The notes under the pieces: generated by a model
Database searches by the model: none
What the model was told of the DNA's origin: nothing
Seen by the model: the letters and a program-made list of their open reading frames with translations, nothing else
Part shown: in pieces, positions 1 to 51,694 of the stretch
How positions within the stretch are numbered: position 1 is the stretch's first letter
How the letters are laid out: every line of letters starts with the position of its first letter
Assembly: GCA_945860355.1 (NCBI GenBank)
Contig: CAMARB010000007.1
Coordinates: forward strand, 1 to 51,694
DNA length: 51,694 nucleotides
Source: Chthoniobacter flavus
Lineage (GTDB): Bacteria > Verrucomicrobiota > Verrucomicrobiia > Chthoniobacterales > Chthoniobacteraceae
Reading direction: 5' to 3'
Position numbers and translations under genes: made by a program

Positions 1-140
1 CTGCAGGAGTCGCTGAGCAAAGTGCTTGCGAGATACTGGTCGAACGCCGGTCTCGTTTGCGACTTGGTGGGCGCAAAGGGCTGGCTCGCGGCCCAAGCAA
101 ACTCTACCTCTCCGAGCGTATTACCCACACCGTAGTGTAA

Positions 141-1616
141 ATGGTATTATTTGTCCGCCTCGGCGGATCCCTCCTTCTGGGCGCTTATGCGCTGGCCCCT
201 CTTCAGGCGGGGCAACCCACGACTCCCACAATCACCGATTGCGGCCACAAAGTGGGCCCCTGGGATACCTCCATCTACACCGGCTTTAGCCTCAGCCAAG
301 GCACGGTGGACTCCTTGAACCTCAACGCCGGGGTGCGCTCCATCGGCACCTGGACCGACCGCGAGGTGCTGCTGTTCGCCGACTACCTCTACGCGGAAAC
401 CAACAGCACGTCCGACGCCGATGTGTTCCGTGCTGGCGCCCAATACAACTGGCTTTTCTCCGAGCGCGCCTACGTGGGTCTGCGCACCAACTTCCTCTCC
501 GACGCGATTGCGGACGTGGACTATCGCCTCAGCCTGAACCCCACCTTGGGTTACACCCTTTACAAGAACGACCGGGCCAAATTGTCGGTCGAAGCCGACC
601 CGGGTTACACTTGGGAGAAGCAGTCGGGGATCAGCCGCGACTTCCTGAACCTGCGGGCCGCCGAGCGTTTTGAGTGGGCGTTTGAGAACGGCGCGAAGTT
701 CTACCAGACGCTCGAGTATCTGCCTGAGGTGGAAGATTTCGGCAGTTACCTCATCGCGGCGGAGGCCGGCCTGGAGGTGCCCCTGAGCGCGAAACTCAAG
801 CTGCGTCTCGCGGCCCGGGACACCTACGACAGCACGCCCGCCGCGGGCCGGGACAGCAACGATCTCACCTTGTTGACAGGCCTGAGCTACGCGCTCGCCG
901 ACGCGGCTCCCGTGAAGTGCAAGGCCTGCCGCTGGGAGGCCGCTGACAAGCCCGCGCCGAAGCCGGAACAGAACGTCTGGCTGACCACCGGCAGCATCGG
1001 CTACACAATGATCACCGGCAACGCCGACGCCGCCCTGCTCACCCTGGGCCTGGACACGGTGAAATACACCGACGCGGACGAGATCCGGCTCGGTGCGCTC
1101 GGCGCATACGGCGAGGCGGACGGCGCGCGCAACAACCAGATGGCGCGGGCGAAAGCCCAGTACAACCGGGTCCTCAAAGGCCCGTTTTACGCCGGTCTGA
1201 GCACCGACTTCCTGCATGACGACGTGGCGGACCTGAGCTATCGCATCACCCCGTCGGCGTTGCTGGGGGCGTACCTCATCAAGACCGAGACCACCAAGCT
1301 GGCCGTCGAGGCGGGTCCGGCCTACACCTTTGAGAAGCAGGGCGGCGAGGAAGCCAACTACTTCTCGGTGCTGGTGCGGCAGCGCTTCGACACGGTTCTC
1401 AACGCGCGCACCAAGGTCTTCCAGTCCGCTGCGGCGCTCTTCAATGTCGAGAACGGCGACGACTACATTCTCACCGGCGAAATCGGCACGGACGTGAAGC
1501 TCGTTGGAAACTTCAACCTGCGGGTCTCGCTCCAGGACATCTACGATCCCTTGCCCGCCGCCGGGGCCGAGGAAAACGAGCTGCGCCTGATCTCGGGCAT
1601 CTCGATCAATTTCTAG
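141..1616 (+). CDS. Outer-membrane protein with two tandem DUF481 (YdiY-like) domains
   Basis: The 491-residue protein begins with a hydrophobic signal-like segment (about residues 1-23) and ends in phenylalanine, as outer-membrane beta-barrels do. Two homologous halves are visible, about residues 40-258 and 278-491. Both contain an 'AQYN' block, an 'xGLxTxFLxD...ADxxYR' block, a 'Y(T)xEKQ' block and end near 'PAAGxxxNxLxLxxGxS'. This fits the DUF481/YdiY family of putative barrels, whose members normally have only one such domain. The linker carries two close cysteines (CKAC). The first ATG gives the signal peptide, so that start was kept. A hairpin terminator follows, so it is probably monocistronic. 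Function is unknown; a porin-like or envelope-stress role is only inferred from the family. Confidence 0.75.
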   Translation: MVLFVRLGGSLLLGAYALAPLQAGQPTTPTITDCGHKVGPWDTSIYTGFSLSQGTVDSLNLNAGVRSIGTWTDREVLLFADYLYAETNSTSDADVFRAGAQYNWLFSERAYVGLRTNFLSDAIADVDYRLSLNPTLGYTLYKNDRAKLSVEADPGYTWEKQSGISRDFLNLRAAERFEWAFENGAKFYQTLEYLPEVEDFGSYLIAAEAGLEVPLSAKLKLRLAARDTYDSTPAAGRDSNDLTLLTGLSYALADAAPVKCKACRWEAADKPAPKPEQNVWLTTGSIGYTMITGNADAALLTLGLDTVKYTDADEIRLGALGAYGEADGARNNQMARAKAQYNRVLKGPFYAGLSTDFLHDDVADLSYRITPSALLGAYLIKTETTKLAVEAGPAYTFEKQGGEEANYFSVLVRQRFDTVLNARTKVFQSAAALFNVENGDDYILTGEIGTDVKLVGNFNLRVSLQDIYDPLPAAGAEENELRLISGISINF

Positions 1617-1637
1617 GCGGACTCCCGCCGGACCCAA

Positions 1638-1670
1638 AAAGCGCCAGGGCTTCTAAGGCCTTGGCGCTTT
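1638..1670 (+). terminator. Hairpin terminator after the DUF481 gene
   Basis: Arms at 1638-1650 and 1658-1670 form a 13-bp stem with one G-T wobble and a 7-nt loop (ttctaag). The plus strand ends in a short ttt, and an A-run precedes the 5' arm, so it could act in both directions. It begins 22 nt after the DUF481 stop codon and separates that gene from the two-component operon. Confidence 0.7.
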
Positions 1671-1780
1671 CGGCTCCGGCAGGCGCGCCGGCAGCCGCCG
1701 CGACGCTTCCCCGCGCGTGGGGTTTGCCAAGATCGCACGGGGCGTTTGACGCGGAGGCGGCTGGATGTGAGACATTCGGA

Positions 1781-3223
1781 ATGAGCACCATCATCTGGTC
1801 GATGATTGCGGCGGCGTGTTTCACGCTGGCGGCAATCCACGGGCTGGTGTGGTGGTTTTACCGGAGCCGCAGGGATCGCCTGGCGTATGTGTTCCTGGCC
1901 TCCGCGACGGGCACCATGGCGCTGGTGGAGATCGCCATGATGACCGCGCCCACCCCCGAGGCGTTCGCCACGGCTTTGCGCTGGTATCATGTGCCGGTGT
2001 GGGTGGATTTCCTGGCCATCATGGCCTTTGTCCGGCTTCACCTCAGGGCCGGCAGGCTGTGGCTGGGCTGGGTCGCCGTGGGCGCGCGCACGGTGTCGCT
2101 GGTGTTGAATTTCACGGTCGGCCTGAACCTCAATTACCTCTCCATGACGGGGCTCCAGCAGGTGCGGTTCCTGGGCGGCGACGTGTCGCTGCCGATGGGG
2201 GTGCCCAATCCCGCGATGCTCGTGGGACAGACGGGGCTGCTTTTCCTGCTGCTTTTTGTGTCCGACGCCGCGCTCACGGTTTGGCGCCGGGGCGAACGCC
2301 GGCGGTCGCTGTTAGCCGGGGTCAACACGGCGTTTTTCATCCTGCTCGGCTCCATTCAAACCGTCCTCTCCCACTGGCACGTGGTGAATGTGCCGGCCGT
2401 GGCCAGCCTCTATTTCATGGGGGTGATTTTGCTGATGACCTTTGAGTTGAGCTGGGACGCGCTGCGGGCGGGCAGGCTGGAGGAGGAGCTGCGCTCCACG
2501 AAGGAGGGCAAACGGCGGGAGGTCGCGCATCTGGGGCGCGTGGCGACACTCGGCGAGCTTTCCATGACCCTGGCGCACGAGATGAACCAGCCCCTGGCCA
2601 TCATCCTCAGCAACGCCCAGGCGGCCCAGCGCCTCCTGGCAAAACCCCAGCCCGACCTGCCCGAGGTGCGCGACATCCTCGGGGACATCGTCAGCGCCGA
2701 TCTCCGGGCGGCGGAGGTAATCCAGCGGATGCGGGTCCTGCTGAAGCGGGGGGAGACGCCCCGGCAACTTCTCGACCTCAACGACGTGCTCGCCGAGGTG
2801 CTCCAGCTCATGCGCGGCGCCCTGCGGGAACGCCGGGTGACCCTCACCCAGGAGGCGGCCCCGGCGCTCCCCGGCGTGCTCGGGGACCGTGTGCAACTCC
2901 AGCAAGTGTTCCTCAACATGATTCTCAATGCCTGCGAGGCGATGCAGGACACGCCCCCCGTGAGCCGCCAACTCCGTGTCCGCGCCGAGTCCGCGGGGCA
3001 GGAGGTGCGCGTTTCCGTGACAGACTCCGGCCGCGGTTTGCCACCCGACGTCGAGCCCCTCTTTGAGCCGTTTTACACTTCCAAAGACCAGGGCCTCGGC
3101 ATGGGGCTGGCCATCTGCCGGTCCATCGTCTCGGCGCATCAGGGCCGACTCCGGGCGTTTCCCAACCCGGACGGCGGCGCCACTTTTGAAATGACTCTCC
3201 CGGCCCTGGAGGGCCCGTCATGA
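1781..3223 (+). CDS. Membrane sensor histidine kinase (FixL/DctB-like output domain)
   Basis: An N-terminal integral membrane sensor of about seven hydrophobic segments (residues 1-225) is followed by a short linker, a HisKA domain with the H-box 'LAHEMNQPLAI' (phospho-acceptor His266) and an HATPase_c domain. The ATPase shows an N-box 'LNACEAM', a G1 'DSGRGLPPD' and a G2 'GLGMGLAICRSI'. 'HEMNQPL' is typical of FixL/DctB/TodS-type kinases. I chose the ATG at 1781 because it starts exactly at the first membrane segment; the longer frame from 1661 runs through the terminator hairpin. The stop overlaps the response-regulator start by 4 bp (ATGA), so the pair is translationally coupled. The signal is unknown; no PAS or haem domain is visible. 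Confidence 0.9.
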   Translation: MSTIIWSMIAAACFTLAAIHGLVWWFYRSRRDRLAYVFLASATGTMALVEIAMMTAPTPEAFATALRWYHVPVWVDFLAIMAFVRLHLRAGRLWLGWVAVGARTVSLVLNFTVGLNLNYLSMTGLQQVRFLGGDVSLPMGVPNPAMLVGQTGLLFLLLFVSDAALTVWRRGERRRSLLAGVNTAFFILLGSIQTVLSHWHVVNVPAVASLYFMGVILLMTFELSWDALRAGRLEEELRSTKEGKRREVAHLGRVATLGELSMTLAHEMNQPLAIILSNAQAAQRLLAKPQPDLPEVRDILGDIVSADLRAAEVIQRMRVLLKRGETPRQLLDLNDVLAEVLQLMRGALRERRVTLTQEAAPALPGVLGDRVQLQQVFLNMILNACEAMQDTPPVSRQLRVRAESAGQEVRVSVTDSGRGLPPDVEPLFEPFYTSKDQGLGMGLAICRSIVSAHQGRLRAFPNPDGGATFEMTLPALEGPS

Positions 3224-3855
3224 GTTCTCCGGGCACGGTTTATCTGGTGGACGACGAGCCGGACCTGCTCAAGGCCCTGACCAGGCTGCTTGGCGCCGAG
3301 GGGTTTGACGTGCGCGCGTTTGCATCGGCGGAGGAGTTCCTCGCCAGCCCCCGGCACGAGCCCGTCGCCTGTCTGGTGTTGGACGTGGCCATGCCCCGAC
3401 TCGACGGCATCCAACTCCAGGACCGGCTCATTGAGCAGGGCTCGCTTTTGCCCGTGATTTTCCTCACCGGCCACGGCGACATCCCCATGAGCGTCCGCGC
3501 CATGAAATCCGGCGCGGTGGATTTCCTGACGAAGCCCGTCCAGGACGCCGACTTTCTGCGGGCCGTGCGGGCGGCGCTGGAGCTGGCGGGAGCGCGCGCG
3601 GCGGAAAACGAGCAGGTCTCCGGGATCCAATCCTGCGTGGACCGGCTCACCCGGCGGGAGCGCGAGGTGATGGATCTGGTGGTGGCGGGGCTGCTGAGCA
3701 AACAGATTGCGGCGCGGCTGGGCACCGTGGAGCAAACCATCAAGGTGCATCGGATGCGGGTGATGGAGAAAATGGAGGTGCAATCCGTGGCGGAACTGGT
3801 GCGCCGGGTGGGTCTGATTTCCCGGGGTCCGGGCACGGGATTGAACCAAGGTTGA
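3220..3855 (+). CDS. FixJ/NarL-type response regulator
   Basis: This 211-residue two-domain regulator has a receiver domain (residues 5-120) with acidic pocket 'DDE' at 11-13, phospho-acceptor Asp55 in 'LVLDVAMP', the conserved Thr in 'FLTGHGD' and Lys105 in 'FLTKP'. A LuxR-type helix-turn-helix follows (about 144-200: 'LTRREREVMDLVVAG' then 'KQIAARLG...TIKVHR'). The FixJ/TodT/StyR class pairs with FixL-like kinases, matching the gene just upstream with which it overlaps by 4 bp. The next gene on the same strand is an arylsulfatase 86 bp away, so control of the sulfatase-HAD-barrel cluster is plausible but inferred from position only. Confidence 0.92.
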   Translation: MSSPGTVYLVDDEPDLLKALTRLLGAEGFDVRAFASAEEFLASPRHEPVACLVLDVAMPRLDGIQLQDRLIEQGSLLPVIFLTGHGDIPMSVRAMKSGAVDFLTKPVQDADFLRAVRAALELAGARAAENEQVSGIQSCVDRLTRREREVMDLVVAGLLSKQIAARLGTVEQTIKVHRMRVMEKMEVQSVAELVRRVGLISRGPGTGLNQG

Positions 3856-3941
3856 ATATCCGGCGCGGGGCGTTTAGGGCATGAGAACGTCCCCGGGTGC
3901 GGCATTTTTGCCGGCCGGACGATCGAAGAAACCCACGCACC

Positions 3942-5498
3942 GTGAAATTCACACCCAAAAACAGACTTCTCGCGCTGGCCCTCGGGCTGGCTCTCTGCGG
4001 CTCGGCGGACGTTCAAGCCGCCGACAAAAAACCCAATATCCTCATCATCTGGGGAGACGACATCGGGCAGTTCAACATCAGCGCCTACAACCGGGGCATG
4101 ATGGGATACAAAACCCCGAACATCGACCGGTTGGCCGCGCAGGGGGCGTTGTTCACCGACTGGTACGGCCAGCAGAGCTGCACCGCCGGCCGGGCCGCGT
4201 TGATCACCGGCCAGTCCCCGATCCGCACCGGCCTCACCAAGGTGGGGCTTCCCGGCGCGCCCGAGGGCATGAAGAAAGGCGACCCGACCATCGCCACCCT
4301 GCTCAAGGCGCGCGGGTACATGACCGGGCAGTTCGGCAAAAACCATCTCGGCGACCGCGATGAGATGCTGCCCACCGCCCACGGATTCGACGAGTTCTTC
4401 GGCAACCTCTACCACCTCAACGCCGAGGAGGAACCCGAGAACCCCGATTACCCCAAGGATCCGGAGTTCAAGAAAAAGTTCGGCCCGCGCGGGGTGCTCC
4501 ATTCCTTCGCCAAAGCCGACGGCGGCCAGCAGATTGAGGACACGGGCCCGATGACCCGGAAACGGATGGAGACCGTGGACGACGAGGTGACGGTCAAGGC
4601 GCTCGACTTCATGGAGCGCGCCAAGAAAGCCGACAAACCTTTCTTCCTGTGGTGGAACTCCACCCGGATGCACATCTTCACGCATCTCAAGAAAGAGTCC
4701 GAGGGCAAGACCGGTCTGGGCGTGTACGCGGACGGCATGGTCGAGCACGACGGCCACGTGGGGCAGGTGCTCGGCAAGCTCAAGGAGCTCGGGCTCGATG
4801 ACAACACCATCGTGATGTACTCCACCGACAACGGCGCGGAGACATTCACCTGGCCCGACGGCGGCACCACGATGTTCCGCGGCGAGAAAAACACCCAGTG
4901 GGAGGGCGGCTACCGCGTTCCCACGGTGATCCGCTGGCCCGGCGTCATTCAGCCCGGCACGGTCGTCAACGACATCTGCGCCCATGAGGACATGTTGACC
5001 ACGCTCCTGGCTTCCGCCGGGGACACCACCGTGAAGGAGGACCTGCTCCAGGGCCGCAAGATCGGCAACGAAACCTTCAAGGTGCATCTCGACGGATACA
5101 ACCTGTTGCCCGCGCTCAAAGGCGAGGCGCCTTGGCCCCGCAAAGAGTTCATCTACTGGACCGACGACGGCAGTGTCGCGGCTCTGCGGTACGGGAACTG
5201 GAAGATCACTTTCCTGCGCCAGGACGCCGAGGGCCTCAAGGTGTGGCAGGAGCCGTTCACCCCGCTCCGCGCCCCCTCGATCACCAACCTGCGTATGGAT
5301 CCCTTCGAGCGCGCCGAGCATGAAAACGCGATGGGTTATCAGCGCTGGTATCTGGACCGCATGTTCCTCATCGCCCCCGCCGGAGCCTATGTCGGCCAGT
5401 GGCTCCAGAGTTTCCGCGAATTCCCGCCCCGGCAGAAACCCGGCAGCTTTAACCTAGAGCGGGTGATGGAAGCGGTGATGAGCAGCTCCAAACAGTAG
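3942..5498 (+). CDS. Secreted type I arylsulfatase (alkaline phosphatase superfamily)
   Basis: This is a formylglycine-dependent sulfate ester hydrolase. From the GTG at 3942 the protein has 518 residues with a signal peptide (about 1-26, ending 'ADVQA'). The metal-binding start is 'ILIIWGDD' (Asp39-Asp40), and the active-site motif is 'SCTAGRAALITG' (Cys80, CxAxR form). Further family motifs are 'DNGAETFTWPDGG' and 'GGYRVPTVIRWPG'. I prefer the GTG to the upstream ATG at 3897 because it gives a clean lysine-rich signal peptide start. Cys80 must be oxidised to formylglycine, and no competent maturase is visible in the window. The substrate is not predictable here; the downstream HAD phosphatase and barrel protein may form a cluster with it. 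Confidence 0.92.
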   Translation: MKFTPKNRLLALALGLALCGSADVQAADKKPNILIIWGDDIGQFNISAYNRGMMGYKTPNIDRLAAQGALFTDWYGQQSCTAGRAALITGQSPIRTGLTKVGLPGAPEGMKKGDPTIATLLKARGYMTGQFGKNHLGDRDEMLPTAHGFDEFFGNLYHLNAEEEPENPDYPKDPEFKKKFGPRGVLHSFAKADGGQQIEDTGPMTRKRMETVDDEVTVKALDFMERAKKADKPFFLWWNSTRMHIFTHLKKESEGKTGLGVYADGMVEHDGHVGQVLGKLKELGLDDNTIVMYSTDNGAETFTWPDGGTTMFRGEKNTQWEGGYRVPTVIRWPGVIQPGTVVNDICAHEDMLTTLLASAGDTTVKEDLLQGRKIGNETFKVHLDGYNLLPALKGEAPWPRKEFIYWTDDGSVAALRYGNWKITFLRQDAEGLKVWQEPFTPLRAPSITNLRMDPFERAEHENAMGYQRWYLDRMFLIAPAGAYVGQWLQSFREFPPRQKPGSFNLERVMEAVMSSSKQ

Positions 5499-5597
5499 CC
5501 TTAAAAAAGCCCGCAGTCTTTTCCGGGTCGTTCGCCGCAAAATCCGCAGCGAGCGGCCCGGAACGGCTTTGGGGCGGAGCCGGCGGCCGCAGCCGCC

Positions 5598-5745
5598 CCT
5601 TTGATCCTCAAAACCGAAGTCCCATCGCAATCCCTGCGAGCACCGAGTCACAACGCCTTGGCGTTCGGTCATTTTTAAAAAGTCCTCCGCGCCCCCCGCG
5701 CCTCCGCGTGAAAATGATCCTTCTCTGAAATTCCGGAGTTCGGGT
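5598..5745 (-). repeat. Dispersed intergenic repeat 'R2', diverged inverted copy
   Basis: Read on the minus strand it matches the copies at 38790-38924 and 40551-40684. It begins 'gaactccggaatttcagag', continues through 'attttcacgcggaggcgcgg', then 'aaatgaccgaacgccaagg' against 'aaatggccgaacccaaagg', and ends near 'ggacttcggttttgagg' against 'ggaacttccgttttcggg'. Boundaries are approximate. It fills most of the gap between the sulfatase and HAD genes and contains no convincing ORF. Confidence 0.65.
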
Positions 5746-5773
5746 CTATCTCCTCCCTTTTTTCCGCACACCC

Positions 5774-6757
5774 ATGAGCATTCGTCGCACCCTCCTCTGC
5801 CTCGCTCTCGCCGGAGCCTCCCGTGGCCACGCCGAGGATCTTCTGCCCTCCTGGAGAGAAACTCCGTCCAAAAAGGTCATCACCGCCTTCGTGGAAACGG
5901 TCACCGGCAAGGACGGGCCCGGCTATGTGCCGCCCTCCGAACGCATCGCCGTGTTCGACAACGACGGCACGCTCTGGAGCGAGCAGCCGATGTATTTCCA
6001 GGCGTTTTTTATCTTCGACCGGATCAAGGCTCTGGCGCCGCAACACCCGGAATGGAAAAAGCAGGAACCTTTTGCCTCCGTCCTGCGCGGGGATCTGAAG
6101 GGCGCGCTCGCCGGCGGGGAAAAAGCCCTGCTCGAGCTGGTGATGGCCTCCCACGCGGGTATGGATTCCGGGGAGTTCGAAAAACTTGTCACCGAGTGGA
6201 TCGCGACGGCCAAACATCCGCAGACCGGCCGCCTGCTGACGGAGATGGTGTATCAGCCGATGCTCGAGCTGCTGGCCTACCTGCGCGCCAACGGATTCAA
6301 GACCTACCTCGTCTCCGGGGGCGGCATCGAGTTCATGCGGCCCTGGGCGGAACGGGTTTATGGCGTCCCACCGGAACAGGTGATTGGTTCGAGCATCCAG
6401 ACCCAATACGCGGTGCGCGACGGCAAACCCCTGCTGTTGCGCCTGCCGAAGCTTCATTTTGTGGACGACAAAGCGGGCAAACCCGTGGCCATCCAGCGGC
6501 ACATTGGCCGGAGACCCATCGCCGCGTTCGGCAATTCGGACGGCGACTTTGAAATGCTGGAGTGGACCACCAGCGGGCCGGGGCCGCGGCTTGGGGTGAT
6601 CGTCCATCACAACGACGCGGAGCGTGAGTACGCCTACGACCGCAAATCCCATGTCGGCAAACTCGACAAAGGCCTCGACGCCGCGCCCGTCCGCGGCTGG
6701 ACCGTGGTGAGCATGAAAGGCGACTGGACCGCCGTCTTTCCCGACTTGAAGCGGTAA
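5774..6757 (+). CDS. Secreted HAD-superfamily phosphatase
   Basis: The 327-residue protein has an N-terminal signal peptide (about 1-20, ending 'RGHA') and the HAD signatures: motif I 'VFDNDGTLW' (nucleophile Asp62, acid/base Asp64), motif II 'YLVSGGG', and motif III/IV 'IAAFGNSDGDFEMLEW'. The helical insert between motifs I and II is a C1-type cap, as in phosphoserine-phosphatase-like enzymes. It should hydrolyse a phosphomonoester in the periplasm, substrate unknown. It lies between the sulfatase and an outer-membrane barrel gene, all on the plus strand. The gap to the next gene is 53 bp and that to the sulfatase is 275 bp and holds a repeat, so cotranscription with the sulfatase is uncertain. 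Confidence 0.88.
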   Translation: MSIRRTLLCLALAGASRGHAEDLLPSWRETPSKKVITAFVETVTGKDGPGYVPPSERIAVFDNDGTLWSEQPMYFQAFFIFDRIKALAPQHPEWKKQEPFASVLRGDLKGALAGGEKALLELVMASHAGMDSGEFEKLVTEWIATAKHPQTGRLLTEMVYQPMLELLAYLRANGFKTYLVSGGGIEFMRPWAERVYGVPPEQVIGSSIQTQYAVRDGKPLLLRLPKLHFVDDKAGKPVAIQRHIGRRPIAAFGNSDGDFEMLEWTTSGPGPRLGVIVHHNDAEREYAYDRKSHVGKLDKGLDAAPVRGWTVVSMKGDWTAVFPDLKR

Positions 6758-6810
6758 CCCGCGGCTGGTTTTCTCCACGCCAAACCGAATCTCGACTCCC
6801 GATATCCCCA

Positions 6811-7584
6811 ATGAAAATCAGCACCCTCCTCGCCTCCCTCCTTTTGACCGGCGTGCCTCTGATGGCCGGTGAACCCGCACCCCTGGCGCCCGCTCCGCAG
6901 AAGAGCCCCTGGGATTTCAGCACCTCGCTTTATCTCTGGGGAATGGGTATCGAGGGGTCGGTTGGGGTTCTTGGTGTGCAGTCCGGGTCCGGCGCGGCCG
7001 ACCTCAACCTCGGGTTTGACGATGTGTTGAGCAAACTCGAGTTCGCCTACATGGGCACATTCGAGCTGCGCCGGGGCCGCTGGAGCGTGACGGCGGACCT
7101 GATCTACGCGCAGCTCGGCGCCGAAGTGACCGGGCGCGGCCCGTTCCGGATCGGTGCGGAATGCGATCTCAAACAGTTCATCGGGAATTTCCGGCTGAAC
7201 TACCGCCTGGTGGACACGGAGCGCGCGGCTTTTGACGTGTTCGCCGGGGCGCGCGTGAACTGGATCGATGTCGGCCTCGAGCTCAAGGGCCCGCGCGGAC
7301 GCCGGATCAACTTGTCCGCCGAGAAAGACTGGGTGGATCCCGTGATCGGCTTCCGGACCCGCGTTTTCATAAACGACTCGTGGTTCCTCCAGGCGTCCGC
7401 AGACGTCGGCTCTGGCTCGTCGGATTTGACCTGGCAGGCGCTGGGCCTGGTCGGCTACCGGTTCAACGCCCACTGCAGCACCGGGCTCGGTTATCGCGCA
7501 CTGGGAACCGACTACCGGGAAGGCGGGTTCACCTACGACACCACCGCCCACGGGCCGATCCTCGGCGTGGAGTGGAAGTTCTAA
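6811..7584 (+). CDS. Outer-membrane beta-barrel protein
   Basis: This 257-residue protein has a signal peptide (about 1-19, 'LLLTGVPLMAG'), a run of alternating amphipathic strands rich in Gly, Tyr and Trp, and a C-terminal phenylalanine ('LGVEWKF') typical of BAM-assembled outer-membrane proteins. Segments such as 'DFSTSLYLWGMGIEGSVG' near the start and 'AAFDVFAGARVNWIDVG' in the middle look like strands of a small 10-12-stranded barrel. It follows the HAD phosphatase by 53 bp on the same strand and is followed by a hairpin. A role in passage or sensing of the sulfatase product is possible but is inferred only from gene order. Confidence 0.75.
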   Translation: MKISTLLASLLLTGVPLMAGEPAPLAPAPQKSPWDFSTSLYLWGMGIEGSVGVLGVQSGSGAADLNLGFDDVLSKLEFAYMGTFELRRGRWSVTADLIYAQLGAEVTGRGPFRIGAECDLKQFIGNFRLNYRLVDTERAAFDVFAGARVNWIDVGLELKGPRGRRINLSAEKDWVDPVIGFRTRVFINDSWFLQASADVGSGSSDLTWQALGLVGYRFNAHCSTGLGYRALGTDYREGGFTYDTTAHGPILGVEWKF

Positions 7585-7599
7585 AACCCTCGCGGCTCA

Positions 7600-7633
7600 C
7601 CGGCCGGGGGATAGGCACGGGCGCCCCGGCCGG
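7600..7633 (+). terminator. GC-rich hairpin after the barrel gene
   Basis: A perfect 10-bp inverted repeat, ccggccgggg (7600-7609) and ccccggccgg (7624-7633), starts 16 nt after the barrel stop codon. No T-tract follows, so it may be a weak or Rho-assisted terminator. Its 3' arm touches the left end of the repeat-like element that follows. Confidence 0.5.
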
Positions 7634-7875
7634 GGGACAGACCTGAATGGCGCTAAGATAAGGGCTGTTTGGGACGTTTTGAGGTGGCGGCGTTTCGGCG
7701 GGGAAAAGTGGCACGGGCTTCCAGCCTGTGATCTGTGACAGTCACAGCCAGGATGGCTGTGCCACTTTGGGCTCCACCGGCGGCGCGAGCCTTTGCCAAG
7801 CCTCCATGCTCGGAGATTTGCAGAGGAGAGTATCGCCCCAAATGATCCTTATCGTAGCGCCATTCGGGACAGACC
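7634..7875. mobile_element. MITE-like non-coding element with terminal inverted repeats
   Basis: The left end (7634-7675) contains 'gacagacctgaatggcgc' followed by 'taagataagggctgtttggg'. The right end (7837-7875) is its approximate reverse complement, 'ccccaaatgatccttatc' followed by 'gtagcgccattcggga'. Inside lie a 64-bp palindromic repeat (7705-7768) and the stretch 'ctccaccggcggcgcgag'. A related right half recurs at 21048-21155. It has no coding capacity and looks like a small non-autonomous element or a structured repeat; no target duplication was established. Confidence 0.45.
7705..7768 (+). repeat. 64-bp palindromic intergenic repeat 'R1', copy 1
   Basis: The copy is bounded by aaagtggcac and gtgccacttt. 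Inside are two nested hairpin halves, 'cacgggcttccagcctgtg' and 'cacagccaggatggctgtg'. It has the same length and layout as the copies at 8301, 13463, 13531 and 49808. Confidence 0.85.
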
Positions 7876-7924
7876 CGCTGGGATCTCACCGCGTTTTCCT
7901 GCGGTTTTCTTAATCGCTGTCCCT

Positions 7925-8185
7925 ATTGGCTCTTCCCCTCGTTGTCACAACCGCTTCCCTACGCCTACGGCGTTCCCGTCCTCCAGCCCAAGGTTGCGGT
8001 CGCCAGACCGCTACCTTGGGACCACATCCCGCCAAACCTTTCAACCCCTACGGGGTTGCGCCCCATACGCCGTTCTCCCATCCGTCCCGGCCGGAACCGC
8101 TTTGCGGTTCAATCGGCACTCCACTCATTCCCAGGGTAGGCCTCATTCCATTCGGCCGACCCTGGGCTGGAGGTCGGAAGCCCTT
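7925..8185. repeat. Cluster of short perfect hairpins in a 430-bp non-coding gap
   Basis: The gap 7876-8300 has no credible gene. It holds consecutive inverted repeats: 7987-8020 (cccaaggt and gcggtc arms separated by one t-t mismatch, 4-nt loop), 8042-8058 (caacccc tac ggggttg), 8094-8110 (gaaccgc ttt gcggttc), 8130-8166 (cccagggt/accctggg enclosing aggcc/ggcc), and a small agccc-ttc-gggct hairpin near 8178-8190. The regular series suggests a structured or selfish palindromic repeat array. Confidence 0.6.
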
Positions 8186-8300
8186 CGGGCTGGGCGGGGC
8201 GCGGAGTGATGCGCATTCCACTAACTACCCTCAAGCCTGCCCTTCCAGAGGGGTTCATGATCTATTAACTGCGCTGCACAACACTAGATCACGCGTCCTC

Positions 8301-8364
8301 AAAGTGGCACAGCCATCCTGGCTGTGACTCTCACAGGCCACAGGCTGGAAGCCTGTGCCACCTT
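8301..8364 (-). repeat. 64-bp palindromic repeat R1, copy 2 (inverted)
   Basis: Bounded by aaagtggcac and gtgccacctt, it is the reverse complement of copy 1 with a few substitutions. It lies 32 bp beyond the 3' end of the minus-strand YHS gene. Confidence 0.85.
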
Positions 8365-8396
8365 CCAACCTCGACGCCCAACGTCCCGGCGCCCCG

Positions 8397-8648
8397 TTAC
8401 TTGGGCTTGGCGGCTGCGTCGTCGATTTTCTTGAGATACTGCTTCGGGTCTTTGTTGAAGGACTTGATGCAGCTCTTGCAGCAGAAGAGCACCTCACGGC
8501 CTTCGTGCTGGTGGACGTAGGCTTTGCCCATCGAACCGAGTTTTTCGTCCGAAACCACGCACGTGGTCAGGGGATACGCCGGTTTGTCGGCAGCCGAGGA
8601 GAGAGAGGCGGTGGCGATGAGAAGGAGAAGCCAATGGATGTTTTTCAT
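8397..8648 (-). CDS. Small secreted YHS-domain (metal-binding) protein
   Basis: This 83-residue protein has a signal peptide (about 1-19, ending 'SLSSA') followed by a YHS-like domain with 'TTCVVSDEKLGSMGKAYV' and 'REVLFCCKSCIKSFNKDP'. The Cys residues at the start of the domain and in 'CCKSC' are the likely metal ligands. The domain resembles those in copper and heavy-metal proteins and TRASH/YHS proteins. It ends in a lysine-rich tail. It stands alone on the minus strand downstream of the U32 gene, about 200 bp away. The exact metal and partner are unknown. Confidence 0.8.
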   Translation of the reverse strand: MKNIHWLLLLIATASLSSAADKPAYPLTTCVVSDEKLGSMGKAYVHQHEGREVLFCCKSCIKSFNKDPKQYLKKIDDAAAKPK

Positions 8649-8780
8649 GGGAAAAATCTCCCCGGGTCCGGGGATTCGGTCAGTTCACATACGCGAAGGC
8701 CCGGAGGTTTGCACCCTCGAATCTCCCGGAGCCGGGGCGAGGGCCAGACCCGGGGTTTTTTCGGAAACAAAACGCCGCAC

Positions 8781-8820
8781 CTCCCCTTTGAGGTCTTTGT
8801 GTTCCTTGCGGTTCCAAAAA
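8781..8820 (-). repeat. Possible fragment of a dispersed 'aaccgcaaggaacacaaag' repeat
   Basis: On the minus strand the sequence reads ggaaccgcaaggaacacaa followed by agacctcaaaggggagg, a low-complexity purine-rich style resembling the R2 family. There is only one clear copy in this window, so the call is tentative. Confidence 0.25.
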
Positions 8821-8845
8821 CCCCGGACGCATCTCACGGACGCCC

Positions 8846-11374
8846 TCAGAGGGTGCCGCGTGTGACGCCCAGCTGCGATTGGGCCTTGAGCGCCCGCCAC
8901 AAATCTTCCCCGTCTTGGTCCCCGCCCAGCAGCCCTTGGTATGCCCGCAACACCCGCAGGGATTCCTCCCCGGTTTCCTCCAGCAATTCCACCCGATACC
9001 GGCGCAGACCCGCCTGTTCCAACGCCCCGAAAAAACGGGCGCCGGTCTGGGGCACCGCGTTGAAGAGCGTGTTGCGGCAGCCGACATCCGCCCGGAGCGG
9101 GTGCTCCATGCCGACGCGGTCTTTGAGATGGACCCGGTGATTGTCGCAGGGCCGGCCGCAATCGAGAAAGGACGTGCCTTTGGAGAGAAACGCCGCGAAC
9201 ACGCAGTGCTCCATGTGAAACATCGGCATGTGCTGGTGCAGCGTGAGCTCAAACCACTCGGGCGGCGCGGCCCCCAGCAGGTCGAGAACCTGGTCCAGAT
9301 TCAAGTCGTAGCTCACGGTGACCTGTTCGAGGCCTTTGTGGATGAAATGCTGCGCCGTGAGCGGGTTGGCCACGTTGAGCGAAAAATCGCCCCGGAGCCT
9401 GAACCCGGCGTGGTCCCGGAAATAATCGATCGCGCCCAGGTTGCGGATCAGGATCCCGTCGGGCTGCGCGTTTTCCAGCAGCTTAAAAAAGCCCTGTTCG
9501 CCGGCTTTTTGGATCCGGGGCGTGGCCAGGAACAGCGCCGCGCCGGTTTGCGCCTCCCGGACCCGGGCCACGGCGTCTTTGGAGCGGCGGATATCCTCGA
9601 AATCCACGTAAAGCGTCGGCACACCGGCCTGCAACGCGGCGTCGAGTTGTTCCAAGGAACGGCAGAGCACGCTCAGCTCGCTGCGCGGCGCGTCGGCCGG
9701 GATTGCGTCCCGGGACGGATCGGAACGCCCGCCCGGCTCGGGCTCCGAGACCAGGAGCGACCTCCAGTTTTCCGGCGTCTCGGGACGCGGCGTTTGCAGG
9801 GCGGCGTCGAGTTGCTCCACCAAGTCCCGGCGCAGCCGGTTGAGTTCGCTCAGGGGCAGGAGCACGGCGCCTTCCAGTGCGCACGTCAGATCTTGAAGCG
9901 CGTACCGGGTCTCGCTCAGACGCCCGAGCTGTTCGCGCAGCTTGGGTTCGGTGAGCGGCGCGGTGCGGGCTTCCTGGAGCGGCAGAGCTGACTCGACGCG
10001 CACCGGGTGCGGCGCGAGCACTTCGACCCCCAGCGGGCTGCCGGCTTTGCCGCTGACTTTGAGCGCAAGCGGGATCCGGTGGCGCGCCGTGGTTTTGCCG
10101 GTGAACGACTGCTGGAGCCGTTTGTTGAGCGCCGGATCGTCCGTCTTCCACACGCGGTCCCCGGGTTTAAGCCGGGAGAAATCGATGCGGCGATGCTGGA
10201 AAAACAGACGCCGCCCTTTGATCTGATAAATCCGGCCGCCCTGCTCCTGTTCGGTGTCGCCGCCGGTGTCGAACACGAGGCCGTCTCCCAGCGCGAGGGG
10301 GATTTCCGGGGTGAGCTCCACGAAATCCCGGCCGACTTGTTCGATGCGTCCGGCAAACGGACCGCGTTTTTTGCCGAACCGCGCGGAAACGAGGGATTGA
10401 TGGTTCACCCCGTGCATCCATCCGCTAAAGAGCCCGCGGGAGAAAGCCATCTCGAGCTGGTAACGGTCCTCGGGGCTGGCTTTGCGGGGGCGCTGGGCGA
10501 TCGCGGCGTCGATGGCTTTGCGGTAAACTTGGCAGACGGCGGCCACGTATTCGGGGGCCTTGAGCCGGCCCTCGATTTTGAAGCTCACGACGCCCAGCTC
10601 AAGGAGCCGGGGGATCTCGTCCACCGCCGCGAGATCCTGCGGGGAGAGCAGGTAACGGCGGTCGCCCAAGTCGCGCAGCGCGCCGTCGACGACGAGTTCG
10701 TAGGGCATCCGGCAGGCCTGGGCGCATTCCCCCCGGTTGGCGCTGCGCTGGCCGAGGGACTCGCTGGTGAGGCATTGGCCTGAATAAGCCACGCACAGGG
10801 CGCCGTGCACGAACACCTCCAGCGGCAGCGTGCTTGTGTCAGCGGCCCGGAATTTCTCCAGCTCGCGCAGGGAAAGTTCCCGGGCCAAAACCGCCCGTTC
10901 AATGCCGAGTTCGCGGGCGAACTCCACGCCTTCGGGCGAGGTGAGCGTCATCTGCGTGGAGGCGTGGATGGGCAGTTCGGGGGTGATCACCCGCGCCAGA
11001 CGCACTAGGCCGACATCCTGAACGATGAGCGCGTCCACGCCGGCCGCGTTGAGCTGCCGGAGGTAATCGGCCGCGGCGTCGAGTTCCGCGGTGAACACCA
11101 GGGTGTTGAGCGCCACGTAGGCTTTGACGCCGTGCCGGTGACAGAACGCCACCACCTCGGGCAGTTCATCCTCGGTGAAGTTGTGGGCCCGCAGTCGCGC
11201 GTTGAACTTCGGGAGCCCGAAATAAACCGCGTCCGCGCCGTTGGCCACGGCCGCCCGGACGCAATCCCAGTCCCCCGCCGGGGCGAGCAGTTCGGGCTGT
11301 GTCTCCCGGGCCTGGGAAAAAGCCGAGGGATCCGCAACGGGTGCGACCGCAGGAGGATGTGAAGGGGTGGTCAT
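8846..11374 (-). CDS. Peptidase U32 family protein (RlhA/YegQ-like, long form)
   Basis: From ATG 11374 the protein has 842 residues. The N-terminal U32 core starts 'PELLAPAGDWDCVRAAV' with 'GADAVYFGL'. It includes 'EVFVHGALCVAYSGQC' and the cysteine-rich signature 'RGECAQACRMPY', which in this family binds an iron-sulfur cluster. A collagenase-like/DUF3656 C-terminal part follows, with a further Cys pair near 'LDCGRPCDNHRV'. Long U32 proteins include RlhA, which hydroxylates C2501 of 23S rRNA with prephenate; others act in tRNA hydroxylation. The rRNA modification role is therefore likely but not proven. An upstream in-frame TTG (11395) adds seven residues without improving the fit. Confidence 0.85.
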   Translation of the reverse strand: MTTPSHPPAVAPVADPSAFSQARETQPELLAPAGDWDCVRAAVANGADAVYFGLPKFNARLRAHNFTEDELPEVVAFCHRHGVKAYVALNTLVFTAELDAAADYLRQLNAAGVDALIVQDVGLVRLARVITPELPIHASTQMTLTSPEGVEFARELGIERAVLARELSLRELEKFRAADTSTLPLEVFVHGALCVAYSGQCLTSESLGQRSANRGECAQACRMPYELVVDGALRDLGDRRYLLSPQDLAAVDEIPRLLELGVVSFKIEGRLKAPEYVAAVCQVYRKAIDAAIAQRPRKASPEDRYQLEMAFSRGLFSGWMHGVNHQSLVSARFGKKRGPFAGRIEQVGRDFVELTPEIPLALGDGLVFDTGGDTEQEQGGRIYQIKGRRLFFQHRRIDFSRLKPGDRVWKTDDPALNKRLQQSFTGKTTARHRIPLALKVSGKAGSPLGVEVLAPHPVRVESALPLQEARTAPLTEPKLREQLGRLSETRYALQDLTCALEGAVLLPLSELNRLRRDLVEQLDAALQTPRPETPENWRSLLVSEPEPGGRSDPSRDAIPADAPRSELSVLCRSLEQLDAALQAGVPTLYVDFEDIRRSKDAVARVREAQTGAALFLATPRIQKAGEQGFFKLLENAQPDGILIRNLGAIDYFRDHAGFRLRGDFSLNVANPLTAQHFIHKGLEQVTVSYDLNLDQVLDLLGAAPPEWFELTLHQHMPMFHMEHCVFAAFLSKGTSFLDCGRPCDNHRVHLKDRVGMEHPLRADVGCRNTLFNAVPQTGARFFGALEQAGLRRYRVELLEETGEESLRVLRAYQGLLGGDQDGEDLWRALKAQSQLGVTRGTL

Positions 11375-11399
11375 GGCAAAAAAACAGCGGGGCAACCGG

Positions 11400-11530
11400 C
11401 AGCGGGCTCTTCAGTCTGAAAACCGGGATTCAACCGGCGTTCCCGGCAGGATGGGGAAAGAAGGGGTCGTGGCTTTCAGTGACTTCCAAAAAGCCCTCCG
11501 CGTTCTCCGCGTCTCCGCGTGAAAATGGTT
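11400..11530 (-). repeat. Dispersed repeat R2, diverged inverted copy
   Basis: On the minus strand it reads 'ccattttcacgcggagacg' then 'cggagaacgcggagggct' then 'ttttggaagtcactgaaag' and ends near 'tgaatcccggttttcagac'. It aligns with R2 copies at 38790 and 40551. It occupies most of the 180-bp gap between leuA and the U32 gene. Confidence 0.65.
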
Positions 11531-11554
11531 TCCCTTTCACTTCGCAGGCCGGGT

Positions 11555-13216
11555 TCAGGCCAAGGCGCGGTTGAGGGCGCTGAGGACCGCCTTGACGGAG
11601 GCCAGCTCGATGTGGGTGTCCACTCCGGCGCCCCAGCGGGTGCTGCCGTCGGCGAGCCGGATCTGGATATAAGCGATGGCGCTGGCCTCGGCCCCGGAAC
11701 CCAGGGCGTGTTCCCGGTAGTAGGCGACCTCGCAGGGCGGCACCCCGGCTTTCCCGAGCGCATTGACCAGAGCCGCAATCGGGCCGTTCCCCTCGCCGTT
11801 GAGCTCCAGCGTGTCGGCGCCGCGTTTGAGCCGGGCTTCGCAGCGGAACACTCCGGCCCGGCCTTCCGCGTGGAAATGCTCCAGGCTCAGCGGCGCCGTG
11901 CGCTCGATGTATTCGCGCCAGAAAATGTCTTTGAGCTCCGTCGCGCTCACCTCGCGGCCGAGCCGGTCCACGGTGTCATTGGCCAGGGGCCCAAACTCGC
12001 GCTGCATCTCCTTGGGCAACTCGATGCCGAACTCGCTCTCGAGCAGATAGGCCACCCCGCCTTTGCCCGACTGGCTGTTGACCCGGATCACCTCCCGGTA
12101 CTGCCGGCCCAGATCAGCGGGGTCGATGGTGAGATAAGGCACGTCCCAGTGGGTGCGCCCCTTTTGTTCCCACTCCGCGAGGCCTTTTTTGATGGCGTCC
12201 TGGTGGGAGCCGCTAAACGCCGTGAACACGAGTTCGCCCGCGTAGGGTTGGCGGGGCGGGATGGTCATGCCCGTGCAACGTTCGTAGACCTCGATGAGGG
12301 CGTTGACGTCCGAGAAATCCAGCCCGGGGGCGATCCCGTGCATGTAGAGGTTCATCGCCACGGTCACCACGTCCAGGTTGCCGGTGCGTTCGCCGTTGCC
12401 AAAAAGCGTGCCTTCCACGCGATCCGCCCCGGCGAGCAGGCCCAGCTCGGTGGCCGCCACGCCGGTGCCCCGGTCGTTGTGGGTGTGGAGGCTGATGATC
12501 GCGCAATCGCGCCGGCGCAGGTTCTTGCAGAACCATTCGATCTGGTCGGCGTACACGTTGGGCATGGCGACCTCGACCGTGTCGGGCAGGTTCAGGATGA
12601 TCCGGTTCTCGGGCGTGGGCTGCCACACGTCCACGACCGCCTCGCACACCTCCAGGGCGAACTCGACCTCCGTGGCCGAGAAACTCTCCGGCGAATACTG
12701 GAAGGTCACCTCTGTGCCCGCGAGCCGCGGCAACCGGTCCTTGATCCATTGCGTGCCGCGCTGGGCGATCCGCACAATGTCGGATTTTTCCAGGCCGAAC
12801 ACCACGCGGCGCTGTGCGGGCGACGTGGAGTTGTACATGTGGATGATGGCGCGTTTGGCCCCCACGAGCGATTCCACGGTGCGTTCGATGAGGTCTTCCC
12901 GGGCCTGAACGAGCACCTGGATAGTGACGTCGTCGGGGATCCGGTTGCCTTCGATGAGCCGGCGCATGAACTCGAACTCCGTGTTGGACGCGGCCGGGAA
13001 TCCCACCTCGATCTCTTTGAACCCGCACCGGACCAGGGCCTCGAAGAGCTCGAGTTTCTGGGAGACGTTCATGGGCACCGCCAGGGCCTGGTTGCCGTCG
13101 CGCAGGTCCACGCTGCACCAAATGGGCGCCTGGGTGAGCACCCGGCTCGGCCATTGACGGTCGGGCAGTGCGACGGGCGGGAACGGGCGGTATTTCTCGT
13201 TGGGATGAGCGATCAT
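11555..13216 (-). CDS. leuA: 2-isopropylmalate synthase (long, LeuA type 2)
   Basis: The enzyme condenses 2-oxoisovalerate with acetyl-CoA, the first committed step of leucine synthesis, in the cytoplasm. From ATG 13216 it has 553 residues. The HMGL-like TIM barrel starts at 'APIWCSVDLRDGNQAL' (Arg39, Asp40) and contains the metal ligands His244 and His246 in 'ISLHTHNDRGTGVA' and 'EGTLFGNGERTGN'. A linker and C-terminal LeuA dimer/allosteric domain follow, which normally binds leucine for feedback inhibition. Length and 'RQWPS' near the N-terminus match the ~560-residue actinobacterial/PVC type. The longer frame to 13354 runs through the structured leader and is rejected. A candidate leucine leader peptide lies 142 bp upstream. 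Confidence 0.95.
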   Translation of the reverse strand: MIAHPNEKYRPFPPVALPDRQWPSRVLTQAPIWCSVDLRDGNQALAVPMNVSQKLELFEALVRCGFKEIEVGFPAASNTEFEFMRRLIEGNRIPDDVTIQVLVQAREDLIERTVESLVGAKRAIIHMYNSTSPAQRRVVFGLEKSDIVRIAQRGTQWIKDRLPRLAGTEVTFQYSPESFSATEVEFALEVCEAVVDVWQPTPENRIILNLPDTVEVAMPNVYADQIEWFCKNLRRRDCAIISLHTHNDRGTGVAATELGLLAGADRVEGTLFGNGERTGNLDVVTVAMNLYMHGIAPGLDFSDVNALIEVYERCTGMTIPPRQPYAGELVFTAFSGSHQDAIKKGLAEWEQKGRTHWDVPYLTIDPADLGRQYREVIRVNSQSGKGGVAYLLESEFGIELPKEMQREFGPLANDTVDRLGREVSATELKDIFWREYIERTAPLSLEHFHAEGRAGVFRCEARLKRGADTLELNGEGNGPIAALVNALGKAGVPPCEVAYYREHALGSGAEASAIAYIQIRLADGSTRWGAGVDTHIELASVKAVLSALNRALA

Positions 13217-13305
13217 GGGTCGTGAAAAGGATGAAAGGGGTGGAGGAGCGGAGCGCCGGCCGCCACTTCCAATCTGCGTCCGGCCGATTACGTCAATGAC
13301 GGAGC

Positions 13306-13370
13306 GCTCCACGGGCGGGGCGCCCCGGGATGCGCAGGAAACGCAGGGGCGCACGGTTCACCCGTGGAGC
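13306..13370 (-). promoter_or_regulatory. Nested hairpin in the leuA leader (candidate attenuator)
   Basis: The outer arms gctccacggg (13306-13315) and cccgtggagc (13361-13370) pair over 10 bp. Inside, gcgcccc (13320-13326) pairs with ggggcgc (13346-13352) and tgcg (13331-13334) with cgca (13342-13345), leaving a 7-nt loop. The promoter-proximal outer arm lies inside the last codons of the candidate leader peptide, so a ribosome there would block the fold. No T-tract follows, so it is not a standard intrinsic terminator; it might act by masking translation or through Rho. Confidence 0.45.
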
Positions 13371-13402
13371 GGAGTAAGTCGGCGGATCAACAGAGGACGC
13401 AT
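13358..13402 (-). CDS. Candidate leucine leader peptide upstream of leuA
   Basis: A 14-codon ORF (ATG at 13402, TGA at 13358-13360) encodes MRPLLIRRLTPLHG, with four leucines and one isoleucine in 14 residues. It precedes leuA by 142 bp on the same strand, and its last four codons form one arm of the 10-bp leader hairpin. This is the layout of ribosome-mediated leucine attenuation. Caveats are that no strong Shine-Dalgarno sequence precedes the ATG and the leucine codons are not one rare codon type. Confidence 0.4.
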   Translation of the reverse strand: MRPLLIRRLTPLHG

Positions 13403-13432
13403 GGGACGGGCGGCACGCTAGCAGCCCGTCCC
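13403..13432 (-). promoter_or_regulatory. Hairpin abutting the leader ATG
   Basis: A perfect 9-bp inverted repeat, gggacgggc (13403-13411) and gcccgtccc (13424-13432), with a 12-nt loop ends directly at the leader-peptide ATG on the minus strand. It could be an operator, a transcript stabiliser or a ribosome-access switch. Its role is unknown. Confidence 0.35.
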
Positions 13433-13462
13433 AAGGTTGCAACCCCGGGCGTCAGGAGTGCG

Positions 13463-13526
13463 AAAGGGCCACAGGCTTGCAGCCTGTGACGTTGGACAGT
13501 CACAGCCAGGATGGCTGTGCTCCTTT
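13463..13526 (+). repeat. 64-bp palindromic repeat R1, copy 3
   Basis: It starts aaagggccacaggcttgca and ends gatggctgtgctccttt. The outer arms are more degenerate than in other copies but the length is exactly 64 bp. It lies 4 bp from copy 4 in the same orientation. Confidence 0.8.
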
Positions 13527-13530
13527 GCGG

Positions 13531-13594
13531 AAGGTGGCACAGGCTTCCAGCCTGTGGGCTATGACCTTCACAGCCAGGATGGCTGTGCCACCTT
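13531..13594 (+). repeat. 64-bp palindromic repeat R1, copy 4
   Basis: It is bounded by aaggtggcac and gtgccacctt and contains the two inner hairpins ('acaggcttccagcctgt' and 'acagccaggatggctgt'). It is tandem with copy 3 in the leuA-GH63 divergent intergenic region. Confidence 0.85.
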
Positions 13595-13645
13595 GCGGTG
13601 CCCTGCGTCCTTGCGCCGGAACGCCCAGGGTTTTAAAGGTCGCCC

Positions 13646-16318
<2,673 letters not shown>

Positions 16319-16357
16319 GGGCGCCGTTTGGGATCAAAGAACCGGCTCGAACCACCA

Positions 16358-18052
16358 ATGAACACACCTTTGCCTCGCTGGATTTTTCCCGACAACCCGC
16401 CTCCCGAAGCGCGCGCCCTGGCCGAGCAGCTCGACGTGGCGCCTTTCGTCGCCGAACTGCTCTGGAGCCGCGGGTTCCAGTCTTCCGAGGAAGCCTCCCT
16501 GTTTTTGGATCCCAAACTCAAGTCGCTCCGGGACCCTTTCCTTCTGCCGAACATGGGGGCCGCCATCGAACGTATCGCCGCCGCCATCGCCCGGCGTGAA
16601 CGCATCGTGCTTTACGGGGATTACGACGTGGACGGCGTGACCTCGATCACCCTGCTCACCCGGGTTTTGAGGGCGTATGGCGCCGAGGTGGAATGTTTTC
16701 TGCCGTCCCGGATCGAGGAGGGCTACGGGTTGAGCGTCGAAGGGGTGCGGCGTTGTGTGAGCACCCTGCAGCCGCAGCTTCTGATCGCGGTGGATTGCGG
16801 CACGTCCTCGGTCGCCGAGATTGCCGCGCTGGGCGCGGACGGCGTCGAGGTCGTGGTTTTTGATCACCACGAGTGCAAGGACACCCTGCCGGATTGCGTC
16901 GCGGTGGTGAACCCCAAGCTCGGCTCGGAGTTTCATCATCTTTGCAGCGTGGGCATCGTTTTTAAGGCGGCTCATGCGTTGCTCAAGAGCCAGCCCCTCC
17001 CGGGGCTCGACCTGCGCGACTTCCTGGATTTGGTCGCCCTGGGCACCGTGGCCGATCTCGTGCCGATCCGGGAAGAGAACCGGATTTTTGTGAAACGCGG
17101 GCTCCTGCAGCTCGAAAACTCCCGCTGGGCCGGGGTGCGGGCGTTGGTGGACGTGGCCGGGTTGCGACTCCCCTACAGCCCTTCCCATGTCGGGTTCGGA
17201 CTCGGGCCCCGGCTCAACGCCGCGGGGCGTTTGGGCACGGCCCAGGAGGCTTTGGAACTGCTCCTCACCGAGGACCCGTCCCGGGCCCGCACCCTGGCGC
17301 ACAGTCTCGACCTTCAAAACCGCGAACGGCGCATGGTGGAGGACACCGTGCTCCAGCAGGCGGAAGCCCAGTTGGCCGCGTATTTCGATCCCGCCCTGCA
17401 CGCCGCGATCGTGGTGGGTGAAACGGGATGGCATCCCGGCGTGGTGGGGATTGTCGCCTCCAGGCTCATGAAACGGCATCATCGGCCGACGCTGGTCATT
17501 GGGTTTGATGAACAAGGCCTCGGCAAAGGCAGCGGCCGCAGCATCGAGGGTCTGTCCCTCGTGGAAGCCCTCAACGAGTGCGGCGGTTACCTCGACAAAT
17601 TCGGGGGGCACGAAATGGCCGCGGGTGTGACCCTTCAAAAAGACCGGTTCACGGAATTCCGGGACGCGTTTGCCGCCAGCGCGGCGGCGACCCTCAGCGC
17701 GGAGCAACTCCAGCCCGTGTTGCGGATCGACGCCCTGCTGGCGCTGCGGGAGATCGATCTGGAGCTCCTGCGCCAACACGAGGCGCTGCAGCCCTTCGGC
17801 ATGGCCAACTCGCAGCCGGTGTTTGCCGCGCGCGGCGTGACCCTCGTGGGCGAACCGCGCGTGATGAAAGAAAAACATCTCTCGCTGAGCCTGCGCCAGG
17901 GCAACCGCGAGCAGCGCGCCGTGTGGTTCGGCGGCGCCGAACAGCCGCTGCCCCGCGGGCCCTGGGACGTGGCGTTCCAGATCGAGCGCAACGAATACCA
18001 GGGCCGGGTGAGCGCCCAGATCCAGATCAAGGCGCTGCGGTCCGCCCAGTAA
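16358..18052 (+). CDS. recJ: Single-stranded-DNA-specific exonuclease RecJ
   Basis: RecJ is a 5'-3' single-strand exonuclease in recombination and mismatch repair. From ATG 16358 it has 564 residues. It shows the DHH phosphoesterase motifs: 'YGDYDVDGVTS' (Asp88, Asp90, Asp92), 'AVDCGTS', and 'VVFDHHECKDTLP' (Asp169-His170-His171). It also has 'GPRLNAAGRLG' and the DHHA1 motifs 'GWHPGVVGIVASRL' and 'FGGHEMAAG', then the OB-fold C-terminal domain. Length fits the family (about 560-580). The start 30 bp downstream of the longest frame was chosen because 'MNTPLPRWIFPDN' is the usual RecJ beginning. Confidence 0.96.
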   Translation: MNTPLPRWIFPDNPPPEARALAEQLDVAPFVAELLWSRGFQSSEEASLFLDPKLKSLRDPFLLPNMGAAIERIAAAIARRERIVLYGDYDVDGVTSITLLTRVLRAYGAEVECFLPSRIEEGYGLSVEGVRRCVSTLQPQLLIAVDCGTSSVAEIAALGADGVEVVVFDHHECKDTLPDCVAVVNPKLGSEFHHLCSVGIVFKAAHALLKSQPLPGLDLRDFLDLVALGTVADLVPIREENRIFVKRGLLQLENSRWAGVRALVDVAGLRLPYSPSHVGFGLGPRLNAAGRLGTAQEALELLLTEDPSRARTLAHSLDLQNRERRMVEDTVLQQAEAQLAAYFDPALHAAIVVGETGWHPGVVGIVASRLMKRHHRPTLVIGFDEQGLGKGSGRSIEGLSLVEALNECGGYLDKFGGHEMAAGVTLQKDRFTEFRDAFAASAAATLSAEQLQPVLRIDALLALREIDLELLRQHEALQPFGMANSQPVFAARGVTLVGEPRVMKEKHLSLSLRQGNREQRAVWFGGAEQPLPRGPWDVAFQIERNEYQGRVSAQIQIKALRSAQ

Positions 18053-18168
18053 CCCACGCCTCCGTGTCCGCGAGAGCCGCGATTAAAACGGCGCCCCCGG
18101 TCGCAGGGCCGCGCCTTGGATGTCCTCCGTTGCCCTGCGGGCTTTGCGGTTCATCCCGCTCCCGAGGA

Positions 18169-20658
18169 CTACCGGGGCGCCTCGTCTCCGGTGTTTTCCT
18201 GCGGGATCCAGCAGGAGGCCGGGATGAGAAAGAGGAGCGAGGTGGCCAGGCACCAAAAGACTCCCACCGCGCAAACCAACCCCAGCCCGCTCAGCGCCGG
18301 GTTCCTCGCAAAAACCAGGGAACCGAATCCTGTGATGGTGGTGAGCCCGCAGATGACCACGGGTTTGAGGACGGTGGCGAGGTTCTCGTGCCGGCTGCCC
18401 TCCTCGCGCAGGGCCAGCAGCAGATGCAGCCCGTAATCGACCCCGACGCCGAGGATCAACGGGAACGCCATGGCGTTGAGCAGGTTGATGGGGATGCCGG
18501 CGAGTTTGATCGTGGAGACGGTGGCCGCCAGGGCGAACACAAGGCTGGCGGTGTGCAACACCCACGGGCGCCAGGACCGGTACGCCAGCCCCAGCAAGAC
18601 GACGATGAGGCCGCTGACACCCCCGCCAAACAGCAGGAGCTCGCGTTGGGCCCATGGCACCAGGCTCACCATGGTGTAACTCCAGCCCGTCGTGCGGATC
18701 GGCAGGCCGCATTCGGCGACGCGTTTTTCGAGAAGCTTTTGGTCCGCCGCGGTCGCCAGGGCGCGCGCCGGCTTGAGATAGGCGGCGGCGACCTCCGGGT
18801 CGGAGGAGAAAAAGCGGTCGATTAAGAACCACCAACTCGATTCGGGGGGGATCAAGCTCTTGAGATCCGGCAACGCGCCCTCCCGCGCGGCGAGTGTTTT
18901 GAGCCGCTCAAAAAGCGCGCCGGCGTCCTTGAACGCCTCGGGATTGAGTTCCTCCCGGCGAAGCGCCTCCTCGAACGCCAACCGGCTCGCCTCCAGATCC
19001 ACCTGGCGCAGAGCGGCCTGGTTCTTGCCCTGGCGCTCCGGGGAAAGCATCAGCCCCAGCGGGCTGGTGAAGCCGGAGAGCTCGCCCTCGGCCGCGAGTT
19101 GATCGAGATGGGCCGTGAGTTGGCTCCAACGGGCGTGGCGCTCGGACGGATCCCGCCCGCTCATCAGCAGCACCACCGGCTCGCTCACGGCCGGGAACGC
19201 GGTGATGATCTTCCGCAGCGCGATCGACGCCGGGATGTCCTTGGGCTCCAGGGAACGGGGGTTGGTGTCAAACCGCAGCGGCAGCACCGGCACAACGGCA
19301 AAAAGAGTCGCGGCGAGGCAAACCGCCGCCGCCGGGACACCCAGGCGCGTCGGCCGCCGCCAGATGGCGCGGAGATAACAGTCGACCCCTTTTTTGAAGG
19401 GATCCGGGCGTTCATCGGCCAGCTGCGGGCGGATAAAGAGGAAGAGCAGGAGGATCATGAACACCGCGCAGAGGATCAGCCCGGCGGCAATGAGAAGCCC
19501 GAGCTGGGCAAACCCTGCGGAGCCGCTGAAGAGAAGGGCGAGGAACCCCACCCCGGTGGTGGCGGCCACGTAACAAATGCCCCGGCCCGCGTCCCCGATG
19601 GACGTCGCGATGGCGCTCTCGTGGTCGGCGTGTTTTTGGCGGGCGCTTAGGTAGCGATTGTAGAGCAGCAGGCTGAAATCGTCGCCGAGCCCGACCAGGA
19701 TGGAGCAGAAAGCGATGGCGATCACGTTGAGGCTGCTGAAAAAGGCGCAGCCGAAAGCGAACGCCGTAAAACAGCTCATCCCCAAAATCACGGTCAACCC
19801 GACCAGGGGCAGGATCCGGCGGAACCCGAGGAAAAACAGGGCGCTGACGGCGAGAATGGAGATGGTGGAGGTGAGCTGGATGTCGCGCTGCATCGTGGCC
19901 GACATCTGGGCGACATAAGCGGAGCGGCCGGTGACGAGGATCTTCGCCGGCGCGCCCTCCCAGGAGGCGGCGACCCGTTTTTGGAAGTCCTCGACCTGAC
20001 CCATGAGCGCCACGCAATCCGCCTGACTGAGCGTGGGTTGGCGGGTCATGACGGGGATGATCCGCAGCGGCGCGTCCGGGCCGCCCACCCCGCTTTTCTC
20101 CGAGTAAGCGCCAGCGAGGGGTTGCATGGCCCGGGCCAGGAGGCCGGTGGGATCGCTGGCCAGCTGGAACTCGGCCCGGGGCGACCCCGCGTCGATCTGG
20201 CTGCGCAGGTGATGAATGCGTTGGGTGATGGCCTCCGGGGCGAGTTCCCGGAGGGCCTTTTGGAATGCGTTTTCCTCGAGGTTGAGGAGGAGCGGCGCGA
20301 CCAGCCTCTGGAGCACCTCCATTTCCTCGGGCGCCTCGAACGGCGGGCCTGCGAACACCCGCAACACCCAGGGCTCGGCTCTGAGTTGGGCGAGGAAATG
20401 CTCCTCAAACGCGCCCCGGGTTTCGGGGTCGCCCTCAAGGACAAACGTCAGCTCCCGGGCCTGGGTGAAATGGTTGTGCAAGAGGCCAAGGGATTGCACG
20501 GACTCCAGCTGGGCGGGCAGCAGGTTGAGCACCTCGGAATCAAACCGGCCTTTGGTTTTCACGATCCAACCGCCTCCGAGGAGAATGGCCAGCATCGCGG
20601 CGATCAGAACCAGGGGACGGCGCACCACGGTGCGGGCGATCAATCGGGAGAGTTGCAT
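18169..20658 (-). CDS. MMPL/RND-superfamily transporter (HpnN-like)
   Basis: The 829-residue polytopic membrane protein has the RND/MMPL duplicated plan. TM1 (about 16-34) is followed by a large periplasmic loop to about 250, then a five-helix bundle. The same layout repeats from about 430. Family signatures are 'ILVGLGDDFSLLLYNRYLSA' in the first half and 'ILGVGVDYGLHLLLALREEG' in the second, with charged residues inside the membrane used for proton coupling. Related proteins export lipids such as hopanoids or mycolates. No hopanoid genes are nearby, so the lipid cargo is only a guess. It converges on recJ with a 116-bp gap. Confidence 0.85.
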   Translation of the reverse strand: MQLSRLIARTVVRRPLVLIAAMLAILLGGGWIVKTKGRFDSEVLNLLPAQLESVQSLGLLHNHFTQARELTFVLEGDPETRGAFEEHFLAQLRAEPWVLRVFAGPPFEAPEEMEVLQRLVAPLLLNLEENAFQKALRELAPEAITQRIHHLRSQIDAGSPRAEFQLASDPTGLLARAMQPLAGAYSEKSGVGGPDAPLRIIPVMTRQPTLSQADCVALMGQVEDFQKRVAASWEGAPAKILVTGRSAYVAQMSATMQRDIQLTSTISILAVSALFFLGFRRILPLVGLTVILGMSCFTAFAFGCAFFSSLNVIAIAFCSILVGLGDDFSLLLYNRYLSARQKHADHESAIATSIGDAGRGICYVAATTGVGFLALLFSGSAGFAQLGLLIAAGLILCAVFMILLLFLFIRPQLADERPDPFKKGVDCYLRAIWRRPTRLGVPAAAVCLAATLFAVVPVLPLRFDTNPRSLEPKDIPASIALRKIITAFPAVSEPVVLLMSGRDPSERHARWSQLTAHLDQLAAEGELSGFTSPLGLMLSPERQGKNQAALRQVDLEASRLAFEEALRREELNPEAFKDAGALFERLKTLAAREGALPDLKSLIPPESSWWFLIDRFFSSDPEVAAAYLKPARALATAADQKLLEKRVAECGLPIRTTGWSYTMVSLVPWAQRELLLFGGGVSGLIVVLLGLAYRSWRPWVLHTASLVFALAATVSTIKLAGIPINLLNAMAFPLILGVGVDYGLHLLLALREEGSRHENLATVLKPVVICGLTTITGFGSLVFARNPALSGLGLVCAVGVFWCLATSLLFLIPASCWIPQENTGDEAPR

Positions 20659-20806
20659 GGAACCCGCCCTGTATGCCGCAGGACCTTCCCGGGCACAACC
20701 CCCCTCCCGCCGGGTGCCCCGGGCTCACGCATCTAAAATTGAGCGGACAGGTTGAATGTGGTTTCGTCGCGGCTTTTTTCAGGCGGGCAGGGACCCGGAT
20801 GGACGC

Positions 20807-20912
20807 AAAGTGGCACAGGCTTCCAGCCTGTGGAAATTTCGAGCCAAACCCCAGGCACAGGCTTCCAGCCTGTGGTCTGTGGCAGTCACATCCAGGATGG
20901 CTGTGCCACTTT
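20807..20912 (+). repeat. Composite R1 repeat with a duplicated left half
   Basis: A left half-unit (20807-20831, aaagtggcacaggcttccag then cctgt) is followed after 22 bp by a unit lacking only its first three bases ('ggcacaggcttccagcctg', 20854 onward) that ends gtgccacttt at 20912. It lies upstream of the minus-strand MMPL gene, in the 578-bp gap before the sigma gene. Confidence 0.75.
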
Positions 20913-21015
20913 GAGAACGCCGGGGAGAGGCAAACGGGGGCCCGCACTGCGCAGCCCCGCACTGGCATGGGATTCATCCTGCCTGCCTGCCCTGCGGAGC
21001 CGGGAGAACTGTGCA

Positions 21016-21155
21016 TTACAGACAGGCGGGACGCCTGTCCTCCTTTGGTCTCCGCCGGCGGCGTGCGCCCGTCTCAACGCTCCCCGCTCGGACATTTCCA
21101 GAGGAGGGAATCGTCCCAAACCATCCTTATCTGAGCGCCATGCGGGACAGACCCG
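21016..21155 (+). repeat. Second copy of the MITE-like right half
   Basis: A half palindrome, acaggcgggacgcctgt, is followed by ctccgccggcggcgtgcg and 'ctcggacatttccagagga', then 'atccttatctgagcgccat' and 'gcgggacagacccg'. The same order of blocks occurs at 7771-7875. The 578-bp gap 20659-21236 holds only this and the composite R1 copy. Confidence 0.55.
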
Positions 21156-21236
21156 AATCGGGCACAATTCATGCACGCGGGAGTCACCCATGAATTTTTT
21201 GCGGCAAACGGCGAGGCGGGAAACGGTGTTTGTTAC

Positions 21237-21770
21237 GTGACCCCCGCCGAGCAAAACCGGAACGACGTCTTTCTGCGCCTCTACGTCGCCAACGAGGAAG
21301 CGCTCCGGGGGTTTGTGCGTTCGCTGGTGCCGACTCTGGAGGATTCCCGGGAGGTCATGCAGGAGGTGGCTGTGGTGCTGTGGCGGAAGTTTGAGGACAT
21401 CAGCAAGCCGGAGGATTTCAGGCGCTGGGCCTTCGGGGTCGCGCGGTTCAAGGCGCTCGATTTTCACAGGAAACGCGGCAGGGACCGCCATTGTTTCGGA
21501 ACCGAGCTGCTGGAGTTGCTGGCTTCGGAGGCCGAGCAGGCCGACCCCGGATACGACCTCGAGCGCCGGGCGCTTGATGAATGCCTTGAAAAACTGCCGC
21601 GCCCACAGCGCGCGCTGGTGGAGGCCGCGTATGCCCCGGGCGTGCGAATGGACGCGCTGGCCGAGCAGTCCGGCCGCACCCCCATGTCGCTCTACAAAAC
21701 CCTGCACCGGATCCGGATCACGCTCATTCAATGCACACAGAAAACCCTGGCGATGGAGGGCGCCCGATGA
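21237..21770 (+). CDS. ECF-type RNA polymerase sigma factor (module 1)
   Basis: From the GTG at 21237 it has about 177 residues with the two ECF domains. The sigma2 region contains 'EEALRGFVRSLVP', 'REVMQEVAVVLWRKFED' and 'FRRWAFGVARFKALDFHRKR'; the sigma4 helix-turn-helix is 'LPRPQRALVEAAYAPG...MDALAEQSGRTPMSLYKTL'. It belongs to the sigma-70 group expanded in PVC bacteria. The GTG aligns with the start of the paralogue at 27779; an upstream ATG (21171) would add 22 residues that lie in repeat-like DNA. Its TGA overlaps the next start (ATGA), so it is coupled to its membrane partner and probably controlled by it. Confidence 0.88.
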   Translation: MTPAEQNRNDVFLRLYVANEEALRGFVRSLVPTLEDSREVMQEVAVVLWRKFEDISKPEDFRRWAFGVARFKALDFHRKRGRDRHCFGTELLELLASEAEQADPGYDLERRALDECLEKLPRPQRALVEAAYAPGVRMDALAEQSGRTPMSLYKTLHRIRITLIQCTQKTLAMEGAR

Positions 21771-22729
21771 ACCCCGACGACCCCGCATGGGAGCTGATCG
21801 GCTGTTACCTGGGAGGCTCAGCCACCCCGGAGCAGACCCGTCAACTCGAAGCCCTGATGCTAAAAGATCCCGAGTTGCGCGAGGCTTTCCTGCGGTACGC
21901 GCGGATGGACGCCGCCCTGGGCGGCCAGACCCCGTCCGCCGCAGGAGAACTGCTGCTTTCGGAGACGCCCTGGGAAGACGCCCCAAAAATCCGCTCCTCC
22001 CGGCTGCGCCTGTCGCCGGTGGCTGCGGCGGCCGCGGCGGGGGTGGTGTTTGGGATGTTCTGCTCGTCGATGGTCTGGGCTTATGTCGCGCCCGTGGCCT
22101 CGAAAACCCTCGGGTTGTTGTGGGAAAGTTTCGAGACCGGGCCCGCCCCCCTCGCGGAGGGCGTTCCCAATGAGGCGTCGCGGTGGGGCGGCGACGATTC
22201 GGATCTGGTGGGGGCGCAGCAGGGGGTCAAGCCGGCCAGCGGAACCCGGATGCTCCGGCTGCTGCGTCCCGATTTTGCCGGCAAACCGCCCGTTACCAGT
22301 GTGCGCGCCGACATGTACCGGGTGGTGGATCTGCGCGCGCACCGCCAGGACATCGGCCACGGCGAGGCCATGGTGCAGCTCTCCGCGCTCTTCAATCACG
22401 GGGTTTCCGGCGAAGCTCTGGGATCGGACGGGCTGATCACCCTCTACGCCCTGCCCAACGCGCGCGCATTCACGGGGCTCGCGCCGGATGATTCCAGGCT
22501 GTCGCTGAGCGCCGTCGCCATGGTCCGCAAATCGATCGCTCGTCTCGATGACCAACCCCAGACCTGGGAAAAACTCCAGGCCGAGCTGCGGTTGCCGGCC
22601 GAAACCGAGTTCCTGGTGATCCATCTGGGCATGAAACCGCTGCCTCCCTCGGCGCCAGGTTCGGCGTTTGACGGGCTCTATGTGGACGACGTGCGCCTCA
22701 CCCTGGGCCGTCGGGCCGCTCTCCAATAA
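21767..22729 (+). CDS. Membrane anti-sigma-like protein with extracytoplasmic beta-sandwich (module 1)
   Basis: The 320-residue protein starts with a short cytoplasmic helical domain ('LIGCYLGGSATPEQTRQLEA', about 10-29) that lacks the HxxxCxxC zinc motif of ZAS anti-sigma factors. A single membrane helix follows (about 84-108, 'AAGVVFGMFCSSMVWAYV'), then a ~210-residue periplasmic domain with 'ESFETGPAPL', 'WGGDDSDLVGAQQGV' and 'RMLRLLRPD', ending 'FDGLYVDDVRLTL'. That domain looks like a jelly-roll/carbohydrate-binding fold, but I cannot name it. The FecR-like layout and 4-bp overlap with the sigma gene suggest it senses an outside cue and releases the sigma factor. Close paralogues are at 28309 and 38919. 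Confidence 0.75.
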   Translation: MNPDDPAWELIGCYLGGSATPEQTRQLEALMLKDPELREAFLRYARMDAALGGQTPSAAGELLLSETPWEDAPKIRSSRLRLSPVAAAAAAGVVFGMFCSSMVWAYVAPVASKTLGLLWESFETGPAPLAEGVPNEASRWGGDDSDLVGAQQGVKPASGTRMLRLLRPDFAGKPPVTSVRADMYRVVDLRAHRQDIGHGEAMVQLSALFNHGVSGEALGSDGLITLYALPNARAFTGLAPDDSRLSLSAVAMVRKSIARLDDQPQTWEKLQAELRLPAETEFLVIHLGMKPLPPSAPGSAFDGLYVDDVRLTLGRRAALQ

Positions 22730-22804
22730 TCACCCAGCCCCCCCAGCCACCCCAGCCCCCGCCCGGCGCAGTGGCCCGGCTCGGATTCCCCACCCAAAAC
22801 ACCC

Positions 22805-23788
22805 ATGAAACTTTTCCCGATGCTGACATTGCTGTGCGCGCTCTCCGCCCCGGGCGCGGAGAGCGACTGGGTCACGGTGGGTGACCCCGGCAACCCCCCG
22901 GACAAGGCCGGGTGCGGCGGCGTCGCTTACGAGTACCAGATCGGCCGGTTTGAGGTGACCGTCGAACAGTATGTCGAGTTTCTCAACGCCGTCGCGGCCG
23001 ACGACTCCCGCCAGCTCTGGCACCCGAGCATGGGTCTCGCGGAATATCGCGTCACCGAACCCGTGTTCGCCGGACGCGTCCCCCCGCGGATGCCCGGCTG
23101 CATCCGGCGCGCGGGGGACCCCGGCGGTTATCGGTATGAGGCCGTCGCCGGCTGGGAAAAAAAACCCGTGGTGTATGTGAGTTTCCTGGACGCGATGCGT
23201 TTTGCCAACTGGCTCCACAACGGCCGCGGAAAAGGCGACACGGAGACCGGCGCCTACGACATCGCCGAACACGGCGGGATTGCCCCTCACGCGCCGGGGG
23301 CGCGGGTCTGGGTGGCCACCGAAAACGAGTGGGTCAAGGCGGCCTATTTTCATCCCCCGAGAAAGGGCGGTCCCGAAGGCGGTTACTGGCTCTTTCCCAC
23401 GCAAAGCAACGATCTGCCCGGTCTGCACGATCCGGGCGCCCCCGGCGCGAACCTTGCCAATTTCTTCAATCTGCGCCTGCCGAAATCGCAGTTCACCGAT
23501 TACACGCGGATTTTCCCCGTCGGCAGCTTCCCCAAAGCGGCGAGCCACTACGGCACGTTCGACCAGGGCGGCAACGTGTCGGAATGGAACGAAGCCGTGG
23601 TGTATCAAACCCAGCGCCGGATTCGGGGCGGGTCGGTCGGCGACGCCTTCGAGGTTTTGCAGCGGGTCACCCGCATTAGTTCCCGGCCAGAAAAGGAGTA
23701 TCCCGACACCGGCTTCCGCCTGGCCCGGCCTGTGCCCGCTCCCGCGACCGGCCGGCTCGGGTTCGCCCAACCCTCTTCCCAACGATGA
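22805..23788 (+). CDS. Secreted FGE-sulfatase (SUMF1-like) domain protein, no FGE catalytic cysteines
   Basis: This 327-residue protein has a signal peptide (1-18, 'MLTLLCALSAPGA') and an SUMF1/EgtB-like fold. It starts 'YEYQIGRFEVTVEQYVEFLN', with 'VYVSFLDAMRFANWLHNGRG', 'VWVATENEWVKAAYFHP', 'GTFDQGGNVSEWNEAV' and the end block 'IRGGSVGDAFEVL...DTGFRLAR'. The block after RGGS, where true formylglycine-generating enzyme has two copper-binding cysteines, contains none. Sulfatase-maturing activity is therefore unlikely; a binding or scaffold role is more probable. Its stop overlaps the start of the DUF1592-type cytochrome gene (ATGA), so it belongs to module 1; the second module lacks it. Confidence 0.82.
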   Translation: MKLFPMLTLLCALSAPGAESDWVTVGDPGNPPDKAGCGGVAYEYQIGRFEVTVEQYVEFLNAVAADDSRQLWHPSMGLAEYRVTEPVFAGRVPPRMPGCIRRAGDPGGYRYEAVAGWEKKPVVYVSFLDAMRFANWLHNGRGKGDTETGAYDIAEHGGIAPHAPGARVWVATENEWVKAAYFHPPRKGGPEGGYWLFPTQSNDLPGLHDPGAPGANLANFFNLRLPKSQFTDYTRIFPVGSFPKAASHYGTFDQGGNVSEWNEAVVYQTQRRIRGGSVGDAFEVLQRVTRISSRPEKEYPDTGFRLARPVPAPATGRLGFAQPSSQR

Positions 23789-26229
23789 AGCTCAAAACAC
23801 TTTTCCTCGCGGCGGTTCCGGCTCTTTTCCCCGGACCCGACGCCCGTTCCGCGGAGCTCCCGGCGAAACTCGAGCCCCTTTTGGAGGCCCACTGTTACGA
23901 CTGCCACGACGCGGACACCCACAAAGGCGGCCTGGATTTAACCCGGCTGCCGTTGGACTTCCAAACCGGGGACAACCTCCAGCAGTGGACCAAGGTGTTC
24001 GACAAGGTCGCGCACGGGGAGATGCCGCCCAAGAAAAAGCCGCGCCCCGCCCCGGCCCTGGCCGCGGGGTTTCTCCAAACCCTCCGCACGGAACTCCACG
24101 GGATCAGCCTGGCCCGACAGCAGCGGGAGGGCCGGGCGGTGCGTCGGCGTCTGAGCCGGGCGGAGTATTTGAACACGCTCCGGGACCTGCTCGGGGTGGA
24201 GGGCGGCCTGCGCGAGCTGTTGCCGGAGGACGAGACCGACGGGGGATTTGAGAACATCGGATCGGCCCTCAACCTTTCGGAAGTCCACCTGGAACGCTAC
24301 CTGCAAGCCGCCGACCTGGCGTTGCGCGAGGCCACCGTCCGCAACGCCCGGCCCGAGGACCAAAAATTCCGGTCCGACTACACCGAGCAGTGGCAGGGCG
24401 CGATTCAGCAGCACGAAAAAGCCTCGTTTTGGACGTTCTCACCGGAGGGTTTTCTCGCCATGCGCGTGGCCTCGGGGCGGCTGGAGTTTCCGCACGCCTG
24501 GGTTCCACCGGTGCCCGACGCGCTCTACCGGTTCCGGGTGCGTGTTCGGGCGATGATGGAAAACTTCGCGCCCAACGGCGATCCCCTCAAAAAAAAGGGG
24601 CCGGATCCGCGGATGATGGTGCGGGTGGGGCTGACCCGGAGCCCAGGAGCCACGCGCGGCAACGAGTATTTCGAGGCCAGCCCGAGTGAGTTTCGCGAGT
24701 TTGTGTACGAAGGCCGTCCCCGGCAGGGCGAACAGTTTTATGTGGGCCCGTACCGGGTGATTCCCGACCAGCCCGGCGAAGAGGGCGCCATCCTGCGGGG
24801 GACTTGCCTGGTGGTGGAATGGGTCGAGTTCGAGGGCCCGCTCACCGAGGAATGGCCGCCCCGGGGCCACCGGTTCCTTTACGGGGATCTGCCGCTGCGC
24901 CCGGCCAACCCGGCTGCCTCCTCCAAGGATCTGCGGGTGGTGTCCTCCCAGCCCGAGACCGATGCGCGGCGGTTGCTGGCGGGTTTTCTGAGCAGGGTGT
25001 TCCGGCGGCCCGCGCGGCCGGAGGAGGTCGAGGAACACGTCGGGTTTGCCATGGAAAAAATGCGCAACGGCAAGCCCTTCGACGACGCCCTGCGCGCGGC
25101 CTACAAGCTGGCGCTTTGCTCCCCGGAATTTCTCTTCTTGGACCAGCAACCCGGCCCGCTCGACGACCGCGCCCTGGCCTCGCGACTGAGTTACGCACTC
25201 TGGGCAGGCCCGCCCGACGACACCCTGCGCGCCGCGGCGGAGCAGGGCCGCCTGCGGGAGCCCGCCGTGCTCCGTCAACAAACCGAGCGCCTGCTGGCCG
25301 ATCCGAAATCCAAACGGTTCACCCGGAGTTTCCTCGAGAGTTGGCTCAACCTGCGGGAGATCGACTTCACCCAGCCCGACGTGAAGCTCTACCCCGAGTT
25401 CGAGCAGTATTTACAGATGTCGATGCTGGCCGAATCGGAGGCCTTTTTCGAGGAGCTGCTCCGGGGTAACCTGGGCGCCAGCCACATCGTGCACAGCGAC
25501 TTCGCCATGCTCAACGAACGGCTCGCGGAACATTACGGCATCCCGGGAGTCCGGGGCGCCGCCCTGCGGCGGGTGGATCTGCCGCCCGGGACCCACCGGG
25601 GCGGGTTCATCACGCAGGGCGCTCTTCTGAAGGTGTCCGCCAACGGCACCATCACCTCGCCCGTGGTGCGCGGGGCGTATCTTCTCGACCGGATTCTGGG
25701 CACGCCCCCGGATCCCCCGCCCAAGAACGTGGCGGCCATCGAACCCGACATCCGCGGCGCCACGACCATCCGCGAGCAGCTCGACAAACACCGCAACCAA
25801 CCCGCCTGCGCCTCGTGCCACGCCCAGCTCGATCCCCCGGGGTTCGCCCTGGAGAGCTTTGACGTCACCGGCCGGTGGCGGACCCGGTATCGGACGTTCC
25901 AGGAGAGCGAAAAGACGCGGCAAAACCCCGGGCCGGGCATGGAATGGCGGTTTTACAGCCAGGGGCCGGCGGTGGACCCGGCGTATACCCTGCCCGACGG
26001 GCGGAAGTTCAGCGATGTGGACGAGTTCAAGCGCCTGCTTTTGACGGATCCCGAGCAGCTGGCCCGTTGCGTCACCGGCAAACTGCTCACCCATCTCACC
26101 GGGGCGCGGCCCGAGTTCGCCGACCGCGAGGTGATCGAGGGGATTTTGCGCCGTGCGAAGCCCGGCGGCTACGGCCTGCGCACCCTGCTGCACGAGATCA
26201 TCCAAAGCCGCCTGTTTCTTCAGAAATGA
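23785..26229 (+). CDS. DUF1592-type multidomain c-type cytochrome (module 1)
   Basis: The 814-residue exported protein has signal peptide 1-22. The N-terminal planctomycete cytochrome domain carries haem motif CYDCH (Cys37, Cys40, His41), and the 'GEMPPKKKPRP' block supplies the likely distal Met. DUF1587 follows ('RRRLSRAEYLNTLRDLLG'), then a long insert, DUF1595/DUF1592 ('LASRLSYALWAGPPDDTLRA', 'FTRSFLESWLNLREIDF'), DUF1588 with a second CxxCH ('CASCHAQLDPPGFALESFD') and DUF1585 at the end. The family is typical of Planctomycetes and Verrucomicrobiota and is usually paired with a DUF1552 protein, as here. Biochemical function is unknown; periplasmic electron transfer linked to polymer degradation is a common guess. 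Confidence 0.88.
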   Translation: MKLKTLFLAAVPALFPGPDARSAELPAKLEPLLEAHCYDCHDADTHKGGLDLTRLPLDFQTGDNLQQWTKVFDKVAHGEMPPKKKPRPAPALAAGFLQTLRTELHGISLARQQREGRAVRRRLSRAEYLNTLRDLLGVEGGLRELLPEDETDGGFENIGSALNLSEVHLERYLQAADLALREATVRNARPEDQKFRSDYTEQWQGAIQQHEKASFWTFSPEGFLAMRVASGRLEFPHAWVPPVPDALYRFRVRVRAMMENFAPNGDPLKKKGPDPRMMVRVGLTRSPGATRGNEYFEASPSEFREFVYEGRPRQGEQFYVGPYRVIPDQPGEEGAILRGTCLVVEWVEFEGPLTEEWPPRGHRFLYGDLPLRPANPAASSKDLRVVSSQPETDARRLLAGFLSRVFRRPARPEEVEEHVGFAMEKMRNGKPFDDALRAAYKLALCSPEFLFLDQQPGPLDDRALASRLSYALWAGPPDDTLRAAAEQGRLREPAVLRQQTERLLADPKSKRFTRSFLESWLNLREIDFTQPDVKLYPEFEQYLQMSMLAESEAFFEELLRGNLGASHIVHSDFAMLNERLAEHYGIPGVRGAALRRVDLPPGTHRGGFITQGALLKVSANGTITSPVVRGAYLLDRILGTPPDPPPKNVAAIEPDIRGATTIREQLDKHRNQPACASCHAQLDPPGFALESFDVTGRWRTRYRTFQESEKTRQNPGPGMEWRFYSQGPAVDPAYTLPDGRKFSDVDEFKRLLLTDPEQLARCVTGKLLTHLTGARPEFADREVIEGILRRAKPGGYGLRTLLHEIIQSRLFLQK

Positions 26230-26295
26230 CGCGGAACCACAACCCTTGCGCGCGGCCGTCTCCCGCTGCGCGTTCGCGCTGATCAGCCCACCGAT

Positions 26296-27573
26296 ATGGC
26301 CACCTACACCTCCCAAAAACATCTCTCCCGCCGCACGTTCCTCAAAGCCGCCGGGGTCTCCCTGGCTCTGCCCTGGCTGGACGCCATGTTGCCCGCCTTC
26401 GCCGCCGCCCCCGCCCGGCCCATGCGTTTTGTCGGGATCGTCAATTACATGAGCTTCCACACCCCGCTGCTTTTCCCAAAAACCGCCGGGCGCAATTACG
26501 AGACCACTCCCTATCTGGAGGTTCTGCAACCCCTGCGGGAGGATTTCACGGTGGTCTCGGGGCTCAACCATCCGCAGGTGCGGGACGGCCACGCGTCGGA
26601 AAGGTCGTTTTTCACCGGCGCGCCCAACCCGAACTCGCCGTCCTTTCGAAACACCGTGTCGCTCGACCAGCTCGCGGCGGAAACGCTGGGCCGCGAGACG
26701 CGGTATCCCTCGCTTCAGCTCTCCAGCGCGGGGTCCGGGAGCAGCCTCAGCTACACGCGCAGCGGGGTGAACCTGCCCGCCGAGGGCAGCCCGGAGCGGG
26801 CGTTCGCGAGGCTCTTTTTGGACGGATCCAAGGCGGCGATGGCCGAGGAAATCGCGCGGATCCGGGAGGGCCAATCCATTCTCGACAGGCTCACGGAACG
26901 CTCCAAACGCCTCCAGCGGGAGGTTGGGGCGCGGGACCGCGAGAAACTCGACCAGTACTTCACCGGGGTGCGCGAGCTCGAGCAGCGGCTGGAGCGGACC
27001 GAGGGGTACGCGCGGCAGCCCAAACCCAAGCCGGGCGTGCCGCCGATCAAAGAGCCGGCCCAGGGGGAAGACACGGCCCGGCTGGGCGCGCTGCTGGAGG
27101 TCGCGCGGCTGGCGCTCCAGACCGATCAGACCCGGCTGATCACGGTTCATTTCCGGGGCACAGTGAAAACGCCCTCCGATCCCGGGAAAAGTTACTCCCA
27201 CCACGACCTCACCCACCACGGCCAGAGCAGCGACAAAATCGGGCAGCTGGCGGTGCTCGAGCGGGACGTGCTGAAGGAATGGAGCGCTTTTCTCAGGCGC
27301 ATGAAGGAGTTCCAGGAAGGCGACGGCGCCCTGCTCGGTCGCACGATGAGCGTCTTGGGCGCGGGCATGGGCAACGCCTCAAGCCATGACTCGACCAATC
27401 TGCCGATCCTGGTCGCCGGTGGCCGGTTCAAACACGGACAACACCTCGCGTTTGATCCGCTCAATCCTCCGCCCCTGTGCAACCTCTGGGTGCAGATGCT
27501 CCAGGAGCTGGGTTTGGAGGTGGGCAAATTCGGGACCAGCACGGCACAGGGTCTTCCCGGGTTGAGCGCATAG
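26296..27573 (+). CDS. Tat-exported DUF1552 protein (module 1)
   Basis: The 425-residue protein opens with a twin-arginine signal, 'LSRRTFLKAAGVSLALPWL', cut after about residue 36. DUF1552 motifs follow: 'MRFVGIVNYMSFHTPLLFP', 'YLEVLQPLREDFTVVSGLNH', 'DGHASERSFFTGA', 'GREKLDQY..VRELEQRLE'-type coiled segment, and 'LGAGMGNASSHDSTNLPIL'. Conserved His/Asp residues and Tat export suggest a metal-containing enzyme distantly like the alkaline-phosphatase/DUF1501 fold, but activity is unknown. It lies 66 bp after the DUF1592-type gene and is its expected partner. Confidence 0.88.
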   Translation: MATYTSQKHLSRRTFLKAAGVSLALPWLDAMLPAFAAAPARPMRFVGIVNYMSFHTPLLFPKTAGRNYETTPYLEVLQPLREDFTVVSGLNHPQVRDGHASERSFFTGAPNPNSPSFRNTVSLDQLAAETLGRETRYPSLQLSSAGSGSSLSYTRSGVNLPAEGSPERAFARLFLDGSKAAMAEEIARIREGQSILDRLTERSKRLQREVGARDREKLDQYFTGVRELEQRLERTEGYARQPKPKPGVPPIKEPAQGEDTARLGALLEVARLALQTDQTRLITVHFRGTVKTPSDPGKSYSHHDLTHHGQSSDKIGQLAVLERDVLKEWSAFLRRMKEFQEGDGALLGRTMSVLGAGMGNASSHDSTNLPILVAGGRFKHGQHLAFDPLNPPPLCNLWVQMLQELGLEVGKFGTSTAQGLPGLSA

Positions 27574-27639
27574 GTTGGCAGCTCGCCGCTCGGCTCTTTG
27601 ATCCCCCGCGCAACCAGCGACGGGACGATTTCTCCAGGC

Positions 27640-27701
27640 AGTGGCAGAGCCGTCCCGGCTCTGGTGTTTCCCGTAACCAGCGGCGGGACGCCGCTGCCAC
27701 T
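27640..27701. repeat. 62-bp palindromic element, GGGAC-loop variant
   Basis: Bounded by agtggcag and ctgccact, it holds two hairpin halves, agagccgtcccggctct and agcggcgggacgccgct. The layout parallels the R1 repeats, but the inner words differ. A partial half (caaccagcgacgggacga) lies just upstream near 27611. It sits in the 205-bp gap between modules 1 and 2. Confidence 0.6.
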
Positions 27702-27778
27702 TCCGGCGCGCGGAGGGCGCGGGAAGTTTTTTCCACTTTTTTCGGCAAACCCGGCCGTTCGCGGAGCATTGTCTCTGG

Positions 27779-28309
27779 ATGCGCGTTCCCGACCCGAGCC
27801 AACACGATGATTTCCTGCGCCTCTTCATGGAGGCGCAGGACTCCCTGCGGGTGTATGTGAGGTCCCTCCTGTTTGACCAGGAGGAGGAGCGCGAGGTCAT
27901 GCAGGAAGTGGCCGCCGTGCTTTGGCGCAAATTCGAGGCCGGGATGACCCGGGAATCTTTCGCGCGCTGGGCGTGTGGGGTCGCCCGGATGGAGGTGCTC
28001 GCTTTCCGCCGGGATCGCGCCCGGGACCGGCATTGTTTCGGGGAAGACGTGTTCGAGCTCCTGGCGCAGACCGTCGAGGAGCAATCCGACACTCTGGAGG
28101 CCGAGCGCCGGGCTTTGGAGCAATGCATGGAAAAGCTGCCCGCGCCGCAACGCCAACTGCTGGAGGCGGCCTACGCGCCGGGAGTGCAGATCGACCAGCT
28201 CGCGCGGCAAATGAAACGCACCGCGATGGCTCTTTATAAAACCCTGCACCGGTTGCGGCTCCAGCTGCTCGACTGCACCCGGCACACGCTCACGGAAGGA
28301 GAACTCTGA
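27779..28309 (+). CDS. ECF-type RNA polymerase sigma factor (module 2)
   Basis: This 176-residue paralogue of the module 1 sigma shares 'FLRLF', 'REEVMQEVAAVLWRKFE'-type sigma2 sequence (here 'EREVMQEVAAVLWRKFE'), 'DRHCFGEDVFELLAQ' and the sigma4 block 'LPAPQRQLLEAAYAPGVQ' with 'AMALYKTLHRLRLQLLDC'. No anti-sigma domain is fused. Its stop overlaps the next ATG by one base (TGATG), implying translational coupling. The similarity to the gene at 21237 extends through the whole protein, indicating duplication of the module. Confidence 0.9.
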   Translation: MRVPDPSQHDDFLRLFMEAQDSLRVYVRSLLFDQEEEREVMQEVAAVLWRKFEAGMTRESFARWACGVARMEVLAFRRDRARDRHCFGEDVFELLAQTVEEQSDTLEAERRALEQCMEKLPAPQRQLLEAAYAPGVQIDQLARQMKRTAMALYKTLHRLRLQLLDCTRHTLTEGEL

Positions 28310-29322
28310 TGCACCCAAACGATCCGCGCCTTGAACTGATCCGCCTCCATCTGGAGGGCAATGCGACCGCCCAGGAGTCGGCCGCGCTGGAGGAGCAGCT
28401 CCGGAACGACCCCGGGTTCCGGGATTTTTATGTGCGTTCCGTGAATCTGGACTTGGCCCTGGCCGACGCCGGCAAGCTCTCCTTCCGGCCTGCCGGAGAC
28501 GCGCCGGGGTTGTCGTCGCAGCCGATCCGCGGCCCTTGGTGGCAGCGCCGTCCCTTGAGCGCCATGGCCGCGGGCGTGGTTTTCGGAATGTTCTTCAGCT
28601 CCGCGGTGTGGGCTTACGTGGGGCCCATGACGGCGAAGGCGGTGACGCTCTTCCGCGACAGCTTTGAATCGGGCCGGGCGCCTCTGGTGAACGGATTCCC
28701 CATCGTTCCCGGCGTCTGGGGGGGCGACTTCTCGGAGGTCGTCGGCCCCCAACAGGGCGTTCTGCCTTTCAATGGCCGCCGCATGTTGCGCCTTCTGCGC
28801 GCGGATCACTCCGGCAAGAAACCGGAAATCGGCTACAACTGCAGCCTCGCACGAATCATCGATCTTCAGCAGCACTGGGGCCATTTGGACGACGGCAAAG
28901 GGGTTCTTTCCTTCGAGGCCAGTTTCAAGATGACGGACTCCGCGGAACCGGGCCGGTACCGCGGCGGGGCATCGCTGTTTGCCTTATACGACCTGCCGGA
29001 TCAACACGACGACTCCGAGATCTTCGCGCATGTCCGCAGGGAACAGCAGATCTTCCGGGCGGAGGCGAAGAGCGCAGGCGCCAGCGCGGGATTCAGCCCC
29101 GCCTCTGCCCACCGCAGCTTCGCTCTGGACGCCGAGCCCGGCTGGCAGAAGTTGCGCATCGATCTGCTGCTTCCGCCCGGGACCCGCTATTTGCTTCTGG
29201 AAATGCACGTGTCGGATCGCAAGGCGGAGAAGCAGCGTGTGGATTCGAGCCAAGTCGCGTTCCCCGGACATTTCATCGACGACATCCACGTGAGTCTCAC
29301 CCGGAGCCACTCGCTGCCTTGA
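28309..29322 (+). CDS. Membrane anti-sigma-like protein with extracytoplasmic beta-sandwich (module 2)
   Basis: This 337-residue paralogue of the protein at 21767 has a cytoplasmic helical domain starting 'LELIRLHLEGNATAQESAAL'. One membrane helix follows (about 82-104, 'AAGVVFGMFFSSAVWAYVG'), then a periplasmic domain with 'DSFESGRAPLVNGFP', 'VWGGDFSEVVGPQQGV', 'RMLRLLRADHSGK' and the end block 'FIDDIHVSLTRS'. Conservation with module 1 is strongest in the membrane helix and the WGGD...RMLRLL block, suggesting that these do the signalling. A FecR-like transmembrane regulator of the adjacent sigma factor is the best reading. Confidence 0.75.
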   Translation: MHPNDPRLELIRLHLEGNATAQESAALEEQLRNDPGFRDFYVRSVNLDLALADAGKLSFRPAGDAPGLSSQPIRGPWWQRRPLSAMAAGVVFGMFFSSAVWAYVGPMTAKAVTLFRDSFESGRAPLVNGFPIVPGVWGGDFSEVVGPQQGVLPFNGRRMLRLLRADHSGKKPEIGYNCSLARIIDLQQHWGHLDDGKGVLSFEASFKMTDSAEPGRYRGGASLFALYDLPDQHDDSEIFAHVRREQQIFRAEAKSAGASAGFSPASAHRSFALDAEPGWQKLRIDLLLPPGTRYLLLEMHVSDRKAEKQRVDSSQVAFPGHFIDDIHVSLTRSHSLP

Positions 29323-29366
29323 GCGGGGGCGCCGCCCTCTCCCGCCCCTTTATTCCCCCTTTAAAA

Positions 29367-30485
29367 ATGACCGGCACGACGCGTTTCCTCCTGATCCCCG
29401 CCCTCGCACTTCTTCCTGCCCTCCCCGCCCGGGGCGCGGAGTCCGGCGTCCGCGCCGTGATGCGGGAGAAACACCGGCAGCTGCTCGAAAAACACTGCCA
29501 AAGCTGCCATGGGGCCGAGAAACAGAAGGGCAAGTTCCGCGTCGACGACCTGAGTTTCGCCATCCACGACGTGCAGACCGCCGCCCGCTGGCAGAAGGTC
29601 CTCGATGCGATGAACGCTGGGGAGATGCCCCCGGAGGAGGAAAAACAGCCGGACGCAAAAGCGAAGACGGATTTTCTTGAGGACCTGGCCAACACCATGG
29701 TCGCGGCGCGCCGGACGTTGGCCGACCAGCACGGGGTGATTGCGCTGCGCCGGCTCAACCAGCGCGAGTATAAAAACACCCTGCGCGCGCTGCTCGGCGT
29801 GGAAATCGACGTGAGCGAGCTGCCGCCCGACACGAGCGCTGCGGCTTTCGACACCGTGGGTTCGGGCCTGTTCATGTCGGGCAACCAGTTCGAGCAATAC
29901 GAGGCCATCGGGCGCGAGGCGCTCGAGGAGGCCGCCCGCCGGCAACTGGCCCGGGGCGCGGTGAAAAAACGCCGATTCGAGGTGGAGGAGACCCTCGAAA
30001 AAGTCCGCGCATTTCACCAGGAGAACCTCGACGCCGTGGAACGCGGCAAACGCTGGGTCAATGCCGTGGAGGCGAAGGCTGCGCTCCCGGAGAACGCGGG
30101 AATCGTCGCCGAGCTGCGCAAAACAGCGCGCAGCTCCCGGGAATTGCTCCGCAGCTGGGAAAAGATTCCGGGCGCACCCGCCCCGGAGGAGTTCGGGTTC
30201 AAGACCAAGGAGAACAACGCGGACAAAGCGTTGGCGGCGTCGGGCAACGTGGTCTTTCCGCAGTATGACGCGTACTACCTCTCGCAACCGCACCTGGACA
30301 CCGGGGCTTACCTGACGATTAACCGCCAGCATCAGGTAAACTCCTGGTTTTACCTGGGGATTCCCGGCGATTTCCCCCCGGGCGACTACGTTCTGAGGGT
30401 GTGCATCGCCGCCACCGCCGAGGCCCCCCCGAGCGCCGCTTTCTGGAGTTCGGCGTGCAGGAACACGCGGGCGCCCACGGCCTGA
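29367..30485 (+). pseudogene. DUF1592-type cytochrome, N-terminal part before a frameshift (module 2)
   Basis: From ATG 29367 the frame encodes a signal peptide (1-24, 'PALPARGAES'), the haem motif in 'LEKHCQSCHGAEKQKGKF', 'GEMPPEEEKQPDAK', and DUF1587 'ALRRLNQREYKNTLRALLG'. A charged insert and a beta-rich segment ending 'VLRVCIAATAEA' follow. The frame then breaks at a C7 run (30424-30430) and ends after 18 unrelated residues. One extra C would join it directly to the frame that continues to 32053. It follows the anti-sigma-like gene by 44 bp. It could be a sequencing error, a real mutation or phase variation. Confidence 0.8.
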
Positions 30486-32053
30486 TCATCAGCACCCACG
30501 CGGTCGGCGCCGCCATGGACGAGCCCGAGCTGCTGGAGATCCCGTTCCGGCACACCCGCCAGACCCGAAACAAGACCCTCTTTATCCGGGAGAAAGGCAC
30601 CCGCGACCACTACGAGCAGGCCAAAGACAAGTTCAACGCCGCCAGAACCAGGAACGGGATCGGGCCGGAAGTCGCCCTCTGGGTGGACTGGATGGAACTC
30701 GAGCTCAAGCCCCAGCCGGTTGAACCGGCGCCGACCGGCTTGCGAGCCTTGGGGCTCGGGCTGGACGACAAGGCGCCCGCTCCCGCCCCGGACGACCTGC
30801 GCGCGGCCGTTGAAAGATTTGCGCTTGAGGCGTTCCGCGGCCTGCCTCCCAGCGCCGCGTATTTGGATCGTTTGCTGGCGCTGTATGAGGAATCCCGGCG
30901 CGCCGGCAGCGCCCACGGGGTCGCGCTCAAGGAAATCCTGGAGGCCGTGCTTGCGTCGCCCAAGTTTCTCTACCGGGCCGAGCCCTCCGATACCCGGCGG
31001 ACTTTGACCGGCAATGAACTAGCCACCCGGCTCTCCTATTTCCTCTGGGGCGCACCGCCCGATCCCGCCTTGCGCGCCCTGGGTGAATCCGGCGACCTGT
31101 TGCGAGCCGAGGTGCTGGCGGCCCAGACACAACGGCTTCTCGACGATCCGCAGGCCCTGGGGTTTGTCGAGCCGTTCACCCGCCAATGGCTCGGTTTGGA
31201 CCGGCTCGATTTTTTCGAGTTCAACCGCCAGCGGTTTCCCCGCTTCGACATCAGCACCAAGAACGCCGCCCGGCGGGAGGTCTCGGAGACATTCGCCCAC
31301 CTGCTCCGGGAGAACGCCAGTCTCACCCATCTGCTCAAGGCCGACTACGCGATCGTCAACGGCTTGCTGGCCGACTACTACGGGATCCAGGGGGTGCGGG
31401 GCGATGCGTGGCGCAAAGTGGCGCTGCCCAAGGACTCGCCGCGCGGGGGCCTTTTGGGGATGGCGGCGGTGCTGGCCATGGGCAGCAACGGCGAACACAC
31501 CAGCCCTGTGGAACGCGGCGCCTGGGTGCTGCGCAAGGTGCTCAACGATCCGCCTCCGCCCGCCCCGGCCAACGTGCCGGCCATCACCCGGCTCGCCGGC
31601 AAAGTGCTGACCACCCGCGAACGGGTGCTGGCGCACCAGGAGGATCCCCAGTGCGCTAGCTGCCACCGCAAGATCGACCCGATCGGGTTCGGGCTGGAAA
31701 ACTTCGACGCCGTGGGCCAGTGGCGCACGGAGGATTCTTACGAGGCGAAGGACAACGACGGGAAACCGCTCCCGAACGCCAAGAAAACGTGGGCGATCGA
31801 TCCGGCCGGGGCATTCCACAAGGGGGCGGCCTTTGCCAACTACCAGGAATTGCGCGGCGTGGTGGCTTCGAAGCACGAGGCGTTTGCGCGGGGGTTCACC
31901 TCGGCGCTCATCGAATACGCCCTCGGGCGCCCCTGCGGCTTTAGCGACGAGCCCCTCGTGGACGGCATTGTTGGCCACGCGCGCGCTCGGGATTTCGCCG
32001 TCCGCGCCTTCGTTCACGCACTGATCCAGAGCAAAGAGTTCCACTCCAAATAG
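30401..32053 (+). pseudogene. DUF1592-type cytochrome, C-terminal part after the frameshift (module 2)
   Basis: The conserved part starts at about 30431 ('ERRFLEFGVQEHAGAHG') and continues the protein above. The GTG at 30401 is only the first possible start in this frame and is unlikely to be genuine. Domains are DUF1595/1592 ('LATRLSYFLWGAPPDPALRA', 'FTRQWLGLDRLDFFEF'), 'LLADYYGIQGVRGDAWRKV', DUF1588 with haem motif 'CASCHRKIDPIGFGLENFD', and DUF1585 near 'FTSALIEYALGRPCGF'. Joined, the protein would have about 895 residues, comparable with its 814-residue paralogue. It is followed after 11 bp by the second DUF1552 gene. Confidence 0.8.
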
Positions 32054-32064
32054 AGAGCACCCCA

Positions 32065-33357
32065 ATGAACACCCCTTTGAACCGCCGCCATTTCCTGCGC
32101 TCCAGCACCGCCCTCATCGCACTGCCTTTTCTTGAGTCCCTCGGTTTCCGGCGGTTTGCCTCCGCCGCAACGCCGGTTGCGCCTCCCAAACGCCTGGTTT
32201 TCCTCGGGCTGGGCTGGGGACTGACCACGGAAACGTGGTTCCCGGACGCGCACCAACCCGGCGCCGGATACACCCTGCCCAAGGGGTTGGCGCCGCTGGA
32301 GCGGCACAAGGCGGGATTCACCGTGGTGCAGGGGCTCACGCACAAGTCGGTGAACGCCGGGCACCAGGGCGGCACGTTCTGGCTGACGGGCGCCAATCAG
32401 TTCGTGGTGCCGGGGAAAAGCTTCCACAACACCATCTCCGCCGACCAGGTGGCCGCGGCCCAGTTCGGGCGGCACACGCGGTTCGCCTCCATTCAGCTCG
32501 ACTGCGCGAACCCCGGCAACTCCGGGCACGGCCCCGGCCTGTCGCTGGCCTGGGATCAGGGCGGGAAACCCATCGGCGGCCACAAAAACCCGGTGGAGGC
32601 CTATCACCGCCTTTTTGCCAACGAAACCACGCCCGTCGAACAGCGCAAAGCCCTGCTGGCGCGTCGGCGCAGCCTGCTCGACACGGTGTTGGAGGACGCG
32701 AACGATCTGCGGCGCGGGCTCGGGAAGACGGACAACGAGAAGTTGGAGGAGTATTTTGAGGGGATCCGCGACATTGAAACCCGGCTGAGCAAGGACGAGC
32801 AATGGCTTGGGGTGCCCCGGCCCAAATCGCCGCTGGGAGAGCCGAAGCCGGGCCTGGCCGGGCGTCAGGAAATCGAGCTCATGTATGACATCCTGGTGGC
32901 CGCGCTTCAGACCGACAGCACCCGGGTGCTCACTTATCGGCAGCCGGTGGACACGCTGCTCACCAGCCTCGACATCAAGGTGGCCCCGCACGACATGAGC
33001 CATTACCACTCGACGATGGCGGAGAAGCTCGACGCCTCCCAGCGGCGCGACATCGCCCAGGCGCAGCTGCTCGCCGGGCTGCTCGACAAACTCAAGTCCA
33101 CCCGGGAGGCCGACGGGACCAGCCTGTTTGACCACGTCACCGTCGCCTTCGGCACCAACACCCGCACCGAACACAGCGGCGACAACTGCCCCACCCTGCT
33201 CGCCGGCGGCGGGGCCGGGCTCAAGCTCGGCCAGAACCTGGTGCTGCCCAAGGGCACCCCCCTCAACAATGCATGGCTCACCGTGCTCCAGGGATCGGGC
33301 CTCCCGGTGGAACGCCATGGCGACAGCACCGGCGTGATCAAAGAACTGCTCGCCTGA
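32065..33357 (+). CDS. Tat-exported DUF1552 protein (module 2)
   Basis: The 430-residue protein has a twin-arginine signal, 'LNRRHFLRSSTALIALPFL', then DUF1552 motifs: 'KRLVFLGLGWGLTTETWFP', 'LAPLERHKAGFTVVQGLTH', 'GHQGGTFWLTGANQ', 'VPHDMSHYHST'-type His-rich block (here 'APHDMSHYHSTMAEK') and 'VTVAFGTNTRTEHSGDNCP'. It is a paralogue of the module 1 protein and directly follows the frameshifted cytochrome gene by 11 bp, as expected for this partner pair. Its activity is unknown. Confidence 0.88.
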   Translation: MNTPLNRRHFLRSSTALIALPFLESLGFRRFASAATPVAPPKRLVFLGLGWGLTTETWFPDAHQPGAGYTLPKGLAPLERHKAGFTVVQGLTHKSVNAGHQGGTFWLTGANQFVVPGKSFHNTISADQVAAAQFGRHTRFASIQLDCANPGNSGHGPGLSLAWDQGGKPIGGHKNPVEAYHRLFANETTPVEQRKALLARRRSLLDTVLEDANDLRRGLGKTDNEKLEEYFEGIRDIETRLSKDEQWLGVPRPKSPLGEPKPGLAGRQEIELMYDILVAALQTDSTRVLTYRQPVDTLLTSLDIKVAPHDMSHYHSTMAEKLDASQRRDIAQAQLLAGLLDKLKSTREADGTSLFDHVTVAFGTNTRTEHSGDNCPTLLAGGGAGLKLGQNLVLPKGTPLNNAWLTVLQGSGLPVERHGDSTGVIKELLA

Positions 33358-33377
33358 ATCCGAGGCGCGTTTTCCCT

Positions 33378-34124
33378 GTGAAATGCCGCCTCCTCGGGTG
33401 GGCTCTTTTTTCCGGAGCGCTTCTCCACGCTCATCCGGGGTTCACGGCTGAAGTCCGGCCTGTGCTCGGAGAACGCGGCGACTTGGTTTTTCAGTCCAGG
33501 TGTGAGGGACCCCGGGCCCGGGTTCCGCGCACGGAGTTTGGGGCTTCCACGTTCATCCGGGGGACACTCCGGGTGGAGCAAACCCAGCCCCATTACACCG
33601 TGGTGCATTGGGTGGAACCCCGGGCGTTGGGCAGCCGCGCTTTGCGGGCGTGCATGATGCAAGTCGATTTCCGCTGGGTCGGCGCCACGGATGTGCAGTT
33701 TCGTTTTTTCCGCGAGGACGGACTCCGCAAAAAGCCCGAGGAAGCCGCGTTGCCGCCTTGGTTCAGCGTGGACTTGATATGCCTCAAGGGCGAGCAGACG
33801 CCCTCCCGATGGCAAATCAGCGATCGCGTCTCGCTCATCGACCCCGACACGAAAACGCGGCCAACCAGCGCAGGCAGTCCCGTTCCCAAGGAACAGGCCC
33901 CCTACCCGAGCACCGTTGCGCCGCTGTGGCTGCAGAGCGGAAAATGGTATCGGATTCTTTTTGAAGTGAAGGGCGATGACGTGAGCGTTCAGCTCAACGA
34001 TGGGCAATCCCTCCGGGGCCGTTGCAAAGGGGCCGACAGGGCCAAGGTGCCCAGCCTGCTCCTGGAGGCGCCCCCGGGCAAAGGGGTCGAATTCGACAAT
34101 CTCAAGCTCTGGTCGCTGCGTTAG
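33378..34124 (+). CDS. Secreted protein of unknown function, probable jelly-roll fold
   Basis: From the GTG at 33378 it has 248 residues with a signal peptide (1-24, 'LLHAHPGFTA'). The body is beta-rich with 'GDLVFQSRCEGPR', 'VDFRWVGATDVQFRFFRED', 'WYRILFEVKGDDVSVQLNDG' and 'GVEFDNLKLWSLR'. The last two blocks resemble concanavalin A/LamG and 3-keto-disaccharide hydrolase-like sandwich domains. It starts 20 bp after the DUF1552 gene, so it is probably the last gene of module 2 and has no counterpart in module 1. A polysaccharide-binding or hydrolase role is a guess from fold and context. Confidence 0.65.
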   Translation: MKCRLLGWALFSGALLHAHPGFTAEVRPVLGERGDLVFQSRCEGPRARVPRTEFGASTFIRGTLRVEQTQPHYTVVHWVEPRALGSRALRACMMQVDFRWVGATDVQFRFFREDGLRKKPEEAALPPWFSVDLICLKGEQTPSRWQISDRVSLIDPDTKTRPTSAGSPVPKEQAPYPSTVAPLWLQSGKWYRILFEVKGDDVSVQLNDGQSLRGRCKGADRAKVPSLLLEAPPGKGVEFDNLKLWSLR

Positions 34125-34216
34125 GCCCCGGCGGCCGCCCTCTCACGGGCTGGGCTTGGAGGCCGATCCGCGGACGCGGGAATTGTGACAATCCTGTGGC
34201 AAACCGGCGGAGGGGA

Positions 34217-34244
34217 TTGACCCAACGGGAAAACCCGATACGAA
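34217..34244 (+). promoter_or_regulatory. Candidate arsR promoter with palindromic operator
   Basis: A TTGACC box (34217-34222) and a weak TACGAA box (34239-34244) are separated by 16 bp. The spacer contains the perfect palindrome cgggaaaacccg (34226-34237). ArsR proteins often bind inverted repeats between or over promoter boxes of their own operon. The -10 is poor, so this is tentative. Confidence 0.3.
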
Positions 34245-34252
34245 AACCGCCG

Positions 34253-34684
34253 ATGCTCAAAGCCGTTTCCTTCGCCCATGCCCTCGCGGATGTCACCCGC
34301 TGGCGCATCGCCCATCTCATCGCCTCGGACGCGCTTTGTGTCTGCGAACTCGCCGATATTTTCCGGCTCCCGCAGTCCACTCTCTCCACGCATCTCCAGG
34401 TGATGCGCCGGACCGGCATCGCGTCCGTTGAACGCTGCGAGAAGTGGTCGTATTACCGGCTGGCCAAGGAAGTGAGGCCCGTCTGGAGAGCCCTCAACGC
34501 GCTCTCCGATCCCGACCCCGAATCCAGCAAAGCCTTGGAAGAGGACCGCAAACGAGCCGAAGCGCGCCTCGCGCTACGGGGCCAGACCGATTGCCAGGGA
34601 CCCCGCCGCAGCATCCCGCCGACGCCGCCCGCCACCCGGAAACCCGCTTCTCCCCGCCTCAAAACCGCCGTGTTTTGCAAATAA
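34253..34684 (+). CDS. arsR: ArsR-family arsenic-responsive repressor
   Basis: This 143-residue winged-helix regulator includes the arsenite-binding motif 'ALCVCELADIF' (Cys29, Cys31), equivalent to ELCVCDL of classic ArsR. It is followed by the recognition helix 'LPQSTLSTHLQVMRRTGIAS' and the wing 'KWSYYRLA'. ATG 34253 gives a normal ArsR start. Binding of As(III) or Sb(III) should release it from DNA and induce the two genes downstream. The C-terminal ~40 residues are a Pro/Arg-rich extension beyond the usual ~105-residue core, with a further Cys near the end. It lies 30 bp upstream of the GAPDH gene. Confidence 0.9.
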   Translation: MLKAVSFAHALADVTRWRIAHLIASDALCVCELADIFRLPQSTLSTHLQVMRRTGIASVERCEKWSYYRLAKEVRPVWRALNALSDPDPESSKALEEDRKRAEARLALRGQTDCQGPRRSIPPTPPATRKPASPRLKTAVFCK

Positions 34685-34714
34685 CCCCGCATCGTTTCAA
34701 ACCTCCCACTTCTT

Positions 34715-35722
<1,008 letters not shown>

Positions 35723-35732
35723 AGCGCCTGAG

Positions 35733-36986
35733 ATGAGTTCCCGCACCTTCGCGGACGCCGGGGTCCGCAATTACGCCGTGGTCACGCTGGCCTACTGGGC
35801 CGACACCCTGGCCGACGGCGCGATCCGCACCCTGGTGCTTTTCTATTTCTCGCAGCGGGGTTACTCGGCGTTGCAGGTGGCGCTCTTGTTCCTGTTCTAT
35901 GAAGTGTTCGGGATCGTCACCAATTTCTGCGGCGGTTATCTCGGGGCGCGGTTCGGACTCAAAAGCACGCTGTTCCTTGGGCTGGGCACGCAGATCCTGG
36001 CGCTGGGGGTTCTGGCGTTGACGCCGGCGGACGCGCTGACGGTGGCGGTGGTCATGGTTTCGCAGGCGTTCTCGGGCATCGCCAAAGACCTCACCAAGAT
36101 GAGCAGCAAAAGCGCGGTGAAACTGGTGGCGGGCGAGAGCCAGGGCCGTCTTTACCGGTGGGTGGCCCTGCTCACCGGGAGCAAAAACGCCCTCAAAGGA
36201 GTCGGCTTTTTCCTCGGGGGCCTGATGCTCTCGGCGCTGGGTTTTCAAACCGCCGCGGCCTGTCTGGCGGCGCTGGTGGCTCTCGCCTTGGTCGGCGCGG
36301 CGCTCTTCATGCGGGGCGGACTGGGTGCGGCCAATAAAAAGGCGAAGTTCAGCCACATGTTCTCCCGAAACCGCGCGGTGAACTTCCTGGCCTGGGCCCG
36401 GCTCTTCCTGTTCGGCGCCCGGGACATTTGGTTTGTGGTGGCGGTTCCCGTGTTTCTCGCGTCCGTGCTGGGATGGCAGTTTTGGCAGGCGGGCGGGTTC
36501 ATGGCCGCGTGGGTGATCGGTTACGGGGCGGTGCAGGCGGCGGCGCCAGCGCTGGTCCGTCGGCGCACCGGCGGGGAGCCCGACGGGCGCACGGCGACGG
36601 GGCTGGCGTTCGCGCTGGCGCTGTTCCCGGCGGGGATCGCCGCCGCGCTCGGCCTTCAATGGAGCGCATCCGTCGTGCTGGTGACGGGCCTGATCCTCTT
36701 TGGCGTCGTGTTCGCGCTCAACTCGGCCGTTCATTCCTATCTCATCCTGGCTTACACAGACCACGACAAGGTCGCCATGAACGTCGGCATCTATTACATG
36801 GCCAACGCCTGCGGTCGCCTCGTCGGGACCCTGCTTTCGGGGATGCTCTACCAGTGGGGCAGCCGCTCCGGCCCCCACGACGGGCTGCTTTGGTGCCTGC
36901 TAGGCTCCACGGCGTTGGTGCTCGCCGCCGGTTGTCTGTCCCTCGGCTTGCCCGGCCGACTCCCGGCAACCGCCCCGGCCCGCTGA
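35733..36986 (+). CDS. arsJ: Organoarsenical efflux MFS transporter ArsJ
   Basis: The 417-residue protein has about twelve membrane helices. The start 'GVRNYAVVTLAYWADTLADG' and 'RTLVLFYFSQRGYSALQVA' are typical of ArsJ, as are 'MSSKSAVKLVAGESQGRLYR' in the centre and 'AYTDHDKVAMNVGIYYMANA' near the end. ArsJ exports the unstable 1-arseno-3-phosphoglycerate made by its partner GAPDH, which then breaks down to arsenate outside. The gene is 10 bp behind GAPDH and followed by a hairpin, so arsR-GAPDH-arsJ forms one operon. No arsC, arsB or arsM is visible. Confidence 0.93.
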   Translation: MSSRTFADAGVRNYAVVTLAYWADTLADGAIRTLVLFYFSQRGYSALQVALLFLFYEVFGIVTNFCGGYLGARFGLKSTLFLGLGTQILALGVLALTPADALTVAVVMVSQAFSGIAKDLTKMSSKSAVKLVAGESQGRLYRWVALLTGSKNALKGVGFFLGGLMLSALGFQTAAACLAALVALALVGAALFMRGGLGAANKKAKFSHMFSRNRAVNFLAWARLFLFGARDIWFVVAVPVFLASVLGWQFWQAGGFMAAWVIGYGAVQAAAPALVRRRTGGEPDGRTATGLAFALALFPAGIAAALGLQWSASVVLVTGLILFGVVFALNSAVHSYLILAYTDHDKVAMNVGIYYMANACGRLVGTLLSGMLYQWGSRSGPHDGLLWCLLGSTALVLAAGCLSLGLPGRLPATAPAR

Positions 36987-36989
36987 CTC

Positions 36990-37012
36990 CCGGACACCCC
37001 TGGCGTGTCCGG
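36990..37012 (+). terminator. Hairpin ending the ars operon
   Basis: A perfect 8-bp stem, ccggacac (36990-36997) and gtgtccgg (37005-37012), with a 7-nt loop starts 3 bp after the arsJ stop. An A-run rather than a T-run follows, so termination strength is uncertain. Confidence 0.55.
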
Positions 37013-37092
37013 AAAACACAACGAAAAGGCCGGAACCGACAAGACCCGGGCCGGGCCGTGTGGGAAGATCTGGCCTGAGTAAGTCGCACCCC

Positions 37093-38643
37093 ATGAGTAT
37101 CCCCTTCTTCTTTATCCCCTGTCTGGCGGCCCTTGTTTTGAGTGGAAGTTTCTTCCCCGCACACGCCGCCGGGTCCCGCCCGCCGAACATCGTCTTCATC
37201 TTTTCCGACGACCACGCGTTCCAAGCCATCAGCGCCTACGGCGAGGCCCGGCGCCTCCTTGAGACGCCGAACATCGACCGGCTCGCCAAGGAAGGGATGC
37301 GCTTTGAGCGTTGTCTCGTGCCCAACTCGATCTGCGGTCCGAGCCGGGCCACGGTTTTGACGGGGAAATACTCCCACCTCAACGGGTTCTACAACAACAG
37401 CAACAGCCGGTTCGATGCCTCCCAGCCCACCGTGCAGAAGCTGCTGCCCGGCTATCAGTCCGCGGTCATCGGCAAATGGCATCTGGTCAGCGACCCGGTC
37501 GGATTCGACCACTGGCAGATCCTCCCGGGCCAGGGGGATTATTACAACCCGCGCATGATCCGGAACGGGGAGAAGATCGAGGTGCCCGGTTATGTCACCG
37601 ACGTCATCACAGATGCCTCGCTGGATTGGTTGAAAAAGCGGGATCCCTCCAAGCCTTTCCTTCTCATGTGCCAGCACAAGGCGCCGCATCGCGAATGGGA
37701 GCCGGCGCTCCGGCATCTCCACGCGGACGAGGACAGGGTGTATCCCGAGCCGCCCACGCTTTTTGACGATTACTCCGGACGCGGCCCGGCGGTGCGGGAT
37801 CAGGACATGAGCCTGGCAAAGACCATGACCGCGCGGGACCTGAAGCTCGTGGCGCCGGCCCGGCTCACCCCGGAGCAGCGCCGGGTTTGGGACGCCTATT
37901 ACGAGCCGCGCAACGAGGCGTTTCGCGAAGCCAAGCTCGTGGGCAAGGAGTTGGTCCGGTGGCGTTACCAGCGTTATATGCACGATTACCTGGCCTGTGT
38001 GCGGTCCGTGGACGAGAGCGTGGGACGGATCCTCCAATACCTCCAGGACGAGGGCCTGGCGGAGAACACCCTGGTGGTGTACTCGGCGGACCAGGGGTTT
38101 TACCTCGGGGAACACGGCTGGTTCGATAAACGCTGGATTTTTGAGGAAAGCCTTCGGACGCCGCTACTGGTCCGCTGGCCCGGGGTGACCCCGGCCGGGA
38201 GCGTTTGCCGTGACATCGTCTCGAACGTTGATTTCGCGGAGACCTTCCTTGAGGCGGCGGGTCAACCCGTGCCGGCCGACATGCAGGGGCGCAGCTTGGT
38301 GCCGCTGCTCCGGGGCAATACGCCGGCCGACTGGCGCAAGAGTTTCTACTACCAGTACTACGAGTTCCCGGAGCCGCACCGGGTCCAGCCGCATTACGGC
38401 GTAGTCACAGACCGCTACAAGCTAGTCCGGTTTTACGGAGCGGCTGGGAACACCACGGAGCTTTACGACCGCCTCAAGGATCCGCTGGAGCTCCGGGACG
38501 TGCTCGGGCAGCCGGGATACGAGGCGGTGGCCGGAGAACTGGAGGCGGAGCTGGGGCGGTTGCGTCGGGAGCTCAAGGTGCCCGAGGAGGTTCCAGCCGA
38601 GGCGTATGGCGGCAAACCGCAGGGCGGCCCCAAGCCGCGCTAA
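37093..38643 (+). CDS. Secreted type I sulfatase
   Basis: From ATG 37093 the protein has 516 residues with a signal peptide (1-26, 'FFPAHAAG'). Motifs are 'NIVFIFSDDHAFQAISAYG' (Asp39-Asp40), active-site 'SICGPSRATVLTGKYSHLNG' (Cys81, canonical CxPxR), 'IGKWHL', 'CQHKAPHREWEP' and 'YSADQGFYLGEHGWFDKRW'. The close agreement with N-sulfoglucosamine/N-acetylglucosamine-6-sulfatase-like S1 enzymes suggests a glycan substrate, but this is not certain. It belongs to a different subfamily from the sulfatase at 3942 (CTAGR). It stands alone 106 bp after arsJ. Confidence 0.92.
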   Translation: MSIPFFFIPCLAALVLSGSFFPAHAAGSRPPNIVFIFSDDHAFQAISAYGEARRLLETPNIDRLAKEGMRFERCLVPNSICGPSRATVLTGKYSHLNGFYNNSNSRFDASQPTVQKLLPGYQSAVIGKWHLVSDPVGFDHWQILPGQGDYYNPRMIRNGEKIEVPGYVTDVITDASLDWLKKRDPSKPFLLMCQHKAPHREWEPALRHLHADEDRVYPEPPTLFDDYSGRGPAVRDQDMSLAKTMTARDLKLVAPARLTPEQRRVWDAYYEPRNEAFREAKLVGKELVRWRYQRYMHDYLACVRSVDESVGRILQYLQDEGLAENTLVVYSADQGFYLGEHGWFDKRWIFEESLRTPLLVRWPGVTPAGSVCRDIVSNVDFAETFLEAAGQPVPADMQGRSLVPLLRGNTPADWRKSFYYQYYEFPEPHRVQPHYGVVTDRYKLVRFYGAAGNTTELYDRLKDPLELRDVLGQPGYEAVAGELEAELGRLRRELKVPEEVPAEAYGGKPQGGPKPR

Positions 38644-38789
38644 CCCGAGTGGGGCCGTTTTGTTGCAAACGGCCCAGAGGGCCCCGTCGTCTCCCCGCAG
38701 AGTTGCAGCCCGCCGGACGTGCGCTCACTTCGCGTGATCATTCGGCGCACACGTCGACCCGCTTCCCCGGACACGCCGGGTTCATCCTA

Positions 38790-38924
38790 ACTCCGAAGTT
38801 TCAGAGAGAGATTATTTTCACGCGGAGGCGCGGGTAACGCGGAGGGATTTTTGGAAATTGCCCAATCCAAAGGCTTTGCACTTTCGCCCCTTCAGGCATT
38901 CCGCTGGAACTTCCGTTTTCAGGG
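38790..38924 (+). repeat. Dispersed repeat R2, copy flanking the third sigma operon (left)
   Basis: It begins actccgaagtttcagagag, continues 'attattttcacgcggaggcg' and 'caaaggctttgcactttcgc' and ends 'gctggaacttccgttttcag'. It is nearly identical to 40551-40684 in the same orientation. Its right end overlaps the last codons of the minus-strand anti-sigma-like gene by about 6 bp. Confidence 0.85.
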
Positions 38925-39920
38925 TGAACGCCCCAGAAGGCGTTTCCCAGAAAGGGCCTGCGTCTTCAGAGCCACTTGCACGTTGGATACGTATTGGGCC
39001 CCCAAATCCAAAGGCTCTGTCCCGTTCCGAGTCACACGGCCGGCGCCCACGTGGATCACGGCATAATCGGCCTTGGTATGCAGGGCACAGCGGGTGGACA
39101 CCTTGATCTCGCGCCCGGTGTCACCGCCGCCCACGCTATCCTCGTAGCCAACGCTGCTTCCCAGGACATCCCGCAAAGCCACCGGCCACAACGGCTGCAG
39201 CGTCTCGGGTTTGCCCTCAAAAAGATAAATATGGCACGCGAGATGCACCGGTCTGCCGGGTTTCGGACGGGTGTCGAGGAATTCGGCTGAAAATTCCAGA
39301 ATGGATTCCGTGTCCGGATCGAGCTGTGTCTTGAGGTGGCTCAGATCGAGGATCCGGAAGGCGTCGCAGGAGTTGGCACGGCCGTTCCGGGAGTTGCGGT
39401 CGCCGACGGCCTGGATGAACCGCAGACCGCCGCCGTTTTTCAGCTTCGCGGAGTATTCGGCGGGGTCCCCGCTCCAAACCCCCGTTCTAAAGGGAAACCC
39501 GGGCGCCAAAGGGCCGTTCTTGTCCTCGAACCCATCCTGAAAAAGCATCATCCACTCGGTGACAGCCCCCCGCGGAACGGCGATTGCCCAGGCCATCGAA
39601 GCGCAGAGAAACCCGACAACCACCCCTGCGGCGGCAGCCGTGGTGGACCACTGGAACCAGCTTCTGTATTTCGTAATCACCCGGCCGGCGCCCTGGGGCG
39701 TGTCCGCATCCACTAAAGCTTCCATCTGGGCCGTGCGCAGATCCTCGGTGAGCACCACGTCGTCGGCCAGCCACTGGGCGGCGGCGGCCCGGGCCTCCGG
39801 GCGCGTCCTCAAAATGTCGTTGAGTTCTTTGCGTTCCGCGGCGGACAACTGCCGGGTCCTGCTTTCAACAAGCAGTTCGTTCAGGCGCGGCATGCAGGGA
39901 TAGTGGGGAGTGGGGCTCAT
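38919..39920 (-). CDS. Membrane anti-sigma-like protein with extracytoplasmic domain (third, orphan pair)
   Basis: The 333-residue third member of the family has cytoplasmic helices ('LNELLVESRTRQLSAAERKE', about 13-32). A membrane helix follows (about 92-114, 'AAAAGVVVGFLCASMAWAIA'), then a beta-rich periplasmic domain with 'LFQDGFEDKNGPLAPGFP', 'GVWSGDPAEYS' and an end block 'LGAQYVSNVQVAL'. The WGGD...RMLRLL signature of the other two is degenerate here (WSGD, LRFIQA), so ligand recognition may differ. The start overlaps the sigma stop by 4 bp. The last residues run into the flanking R2 repeat, so the native C-terminus may have been altered by it. Confidence 0.72.
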   Translation of the reverse strand: MSPTPHYPCMPRLNELLVESRTRQLSAAERKELNDILRTRPEARAAAAQWLADDVVLTEDLRTAQMEALVDADTPQGAGRVITKYRSWFQWSTTAAAAGVVVGFLCASMAWAIAVPRGAVTEWMMLFQDGFEDKNGPLAPGFPFRTGVWSGDPAEYSAKLKNGGGLRFIQAVGDRNSRNGRANSCDAFRILDLSHLKTQLDPDTESILEFSAEFLDTRPKPGRPVHLACHIYLFEGKPETLQPLWPVALRDVLGSSVGYEDSVGGGDTGREIKVSTRCALHTKADYAVIHVGAGRVTRNGTEPLDLGAQYVSNVQVALKTQALSGKRLLGRSP

Positions 39921-40459
39921 GCGGTTTGTTCGTTGAGACGGCGTTCAATGCAATCAGCCAGGCTGCGCCGGAGCCGCATCAGGAGCACTTTGACGGCGCT
40001 CAGGCGCATTCGATGGGAGGCGGCGATTTCGGCGTGGGGATGGCCCAGCACATAATGAGCCGAGAGCACGTCGCGATGGCGGGGCTGGAGTTTTTCCGTG
40101 CACAGGGCTAGCGCATCGCGGCGGGCGCCCACGGTCTCGGCGACATGGAGCGATTCATCGACCATGGCTAACGCCACGTCCTCGTCGAAAACCAGCAGGT
40201 CACGCTGCCGATCCCGGATAACAGCGAGCACTTCGTACCGGGCCACGGCCAGAGCCCAGGGCAGAAACCGTTTTTTTTGATCCCATTCTCCGGCCTTGCG
40301 CCAGAGCACCACGTTGGTGCGTTGCCAGGCGTCTTTGCCCTCTTCCCTGTTACCAAGCGACGCCTCGCAGTAGGCGCGCAGGGCCGTCTGCGACTCTGTC
40401 AGCGCCAGCACAAAAGCGGCGTCGGGGGCGTTCTGGCCGGGTTCAGTAAACGAGCTCAT
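39917..40459 (-). CDS. ECF-type RNA polymerase sigma factor (third, orphan pair)
   Basis: From ATG 40459 it has about 180 residues. The sigma2 part shows 'SQTALRAYCEASLGNREEG', 'NVVLWRKAGEWDQKKRFLPW' and 'VARYEVLAVIRDRQRDLLVF'; the sigma4 part shows 'LQPRHRDVLSAHYVLGHPHA' and 'MRLSAVKVLLMRLRRSLADC'. A GGGAG lies about 11 bp before this ATG, which I prefer to the ATG at 40477. It is coupled to the membrane protein by a 4-bp overlap. Unlike modules 1 and 2 there is no DUF1592/DUF1552 pair beside it. Confidence 0.85.
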   Translation of the reverse strand: MSSFTEPGQNAPDAAFVLALTESQTALRAYCEASLGNREEGKDAWQRTNVVLWRKAGEWDQKKRFLPWALAVARYEVLAVIRDRQRDLLVFDEDVALAMVDESLHVAETVGARRDALALCTEKLQPRHRDVLSAHYVLGHPHAEIAASHRMRLSAVKVLLMRLRRSLADCIERRLNEQTA

Positions 40460-40550
40460 GCATTGAGGATCTCCCATAGCGAATCAAAAAGTTACAATTT
40501 TCCTCAGACAGCCGCTTCCGGACCACGGGATGACCCGATTGATAAATCCG

Positions 40551-40684
40551 AACTCCGAAGTTTCAGAGAGAGATTATTTTCACGCGGAGGCGCGGGGATC
40601 GCGGAGGGATTTCTGTAAATGGCCGAACCCAAAGGCTTTGCACTTTCGCCCATTCAATTATTCCGCTGGAACTTCCGTTTTCGG
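40551..40684 (+). repeat. Dispersed repeat R2, copy flanking the third sigma operon (right)
   Basis: This direct copy of 38790-38924 begins actccgaagtttcagagag and ends 'gctggaacttccgttttcgg'. Differences are scattered substitutions such as ggcgcgggtaacg against ggcgcggggatcg. It lies 92 bp upstream of the sigma ATG and 68 bp beyond the glucarate operon stop. Confidence 0.85.
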
Positions 40685-40694
40685 GATAAAACAA

Positions 40695-40722
40695 AGCGAG
40701 CGGCCACTGGGGACCGCTCGCT
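40695..40722 (-). terminator. Intrinsic terminator of the glucarate operon
   Basis: A perfect 9-bp stem, agcgagcgg (40695-40703) and ccgctcgct (40714-40722), with a 10-nt loop is followed on the minus strand by ttgttttat. On the plus strand it is followed by gagagtttttt, so it may work in both directions. It begins 30 bp after the dehydratase stop codon. Confidence 0.85.
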
Positions 40723-40751
40723 GAGAGTTTTTTCGGATGAGAACGGGCCGT

Positions 40752-42038
40752 CTACCAGCGGGTGGCCTTGAATTTCCAGCCCGGCACCTTTTTCTGCATC
40801 TCCGGCTCGTCATCGCGCTCTTTCAAGCCGCAGCGCAGATAGTTCTGGTGCGCCCGCTCCAGGGCCGCGCGGTCAAGTTCGACTCCGAGCCCCGGGCCCT
40901 TGGGCAGCTCCACGCAGCCCTCGACGATGGGCAGGCGGCCCCCGACGATAATCTCCTCCCACTGCCAGGGATAATGCGTGTCGAGAGCGTAACTGAGGTT
41001 GGGCATGGCGGCGCCGAGATGAGTCATGGCGGCCATGGAAATTCCGGCGTGGTTGTTGGAATGCATCGACACCCCCTGGCCAAATGTCCGGCAATGCGCC
41101 GCCAGCTCCATGGAGGCGCGCAGCCCCCCCCAGTAATGGTGATCGGTCAAAATAATGTCCTCCGAACCGTGCCGCGCGCTGCCGGGCAGATCCGCGAAAG
41201 ACGTGGTGCACATGTTGGTGGCCATCGGCAGGTTCACCGCCCTGCGCACCGCCGCCATGTTTTCCTGGCCCCGGGCCGGGTCCTCAAAATACTCGAGAAC
41301 CCCTTCGAGTTCTTTCCCCCAGCGAATGGAGGTGTCCACGCTCCACAGCGCGTTGGGATCGTAGCGGAGGGGCACGTCCGGGCCGAACGCCTCGCGCAAC
41401 GCCTTGAGGGCGTTGACCTCCTGTTCCGGCTCGAAAACGCCGCCCTTGAGTTTGATGGATTGGAACCCGAACTCGTCCACCATGGCCTGGGCCTGGGCCA
41501 CGACGCCCTCGGGATCGAGCGCCGCGCGCTGCCGTGCGGCCGCCCAGCCCGTCGCGGCGGGATCGGTTTCAAAAGCCAGGTCGCCGCCCGCGCCCTCGAA
41601 TTTGTAGAAGAGATAGGCCGAATACGGCACGCGCTCCCGGACGATGCCCCCCAGCAGCGTGGCCGCGGGCACCCCGAACGCTTTGCCTGCCAGATCCAGG
41701 CAGGCGACATCGATGGCGCTGAACACCTGCACAATCTTGCGCTGGTCCCAGGGCGTGTCGCCCCGGGCCGCGGTTGTCTCTGGCTTAAAATGCCCCGAGA
41801 GCAACGCCTTGAGCCGGTTCCAGTTCAGCGGGTCCGCTCCGATCACCACCTCCCGCGCCTCGGCCAACACGGCGTCCACAGCCGCGCTGCCCGGCACCTC
41901 GGCCAGACCCGTGAGACCGTTGTCGGTGACCAACTCCACGACGGTGCGCAGGGCGTAGGGCGCGTGCAGCCCGGCGGCGTTGAGCAGTGGCGGATCGCCC
42001 AGGGCGATGGGCGTGATGTGCATTTCAGTGATTCGCAT
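40752..42038 (-). CDS. gudD: Glucarate dehydratase-like enolase-superfamily enzyme
   Basis: The 428-residue enzyme has the glucarate dehydratase residues: Lys196/Lys198 in 'SIKLKGGVFEPEQE', Asp227 and Asn229 in 'RYDPNALWS', Glu252 in 'YFEDPARG', Asn275 in 'MATNMCTT', and the His-containing block 'SMHSNNHAGISMAAM'. The enzyme dehydrates D-glucarate (and often L-idarate) to 5-keto-4-deoxyglucarate. The next two enzymes of the pathway are encoded just upstream on the same strand, which supports the call over other mandelate-racemase-group members. It is the last gene of the operon and is followed by a strong terminator. Confidence 0.9.
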   Translation of the reverse strand: MRITEMHITPIALGDPPLLNAAGLHAPYALRTVVELVTDNGLTGLAEVPGSAAVDAVLAEAREVVIGADPLNWNRLKALLSGHFKPETTAARGDTPWDQRKIVQVFSAIDVACLDLAGKAFGVPAATLLGGIVRERVPYSAYLFYKFEGAGGDLAFETDPAATGWAAARQRAALDPEGVVAQAQAMVDEFGFQSIKLKGGVFEPEQEVNALKALREAFGPDVPLRYDPNALWSVDTSIRWGKELEGVLEYFEDPARGQENMAAVRRAVNLPMATNMCTTSFADLPGSARHGSEDIILTDHHYWGGLRASMELAAHCRTFGQGVSMHSNNHAGISMAAMTHLGAAMPNLSYALDTHYPWQWEEIIVGGRLPIVEGCVELPKGPGLGVELDRAALERAHQNYLRCGLKERDDEPEMQKKVPGWKFKATRW

Positions 42039-42061
42039 AGGAGGGGGAAGGGGATGCTTGG

Positions 42062-42829
42062 TTACTGCCCGCGCTGGAGACTCGCGAACTGGCGCAGACC
42101 CGCAGTGACGGCGGCGCCGTCCGACCCGAGAGCCATCACAGTGTAGCCTTCCTCGCGCAGGGTCGGCAGTTGGCTGGCCGCCGTGGCGAGAATACCCGCC
42201 GCTTTCCCCGCGTTTCGCGCGGCTTGGCAGACTTTGCGCCGGGCCTCAACAAACGCCGGGTGCTCGAACTCCCCCTGGATCCCCATGTTGGTGGTCAGAT
42301 CCAGCGGCCCGACAAACAAGACGTCCACGCCGTCCACAGCGGCGATGGCGTCGAGGTGCTCGAGCGATTCAGGCGTCTCGATCTGCGCCATCATGACCAG
42401 CCGCTCGTGGGCGTGGGCGTAGTAGTCCTCGAAGTTTTGGCCGAATCCGGCGGCCCGGTTGAACTTGGAAACCCCGCGGGTCCCGCGCGGCGGATACCGC
42501 ATGGCCGACACCGCGGCCTGGGCCTCCGCGGCCGTGTTGACGTAGGGCACCATGACGCCGTTGGCCCCGAGATCCAGCGCCCGCTTGAACCGCGCGGGTT
42601 CGTTCTCGGCGATGCGCACGATGCTCGCGGTGCCCGTCGCCGAGACCGCCTGCAGCTGATGGAGCAGGGTTTCCTCCGAGCCGGGCCCGTGCTCGTAGTC
42701 GAGCATGAGCCAGTCAAACCCGGCGTGCCCGGCAATCTCCGCAGTGATGCTGGAGCCGAGGTTGATGAAGGTGCCGCCGAGCCATTGACCGGCAAGCACC
42801 CGGTCACGAAAAGTGGCGCTGGCGCTCAT
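42062..42829 (-). CDS. garL: HpcH/HpaI aldolase, 5-keto-4-deoxy-D-glucarate aldolase
   Basis: The 255-residue class II aldolase begins 'VLAGQWLGGTFINLGSS' and has 'FDWLMLDYEHGPGSEETLL' (catalytic His), 'VRIAENEPARFKRALDLGAN' (Arg), 'MAQIETPESLEHLDAI' (metal Glu) and 'VDVLFVGPLDLTTNMG' (metal Asp). It cleaves 5-keto-4-deoxyglucarate to pyruvate and tartronate semialdehyde, linking the flanking dehydratase and reductase. ATG 42829 overlaps the reductase stop by 4 bp; the longer frame to 43186 lies inside the reductase gene and is rejected. Confidence 0.92.
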   Translation of the reverse strand: MSASATFRDRVLAGQWLGGTFINLGSSITAEIAGHAGFDWLMLDYEHGPGSEETLLHQLQAVSATGTASIVRIAENEPARFKRALDLGANGVMVPYVNTAAEAQAAVSAMRYPPRGTRGVSKFNRAAGFGQNFEDYYAHAHERLVMMAQIETPESLEHLDAIAAVDGVDVLFVGPLDLTTNMGIQGEFEHPAFVEARRKVCQAARNAGKAAGILATAASQLPTLREEGYTVMALGSDGAAVTAGLRQFASLQRGQ

Positions 42830-43701
42830 AGGGTGGTGTAGAGGCGGTAAAGAGCCTGGGTGCCGTTGTCTTCCCAGCCGTTGGCCGCGACCCGATCGTA
42901 AAGCCCCTTGGCGACAGCCAGGCCGGGCACGTCGAGATTGAGCGCCGCGGCGCTCTCCAGGGCGATCCGCATGTCCTTGAGGATGTGTTTGACGTAGAAC
43001 CCGGGGGCGAAATCGCCGTTTAACGCCCGCGGCGCCAGGGTGGTCAGCGCCCAGCTGCCGGCCGCGCCGCCGCTGATGCTCTGGTGCACGCTGGCAGGAT
43101 CCAGGCCCGCCTTTTTCGCGTAGGCGAGCGCTTCGCACCACGCCACCATACCCACCGCCACCGAGATCTGGTTGGCCATCTTGCAATGTTGGCCCGCGCC
43201 GGCCGCGCCGAGCAGCGCGATGTTTTTGCCCAACTTCTCCAAGAAAGGCCGGGCCCGGTCAAAAGCCGCTTGGGCGCCGCCCACCATGATCACCAGGCGC
43301 GCCTCGCGGGCGCCAATGTCGCCCCCGGACACCGGTGCATCCAGCGCTTCCAAGCCGCGGGCCTGGGCGGCCTGCGCGATGCGTTCGGCCAGCAGCGGGC
43401 TGGAGGTGGTCATGTCGATCAAGAGTGCGCCGGGCCGCGCCTTTTCAACGATCCCTCCCGCGCCGAGATAGGTCTCCTCCACATCCTGGGGAAACCCCAG
43501 CATGGTGATGACCACGTCGGCTGCCGCCGCCACGTCTCCCGCGGACTCGTGCCAGTGGGCGCCGGCGTCCAGCAGGGCCTGGGCTTTTTCCTTGGTGCGG
43601 TTGAAAACGTGGACCGTGTGACCGGCGGCTATGAGATGCGAAGCCATGCTGCGTCCCATGACGCCCGTTCCGACAAAACCGAGAGAGAGAGGGGCTGACA
43701 T
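42826..43701 (-). CDS. garR: Tartronate semialdehyde reductase (2-hydroxy-3-oxopropionate reductase)
   Basis: This 291-residue beta-hydroxyacid dehydrogenase has the NAD(P)-binding 'LGFVGTGVMGRSMASHLIAA', substrate-binding 'DAPVSGGDIGAREARL' and catalytic Lys in 'AGQHCKMANQISVA'. It reduces tartronate semialdehyde to glycerate, the last step of glucarate/galactarate breakdown. ATG 43701 gives the standard start; the frame to 43872 adds 57 unrelated residues. It is the first gene of a three-gene operon (garR-garL-gudD). No regulator or transporter for the pathway is visible nearby. Confidence 0.93.
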   Translation of the reverse strand: MSAPLSLGFVGTGVMGRSMASHLIAAGHTVHVFNRTKEKAQALLDAGAHWHESAGDVAAAADVVITMLGFPQDVEETYLGAGGIVEKARPGALLIDMTTSSPLLAERIAQAAQARGLEALDAPVSGGDIGAREARLVIMVGGAQAAFDRARPFLEKLGKNIALLGAAGAGQHCKMANQISVAVGMVAWCEALAYAKKAGLDPASVHQSISGGAAGSWALTTLAPRALNGDFAPGFYVKHILKDMRIALESAAALNLDVPGLAVAKGLYDRVAANGWEDNGTQALYRLYTTL

Positions 43702-43917
43702 TAGAGCTTCATCTAGAGCGAAGACGCCCTTGGTTTCGAGGGCAAAAACCGCCTTTCTCAGCCGTCCGTTTGCCGAGGTCTCAAACGGCCTCGGCGCCCC
43801 CCAAAAAAGCGACAAGTCCCCGCCCCACGGGACCCGGTTTTTGAACTCCAAAGAGCGCTGTGCGTCTCCCAAAAGCGCGACTCAAAGGGGGGCTGTGGCT
43901 CCCGCGGCTTTGGCGGG

Positions 43918-44712
43918 CTACCGCCAGCCCGCCCGCTCCGAGGCGTATCTCAGAAACTCCCCCATCCGGCGCTGAGCCTCAATGGAAACGGGGCCGGTGC
44001 GCGAGAGGTCCAGGAGCGCGTCTGCGGCTTTGGTGGGCGTGGGATCCTCGGGAACCAGGCGTTGCAGTTCGCGGAGCCCGGCCAGGAGATTGGCGAACAC
44101 TGCGGGGTGTTCCCGGGTTTCGCGCAAAAGATTCCCGGAGGCCGTGCGTTTGTCGTCGCTGATCATCTCCAAGAAACCCAAGGCGCTTGTGTCAATGGGA
44201 GGCCGGGTGCCGTCCACCAGGATTTCCGAGCGGGTCGCAACCCCCGCAGTGACGGCGCCCTGGCCCGGCCTGGGAATCGCAGGTTGAACGATCGTGCCAT
44301 CCGCGGCGACGAACGGGACCTGCTGCGTGGCCTCCCGGTATTCGAGCCGCGACTGGCGTGATTCCTTCGCGCGGAAGGTGATATTCACCGGCAACGAGAG
44401 AAATTCCGCATACGGGTTAAGGCGCGCCGGTTCCGGTCCGAGCACGGTCTTTTCACCTGTCAGAAGGGCCTTCTGTCGAGCCGCCTCCAACGCCGTTTCC
44501 TGCTTCGCCAACCGCGCCAGGTCCAAGTCATTCCATTTCACCGTGACCGGCTTGGCCTCGCCGGGCCTGACAAACGTCACGCCGTCCGCGCCCACCACGG
44601 CATGATCCGGGAGCGGAAACACGCCCCCTCTGGCCAGGGGAAGAGACCGGGCTTGGGTCGCCTGGACCAGGGTGAACAAGCCGGCTGCGATCAGAGTCAA
44701 AAGAGGTTTCAT
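43918..44712 (-). CDS. Secreted hypothetical protein
   Basis: The 264-residue protein has a signal peptide (1-21, 'LIAAGLFTLVQATQA'). The N-terminal third contains 'GVFPLPDHAVVGADGVTFV' and 'KPVTVKWNDLDLARLAKQE', recalling short motifs of exported proteins that mention a 'data/structural' SH3-like strand pair. The rest is helical, ending 'MGEFLRYASERAGWR'. I do not recognise the family. It lies upstream of, and in line with, the glucarate operon, but with a 216-bp gap, and diverges from the SGNH gene. Confidence 0.6.
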   Translation of the reverse strand: MKPLLTLIAAGLFTLVQATQARSLPLARGGVFPLPDHAVVGADGVTFVRPGEAKPVTVKWNDLDLARLAKQETALEAARQKALLTGEKTVLGPEPARLNPYAEFLSLPVNITFRAKESRQSRLEYREATQQVPFVAADGTIVQPAIPRPGQGAVTAGVATRSEILVDGTRPPIDTSALGFLEMISDDKRTASGNLLRETREHPAVFANLLAGLRELQRLVPEDPTPTKAADALLDLSRTGPVSIEAQRRMGEFLRYASERAGWR

Positions 44713-45209
44713 CGGGAGGGGGGGGTGAGTGTCTCAATACAATCGGGCGGAATGAGATCAGCCGGCTCTGGCTTCGCGGGGGGGGCGGTGGGAGTGGGGA
44801 AAAATCCTCGGGAGCAGCGTTCTTGGAGGCGCGATTCCGCGCAATGGAACCACCTGGTCGATAAAACATTTAGCCCCGGGGCGCAAGCCGACTTTTGAGG
44901 ATTTCAGGCCTGGATTCGCCCCGCCTAAATAGCCCGCCGCTCGGCCATGATTCGGAGGCATGAAGACCCGGAAACGGGCGGCCGGAGACTGGATGCAAAC
45001 ATGAACACAACACCGGAGACCGCTCCAAGCGCGCTCTGGTCCCTCGCGGTGCCTCGCATCGACGCGCGGACCTAATCCGTGCGCCGGAGCCGGACAACCC
45101 GGGCGCAAGTTCCCGCCCGCTGGAGCGCCCCATGGAGCCATCCCGGATGTGCCCTTGCGGAAATAGCTGGCCAAAGGGCGCGAAAATCCCGACACGCCAC
45201 GGACTCGTC
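44713..45209. other. 497-bp divergent intergenic region, nothing recognised
   Basis: It separates the minus-strand secreted protein from the plus-strand SGNH gene and must hold both promoters. I see no repeat copy, convincing ORF or hairpin of note. Frames crossing it lack coding character. Confidence 0.5.
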
Positions 45210-46769
45210 ATGGATTCGCAGTCGCCCTCTCGCTCTCAGTTCACCGTGCGTCTTCTTCGCTTTCGTTGGGTCGCACTCGGGATCGCTTTGGTGTGCGGCG
45301 CGGGCTTGGCGCGAACCGTTTTTCGCCAGGCTCCGAGCCGGGAGAACCAATCCAAGTCCCCGAGCAAACCGCGCAAGAAGGGGGAGCCGGGCGACCATTT
45401 CAAGCGCCCCCCGGTGTCGGTCGTGGAACGCTCCGGGTTGGCCAATTTGGAGCAAAAACTGCGAGCCCAAACGCCGGTAACGATCGGGTTTATCGGCGGG
45501 TCGATCACACAAAACGCCGGCGACGGGGGGTTTGTGAGCGCCGCGCAGACCTGGCTTTCCAAGGACTCCCGCGGAGGCCGCGTGGACATCGTCAACGCCG
45601 GCGTCGCCGCGACCGGATCGGATTTCGGCGCGCAACGCGTGGACCGCGATGTGCTCGTGCACGCCCCGGATGTTGTTTTTGTGGAGTTCGCGGTGAACGA
45701 CTCCGACCGGGCTTGCGTGGGGGACATGGAACGTTTGGTGCGAAAGATCCGCACGGCTTGTCCCCTCTGCGACATCGTCTTTCTCTACACGGTCATGGAT
45801 TGGTCGCTGCCTTTGCTCGAGCAGGGCAAGTATCCAATCTCGGTGCGGCGTCATGAGTTTGTCGCGGCGCATTACGGGATCGCCTCGGTGGCGCTGGGCT
45901 TTGAGGCCGCCCGCAAAATCCGCGGAGGCGAATGGACATGGGCGGATTTCTCCAAGGACGCGTGTCATCCCACGCCCGCGGGTTACGCCAGTTACAATCA
46001 AGATCTCGAGGCCGCGCTTCCCCTCCTCCTGTCCGCCGGAAAACCAGGGGCGGCGTCTCTGCCTCCGCCTCTCACCCCGGGGCTGGTCGTGCAGCCCGAG
46101 CCTGCGCGGCCTTTGCCCGGGACGCCTCCCGAGGCATTGCTTGATGAGGCCGGGCGCCCGGTCCGGCAGACGTTCCATTTGCAAGGCATCGGCGCGCAGT
46201 GGATCACGGAGCCCCGGTTTCCCGCAGCAACCGACTCGCCCATGTGGCGTTTGGAATACCGGAAAACGGGCGGCGTCGCCCCCGCCGACACCGGCCCGGA
46301 AATCAGGCGCACCGAGTGGAAAGCTCAGCGGTGGTTTGATGAAACCCGTTCTTTCACCGGCAGCGGGTCGCTACCGCTCGCCCAATGGAAACCGGGCAAA
46401 GGCAACCGATTCGGCGCCGTGCGCGGGGAATCCGCCATACTCGTGTGGCGTGCGCCGTCCAGCGGCGCCTTCCTTTTTGAGGTGTCCGCGACCGGGCTCG
46501 AGGGCCCGGGTTTCTCGGACAAAGCGTTCACGGGAATTGATCTGGCCCTGTTTCCCGGAGGCGCGGCAACCGGGGATCCCGTGGCCGAACACCGCAGTCG
46601 CGCCGGGGATCCGGCGGCGTTTTGTTTGCGCAAGCGAATGAACCTGACGGCGGGGGATGAAGTCGCCGTGTTGTTTGTCGCAAAGGATTTCAAATACGCA
46701 TTCTACGAGGATTTCCGGGTGGCAGTCGGACAGCTGGAGCCCGAGGTTTCAACGCGAGCCCCGGAGTGA
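45210..46769 (+). CDS. Membrane-anchored SGNH/GDSL hydrolase-family protein
   Basis: From ATG 45210 the protein has 519 residues with an N-terminal membrane helix (about 18-36, 'FRWVALGIALVCGAGLA') and then a basic linker. The SGNH domain (about 85-285) has block I 'IGFIGGSITQNAGDGGF' (Ser98), block III 'VFVEFAVNDSD' (Asn163-Asp164) and block V 'SKDACHPTPAGY' (Asp250, His253). A C-terminal beta-rich domain follows from about 340 to the end. SGNH enzymes of this layout are carbohydrate or peptidoglycan O-acyl esterases. The membrane anchor places it in the periplasm. Substrate is unknown. Confidence 0.82.
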   Translation: MDSQSPSRSQFTVRLLRFRWVALGIALVCGAGLARTVFRQAPSRENQSKSPSKPRKKGEPGDHFKRPPVSVVERSGLANLEQKLRAQTPVTIGFIGGSITQNAGDGGFVSAAQTWLSKDSRGGRVDIVNAGVAATGSDFGAQRVDRDVLVHAPDVVFVEFAVNDSDRACVGDMERLVRKIRTACPLCDIVFLYTVMDWSLPLLEQGKYPISVRRHEFVAAHYGIASVALGFEAARKIRGGEWTWADFSKDACHPTPAGYASYNQDLEAALPLLLSAGKPGAASLPPPLTPGLVVQPEPARPLPGTPPEALLDEAGRPVRQTFHLQGIGAQWITEPRFPAATDSPMWRLEYRKTGGVAPADTGPEIRRTEWKAQRWFDETRSFTGSGSLPLAQWKPGKGNRFGAVRGESAILVWRAPSSGAFLFEVSATGLEGPGFSDKAFTGIDLALFPGGAATGDPVAEHRSRAGDPAAFCLRKRMNLTAGDEVAVLFVAKDFKYAFYEDFRVAVGQLEPEVSTRAPE

Positions 46770-46775
46770 CAGGGA

Positions 46776-46895
46776 CAGGCGGCTTTGACGCGGAGCAACT
46801 CAGAGCGCGGGGATCTTTTTGGAAACCCCTGAACACCTGGGCTTTTCAATTCCGTCCTCTCAATCATTCCGCTTCGCCCTCGGTTTTCAGGCCCC
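46776..46895 (+). repeat. Dispersed repeat R2, strongly diverged copy
   Basis: Blocks 'tttgacgcggagcaactcag', 'gcgcggggatctttttggaa' and 'tcattccgcttcgccctcgg' then 'ttttcagg' follow the order of the R2 copies at 38790 and 40551 with many substitutions. It sits between the SGNH gene and the FGE-like gene. Confidence 0.5.
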
Positions 46896-47031
46896 GCCCA
46901 GGCGCCCTGCCCCGGCTCTTGCCGCTGCCGCCGCGTTTCCGCCCTCGCCAAAACCTAGGATTCCAAGACCGCCCTTTCCCTTCCTGCCCGGCTGTGGACC
47001 CAAAAAAGGAGTTTATTGCGGGCGCTCGGAG

Positions 47032-47901
47032 TCACTTCGGCTCGGAAACCAAAGCCATGCGGAATCCCGCATGCGGAATCCTGCGTTCGGGGCCGTAGGC
47101 CGTGCGATACGCCGATCGACACACGGCCGGGTATCCGATGTACCAGGATCCGCCTCGCAAAATCCGGGCCGCTCCCTCTCGCGCTCCCTGCGGGTCGCGC
47201 CCGCCTTCAAGCTTGAATCCGTACCAGTCCCGACACCATTCCCAGAGGTTGCCATGCATGTCGTAAAAACCCCAAGCGTTGGGCTTCTTCCGGGCCACCG
47301 GATGGGTCGCCTCCCCGGAGTTGGCTTCGTACCATGCCACTTCGTCCAACCCAGGATCTTCTCCGGTTTTAGCCTCCAGGTTTTTTCCGCTGTTGAGGGC
47401 AGTCGCGTTCCCGGCCCGGCACGCGTATTCCCACTGCGCTTCGGTGGGCAAATCAAACCGCCAGCCCTCGGGGATCTCGCCCGCTGCTCGCGCGTGCTCG
47501 GTGAGCTCTTTACAGAACTGCGCGGCGTCCTCCCAACTGACCGTGTCCACCGGGTTCTGCGGATGCACAAACGCGGACGGATTTTTGTCTCTGATCACCC
47601 GCCACTGTTCCTGGGTGAGCTCGGTGGACTGCAGAAAAAACCCGTTGGGAAGAACCACCTCCGCCTCTGCTTCGTTGGCGAACCTCCCCAGCTCGCCTTT
47701 CGGGCTGCCCATCCTGAATGCGCCGGGCGGACACCAGATCAGCCTCAAGTCCGGCATCCATTCCAGACGCACGGACTTCACCGCGCGTCCCGCGGCGACT
47801 TCGGCAACCGCGTTCAGCGCGCCCGTGCCTCCGAAGCTCGGGATTTGACCCAAAAACCCGCCCACCATGCCCGCGAAAAGGATTCTTAATCTTGGCGCCA
47901 T
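47032..47901 (-). CDS. Secreted FGE-sulfatase (SUMF1-like) domain protein
   Basis: From ATG 47901 it has 289 residues with a signal-like N-terminus ('LRILFAGMVGGFLGQ'). The fold is the formylglycine-generating-enzyme type: 'LIWCPPGAFRMGSPKGELG', 'STELTQEQWRVI', 'PVDTVSWEDAAQFCKEL', 'RFDLPTEAQWEYACRAG', 'MHGNLWEWCRDWYG' and 'ILRGGSWYIGYPAVCRSAYR'. Aligned to true FGE (RGGSxxCxxxxC), the two active-site cysteine positions are Ile and Val, with one Cys displaced by one residue. It is therefore probably not a sulfatase maturase. The role is unknown; such proteins often act in cell-surface functions. Confidence 0.85.
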   Translation of the reverse strand: MAPRLRILFAGMVGGFLGQIPSFGGTGALNAVAEVAAGRAVKSVRLEWMPDLRLIWCPPGAFRMGSPKGELGRFANEAEAEVVLPNGFFLQSTELTQEQWRVIRDKNPSAFVHPQNPVDTVSWEDAAQFCKELTEHARAAGEIPEGWRFDLPTEAQWEYACRAGNATALNSGKNLEAKTGEDPGLDEVAWYEANSGEATHPVARKKPNAWGFYDMHGNLWEWCRDWYGFKLEGGRDPQGAREGAARILRGGSWYIGYPAVCRSAYRTAYGPERRIPHAGFRMALVSEPK

Positions 47902-48277
47902 AGAAATGAGGCGTCTGTTCCATCGCAGGGCACGCGGCGCGGCGGGCGGACACCCGCGTCTTGGGAAGACGAGGCTGGGCCGACGATGAAAACAAGACAA
48001 CTACCTCACGGTCGCGGGGCGCCGTGGCAACCCGGCGACGAACCTGTGAAAATCCCGCGAAACCCGGCGCGGCCGTCCCCCCCGGGAAGCGTACGCCATG
48101 GGCGCACTTTGGAAGCGCGCAACTATCAAGAACCTGGCGCCGTTCTTCGGCCGTGGGCCCGCAGCCCGGCTGAACAGCCCCGAGGTTTTCTCTCAATTGC
48201 GTCGGAGATGTTGCCCGTGCCATCCGCCCCCAGGAACTTCAAGGGCACCAGGGAGACCCTCCGGCCACACCCACCCC
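47902..48277. other. 376-bp intergenic stretch, nothing recognised
   Basis: It lies between the FGE-like gene and the ExoD-family gene, both on the minus strand. Frames that cross it are biased in composition and lack homology-like motifs. No R1 or R2 copy is evident. Confidence 0.45.
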
Positions 48278-48940
48278 TCAATGCCAGCCCAGCGACCGCA
48301 CCATCCAGAGGACCGCCTCCTTGCCGCCAATCGCCAAGGCCCCGAAAAAGAGGAGGTTCAAGGCAAACGCAAAACAACCCGCGATAAAAAAAACGCCATC
48401 GCGTTCGAGGGCCCCCGCAGCCAGGAGAAGCACCGTGGCGGCCGGGAGCACGTTGCTCAGGGGGATGGGGAGCGGCAACAGCAGCAGAACGCCCGACACG
48501 GCGATCAACACCCCGGTGAGCCGTTGGAAAATCCAGGTGGTGTGGAGGAACGAAAGCCGCGGCCGAAGCAGGATCTCCAGCCAACGCAGGATCCGGCTGC
48601 CGGCCTGGAGCAGGCGGGTCAGGTTGCGGCCTTCGACTTTGTGCTGGAGCACCCGCCGGGGCAGCCAGGGCTTCTGCCCAAAAGTGATCCGCACCCCGAT
48701 GAGCGCCATGATGGAGCCCAGCGCGGTGGAAAGAAAAGGCAGCGGCACCGGGCTCAGAAAAGGCAGGGAAAGCAGGATCAGCAGGACGTCGTACGCGCGT
48801 CCACGGGAGACGTGGACGAGTTCCTCGAAATCCAGGGGGCGCTCCGTGAACTCCTCCGCGAGCCGGTTGAGGAGAACGGAGAGTTTCTCGCGCGGCTCGG
48901 ACTCAGGAGCGGGGTGTGGATCGATTGGCGGAGCGCCCAT
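48278..48940 (-). CDS. ExoD-family membrane protein (exopolysaccharide synthesis, ExoD)
   Basis: The 220-residue protein has an acidic N-terminal helix region ('KLSVLLNRLAEEFTERPLDF') and the family block 'GRAYDVLLILLSLPFLSPVP' with 'PFLSTALGSIMALIGVRITF'. After 'KPWLPRRVL', further hydrophobic segments follow: 'TGVLIAVSGVLLLLPLPIPL' and 'ATVLLLAAGALERDG'. ExoD was linked to exopolysaccharide production and alkali tolerance in rhizobia; the molecular function is unknown. It has no obvious partner gene here. Confidence 0.85.
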   Translation of the reverse strand: MGAPPIDPHPAPESEPREKLSVLLNRLAEEFTERPLDFEELVHVSRGRAYDVLLILLSLPFLSPVPLPFLSTALGSIMALIGVRITFGQKPWLPRRVLQHKVEGRNLTRLLQAGSRILRWLEILLRPRLSFLHTTWIFQRLTGVLIAVSGVLLLLPLPIPLSNVLPAATVLLLAAGALERDGVFFIAGCFAFALNLLFFGALAIGGKEAVLWMVRSLGWH

Positions 48941-49097
48941 TTTGTGAAACGTTGGCAGTTCCCGGCGGGTTTGTCGCGCCGTTCGCAGCTTTTGTTTTTT
49001 GAAGTCGCATGCGCTTGGGTCGTTTGGCGGACGCAGTCCCCCGGGTTGGAGAACGCCGCAGAGCGCGGAAGCTCGGCGTCGCCCCCCGCCGCGGGTT

Positions 49098-49714
49098 CTA
49101 ATCCTTCAGGCCGAGCCCCAGGGACTGTTTGCAATAAACCAGGCTCCGCTCGAGTTGGGCCTTTTGGAACTCGGCCTCGGTGGCAAACGCGCCTTTCCCG
49201 GGCTCCATCGGTTTGCCTTTCCGGGCCATACGGATGAACCCGGCGAGATCCGCCGCGGACCGTTGAGGCCAGAGCTGGATGAAGTCCGGGTCCAGGAAAG
49301 CAATCTCGCGCTGGAACCCGCCGATGGTCTCGATGTGGACGGGGGCCTGCGGACACGTTTTTTCGAACACGTCGAAGAACCCGGGCAGATCGACCACGAA
49401 CCCAGGTGGATTTGGATCCTGAGATCCGCCGCTTTTTTCCGGAGATCGCCGAGGGAGGCGTCGTCGGTTTTTTCAAACGCGTCGAGGTCGGTGATAAACA
49501 GCGAGTCGGTTCGCTGTTCCGCGGCGTAATCGATGAGCTGCGCCGCCTTCCATTTCATCGCCCGCACGGCGAAATTATCCAGCCCGAGCTGGATCCCGCG
49601 CCGGCGGACCGCCGCCTGCGCGTCGGGTGCGAGGGACAGGCCCGCGGAAAGGGCCGCGGCCCTGAGCGAAAGGAAACGACGACGCGAAAGCGGCACGGGG
49701 GGAGGAACGCTCAT
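49098..49714 (-). pseudogene. Broken sugar phosphate isomerase/epimerase-like (xylose-isomerase TIM barrel) gene
   Basis: From ATG 49714 the frame gives a Tat-like signal ('LSRRRFLSLRAAALSAG') and the barrel start 'GIQLGLDNFAVRAMKWKAAQ', 'DSLFITDLDAFEKTDDASLG', 'LRIQIHLGSWSICP'. The reading frame then shifts near 49385-49405. The other frame carries the normal C-terminal part ('FFDVFEKTCPQAPVHIETIG', 'MARKGKPMEPGKG', 'LERSLVYCKQSLGLGLKD') to the stop at 49098. The two parts total about 205 residues, whereas family members usually have about 300 or more, so the central barrel strands appear deleted as well as frame-shifted. It is non-functional unless the assembly is wrong. Confidence 0.75.
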
Positions 49715-49807
49715 GGGGGGCAATTGAACGCAGTCTCCCGCACTTTTCCCAGCCGCGAAATCGGGCGGTCCACCGGCTCAACCGCCGGGACCGCCCGGGC
49801 TCACGGG

Positions 49808-49871
49808 AAAGTGGCACAGGCTTCCAGCCTGTGATCTGTGACAGTCACAGCCAGGATGGCTGTGCCACTTT
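49808..49871 (+). repeat. 64-bp palindromic repeat R1, copy 6
   Basis: Bounded by aaagtggcac and gtgccacttt, it is almost identical to copy 1, and both are followed by gggctccac(a/c)ggcggcgc. It lies 36 bp beyond the 3' end of the minus-strand cytochrome gene. Confidence 0.88.
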
Positions 49872-49907
49872 GGGCTCCACAGGCGGCGCCGGCAGGGATG
49901 GGTGCTC

Positions 49908-51694
49908 TTAGAGGCTCTTGAGATAGGCGGCAATATCCGCCACCGACTGGGCCGTCAGCCCCAGGTGTTCGGGGTCGTACATCAACGAGCGTTTCAAGGG
50001 ATTCACCGACTCCACCCGGCTCCGGGGAATGGTCTGCAACGCGCCCCCCACGCATTTGACGATGAGAGGGTCCGCGTTGGCCAGCACCATGCCGGTGACG
50101 GTGAGTCCGTCCTTGGTCTTGATCTCGCTGCCCTCGTATCCGTGCCACACGGAGGCCGAGGGCCGGGCGATGGCGTCAATAATGACCTCGGCGGTTTGTT
50201 CACGGCCAAAGGTGCTCAGGTCCGGGCCGTAATCCGCCCCCTGACTTCCGATCCGGTGGCAGGTGTAACAGGCCGCCGCCGCGCCGCCGCGCACGGGGTC
50301 CCCGGCAAGTTTGGCGATTTCAGCGGCCGCCGGCAGCTTGGGCGCGTCGGGAAGGGGAGCCGGCATTTCCACCGCCACGACCTGCGCGTTGTCGGCGTCG
50401 TAAAGACCGCGTTCCTTGAGCGGCGTCTGGAGGTCGTGCCCGGCCCAGGTGTTGGACTTGCGGTTGAGCAGCCACCAAAGGGAGGTGGAGGCAAGCGGCG
50501 AGCGTTTGTCGGTGGCGAGATCGACTACGGCCAAAGCCGCGTCTTTCTCGGGCACAAACGCCAGCGCCGTCAGCATCCGGGTGCGCTGTTCAAGGCTCAA
50601 TCCGGCATCGGTCGCGCGAGCCTTCAACGCCGGCACCGCCTGAACCGGGTGCAACCGCCATGCGATCCATTCCGCCTGCGGGGTCCAAGCCAGCGGGTTC
50701 GGGTCAAACAGCTTGGCGATCGCCTGAAACACCGCGCCCTCCTTGCCCTCGCATCCCAGGCCCAGCGCCTCCAGGTAAGCGCGGTCTTTTCCGTCAAACT
50801 GTTCCGCCAACGCGGCCAGCAAAGGCACACTCTGGGCCTCCGGCACATCCCGAAGGCTCAGCGCAATCTCGCGGCGCACCGCCGGGGACGGGTCCCGCAC
50901 CAGCGTGGCGGCGAGACTCAGGGCGTCCCGGCCCGCCCGGCGCAACGCCCGGTAAACGAGCATGCGTTGCTGCGGGTCGGCTGATTCGAGCAACGGCTCG
51001 GCTTTGCCCGCTCCGGTGCTGTCATCCAACACCACCACCCGGTCACCCGCAGGCTGCCGATTGGCGAATTTGCGGTAGTTCACGCCTTCGGTCACCCAAA
51101 GCCGGCCCTGGGCGTCAAAATCCATGTTGGTCGGATTCAACAAAAGCGGTGACTTGGCCCACAGGGTCACCTCCAACCCCTCCGGCACGGTGAACACATC
51201 GGGCGCAACTTCCGTGGGCCCCTCCTCGGGGAGCGCGGCGGGAGCGGCTTGGGCCACCGGCTGGGTCGGCTTGGGTAACTTCGATTCGCGGTCCACCGGG
51301 ATTTCCGCCGCCGGCAGAGCATTGAGCTCGCCGGGCTGCGGCGCCTTCAAGGGCGGTTTGCCGGGGCCTTTATCGTCGAGATTGGAATTGAGCTGTTCTT
51401 CGGTCACCGGAAGGCTGCGCACGCCGTCGGCGGGCACCTCCATCTTGGCCGTCCAAACGATGGCGTTGAGCGCCAGTTTGCGGAACCCGTCCACGGCCCA
51501 GTTGCGATGATAATGGCCGCCGGTGAACCCCACGCCGCGCCCCCCGTCGGGACGTTCAACGCCCCACATCAGCGCCTGGGGTTTCTCGAGCCCGGCCACG
51601 CCGTGTTCGTTCCAGAGGTTGATGTAGCGTTTGATCCGGTCACGCGTGGGCGTGGCGGTCACCAGGTAGAGCACTTCGCCGCGGTTGGGCCGGA
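49908..51694 (-). CDS. ThuA-like / PVC-type cytochrome c protein, 5' end beyond window and propeller region missing
   Basis: The frame is open to the window edge, so the N-terminus is missing. The visible part starts with the end of a ThuA-like domain ('GVERPDGGRGVGFTGGHYHR', 'LNAIVWTAKMEVPADGV') followed by a Pro-rich linker. The opening of a PVC-type membrane-bound dehydrogenase propeller comes next ('GLEVTLWAKSPLLLNPTNMD', 'GRLWVTEGVNYRKFANR', 'DRVVVLDDSTGAGKAE'). It passes straight into HEAT-like repeats ('RDPSPAVRREIALSLRD') and a C-terminal cytochrome c domain with 'ACYTCHRIGSQGADYGPDLS'. In relatives a propeller of roughly 300 residues or more follows the GKA motif; here it is absent in frame. 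Confidence 0.8.
   Translation of the reverse strand, partial: RPNRGEVLYLVTATPTRDRIKRYINLWNEHGVAGLEKPQALMWGVERPDGGRGVGFTGGHYHRNWAVDGFRKLALNAIVWTAKMEVPADGVRSLPVTEEQLNSNLDDKGPGKPPLKAPQPGELNALPAAEIPVDRESKLPKPTQPVAQAAPAALPEEGPTEVAPDVFTVPEGLEVTLWAKSPLLLNPTNMDFDAQGRLWVTEGVNYRKFANRQPAGDRVVVLDDSTGAGKAEPLLESADPQQRMLVYRALRRAGRDALSLAATLVRDPSPAVRREIALSLRDVPEAQSVPLLAALAEQFDGKDRAYLEALGLGCEGKEGAVFQAIAKLFDPNPLAWTPQAEWIAWRLHPVQAVPALKARATDAGLSLEQRTRMLTALAFVPEKDAALAVVDLATDKRSPLASTSLWWLLNRKSNTWAGHDLQTPLKERGLYDADNAQVVAVEMPAPLPDAPKLPAAAEIAKLAGDPVRGGAAAACYTCHRIGSQGADYGPDLSTFGREQTAEVIIDAIARPSASVWHGYEGSEIKTKDGLTVTGMVLANADPLIVKCVGGALQTIPRSRVESVNPLKRSLMYDPEHLGLTAQSVADIAAYLKSL

Follow-up and report, generated by a model that had tools for sequence, protein, structure and literature searches.

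The window, meaning the whole stretch of 51,694 nucleotides analysed here from a draft genome of Chthoniobacter flavus, carries two consecutive modules, 205 nt apart, in which open reading frames and profile searches recover the same gene order: an ECF sigma factor, an anti-sigma-like protein, a DUF1592 protein, and a DUF1552 protein. The features of the locus, including a further sigma/anti-sigma pair, are the following:

21202..21230, + strand: promoter-like element of module 1 (CGGCAAA at 21202-21208, 15 nt, CGGTGTT at 21224-21230)
21237..21770, + strand: sigma 1, Sig-70_gvs1, GTG start, helix RTPMSLYKTLHR; TIGR02989, 158.9 bits
21767..22729, + strand: anti-sigma-like protein 1 (one hydrophobic helix separating ~80 N-terminal residues from an ectodomain of ~205)
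22805..23788, + strand: FGE-domain protein with a signal-like N-terminus; PF03781, 62.3 bits
23785..26229, + strand: DUF1592 diheme protein 1 (PSCyt1-PSD3-PSD5-PSD4-PSCyt3-PSD2; CYDCH at 37, CASCH at 675)
26296..27573, + strand: DUF1552 (HXXSHH) protein 1; PF07586, 229.1 bits; Tat-type N-terminus RRTFLKAAG
27743..27769, + strand: promoter-like element of module 2 (CGGCAAA at 27743-27749, 12 nt, CGGAGCAT at 27762-27769; ATG at 27779)
27779..28309, + strand: sigma 2, Sig-70_gvs1, helix RTAMALYKTLHR; TIGR02989, 144.2 bits
28309..29322, + strand: anti-sigma-like protein 2, built as protein 1, with an ectodomain of ~225 residues
29367..32053, + strand: DUF1592 diheme protein 2, broken (29367-30485, then an ORF at 30401-32053 in another frame; CQSCH, CASCH)
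32065..33357, + strand: DUF1552 (HXXSHH) protein 2; PF07586, 256.1 bits; Tat-type N-terminus RRHFLRSS
~33378..34124, + strand: small protein with a signal-like N-terminus, its start being our choice; distant relative of a protein of the module on contig C78
38919..40456, - strand: third sigma/anti-sigma pair, gvs1-like (118.7 bits for its sigma)

As first described from the letters alone, start/stop overlaps (ATGA at 21767 and 23785, TGATG at 28309) or short gaps (11-75 nt elsewhere) join the genes. The GTG start of sigma 1 at 21237 was kept because a gene beginning at 21171, as the longer ORF allows, would run over the promoter-like element. Both predicted sigma modules are present, but the window holds more than these two, since the third pair lies on its minus strand. 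The sulfatase gene behind this pair sits on the opposite strand, and a TTGTAAC begins at 40497.

Sigma 1 and sigma 2 exceed the curated TIGR02989 cut-off of 124.55, slightly below which the sigma of the third pair falls, and sigma 1 has Pfam Sigma70_r2 and r4_2 domains above cut-off. Both anti-sigma-like genes directly follow and overlap the sigma gene, and hydropathy gives each product a membrane helix, which is the layout of class I anti-sigma factors, a class in which such a helix is not required in all members. Their putative anti-sigma identity is suggested by this position, by the helix, and by weak matches: a profile search hits RsiW at E 0.0074 over profile positions 10-49, with unrelated coiled coils next at 0.05, and zf-HC2 matches in 7 of 21 anti-sigma-like members, weakly (best E 0.058). 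The zinc type was set aside, as the Hx3Cx2C motif is absent from both module proteins; it is found in ~56% of class I anti-sigmas and is thus not required (PMC7406223, consulted in part). The coupled one-helix membrane protein of the original prediction is recovered, but its periplasmic beta domain is unproven, since a Pfam search at E 0.1 assigns neither protein to a family. At this threshold, the FecR domain PF04773 was found in neither of them; it was detected in the sigma partners at L157, L126, L133, and L110. A weak CBM22 match of the ectodomain (E 0.21) was lost with an ectodomain-only profile.

The DUF1592 protein of module 1 is intact and of the PSCyt3 type, with all six domains and two CXXCH motifs. 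Its counterpart in module 2, likewise predicted to be a two-haem protein, is frameshifted at a C7 run (30424-30430): among the items examined, PSCyt1 and PSD3 lie in the first piece, PSD4 in the second, and both CXXCH are present, across two frames. As the genome is a draft, this frameshift could reflect an error in the sequencing; 5 of its 24 DUF1592 matches sit in open frames shorter than 600 aa, contig ends included. The same genome has 26 DUF1552 matches, fragments being included in both counts. The two DUF1552 proteins pass the PF07586 cut-off of 30, and protein 1 reaches 19.1 bits for TAT_signal, under the cut-off of 22.7. The sole match of DUF1552 to a solved structure, calcyclin-binding protein (E 0.037), was not believed. 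The FGE-like protein of module 1 does belong to PF03781 (cut-off 23.3). The active site of formylglycine-generating enzyme is a C-terminal cysteine pair, which is absent here, the only cysteines being at 11, 37, and 99, so that the domain stands without this pair. The small secreted protein of module 2 returned no family in a Pfam search; its C78 homologue scores 22.1 bits for 3-keto-disaccharide hydrolase (PF06439), below the cut-off of 26.8.

The absence of the sigma pair beside DUF1592/DUF1552 genes in other genomes had been named beforehand as refuting the module idea. Across 13 genomes, the source genome included, a co-directional gvs1 sigma lies within 8 kb upstream of 25 of 149 DUF1592 domains, against 1.88 expected, so that the predicted neighbourhood recurs above chance; a sigma is found downstream on the same strand for 5 of the 149 and on the other strand for 3. 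The association follows the anti-sigma type, a DUF1592 gene lying downstream of 20 of 39 sigmas with this long anti-sigma type versus 4 of 51 other sigmas, and, among the relatives alone, of 12 of 24 versus 4 of 40 (Fisher 7e-4). Conversely, 124 of the 149 domains have no such sigma, and 19 of the 39 long-type sigmas have no DUF1592 within 8 kb, contig ends included. One long-type pair (C35:163) precedes DUF1501 instead. An anti-sigma-like gene comes next after 76 of 83 sigma genes at the 80 named loci.

A promoter-like element of the CGGCAAA type precedes both sigma genes, its end lying 6-9 nt from the start codon, and the two modules share the same -35 word. The second box of module 1, CGGTGTT, departs from consensus; the L121 copy has a nearly identical upstream. 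CGGCAA occurs in 49 of 104 sigma upstreams versus 2.7 in shuffles, some loci being near-identical, and [CG]GGCAA in 62 of 108; of 60 distinct upstream sequences, 52 have their second box at a spacing of 12-13 nt. In the 13-genome search, a strict promoter pattern gave 7 matches versus 4 controls in the source genome, and therefore only near-exact patterns were taken further. The module 2 element, with at most one mismatch, has three sites in the genome, namely module 2 itself and two C78 sigma genes. An exact 19-base element is common to a C1 sigma gene and to the C19 FGE-DUF1592-DUF1552 operon, and is nowhere else exact in the genome. This C19 operon is a paralogue of the module 1 effectors with no sigma gene near, and it looks controlled in trans by the C1 sigma. 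The idea that each pair has a private switch must accordingly be loosened: with the -35 word shared by modules 1 and 2, the recurrence at C78, the many sigma-less DUF1592 domains, and the apparent trans control of C19, the switches are most likely only partly insulated from each other. A terminator scan was uninformative (18 found vs 14.6 expected).

That all gvs1 sigmas share one GGCAAA promoter was rejected, since 2 of 52 other gvs1 upstreams score 18 bits with its matrix, and this failure led to helix classes. The resulting rules assign GGCAA to YKxxHR or NR helices, GCTAA to VxVAxSRAR-like helices, TGTAAC to VKVLLMR-like helices (a class not represented in the test), GTTARM or GTCAAA to YQxxAR/HR or VRVxLFR helices, and GTCCR to YK/YR-x-L-QR/SR helices. 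They were frozen before testing on hold-out sigmas, which were drawn from the bacterial family because gvs1 occurs in too few genomes of the wider phylum (of 13 other genomes sampled there, just 2 have it at E 1e-28). Among 57 sigmas examined, 24 could be classified, and the rules were correct for 23 of them (p 2e-4), the -35 words being so short and common that shuffled assignments still score a mean of 9.8 of 24; they hold for 11 of 12 sigmas less than 70% identical to any seen (permutation mean 4.4). There is, in our judgment, an even chance that gvs1 sigmas are addressable switches, whose -35 word could be read from the helix and whose regulons, including cytochrome operons far from any sigma gene, would be predictable.

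From an evolutionary perspective, pairwise distances among 14 modules are correlated between sigma and anti-sigma (r 0.55, p 6e-4) and between DUF1592 and DUF1552 (r 0.93, p 1e-4), when sigma distances follow neither DUF1592 (r -0.12) nor DUF1552 (r -0.19); co-evolution thus holds within each pair of families but does not extend to all four. Nor do the data support the proposed origin of the two modules by duplication: they are not sisters, their DUF1592 and DUF1552 proteins being 33% and 32% identical and having closer relatives at other loci (C19, C2). Given both findings, we regard the modules as mosaics, in which sensor and effector cassettes seem to have been recombined rather than duplicated together.

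On this basis, we consider it fairly probable that both modules are envelope-signal operons under autoregulation, with sigma/anti-sigma units serving as plug-in parts for exported redox cassettes. The overlapping one-helix protein would hold the gvs1 sigma while its outer domain senses a periplasmic cue; once released, the sigma would read the CGGCAAA-type promoter upstream of its own gene, as the conservation of this element suggests, and transcribe itself, the anti-sigma, and the cassette (diheme DUF1592, Tat-type DUF1552, and an FGE-fold or lectin-like accessory protein). The cassette probably acts in oxidative glycan breakdown, judging by the sulfatase, GDSL lipase, 3-keto-disaccharide hydrolase, GSDH-cytochrome, and cytochrome c genes found as neighbours or at other promoter sites. 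Units with a helix-matched -35 word would have been joined to various effector cassettes, either in cis or acting in trans.

An unlikely alternative is that these are general stress switches (envelope, osmotic, or heat), the cytochrome pair serving against redox stress rather than in nutrient use. In Rhodopirellula baltica, the available part of PMC2754498 lists the ECF gene RB10049 as up under heat, cold, and salt, in a table shared by RB9955 (DUF1552); yet sulfatases, lipases, and sugar-dehydrogenase-like cytochromes are among the neighbouring or co-promoted genes, and many paralogous switches with differing -35 words would fit many signals better than one stress. We find it equally improbable that DUF1592 and DUF1552 are cell-surface or assembly proteins, with the switches tuning surface composition, even if a structural role is conceivable for the FGE-like and lectin-like partners and if nothing is known of the function of planctomycete-type cytochrome genes, according to section 13 of PMC5615132: of 21 long DUF1592 rows, 19 carry two CXXCH motifs and the remaining two are cut by contig ends; in profile comparison over 80-90 columns, DUF1552 pairs with DUF1501 at 96.5% probability and less strongly with sulfatase, at 58.6%; and a lignocellulose community study (PMC6004670, consulted in part) lists a Cellvibrio CBM2 protein annotated DUF1592. 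Finally, that sigma control stops at the sigma and anti-sigma genes, the DUF genes following by chance or through read-through and having promoters of their own, would agree with the sigma-less majority of DUF1592 domains and with the 44-75 nt gap after the anti-sigma gene in the two modules, but appears very doubtful given the excess of co-directional sigmas, the sigma-gene-like promoter of the C19 operon and, as a weak point, the finding of no sigma70-like promoter in 21000-34800, where only 1.2 are expected by chance.

The autoregulated-operon reading has partial precedents. Studholme et al. (cited in PMC2754498) proposed RB10049 of R. baltica as regulator of the PSCyt2/PSD1 gene RB10051, likewise pairing an ECF sigma with a planctomycete-type cytochrome gene; unlike here, this cytochrome is of the DUF1549/DUF1553 type, and the available part of PMC2754498 does not describe anti-sigma type, promoter, or wiring. 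In Verrucomicrobia, PSCyt3 domains usually lie beside a partner family, with sulfatase genes nearby and a suggested carbohydrate role, as here, but regulation is not covered, the word "sigma" being absent from the main text (He et al. 2017, PMC5615132, consulted in part). Clostridium thermocellum SigI/RsgI similarly forms paralogous pairs of a sigma and a one-helix anti-sigma with an ectodomain sensor, the sigma acting on the sigI promoter; SigI, however, belongs to a different sigma group, and CBM and GH domains occur among the RsgI ectodomains, when those of our modules have no demonstrable carbohydrate-binding domain (PMC12203970, consulted in part). The same gene order is seen in ECF/FecR-LamG pairs with DUF1549/DUF1553-DUF1501 (e.g., L157), of the same gvs1 family and with a parallel cytochrome and DUF1501 partner, which differ by FecR and LamG domains in the anti-sigma and by their effector families. 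No paper joining DUF1592 with DUF1552 was found in the literature searched, whose coverage leaves out two planctomycete papers cited by a review.

If the sequence of a sigma gives its -35 word, sigma-less cytochrome operons could be matched to a switch, and their inducer sought by reporter tests. Were this true, an entire family of PVC redox operons that lack characterisation could be wired up from sequence alone and, with DUF1592/DUF1552 pairs being numerous in some PVC genomes, a long-open annotation gap would become testable.

On the plus strand of the window, the order of sigma, anti-sigma-like, DUF1592 and DUF1552 genes claimed by the original prediction is indeed present twice in tandem, both sigmas being of the gvs1 family (Sig-70_gvs1), and a further sigma/anti-sigma pair resembling this family lies nearby:

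21237-27573, plus strand: module 1, with genes for a sigma factor, an anti-sigma-like protein, an FGE-domain protein, a DUF1592 protein and a DUF1552 protein
27779-34124, plus strand: module 2, with genes for a sigma factor, an anti-sigma-like protein, a DUF1592 protein, a DUF1552 protein and a small protein
37060-38643, convergent: sulfatase gene behind the third sigma/anti-sigma pair
38919-40497, minus strand: a third sigma/anti-sigma pair, of gvs1-like kind; its TTGTAAC word is at 40497

Overlapping or close gene starts in both modules would fit co-translation. The source genome is a draft of 3.89 Mb (276 contigs, 86.5% complete); gene calls in such high-GC drafts are approximate, and our analysis is one of sequence throughout. 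The DUF1592 gene of module 2 changes frame at a run of seven C (30424-30430), both effector genes on contig C168 are likewise broken, and 5 of the 24 DUF1592 matches of the genome lie in open frames shorter than 600 aa, some of which may be contig ends; given these other broken genes, the break in module 2 may be an assembly error or a real pseudogene. By eye, the intergenic DNA at 27630-27720 and 21018-21045 contains short inverted repeats rich in GC, of the form CAGCGGCGGGACGCCGCTG, which resemble interspersed repeats. Module 1 also matches L121 across 21161-24616 (3456 nt, 93.06% identity). L121 is taken, partly from a shared upstream, as a contig of a genome placed in another genus (G029). 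A second match, of 224 nt and 92.9% identity, falls within the gene upstream, and no third one occurs in the stretch compared; this near-identity would reflect either a recent transfer or mis-binning.

The original prediction depended on the sigma pair adjoining DUF1592 genes elsewhere, and this association is borne out. In the source genome, which has 24 DUF1592 matches, 26 DUF1552 matches above the cut-off and 27 matches to sigma 2 (itself counted), more sigma/anti-sigma/DUF sets are found on contigs C78, C85, C35, C10, C168, C27 and C24; in the C78 set, genes for a sulfatase, a GDSL-type protein and also a 3-keto-disaccharide hydrolase stand in between. We considered 13 genomes, namely the source and 12 relatives, with DUF1592 present in 8 of the 13, using 149 of 155 DUF1592 matches, the best 90 of 151 sigma matches (at least 87.8 bits) and 70 anti-sigma matches. 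A co-directional sigma gene lies within 8 kb upstream of 25 of the 149 DUF1592 domains, against 1.88 expected by random placement, in counts that include contig ends and paralogues that are not independent; a sigma gene lies downstream on the same strand in 5 and on the other strand in 3. These upstream sigmas accompany 8/24 domains in the source genome, 6/37 in G001, 8/27 in G003 and 3/36 in G006, and none in G002 (n=14), G005 (n=1), G007 (n=3) and G008 (n=7). With contig ends and paralogues counted as above, DUF1592 lies within 8 kb downstream of 20/39 sigmas paired with a one-helix protein as in the window (the long type) against 4/51 of the remainder (8/15 against 0/11 in the source genome; 12/24 against 4/40 in the relatives, Fisher 7e-4).

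If the two modules had arisen by duplication, as also proposed, each should be closest to the other, and they are not mutual nearest relatives in any of the four families. Their identities are 53% (sigma), 36% (anti-sigma), 33% (DUF1592) and 32% (DUF1552); in the same order, the nearest relatives are on the loci L131 and L140 and twice on contig C19 for module 1, and twice on C78 and twice on C2 for module 2. The original prediction also called for a check on whether the four families co-evolve; co-evolution holds within each pair and fails between the sigma and the DUF pair. Across 14 modules with all four families (partial rows kept: the second DUF1592 piece of module 2, DUF1552 of C85 and C168, DUF1592 of C168, the anti-sigma of C27), distances correlate between sigma and anti-sigma (Mantel r 0.55, p 6e-4) and between DUF1592 and DUF1552 (r 0.93, p 1e-4), those of sigma correlate with neither DUF1592 (r -0.12, p 0.74) nor DUF1552 (r -0.19, p 0.87), and those of anti-sigma weakly track both (r 0.36 and 0.31, p 0.02 and 0.04, respectively). 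Among the nine modules of the source genome, the within-pair values are r 0.78 (p 3e-4) and 0.89 (p 0.003), and those against DUF1592/DUF1552 are 0.16/0.03 for sigma (p 0.24/0.37) and 0.31/0.14 for anti-sigma (p 0.11/0.31). Judged by these distances, the sigma/anti-sigma and DUF1592/DUF1552 pairs are two separate units and the modules are mosaics. A copy of the effector trio of module 1, with 55-57% identity, lies on C19 and has no sigma gene just ahead of it.

The one-helix proteins of the two modules are likely anti-sigma factors, judging by position and build. In both, about 80 residues precede a single hydrophobic helix, which spans residues 85-103 in module 1 and 83-101 in module 2; the ectodomain beyond it is about 205 and 225 residues long, respectively. 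Neither matches a Pfam family at E 0.1. A 21-member profile reaches RsiW with its N-terminus at E 0.0074; the next hits of the profile are unrelated coiled coils (0.05 to 0.1) and then 3hug_B (E 0.18), listed as a probable membrane protein and presumably an anti-sigma complex. Of the 21 sequences, 7 also match zf-HC2, at E 0.058 at best. The ectodomain of this profile meets a xylanase chain, which we take to be its CBM22, at E 0.21, and an ectodomain-only profile of 30 rows finds coiled coils alone, the xylanase match being absent. More broadly, a scan with the sigma alignment gave 291 candidate stretches and 91 relatives, the best 80 of which were used; record labels are mostly Verrucomicrobiota or Planctomycetota, with few others, and 76 of the 83 plus-strand sigma genes above 130 bits are followed by an anti-sigma-like gene. 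Among those with at least 5 kb downstream, the long type (n=12) precedes DUF1592 or DUF1552 in 7 cases, DUF1549/1553 or DUF1501 in 0 and a sulfatase in 4; the FecR/other type, assigned by exclusion with FecR itself checked in four partner proteins (n=43), in 7, 14 and 11; and sigmas with no partner (n=3) in 0, 1 and 0. Exceptions in the source genome are a long-type pair (C35:163) before DUF1501 and a weak one on C19 before DUF1549/1553 and DUF1501. The sigma family is patchily distributed: of 13 other genomes taken from the phylum just 2 have it (E 1e-28), and of 33 genomes of the taxonomic family, source counted, 27 do (E 1e-30). In other genomes, L134, L186, L191 and G003:C69 likewise carry two gvs1 sigma genes no more than about 10 kb apart, those on G003:C69 back to back.

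With regard to how these switches may be wired, CGGCAA occurs in 49/104 sigma upstream regions, a few of them near-identical, against 2.7 in shuffles, and [CG]GGCAA upstream of 62/108 sigma genes; a second box of the type CGGAGTGT follows 12-13 nt beyond in 52/60 distinct sequences, a count somewhat favored by the choice of the best of seven offsets. Both modules carry the first box (21202 and 27743); the second is typical in module 2 and departs in module 1 (CGGTGTT, 15 nt on), ending 9 and 6 nt, respectively, from the start codon. At many loci, as judged by eye, no more than about 20 nt often separate the second box from the sigma start codon, which makes very short leaders or leaderless messages likely. 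As a promoter of the whole gvs1 family, the element is ruled out, its matrix matching just 2/52 upstream regions of other gvs1 sigmas.

Reading region 4.2 of the sigmas beside their upstream regions gave five helix classes with five words (GGCAA; GCTAA; TGTAAC; GTTARM or GTCAAA; GTCCR), imperfect in the rule-making set (65/66, 3/3, 2/2, 2/4 and 4/7 in the loci; 2/4, 8/8, 2/2, 6/6 and 10/12 in the first relatives). The rules were fixed before being applied to 60 further sigma genes, found in 12 genomes belonging to the taxonomic family and hand-chosen with high scores and upstream room first, some of these genomes having earlier given named loci. Once 3 previously seen sigmas were dropped, 24/57 fell in a class and 33/57 had no rule, and the predicted word was present in 23/24 (permutation mean 9.8, maximum 19, p 2e-4), or 6/6, 5/5, 3/3 and 9/10 by class, TGTAAC having no member. 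The result was 20/21 with near-duplicates removed (permutation mean 8.3) and 11/12 for sigmas less than 70% identical to any earlier one (permutation mean 4.4). By eye, helices without a rule in L365, L373, L377 and L382 seem paired with words of their own, e.g. QTxYNxLN with TTCGGTAAA. The sigmas of both modules belong to the GGCAA class, so that cross-talk between the modules is possible.

At up to one mismatch, the promoter of module 2 recurs in the source genome just at two C78 sigma genes, one of them in a decayed copy, its 7 other matches all having 3 mismatches (8 in the control). On C78, L098:15118-16632 holds a second sigma/anti-sigma remnant, with an intact promoter element at a sigma start that runs in one frame into a truncated anti-sigma, and looks like a decaying copy. 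The FGE-DUF1592-DUF1552 operon of C19 shares its upstream bipartite element with the sigma gene of contig C1; a 19-base pattern written post hoc from the two sites, although its rarity is not itself post hoc, is exact at both and otherwise found at 2 places with 3 mismatches (control 3). Behind the C1 pair, the profiles detected just a lectin-like gene, on the opposite strand, and no same-strand effector family. Since the element is common to both and no same-strand effector follows the C1 pair, the C19 operon is probably controlled in trans. The third pair of the window appears to be an orphan switch, with targets possibly located elsewhere. The 1.43 Mb of sequence scanned, source-genome loci and named genomes together, contains 25 motif sites of at least 18 bits that are not at sigma genes, against 3 in shuffles; in the named genomes, the genes that follow such sites include a sulfatase, a GDSL lipase, a glucose/sorbosone-dehydrogenase-like cytochrome, a cytochrome c and a PA14 protein, and 4 of 13 inspected sites have no following ORF of at least 90 aa.

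In our searches of the open-licence literature, we met neither the DUF1592 branch nor this type of anti-sigma, and likewise no account of the mosaic history, the promoter words or the trans case. Wecker et al. report an earlier idea of an ECF sigma controlling a DUF1549/1553 gene (PMC2754498), and He et al. suggest a carbohydrate role for such cytochromes (PMC5615132); linkage between sigma and PSCyt genes is therefore already known in kind. As for the cassette itself, two CXXCH motifs are found in 19/21 long DUF1592 rows, the other two being cut by contig ends, and the DUF1552 profile matches DUF1501 with 96.5% probability and, less well, sulfatase (58.6%). These matches are confined to 80-90 columns at the C-terminus, and they offer a distant alkaline-phosphatase-like fold as a lead rather than a result. 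Taken with the diheme DUF1592 protein and the sulfatase, lipase and 3-keto-hydrolase neighbors, these profile alignments make oxidative glycan processing our best guess at what the cassette may do.
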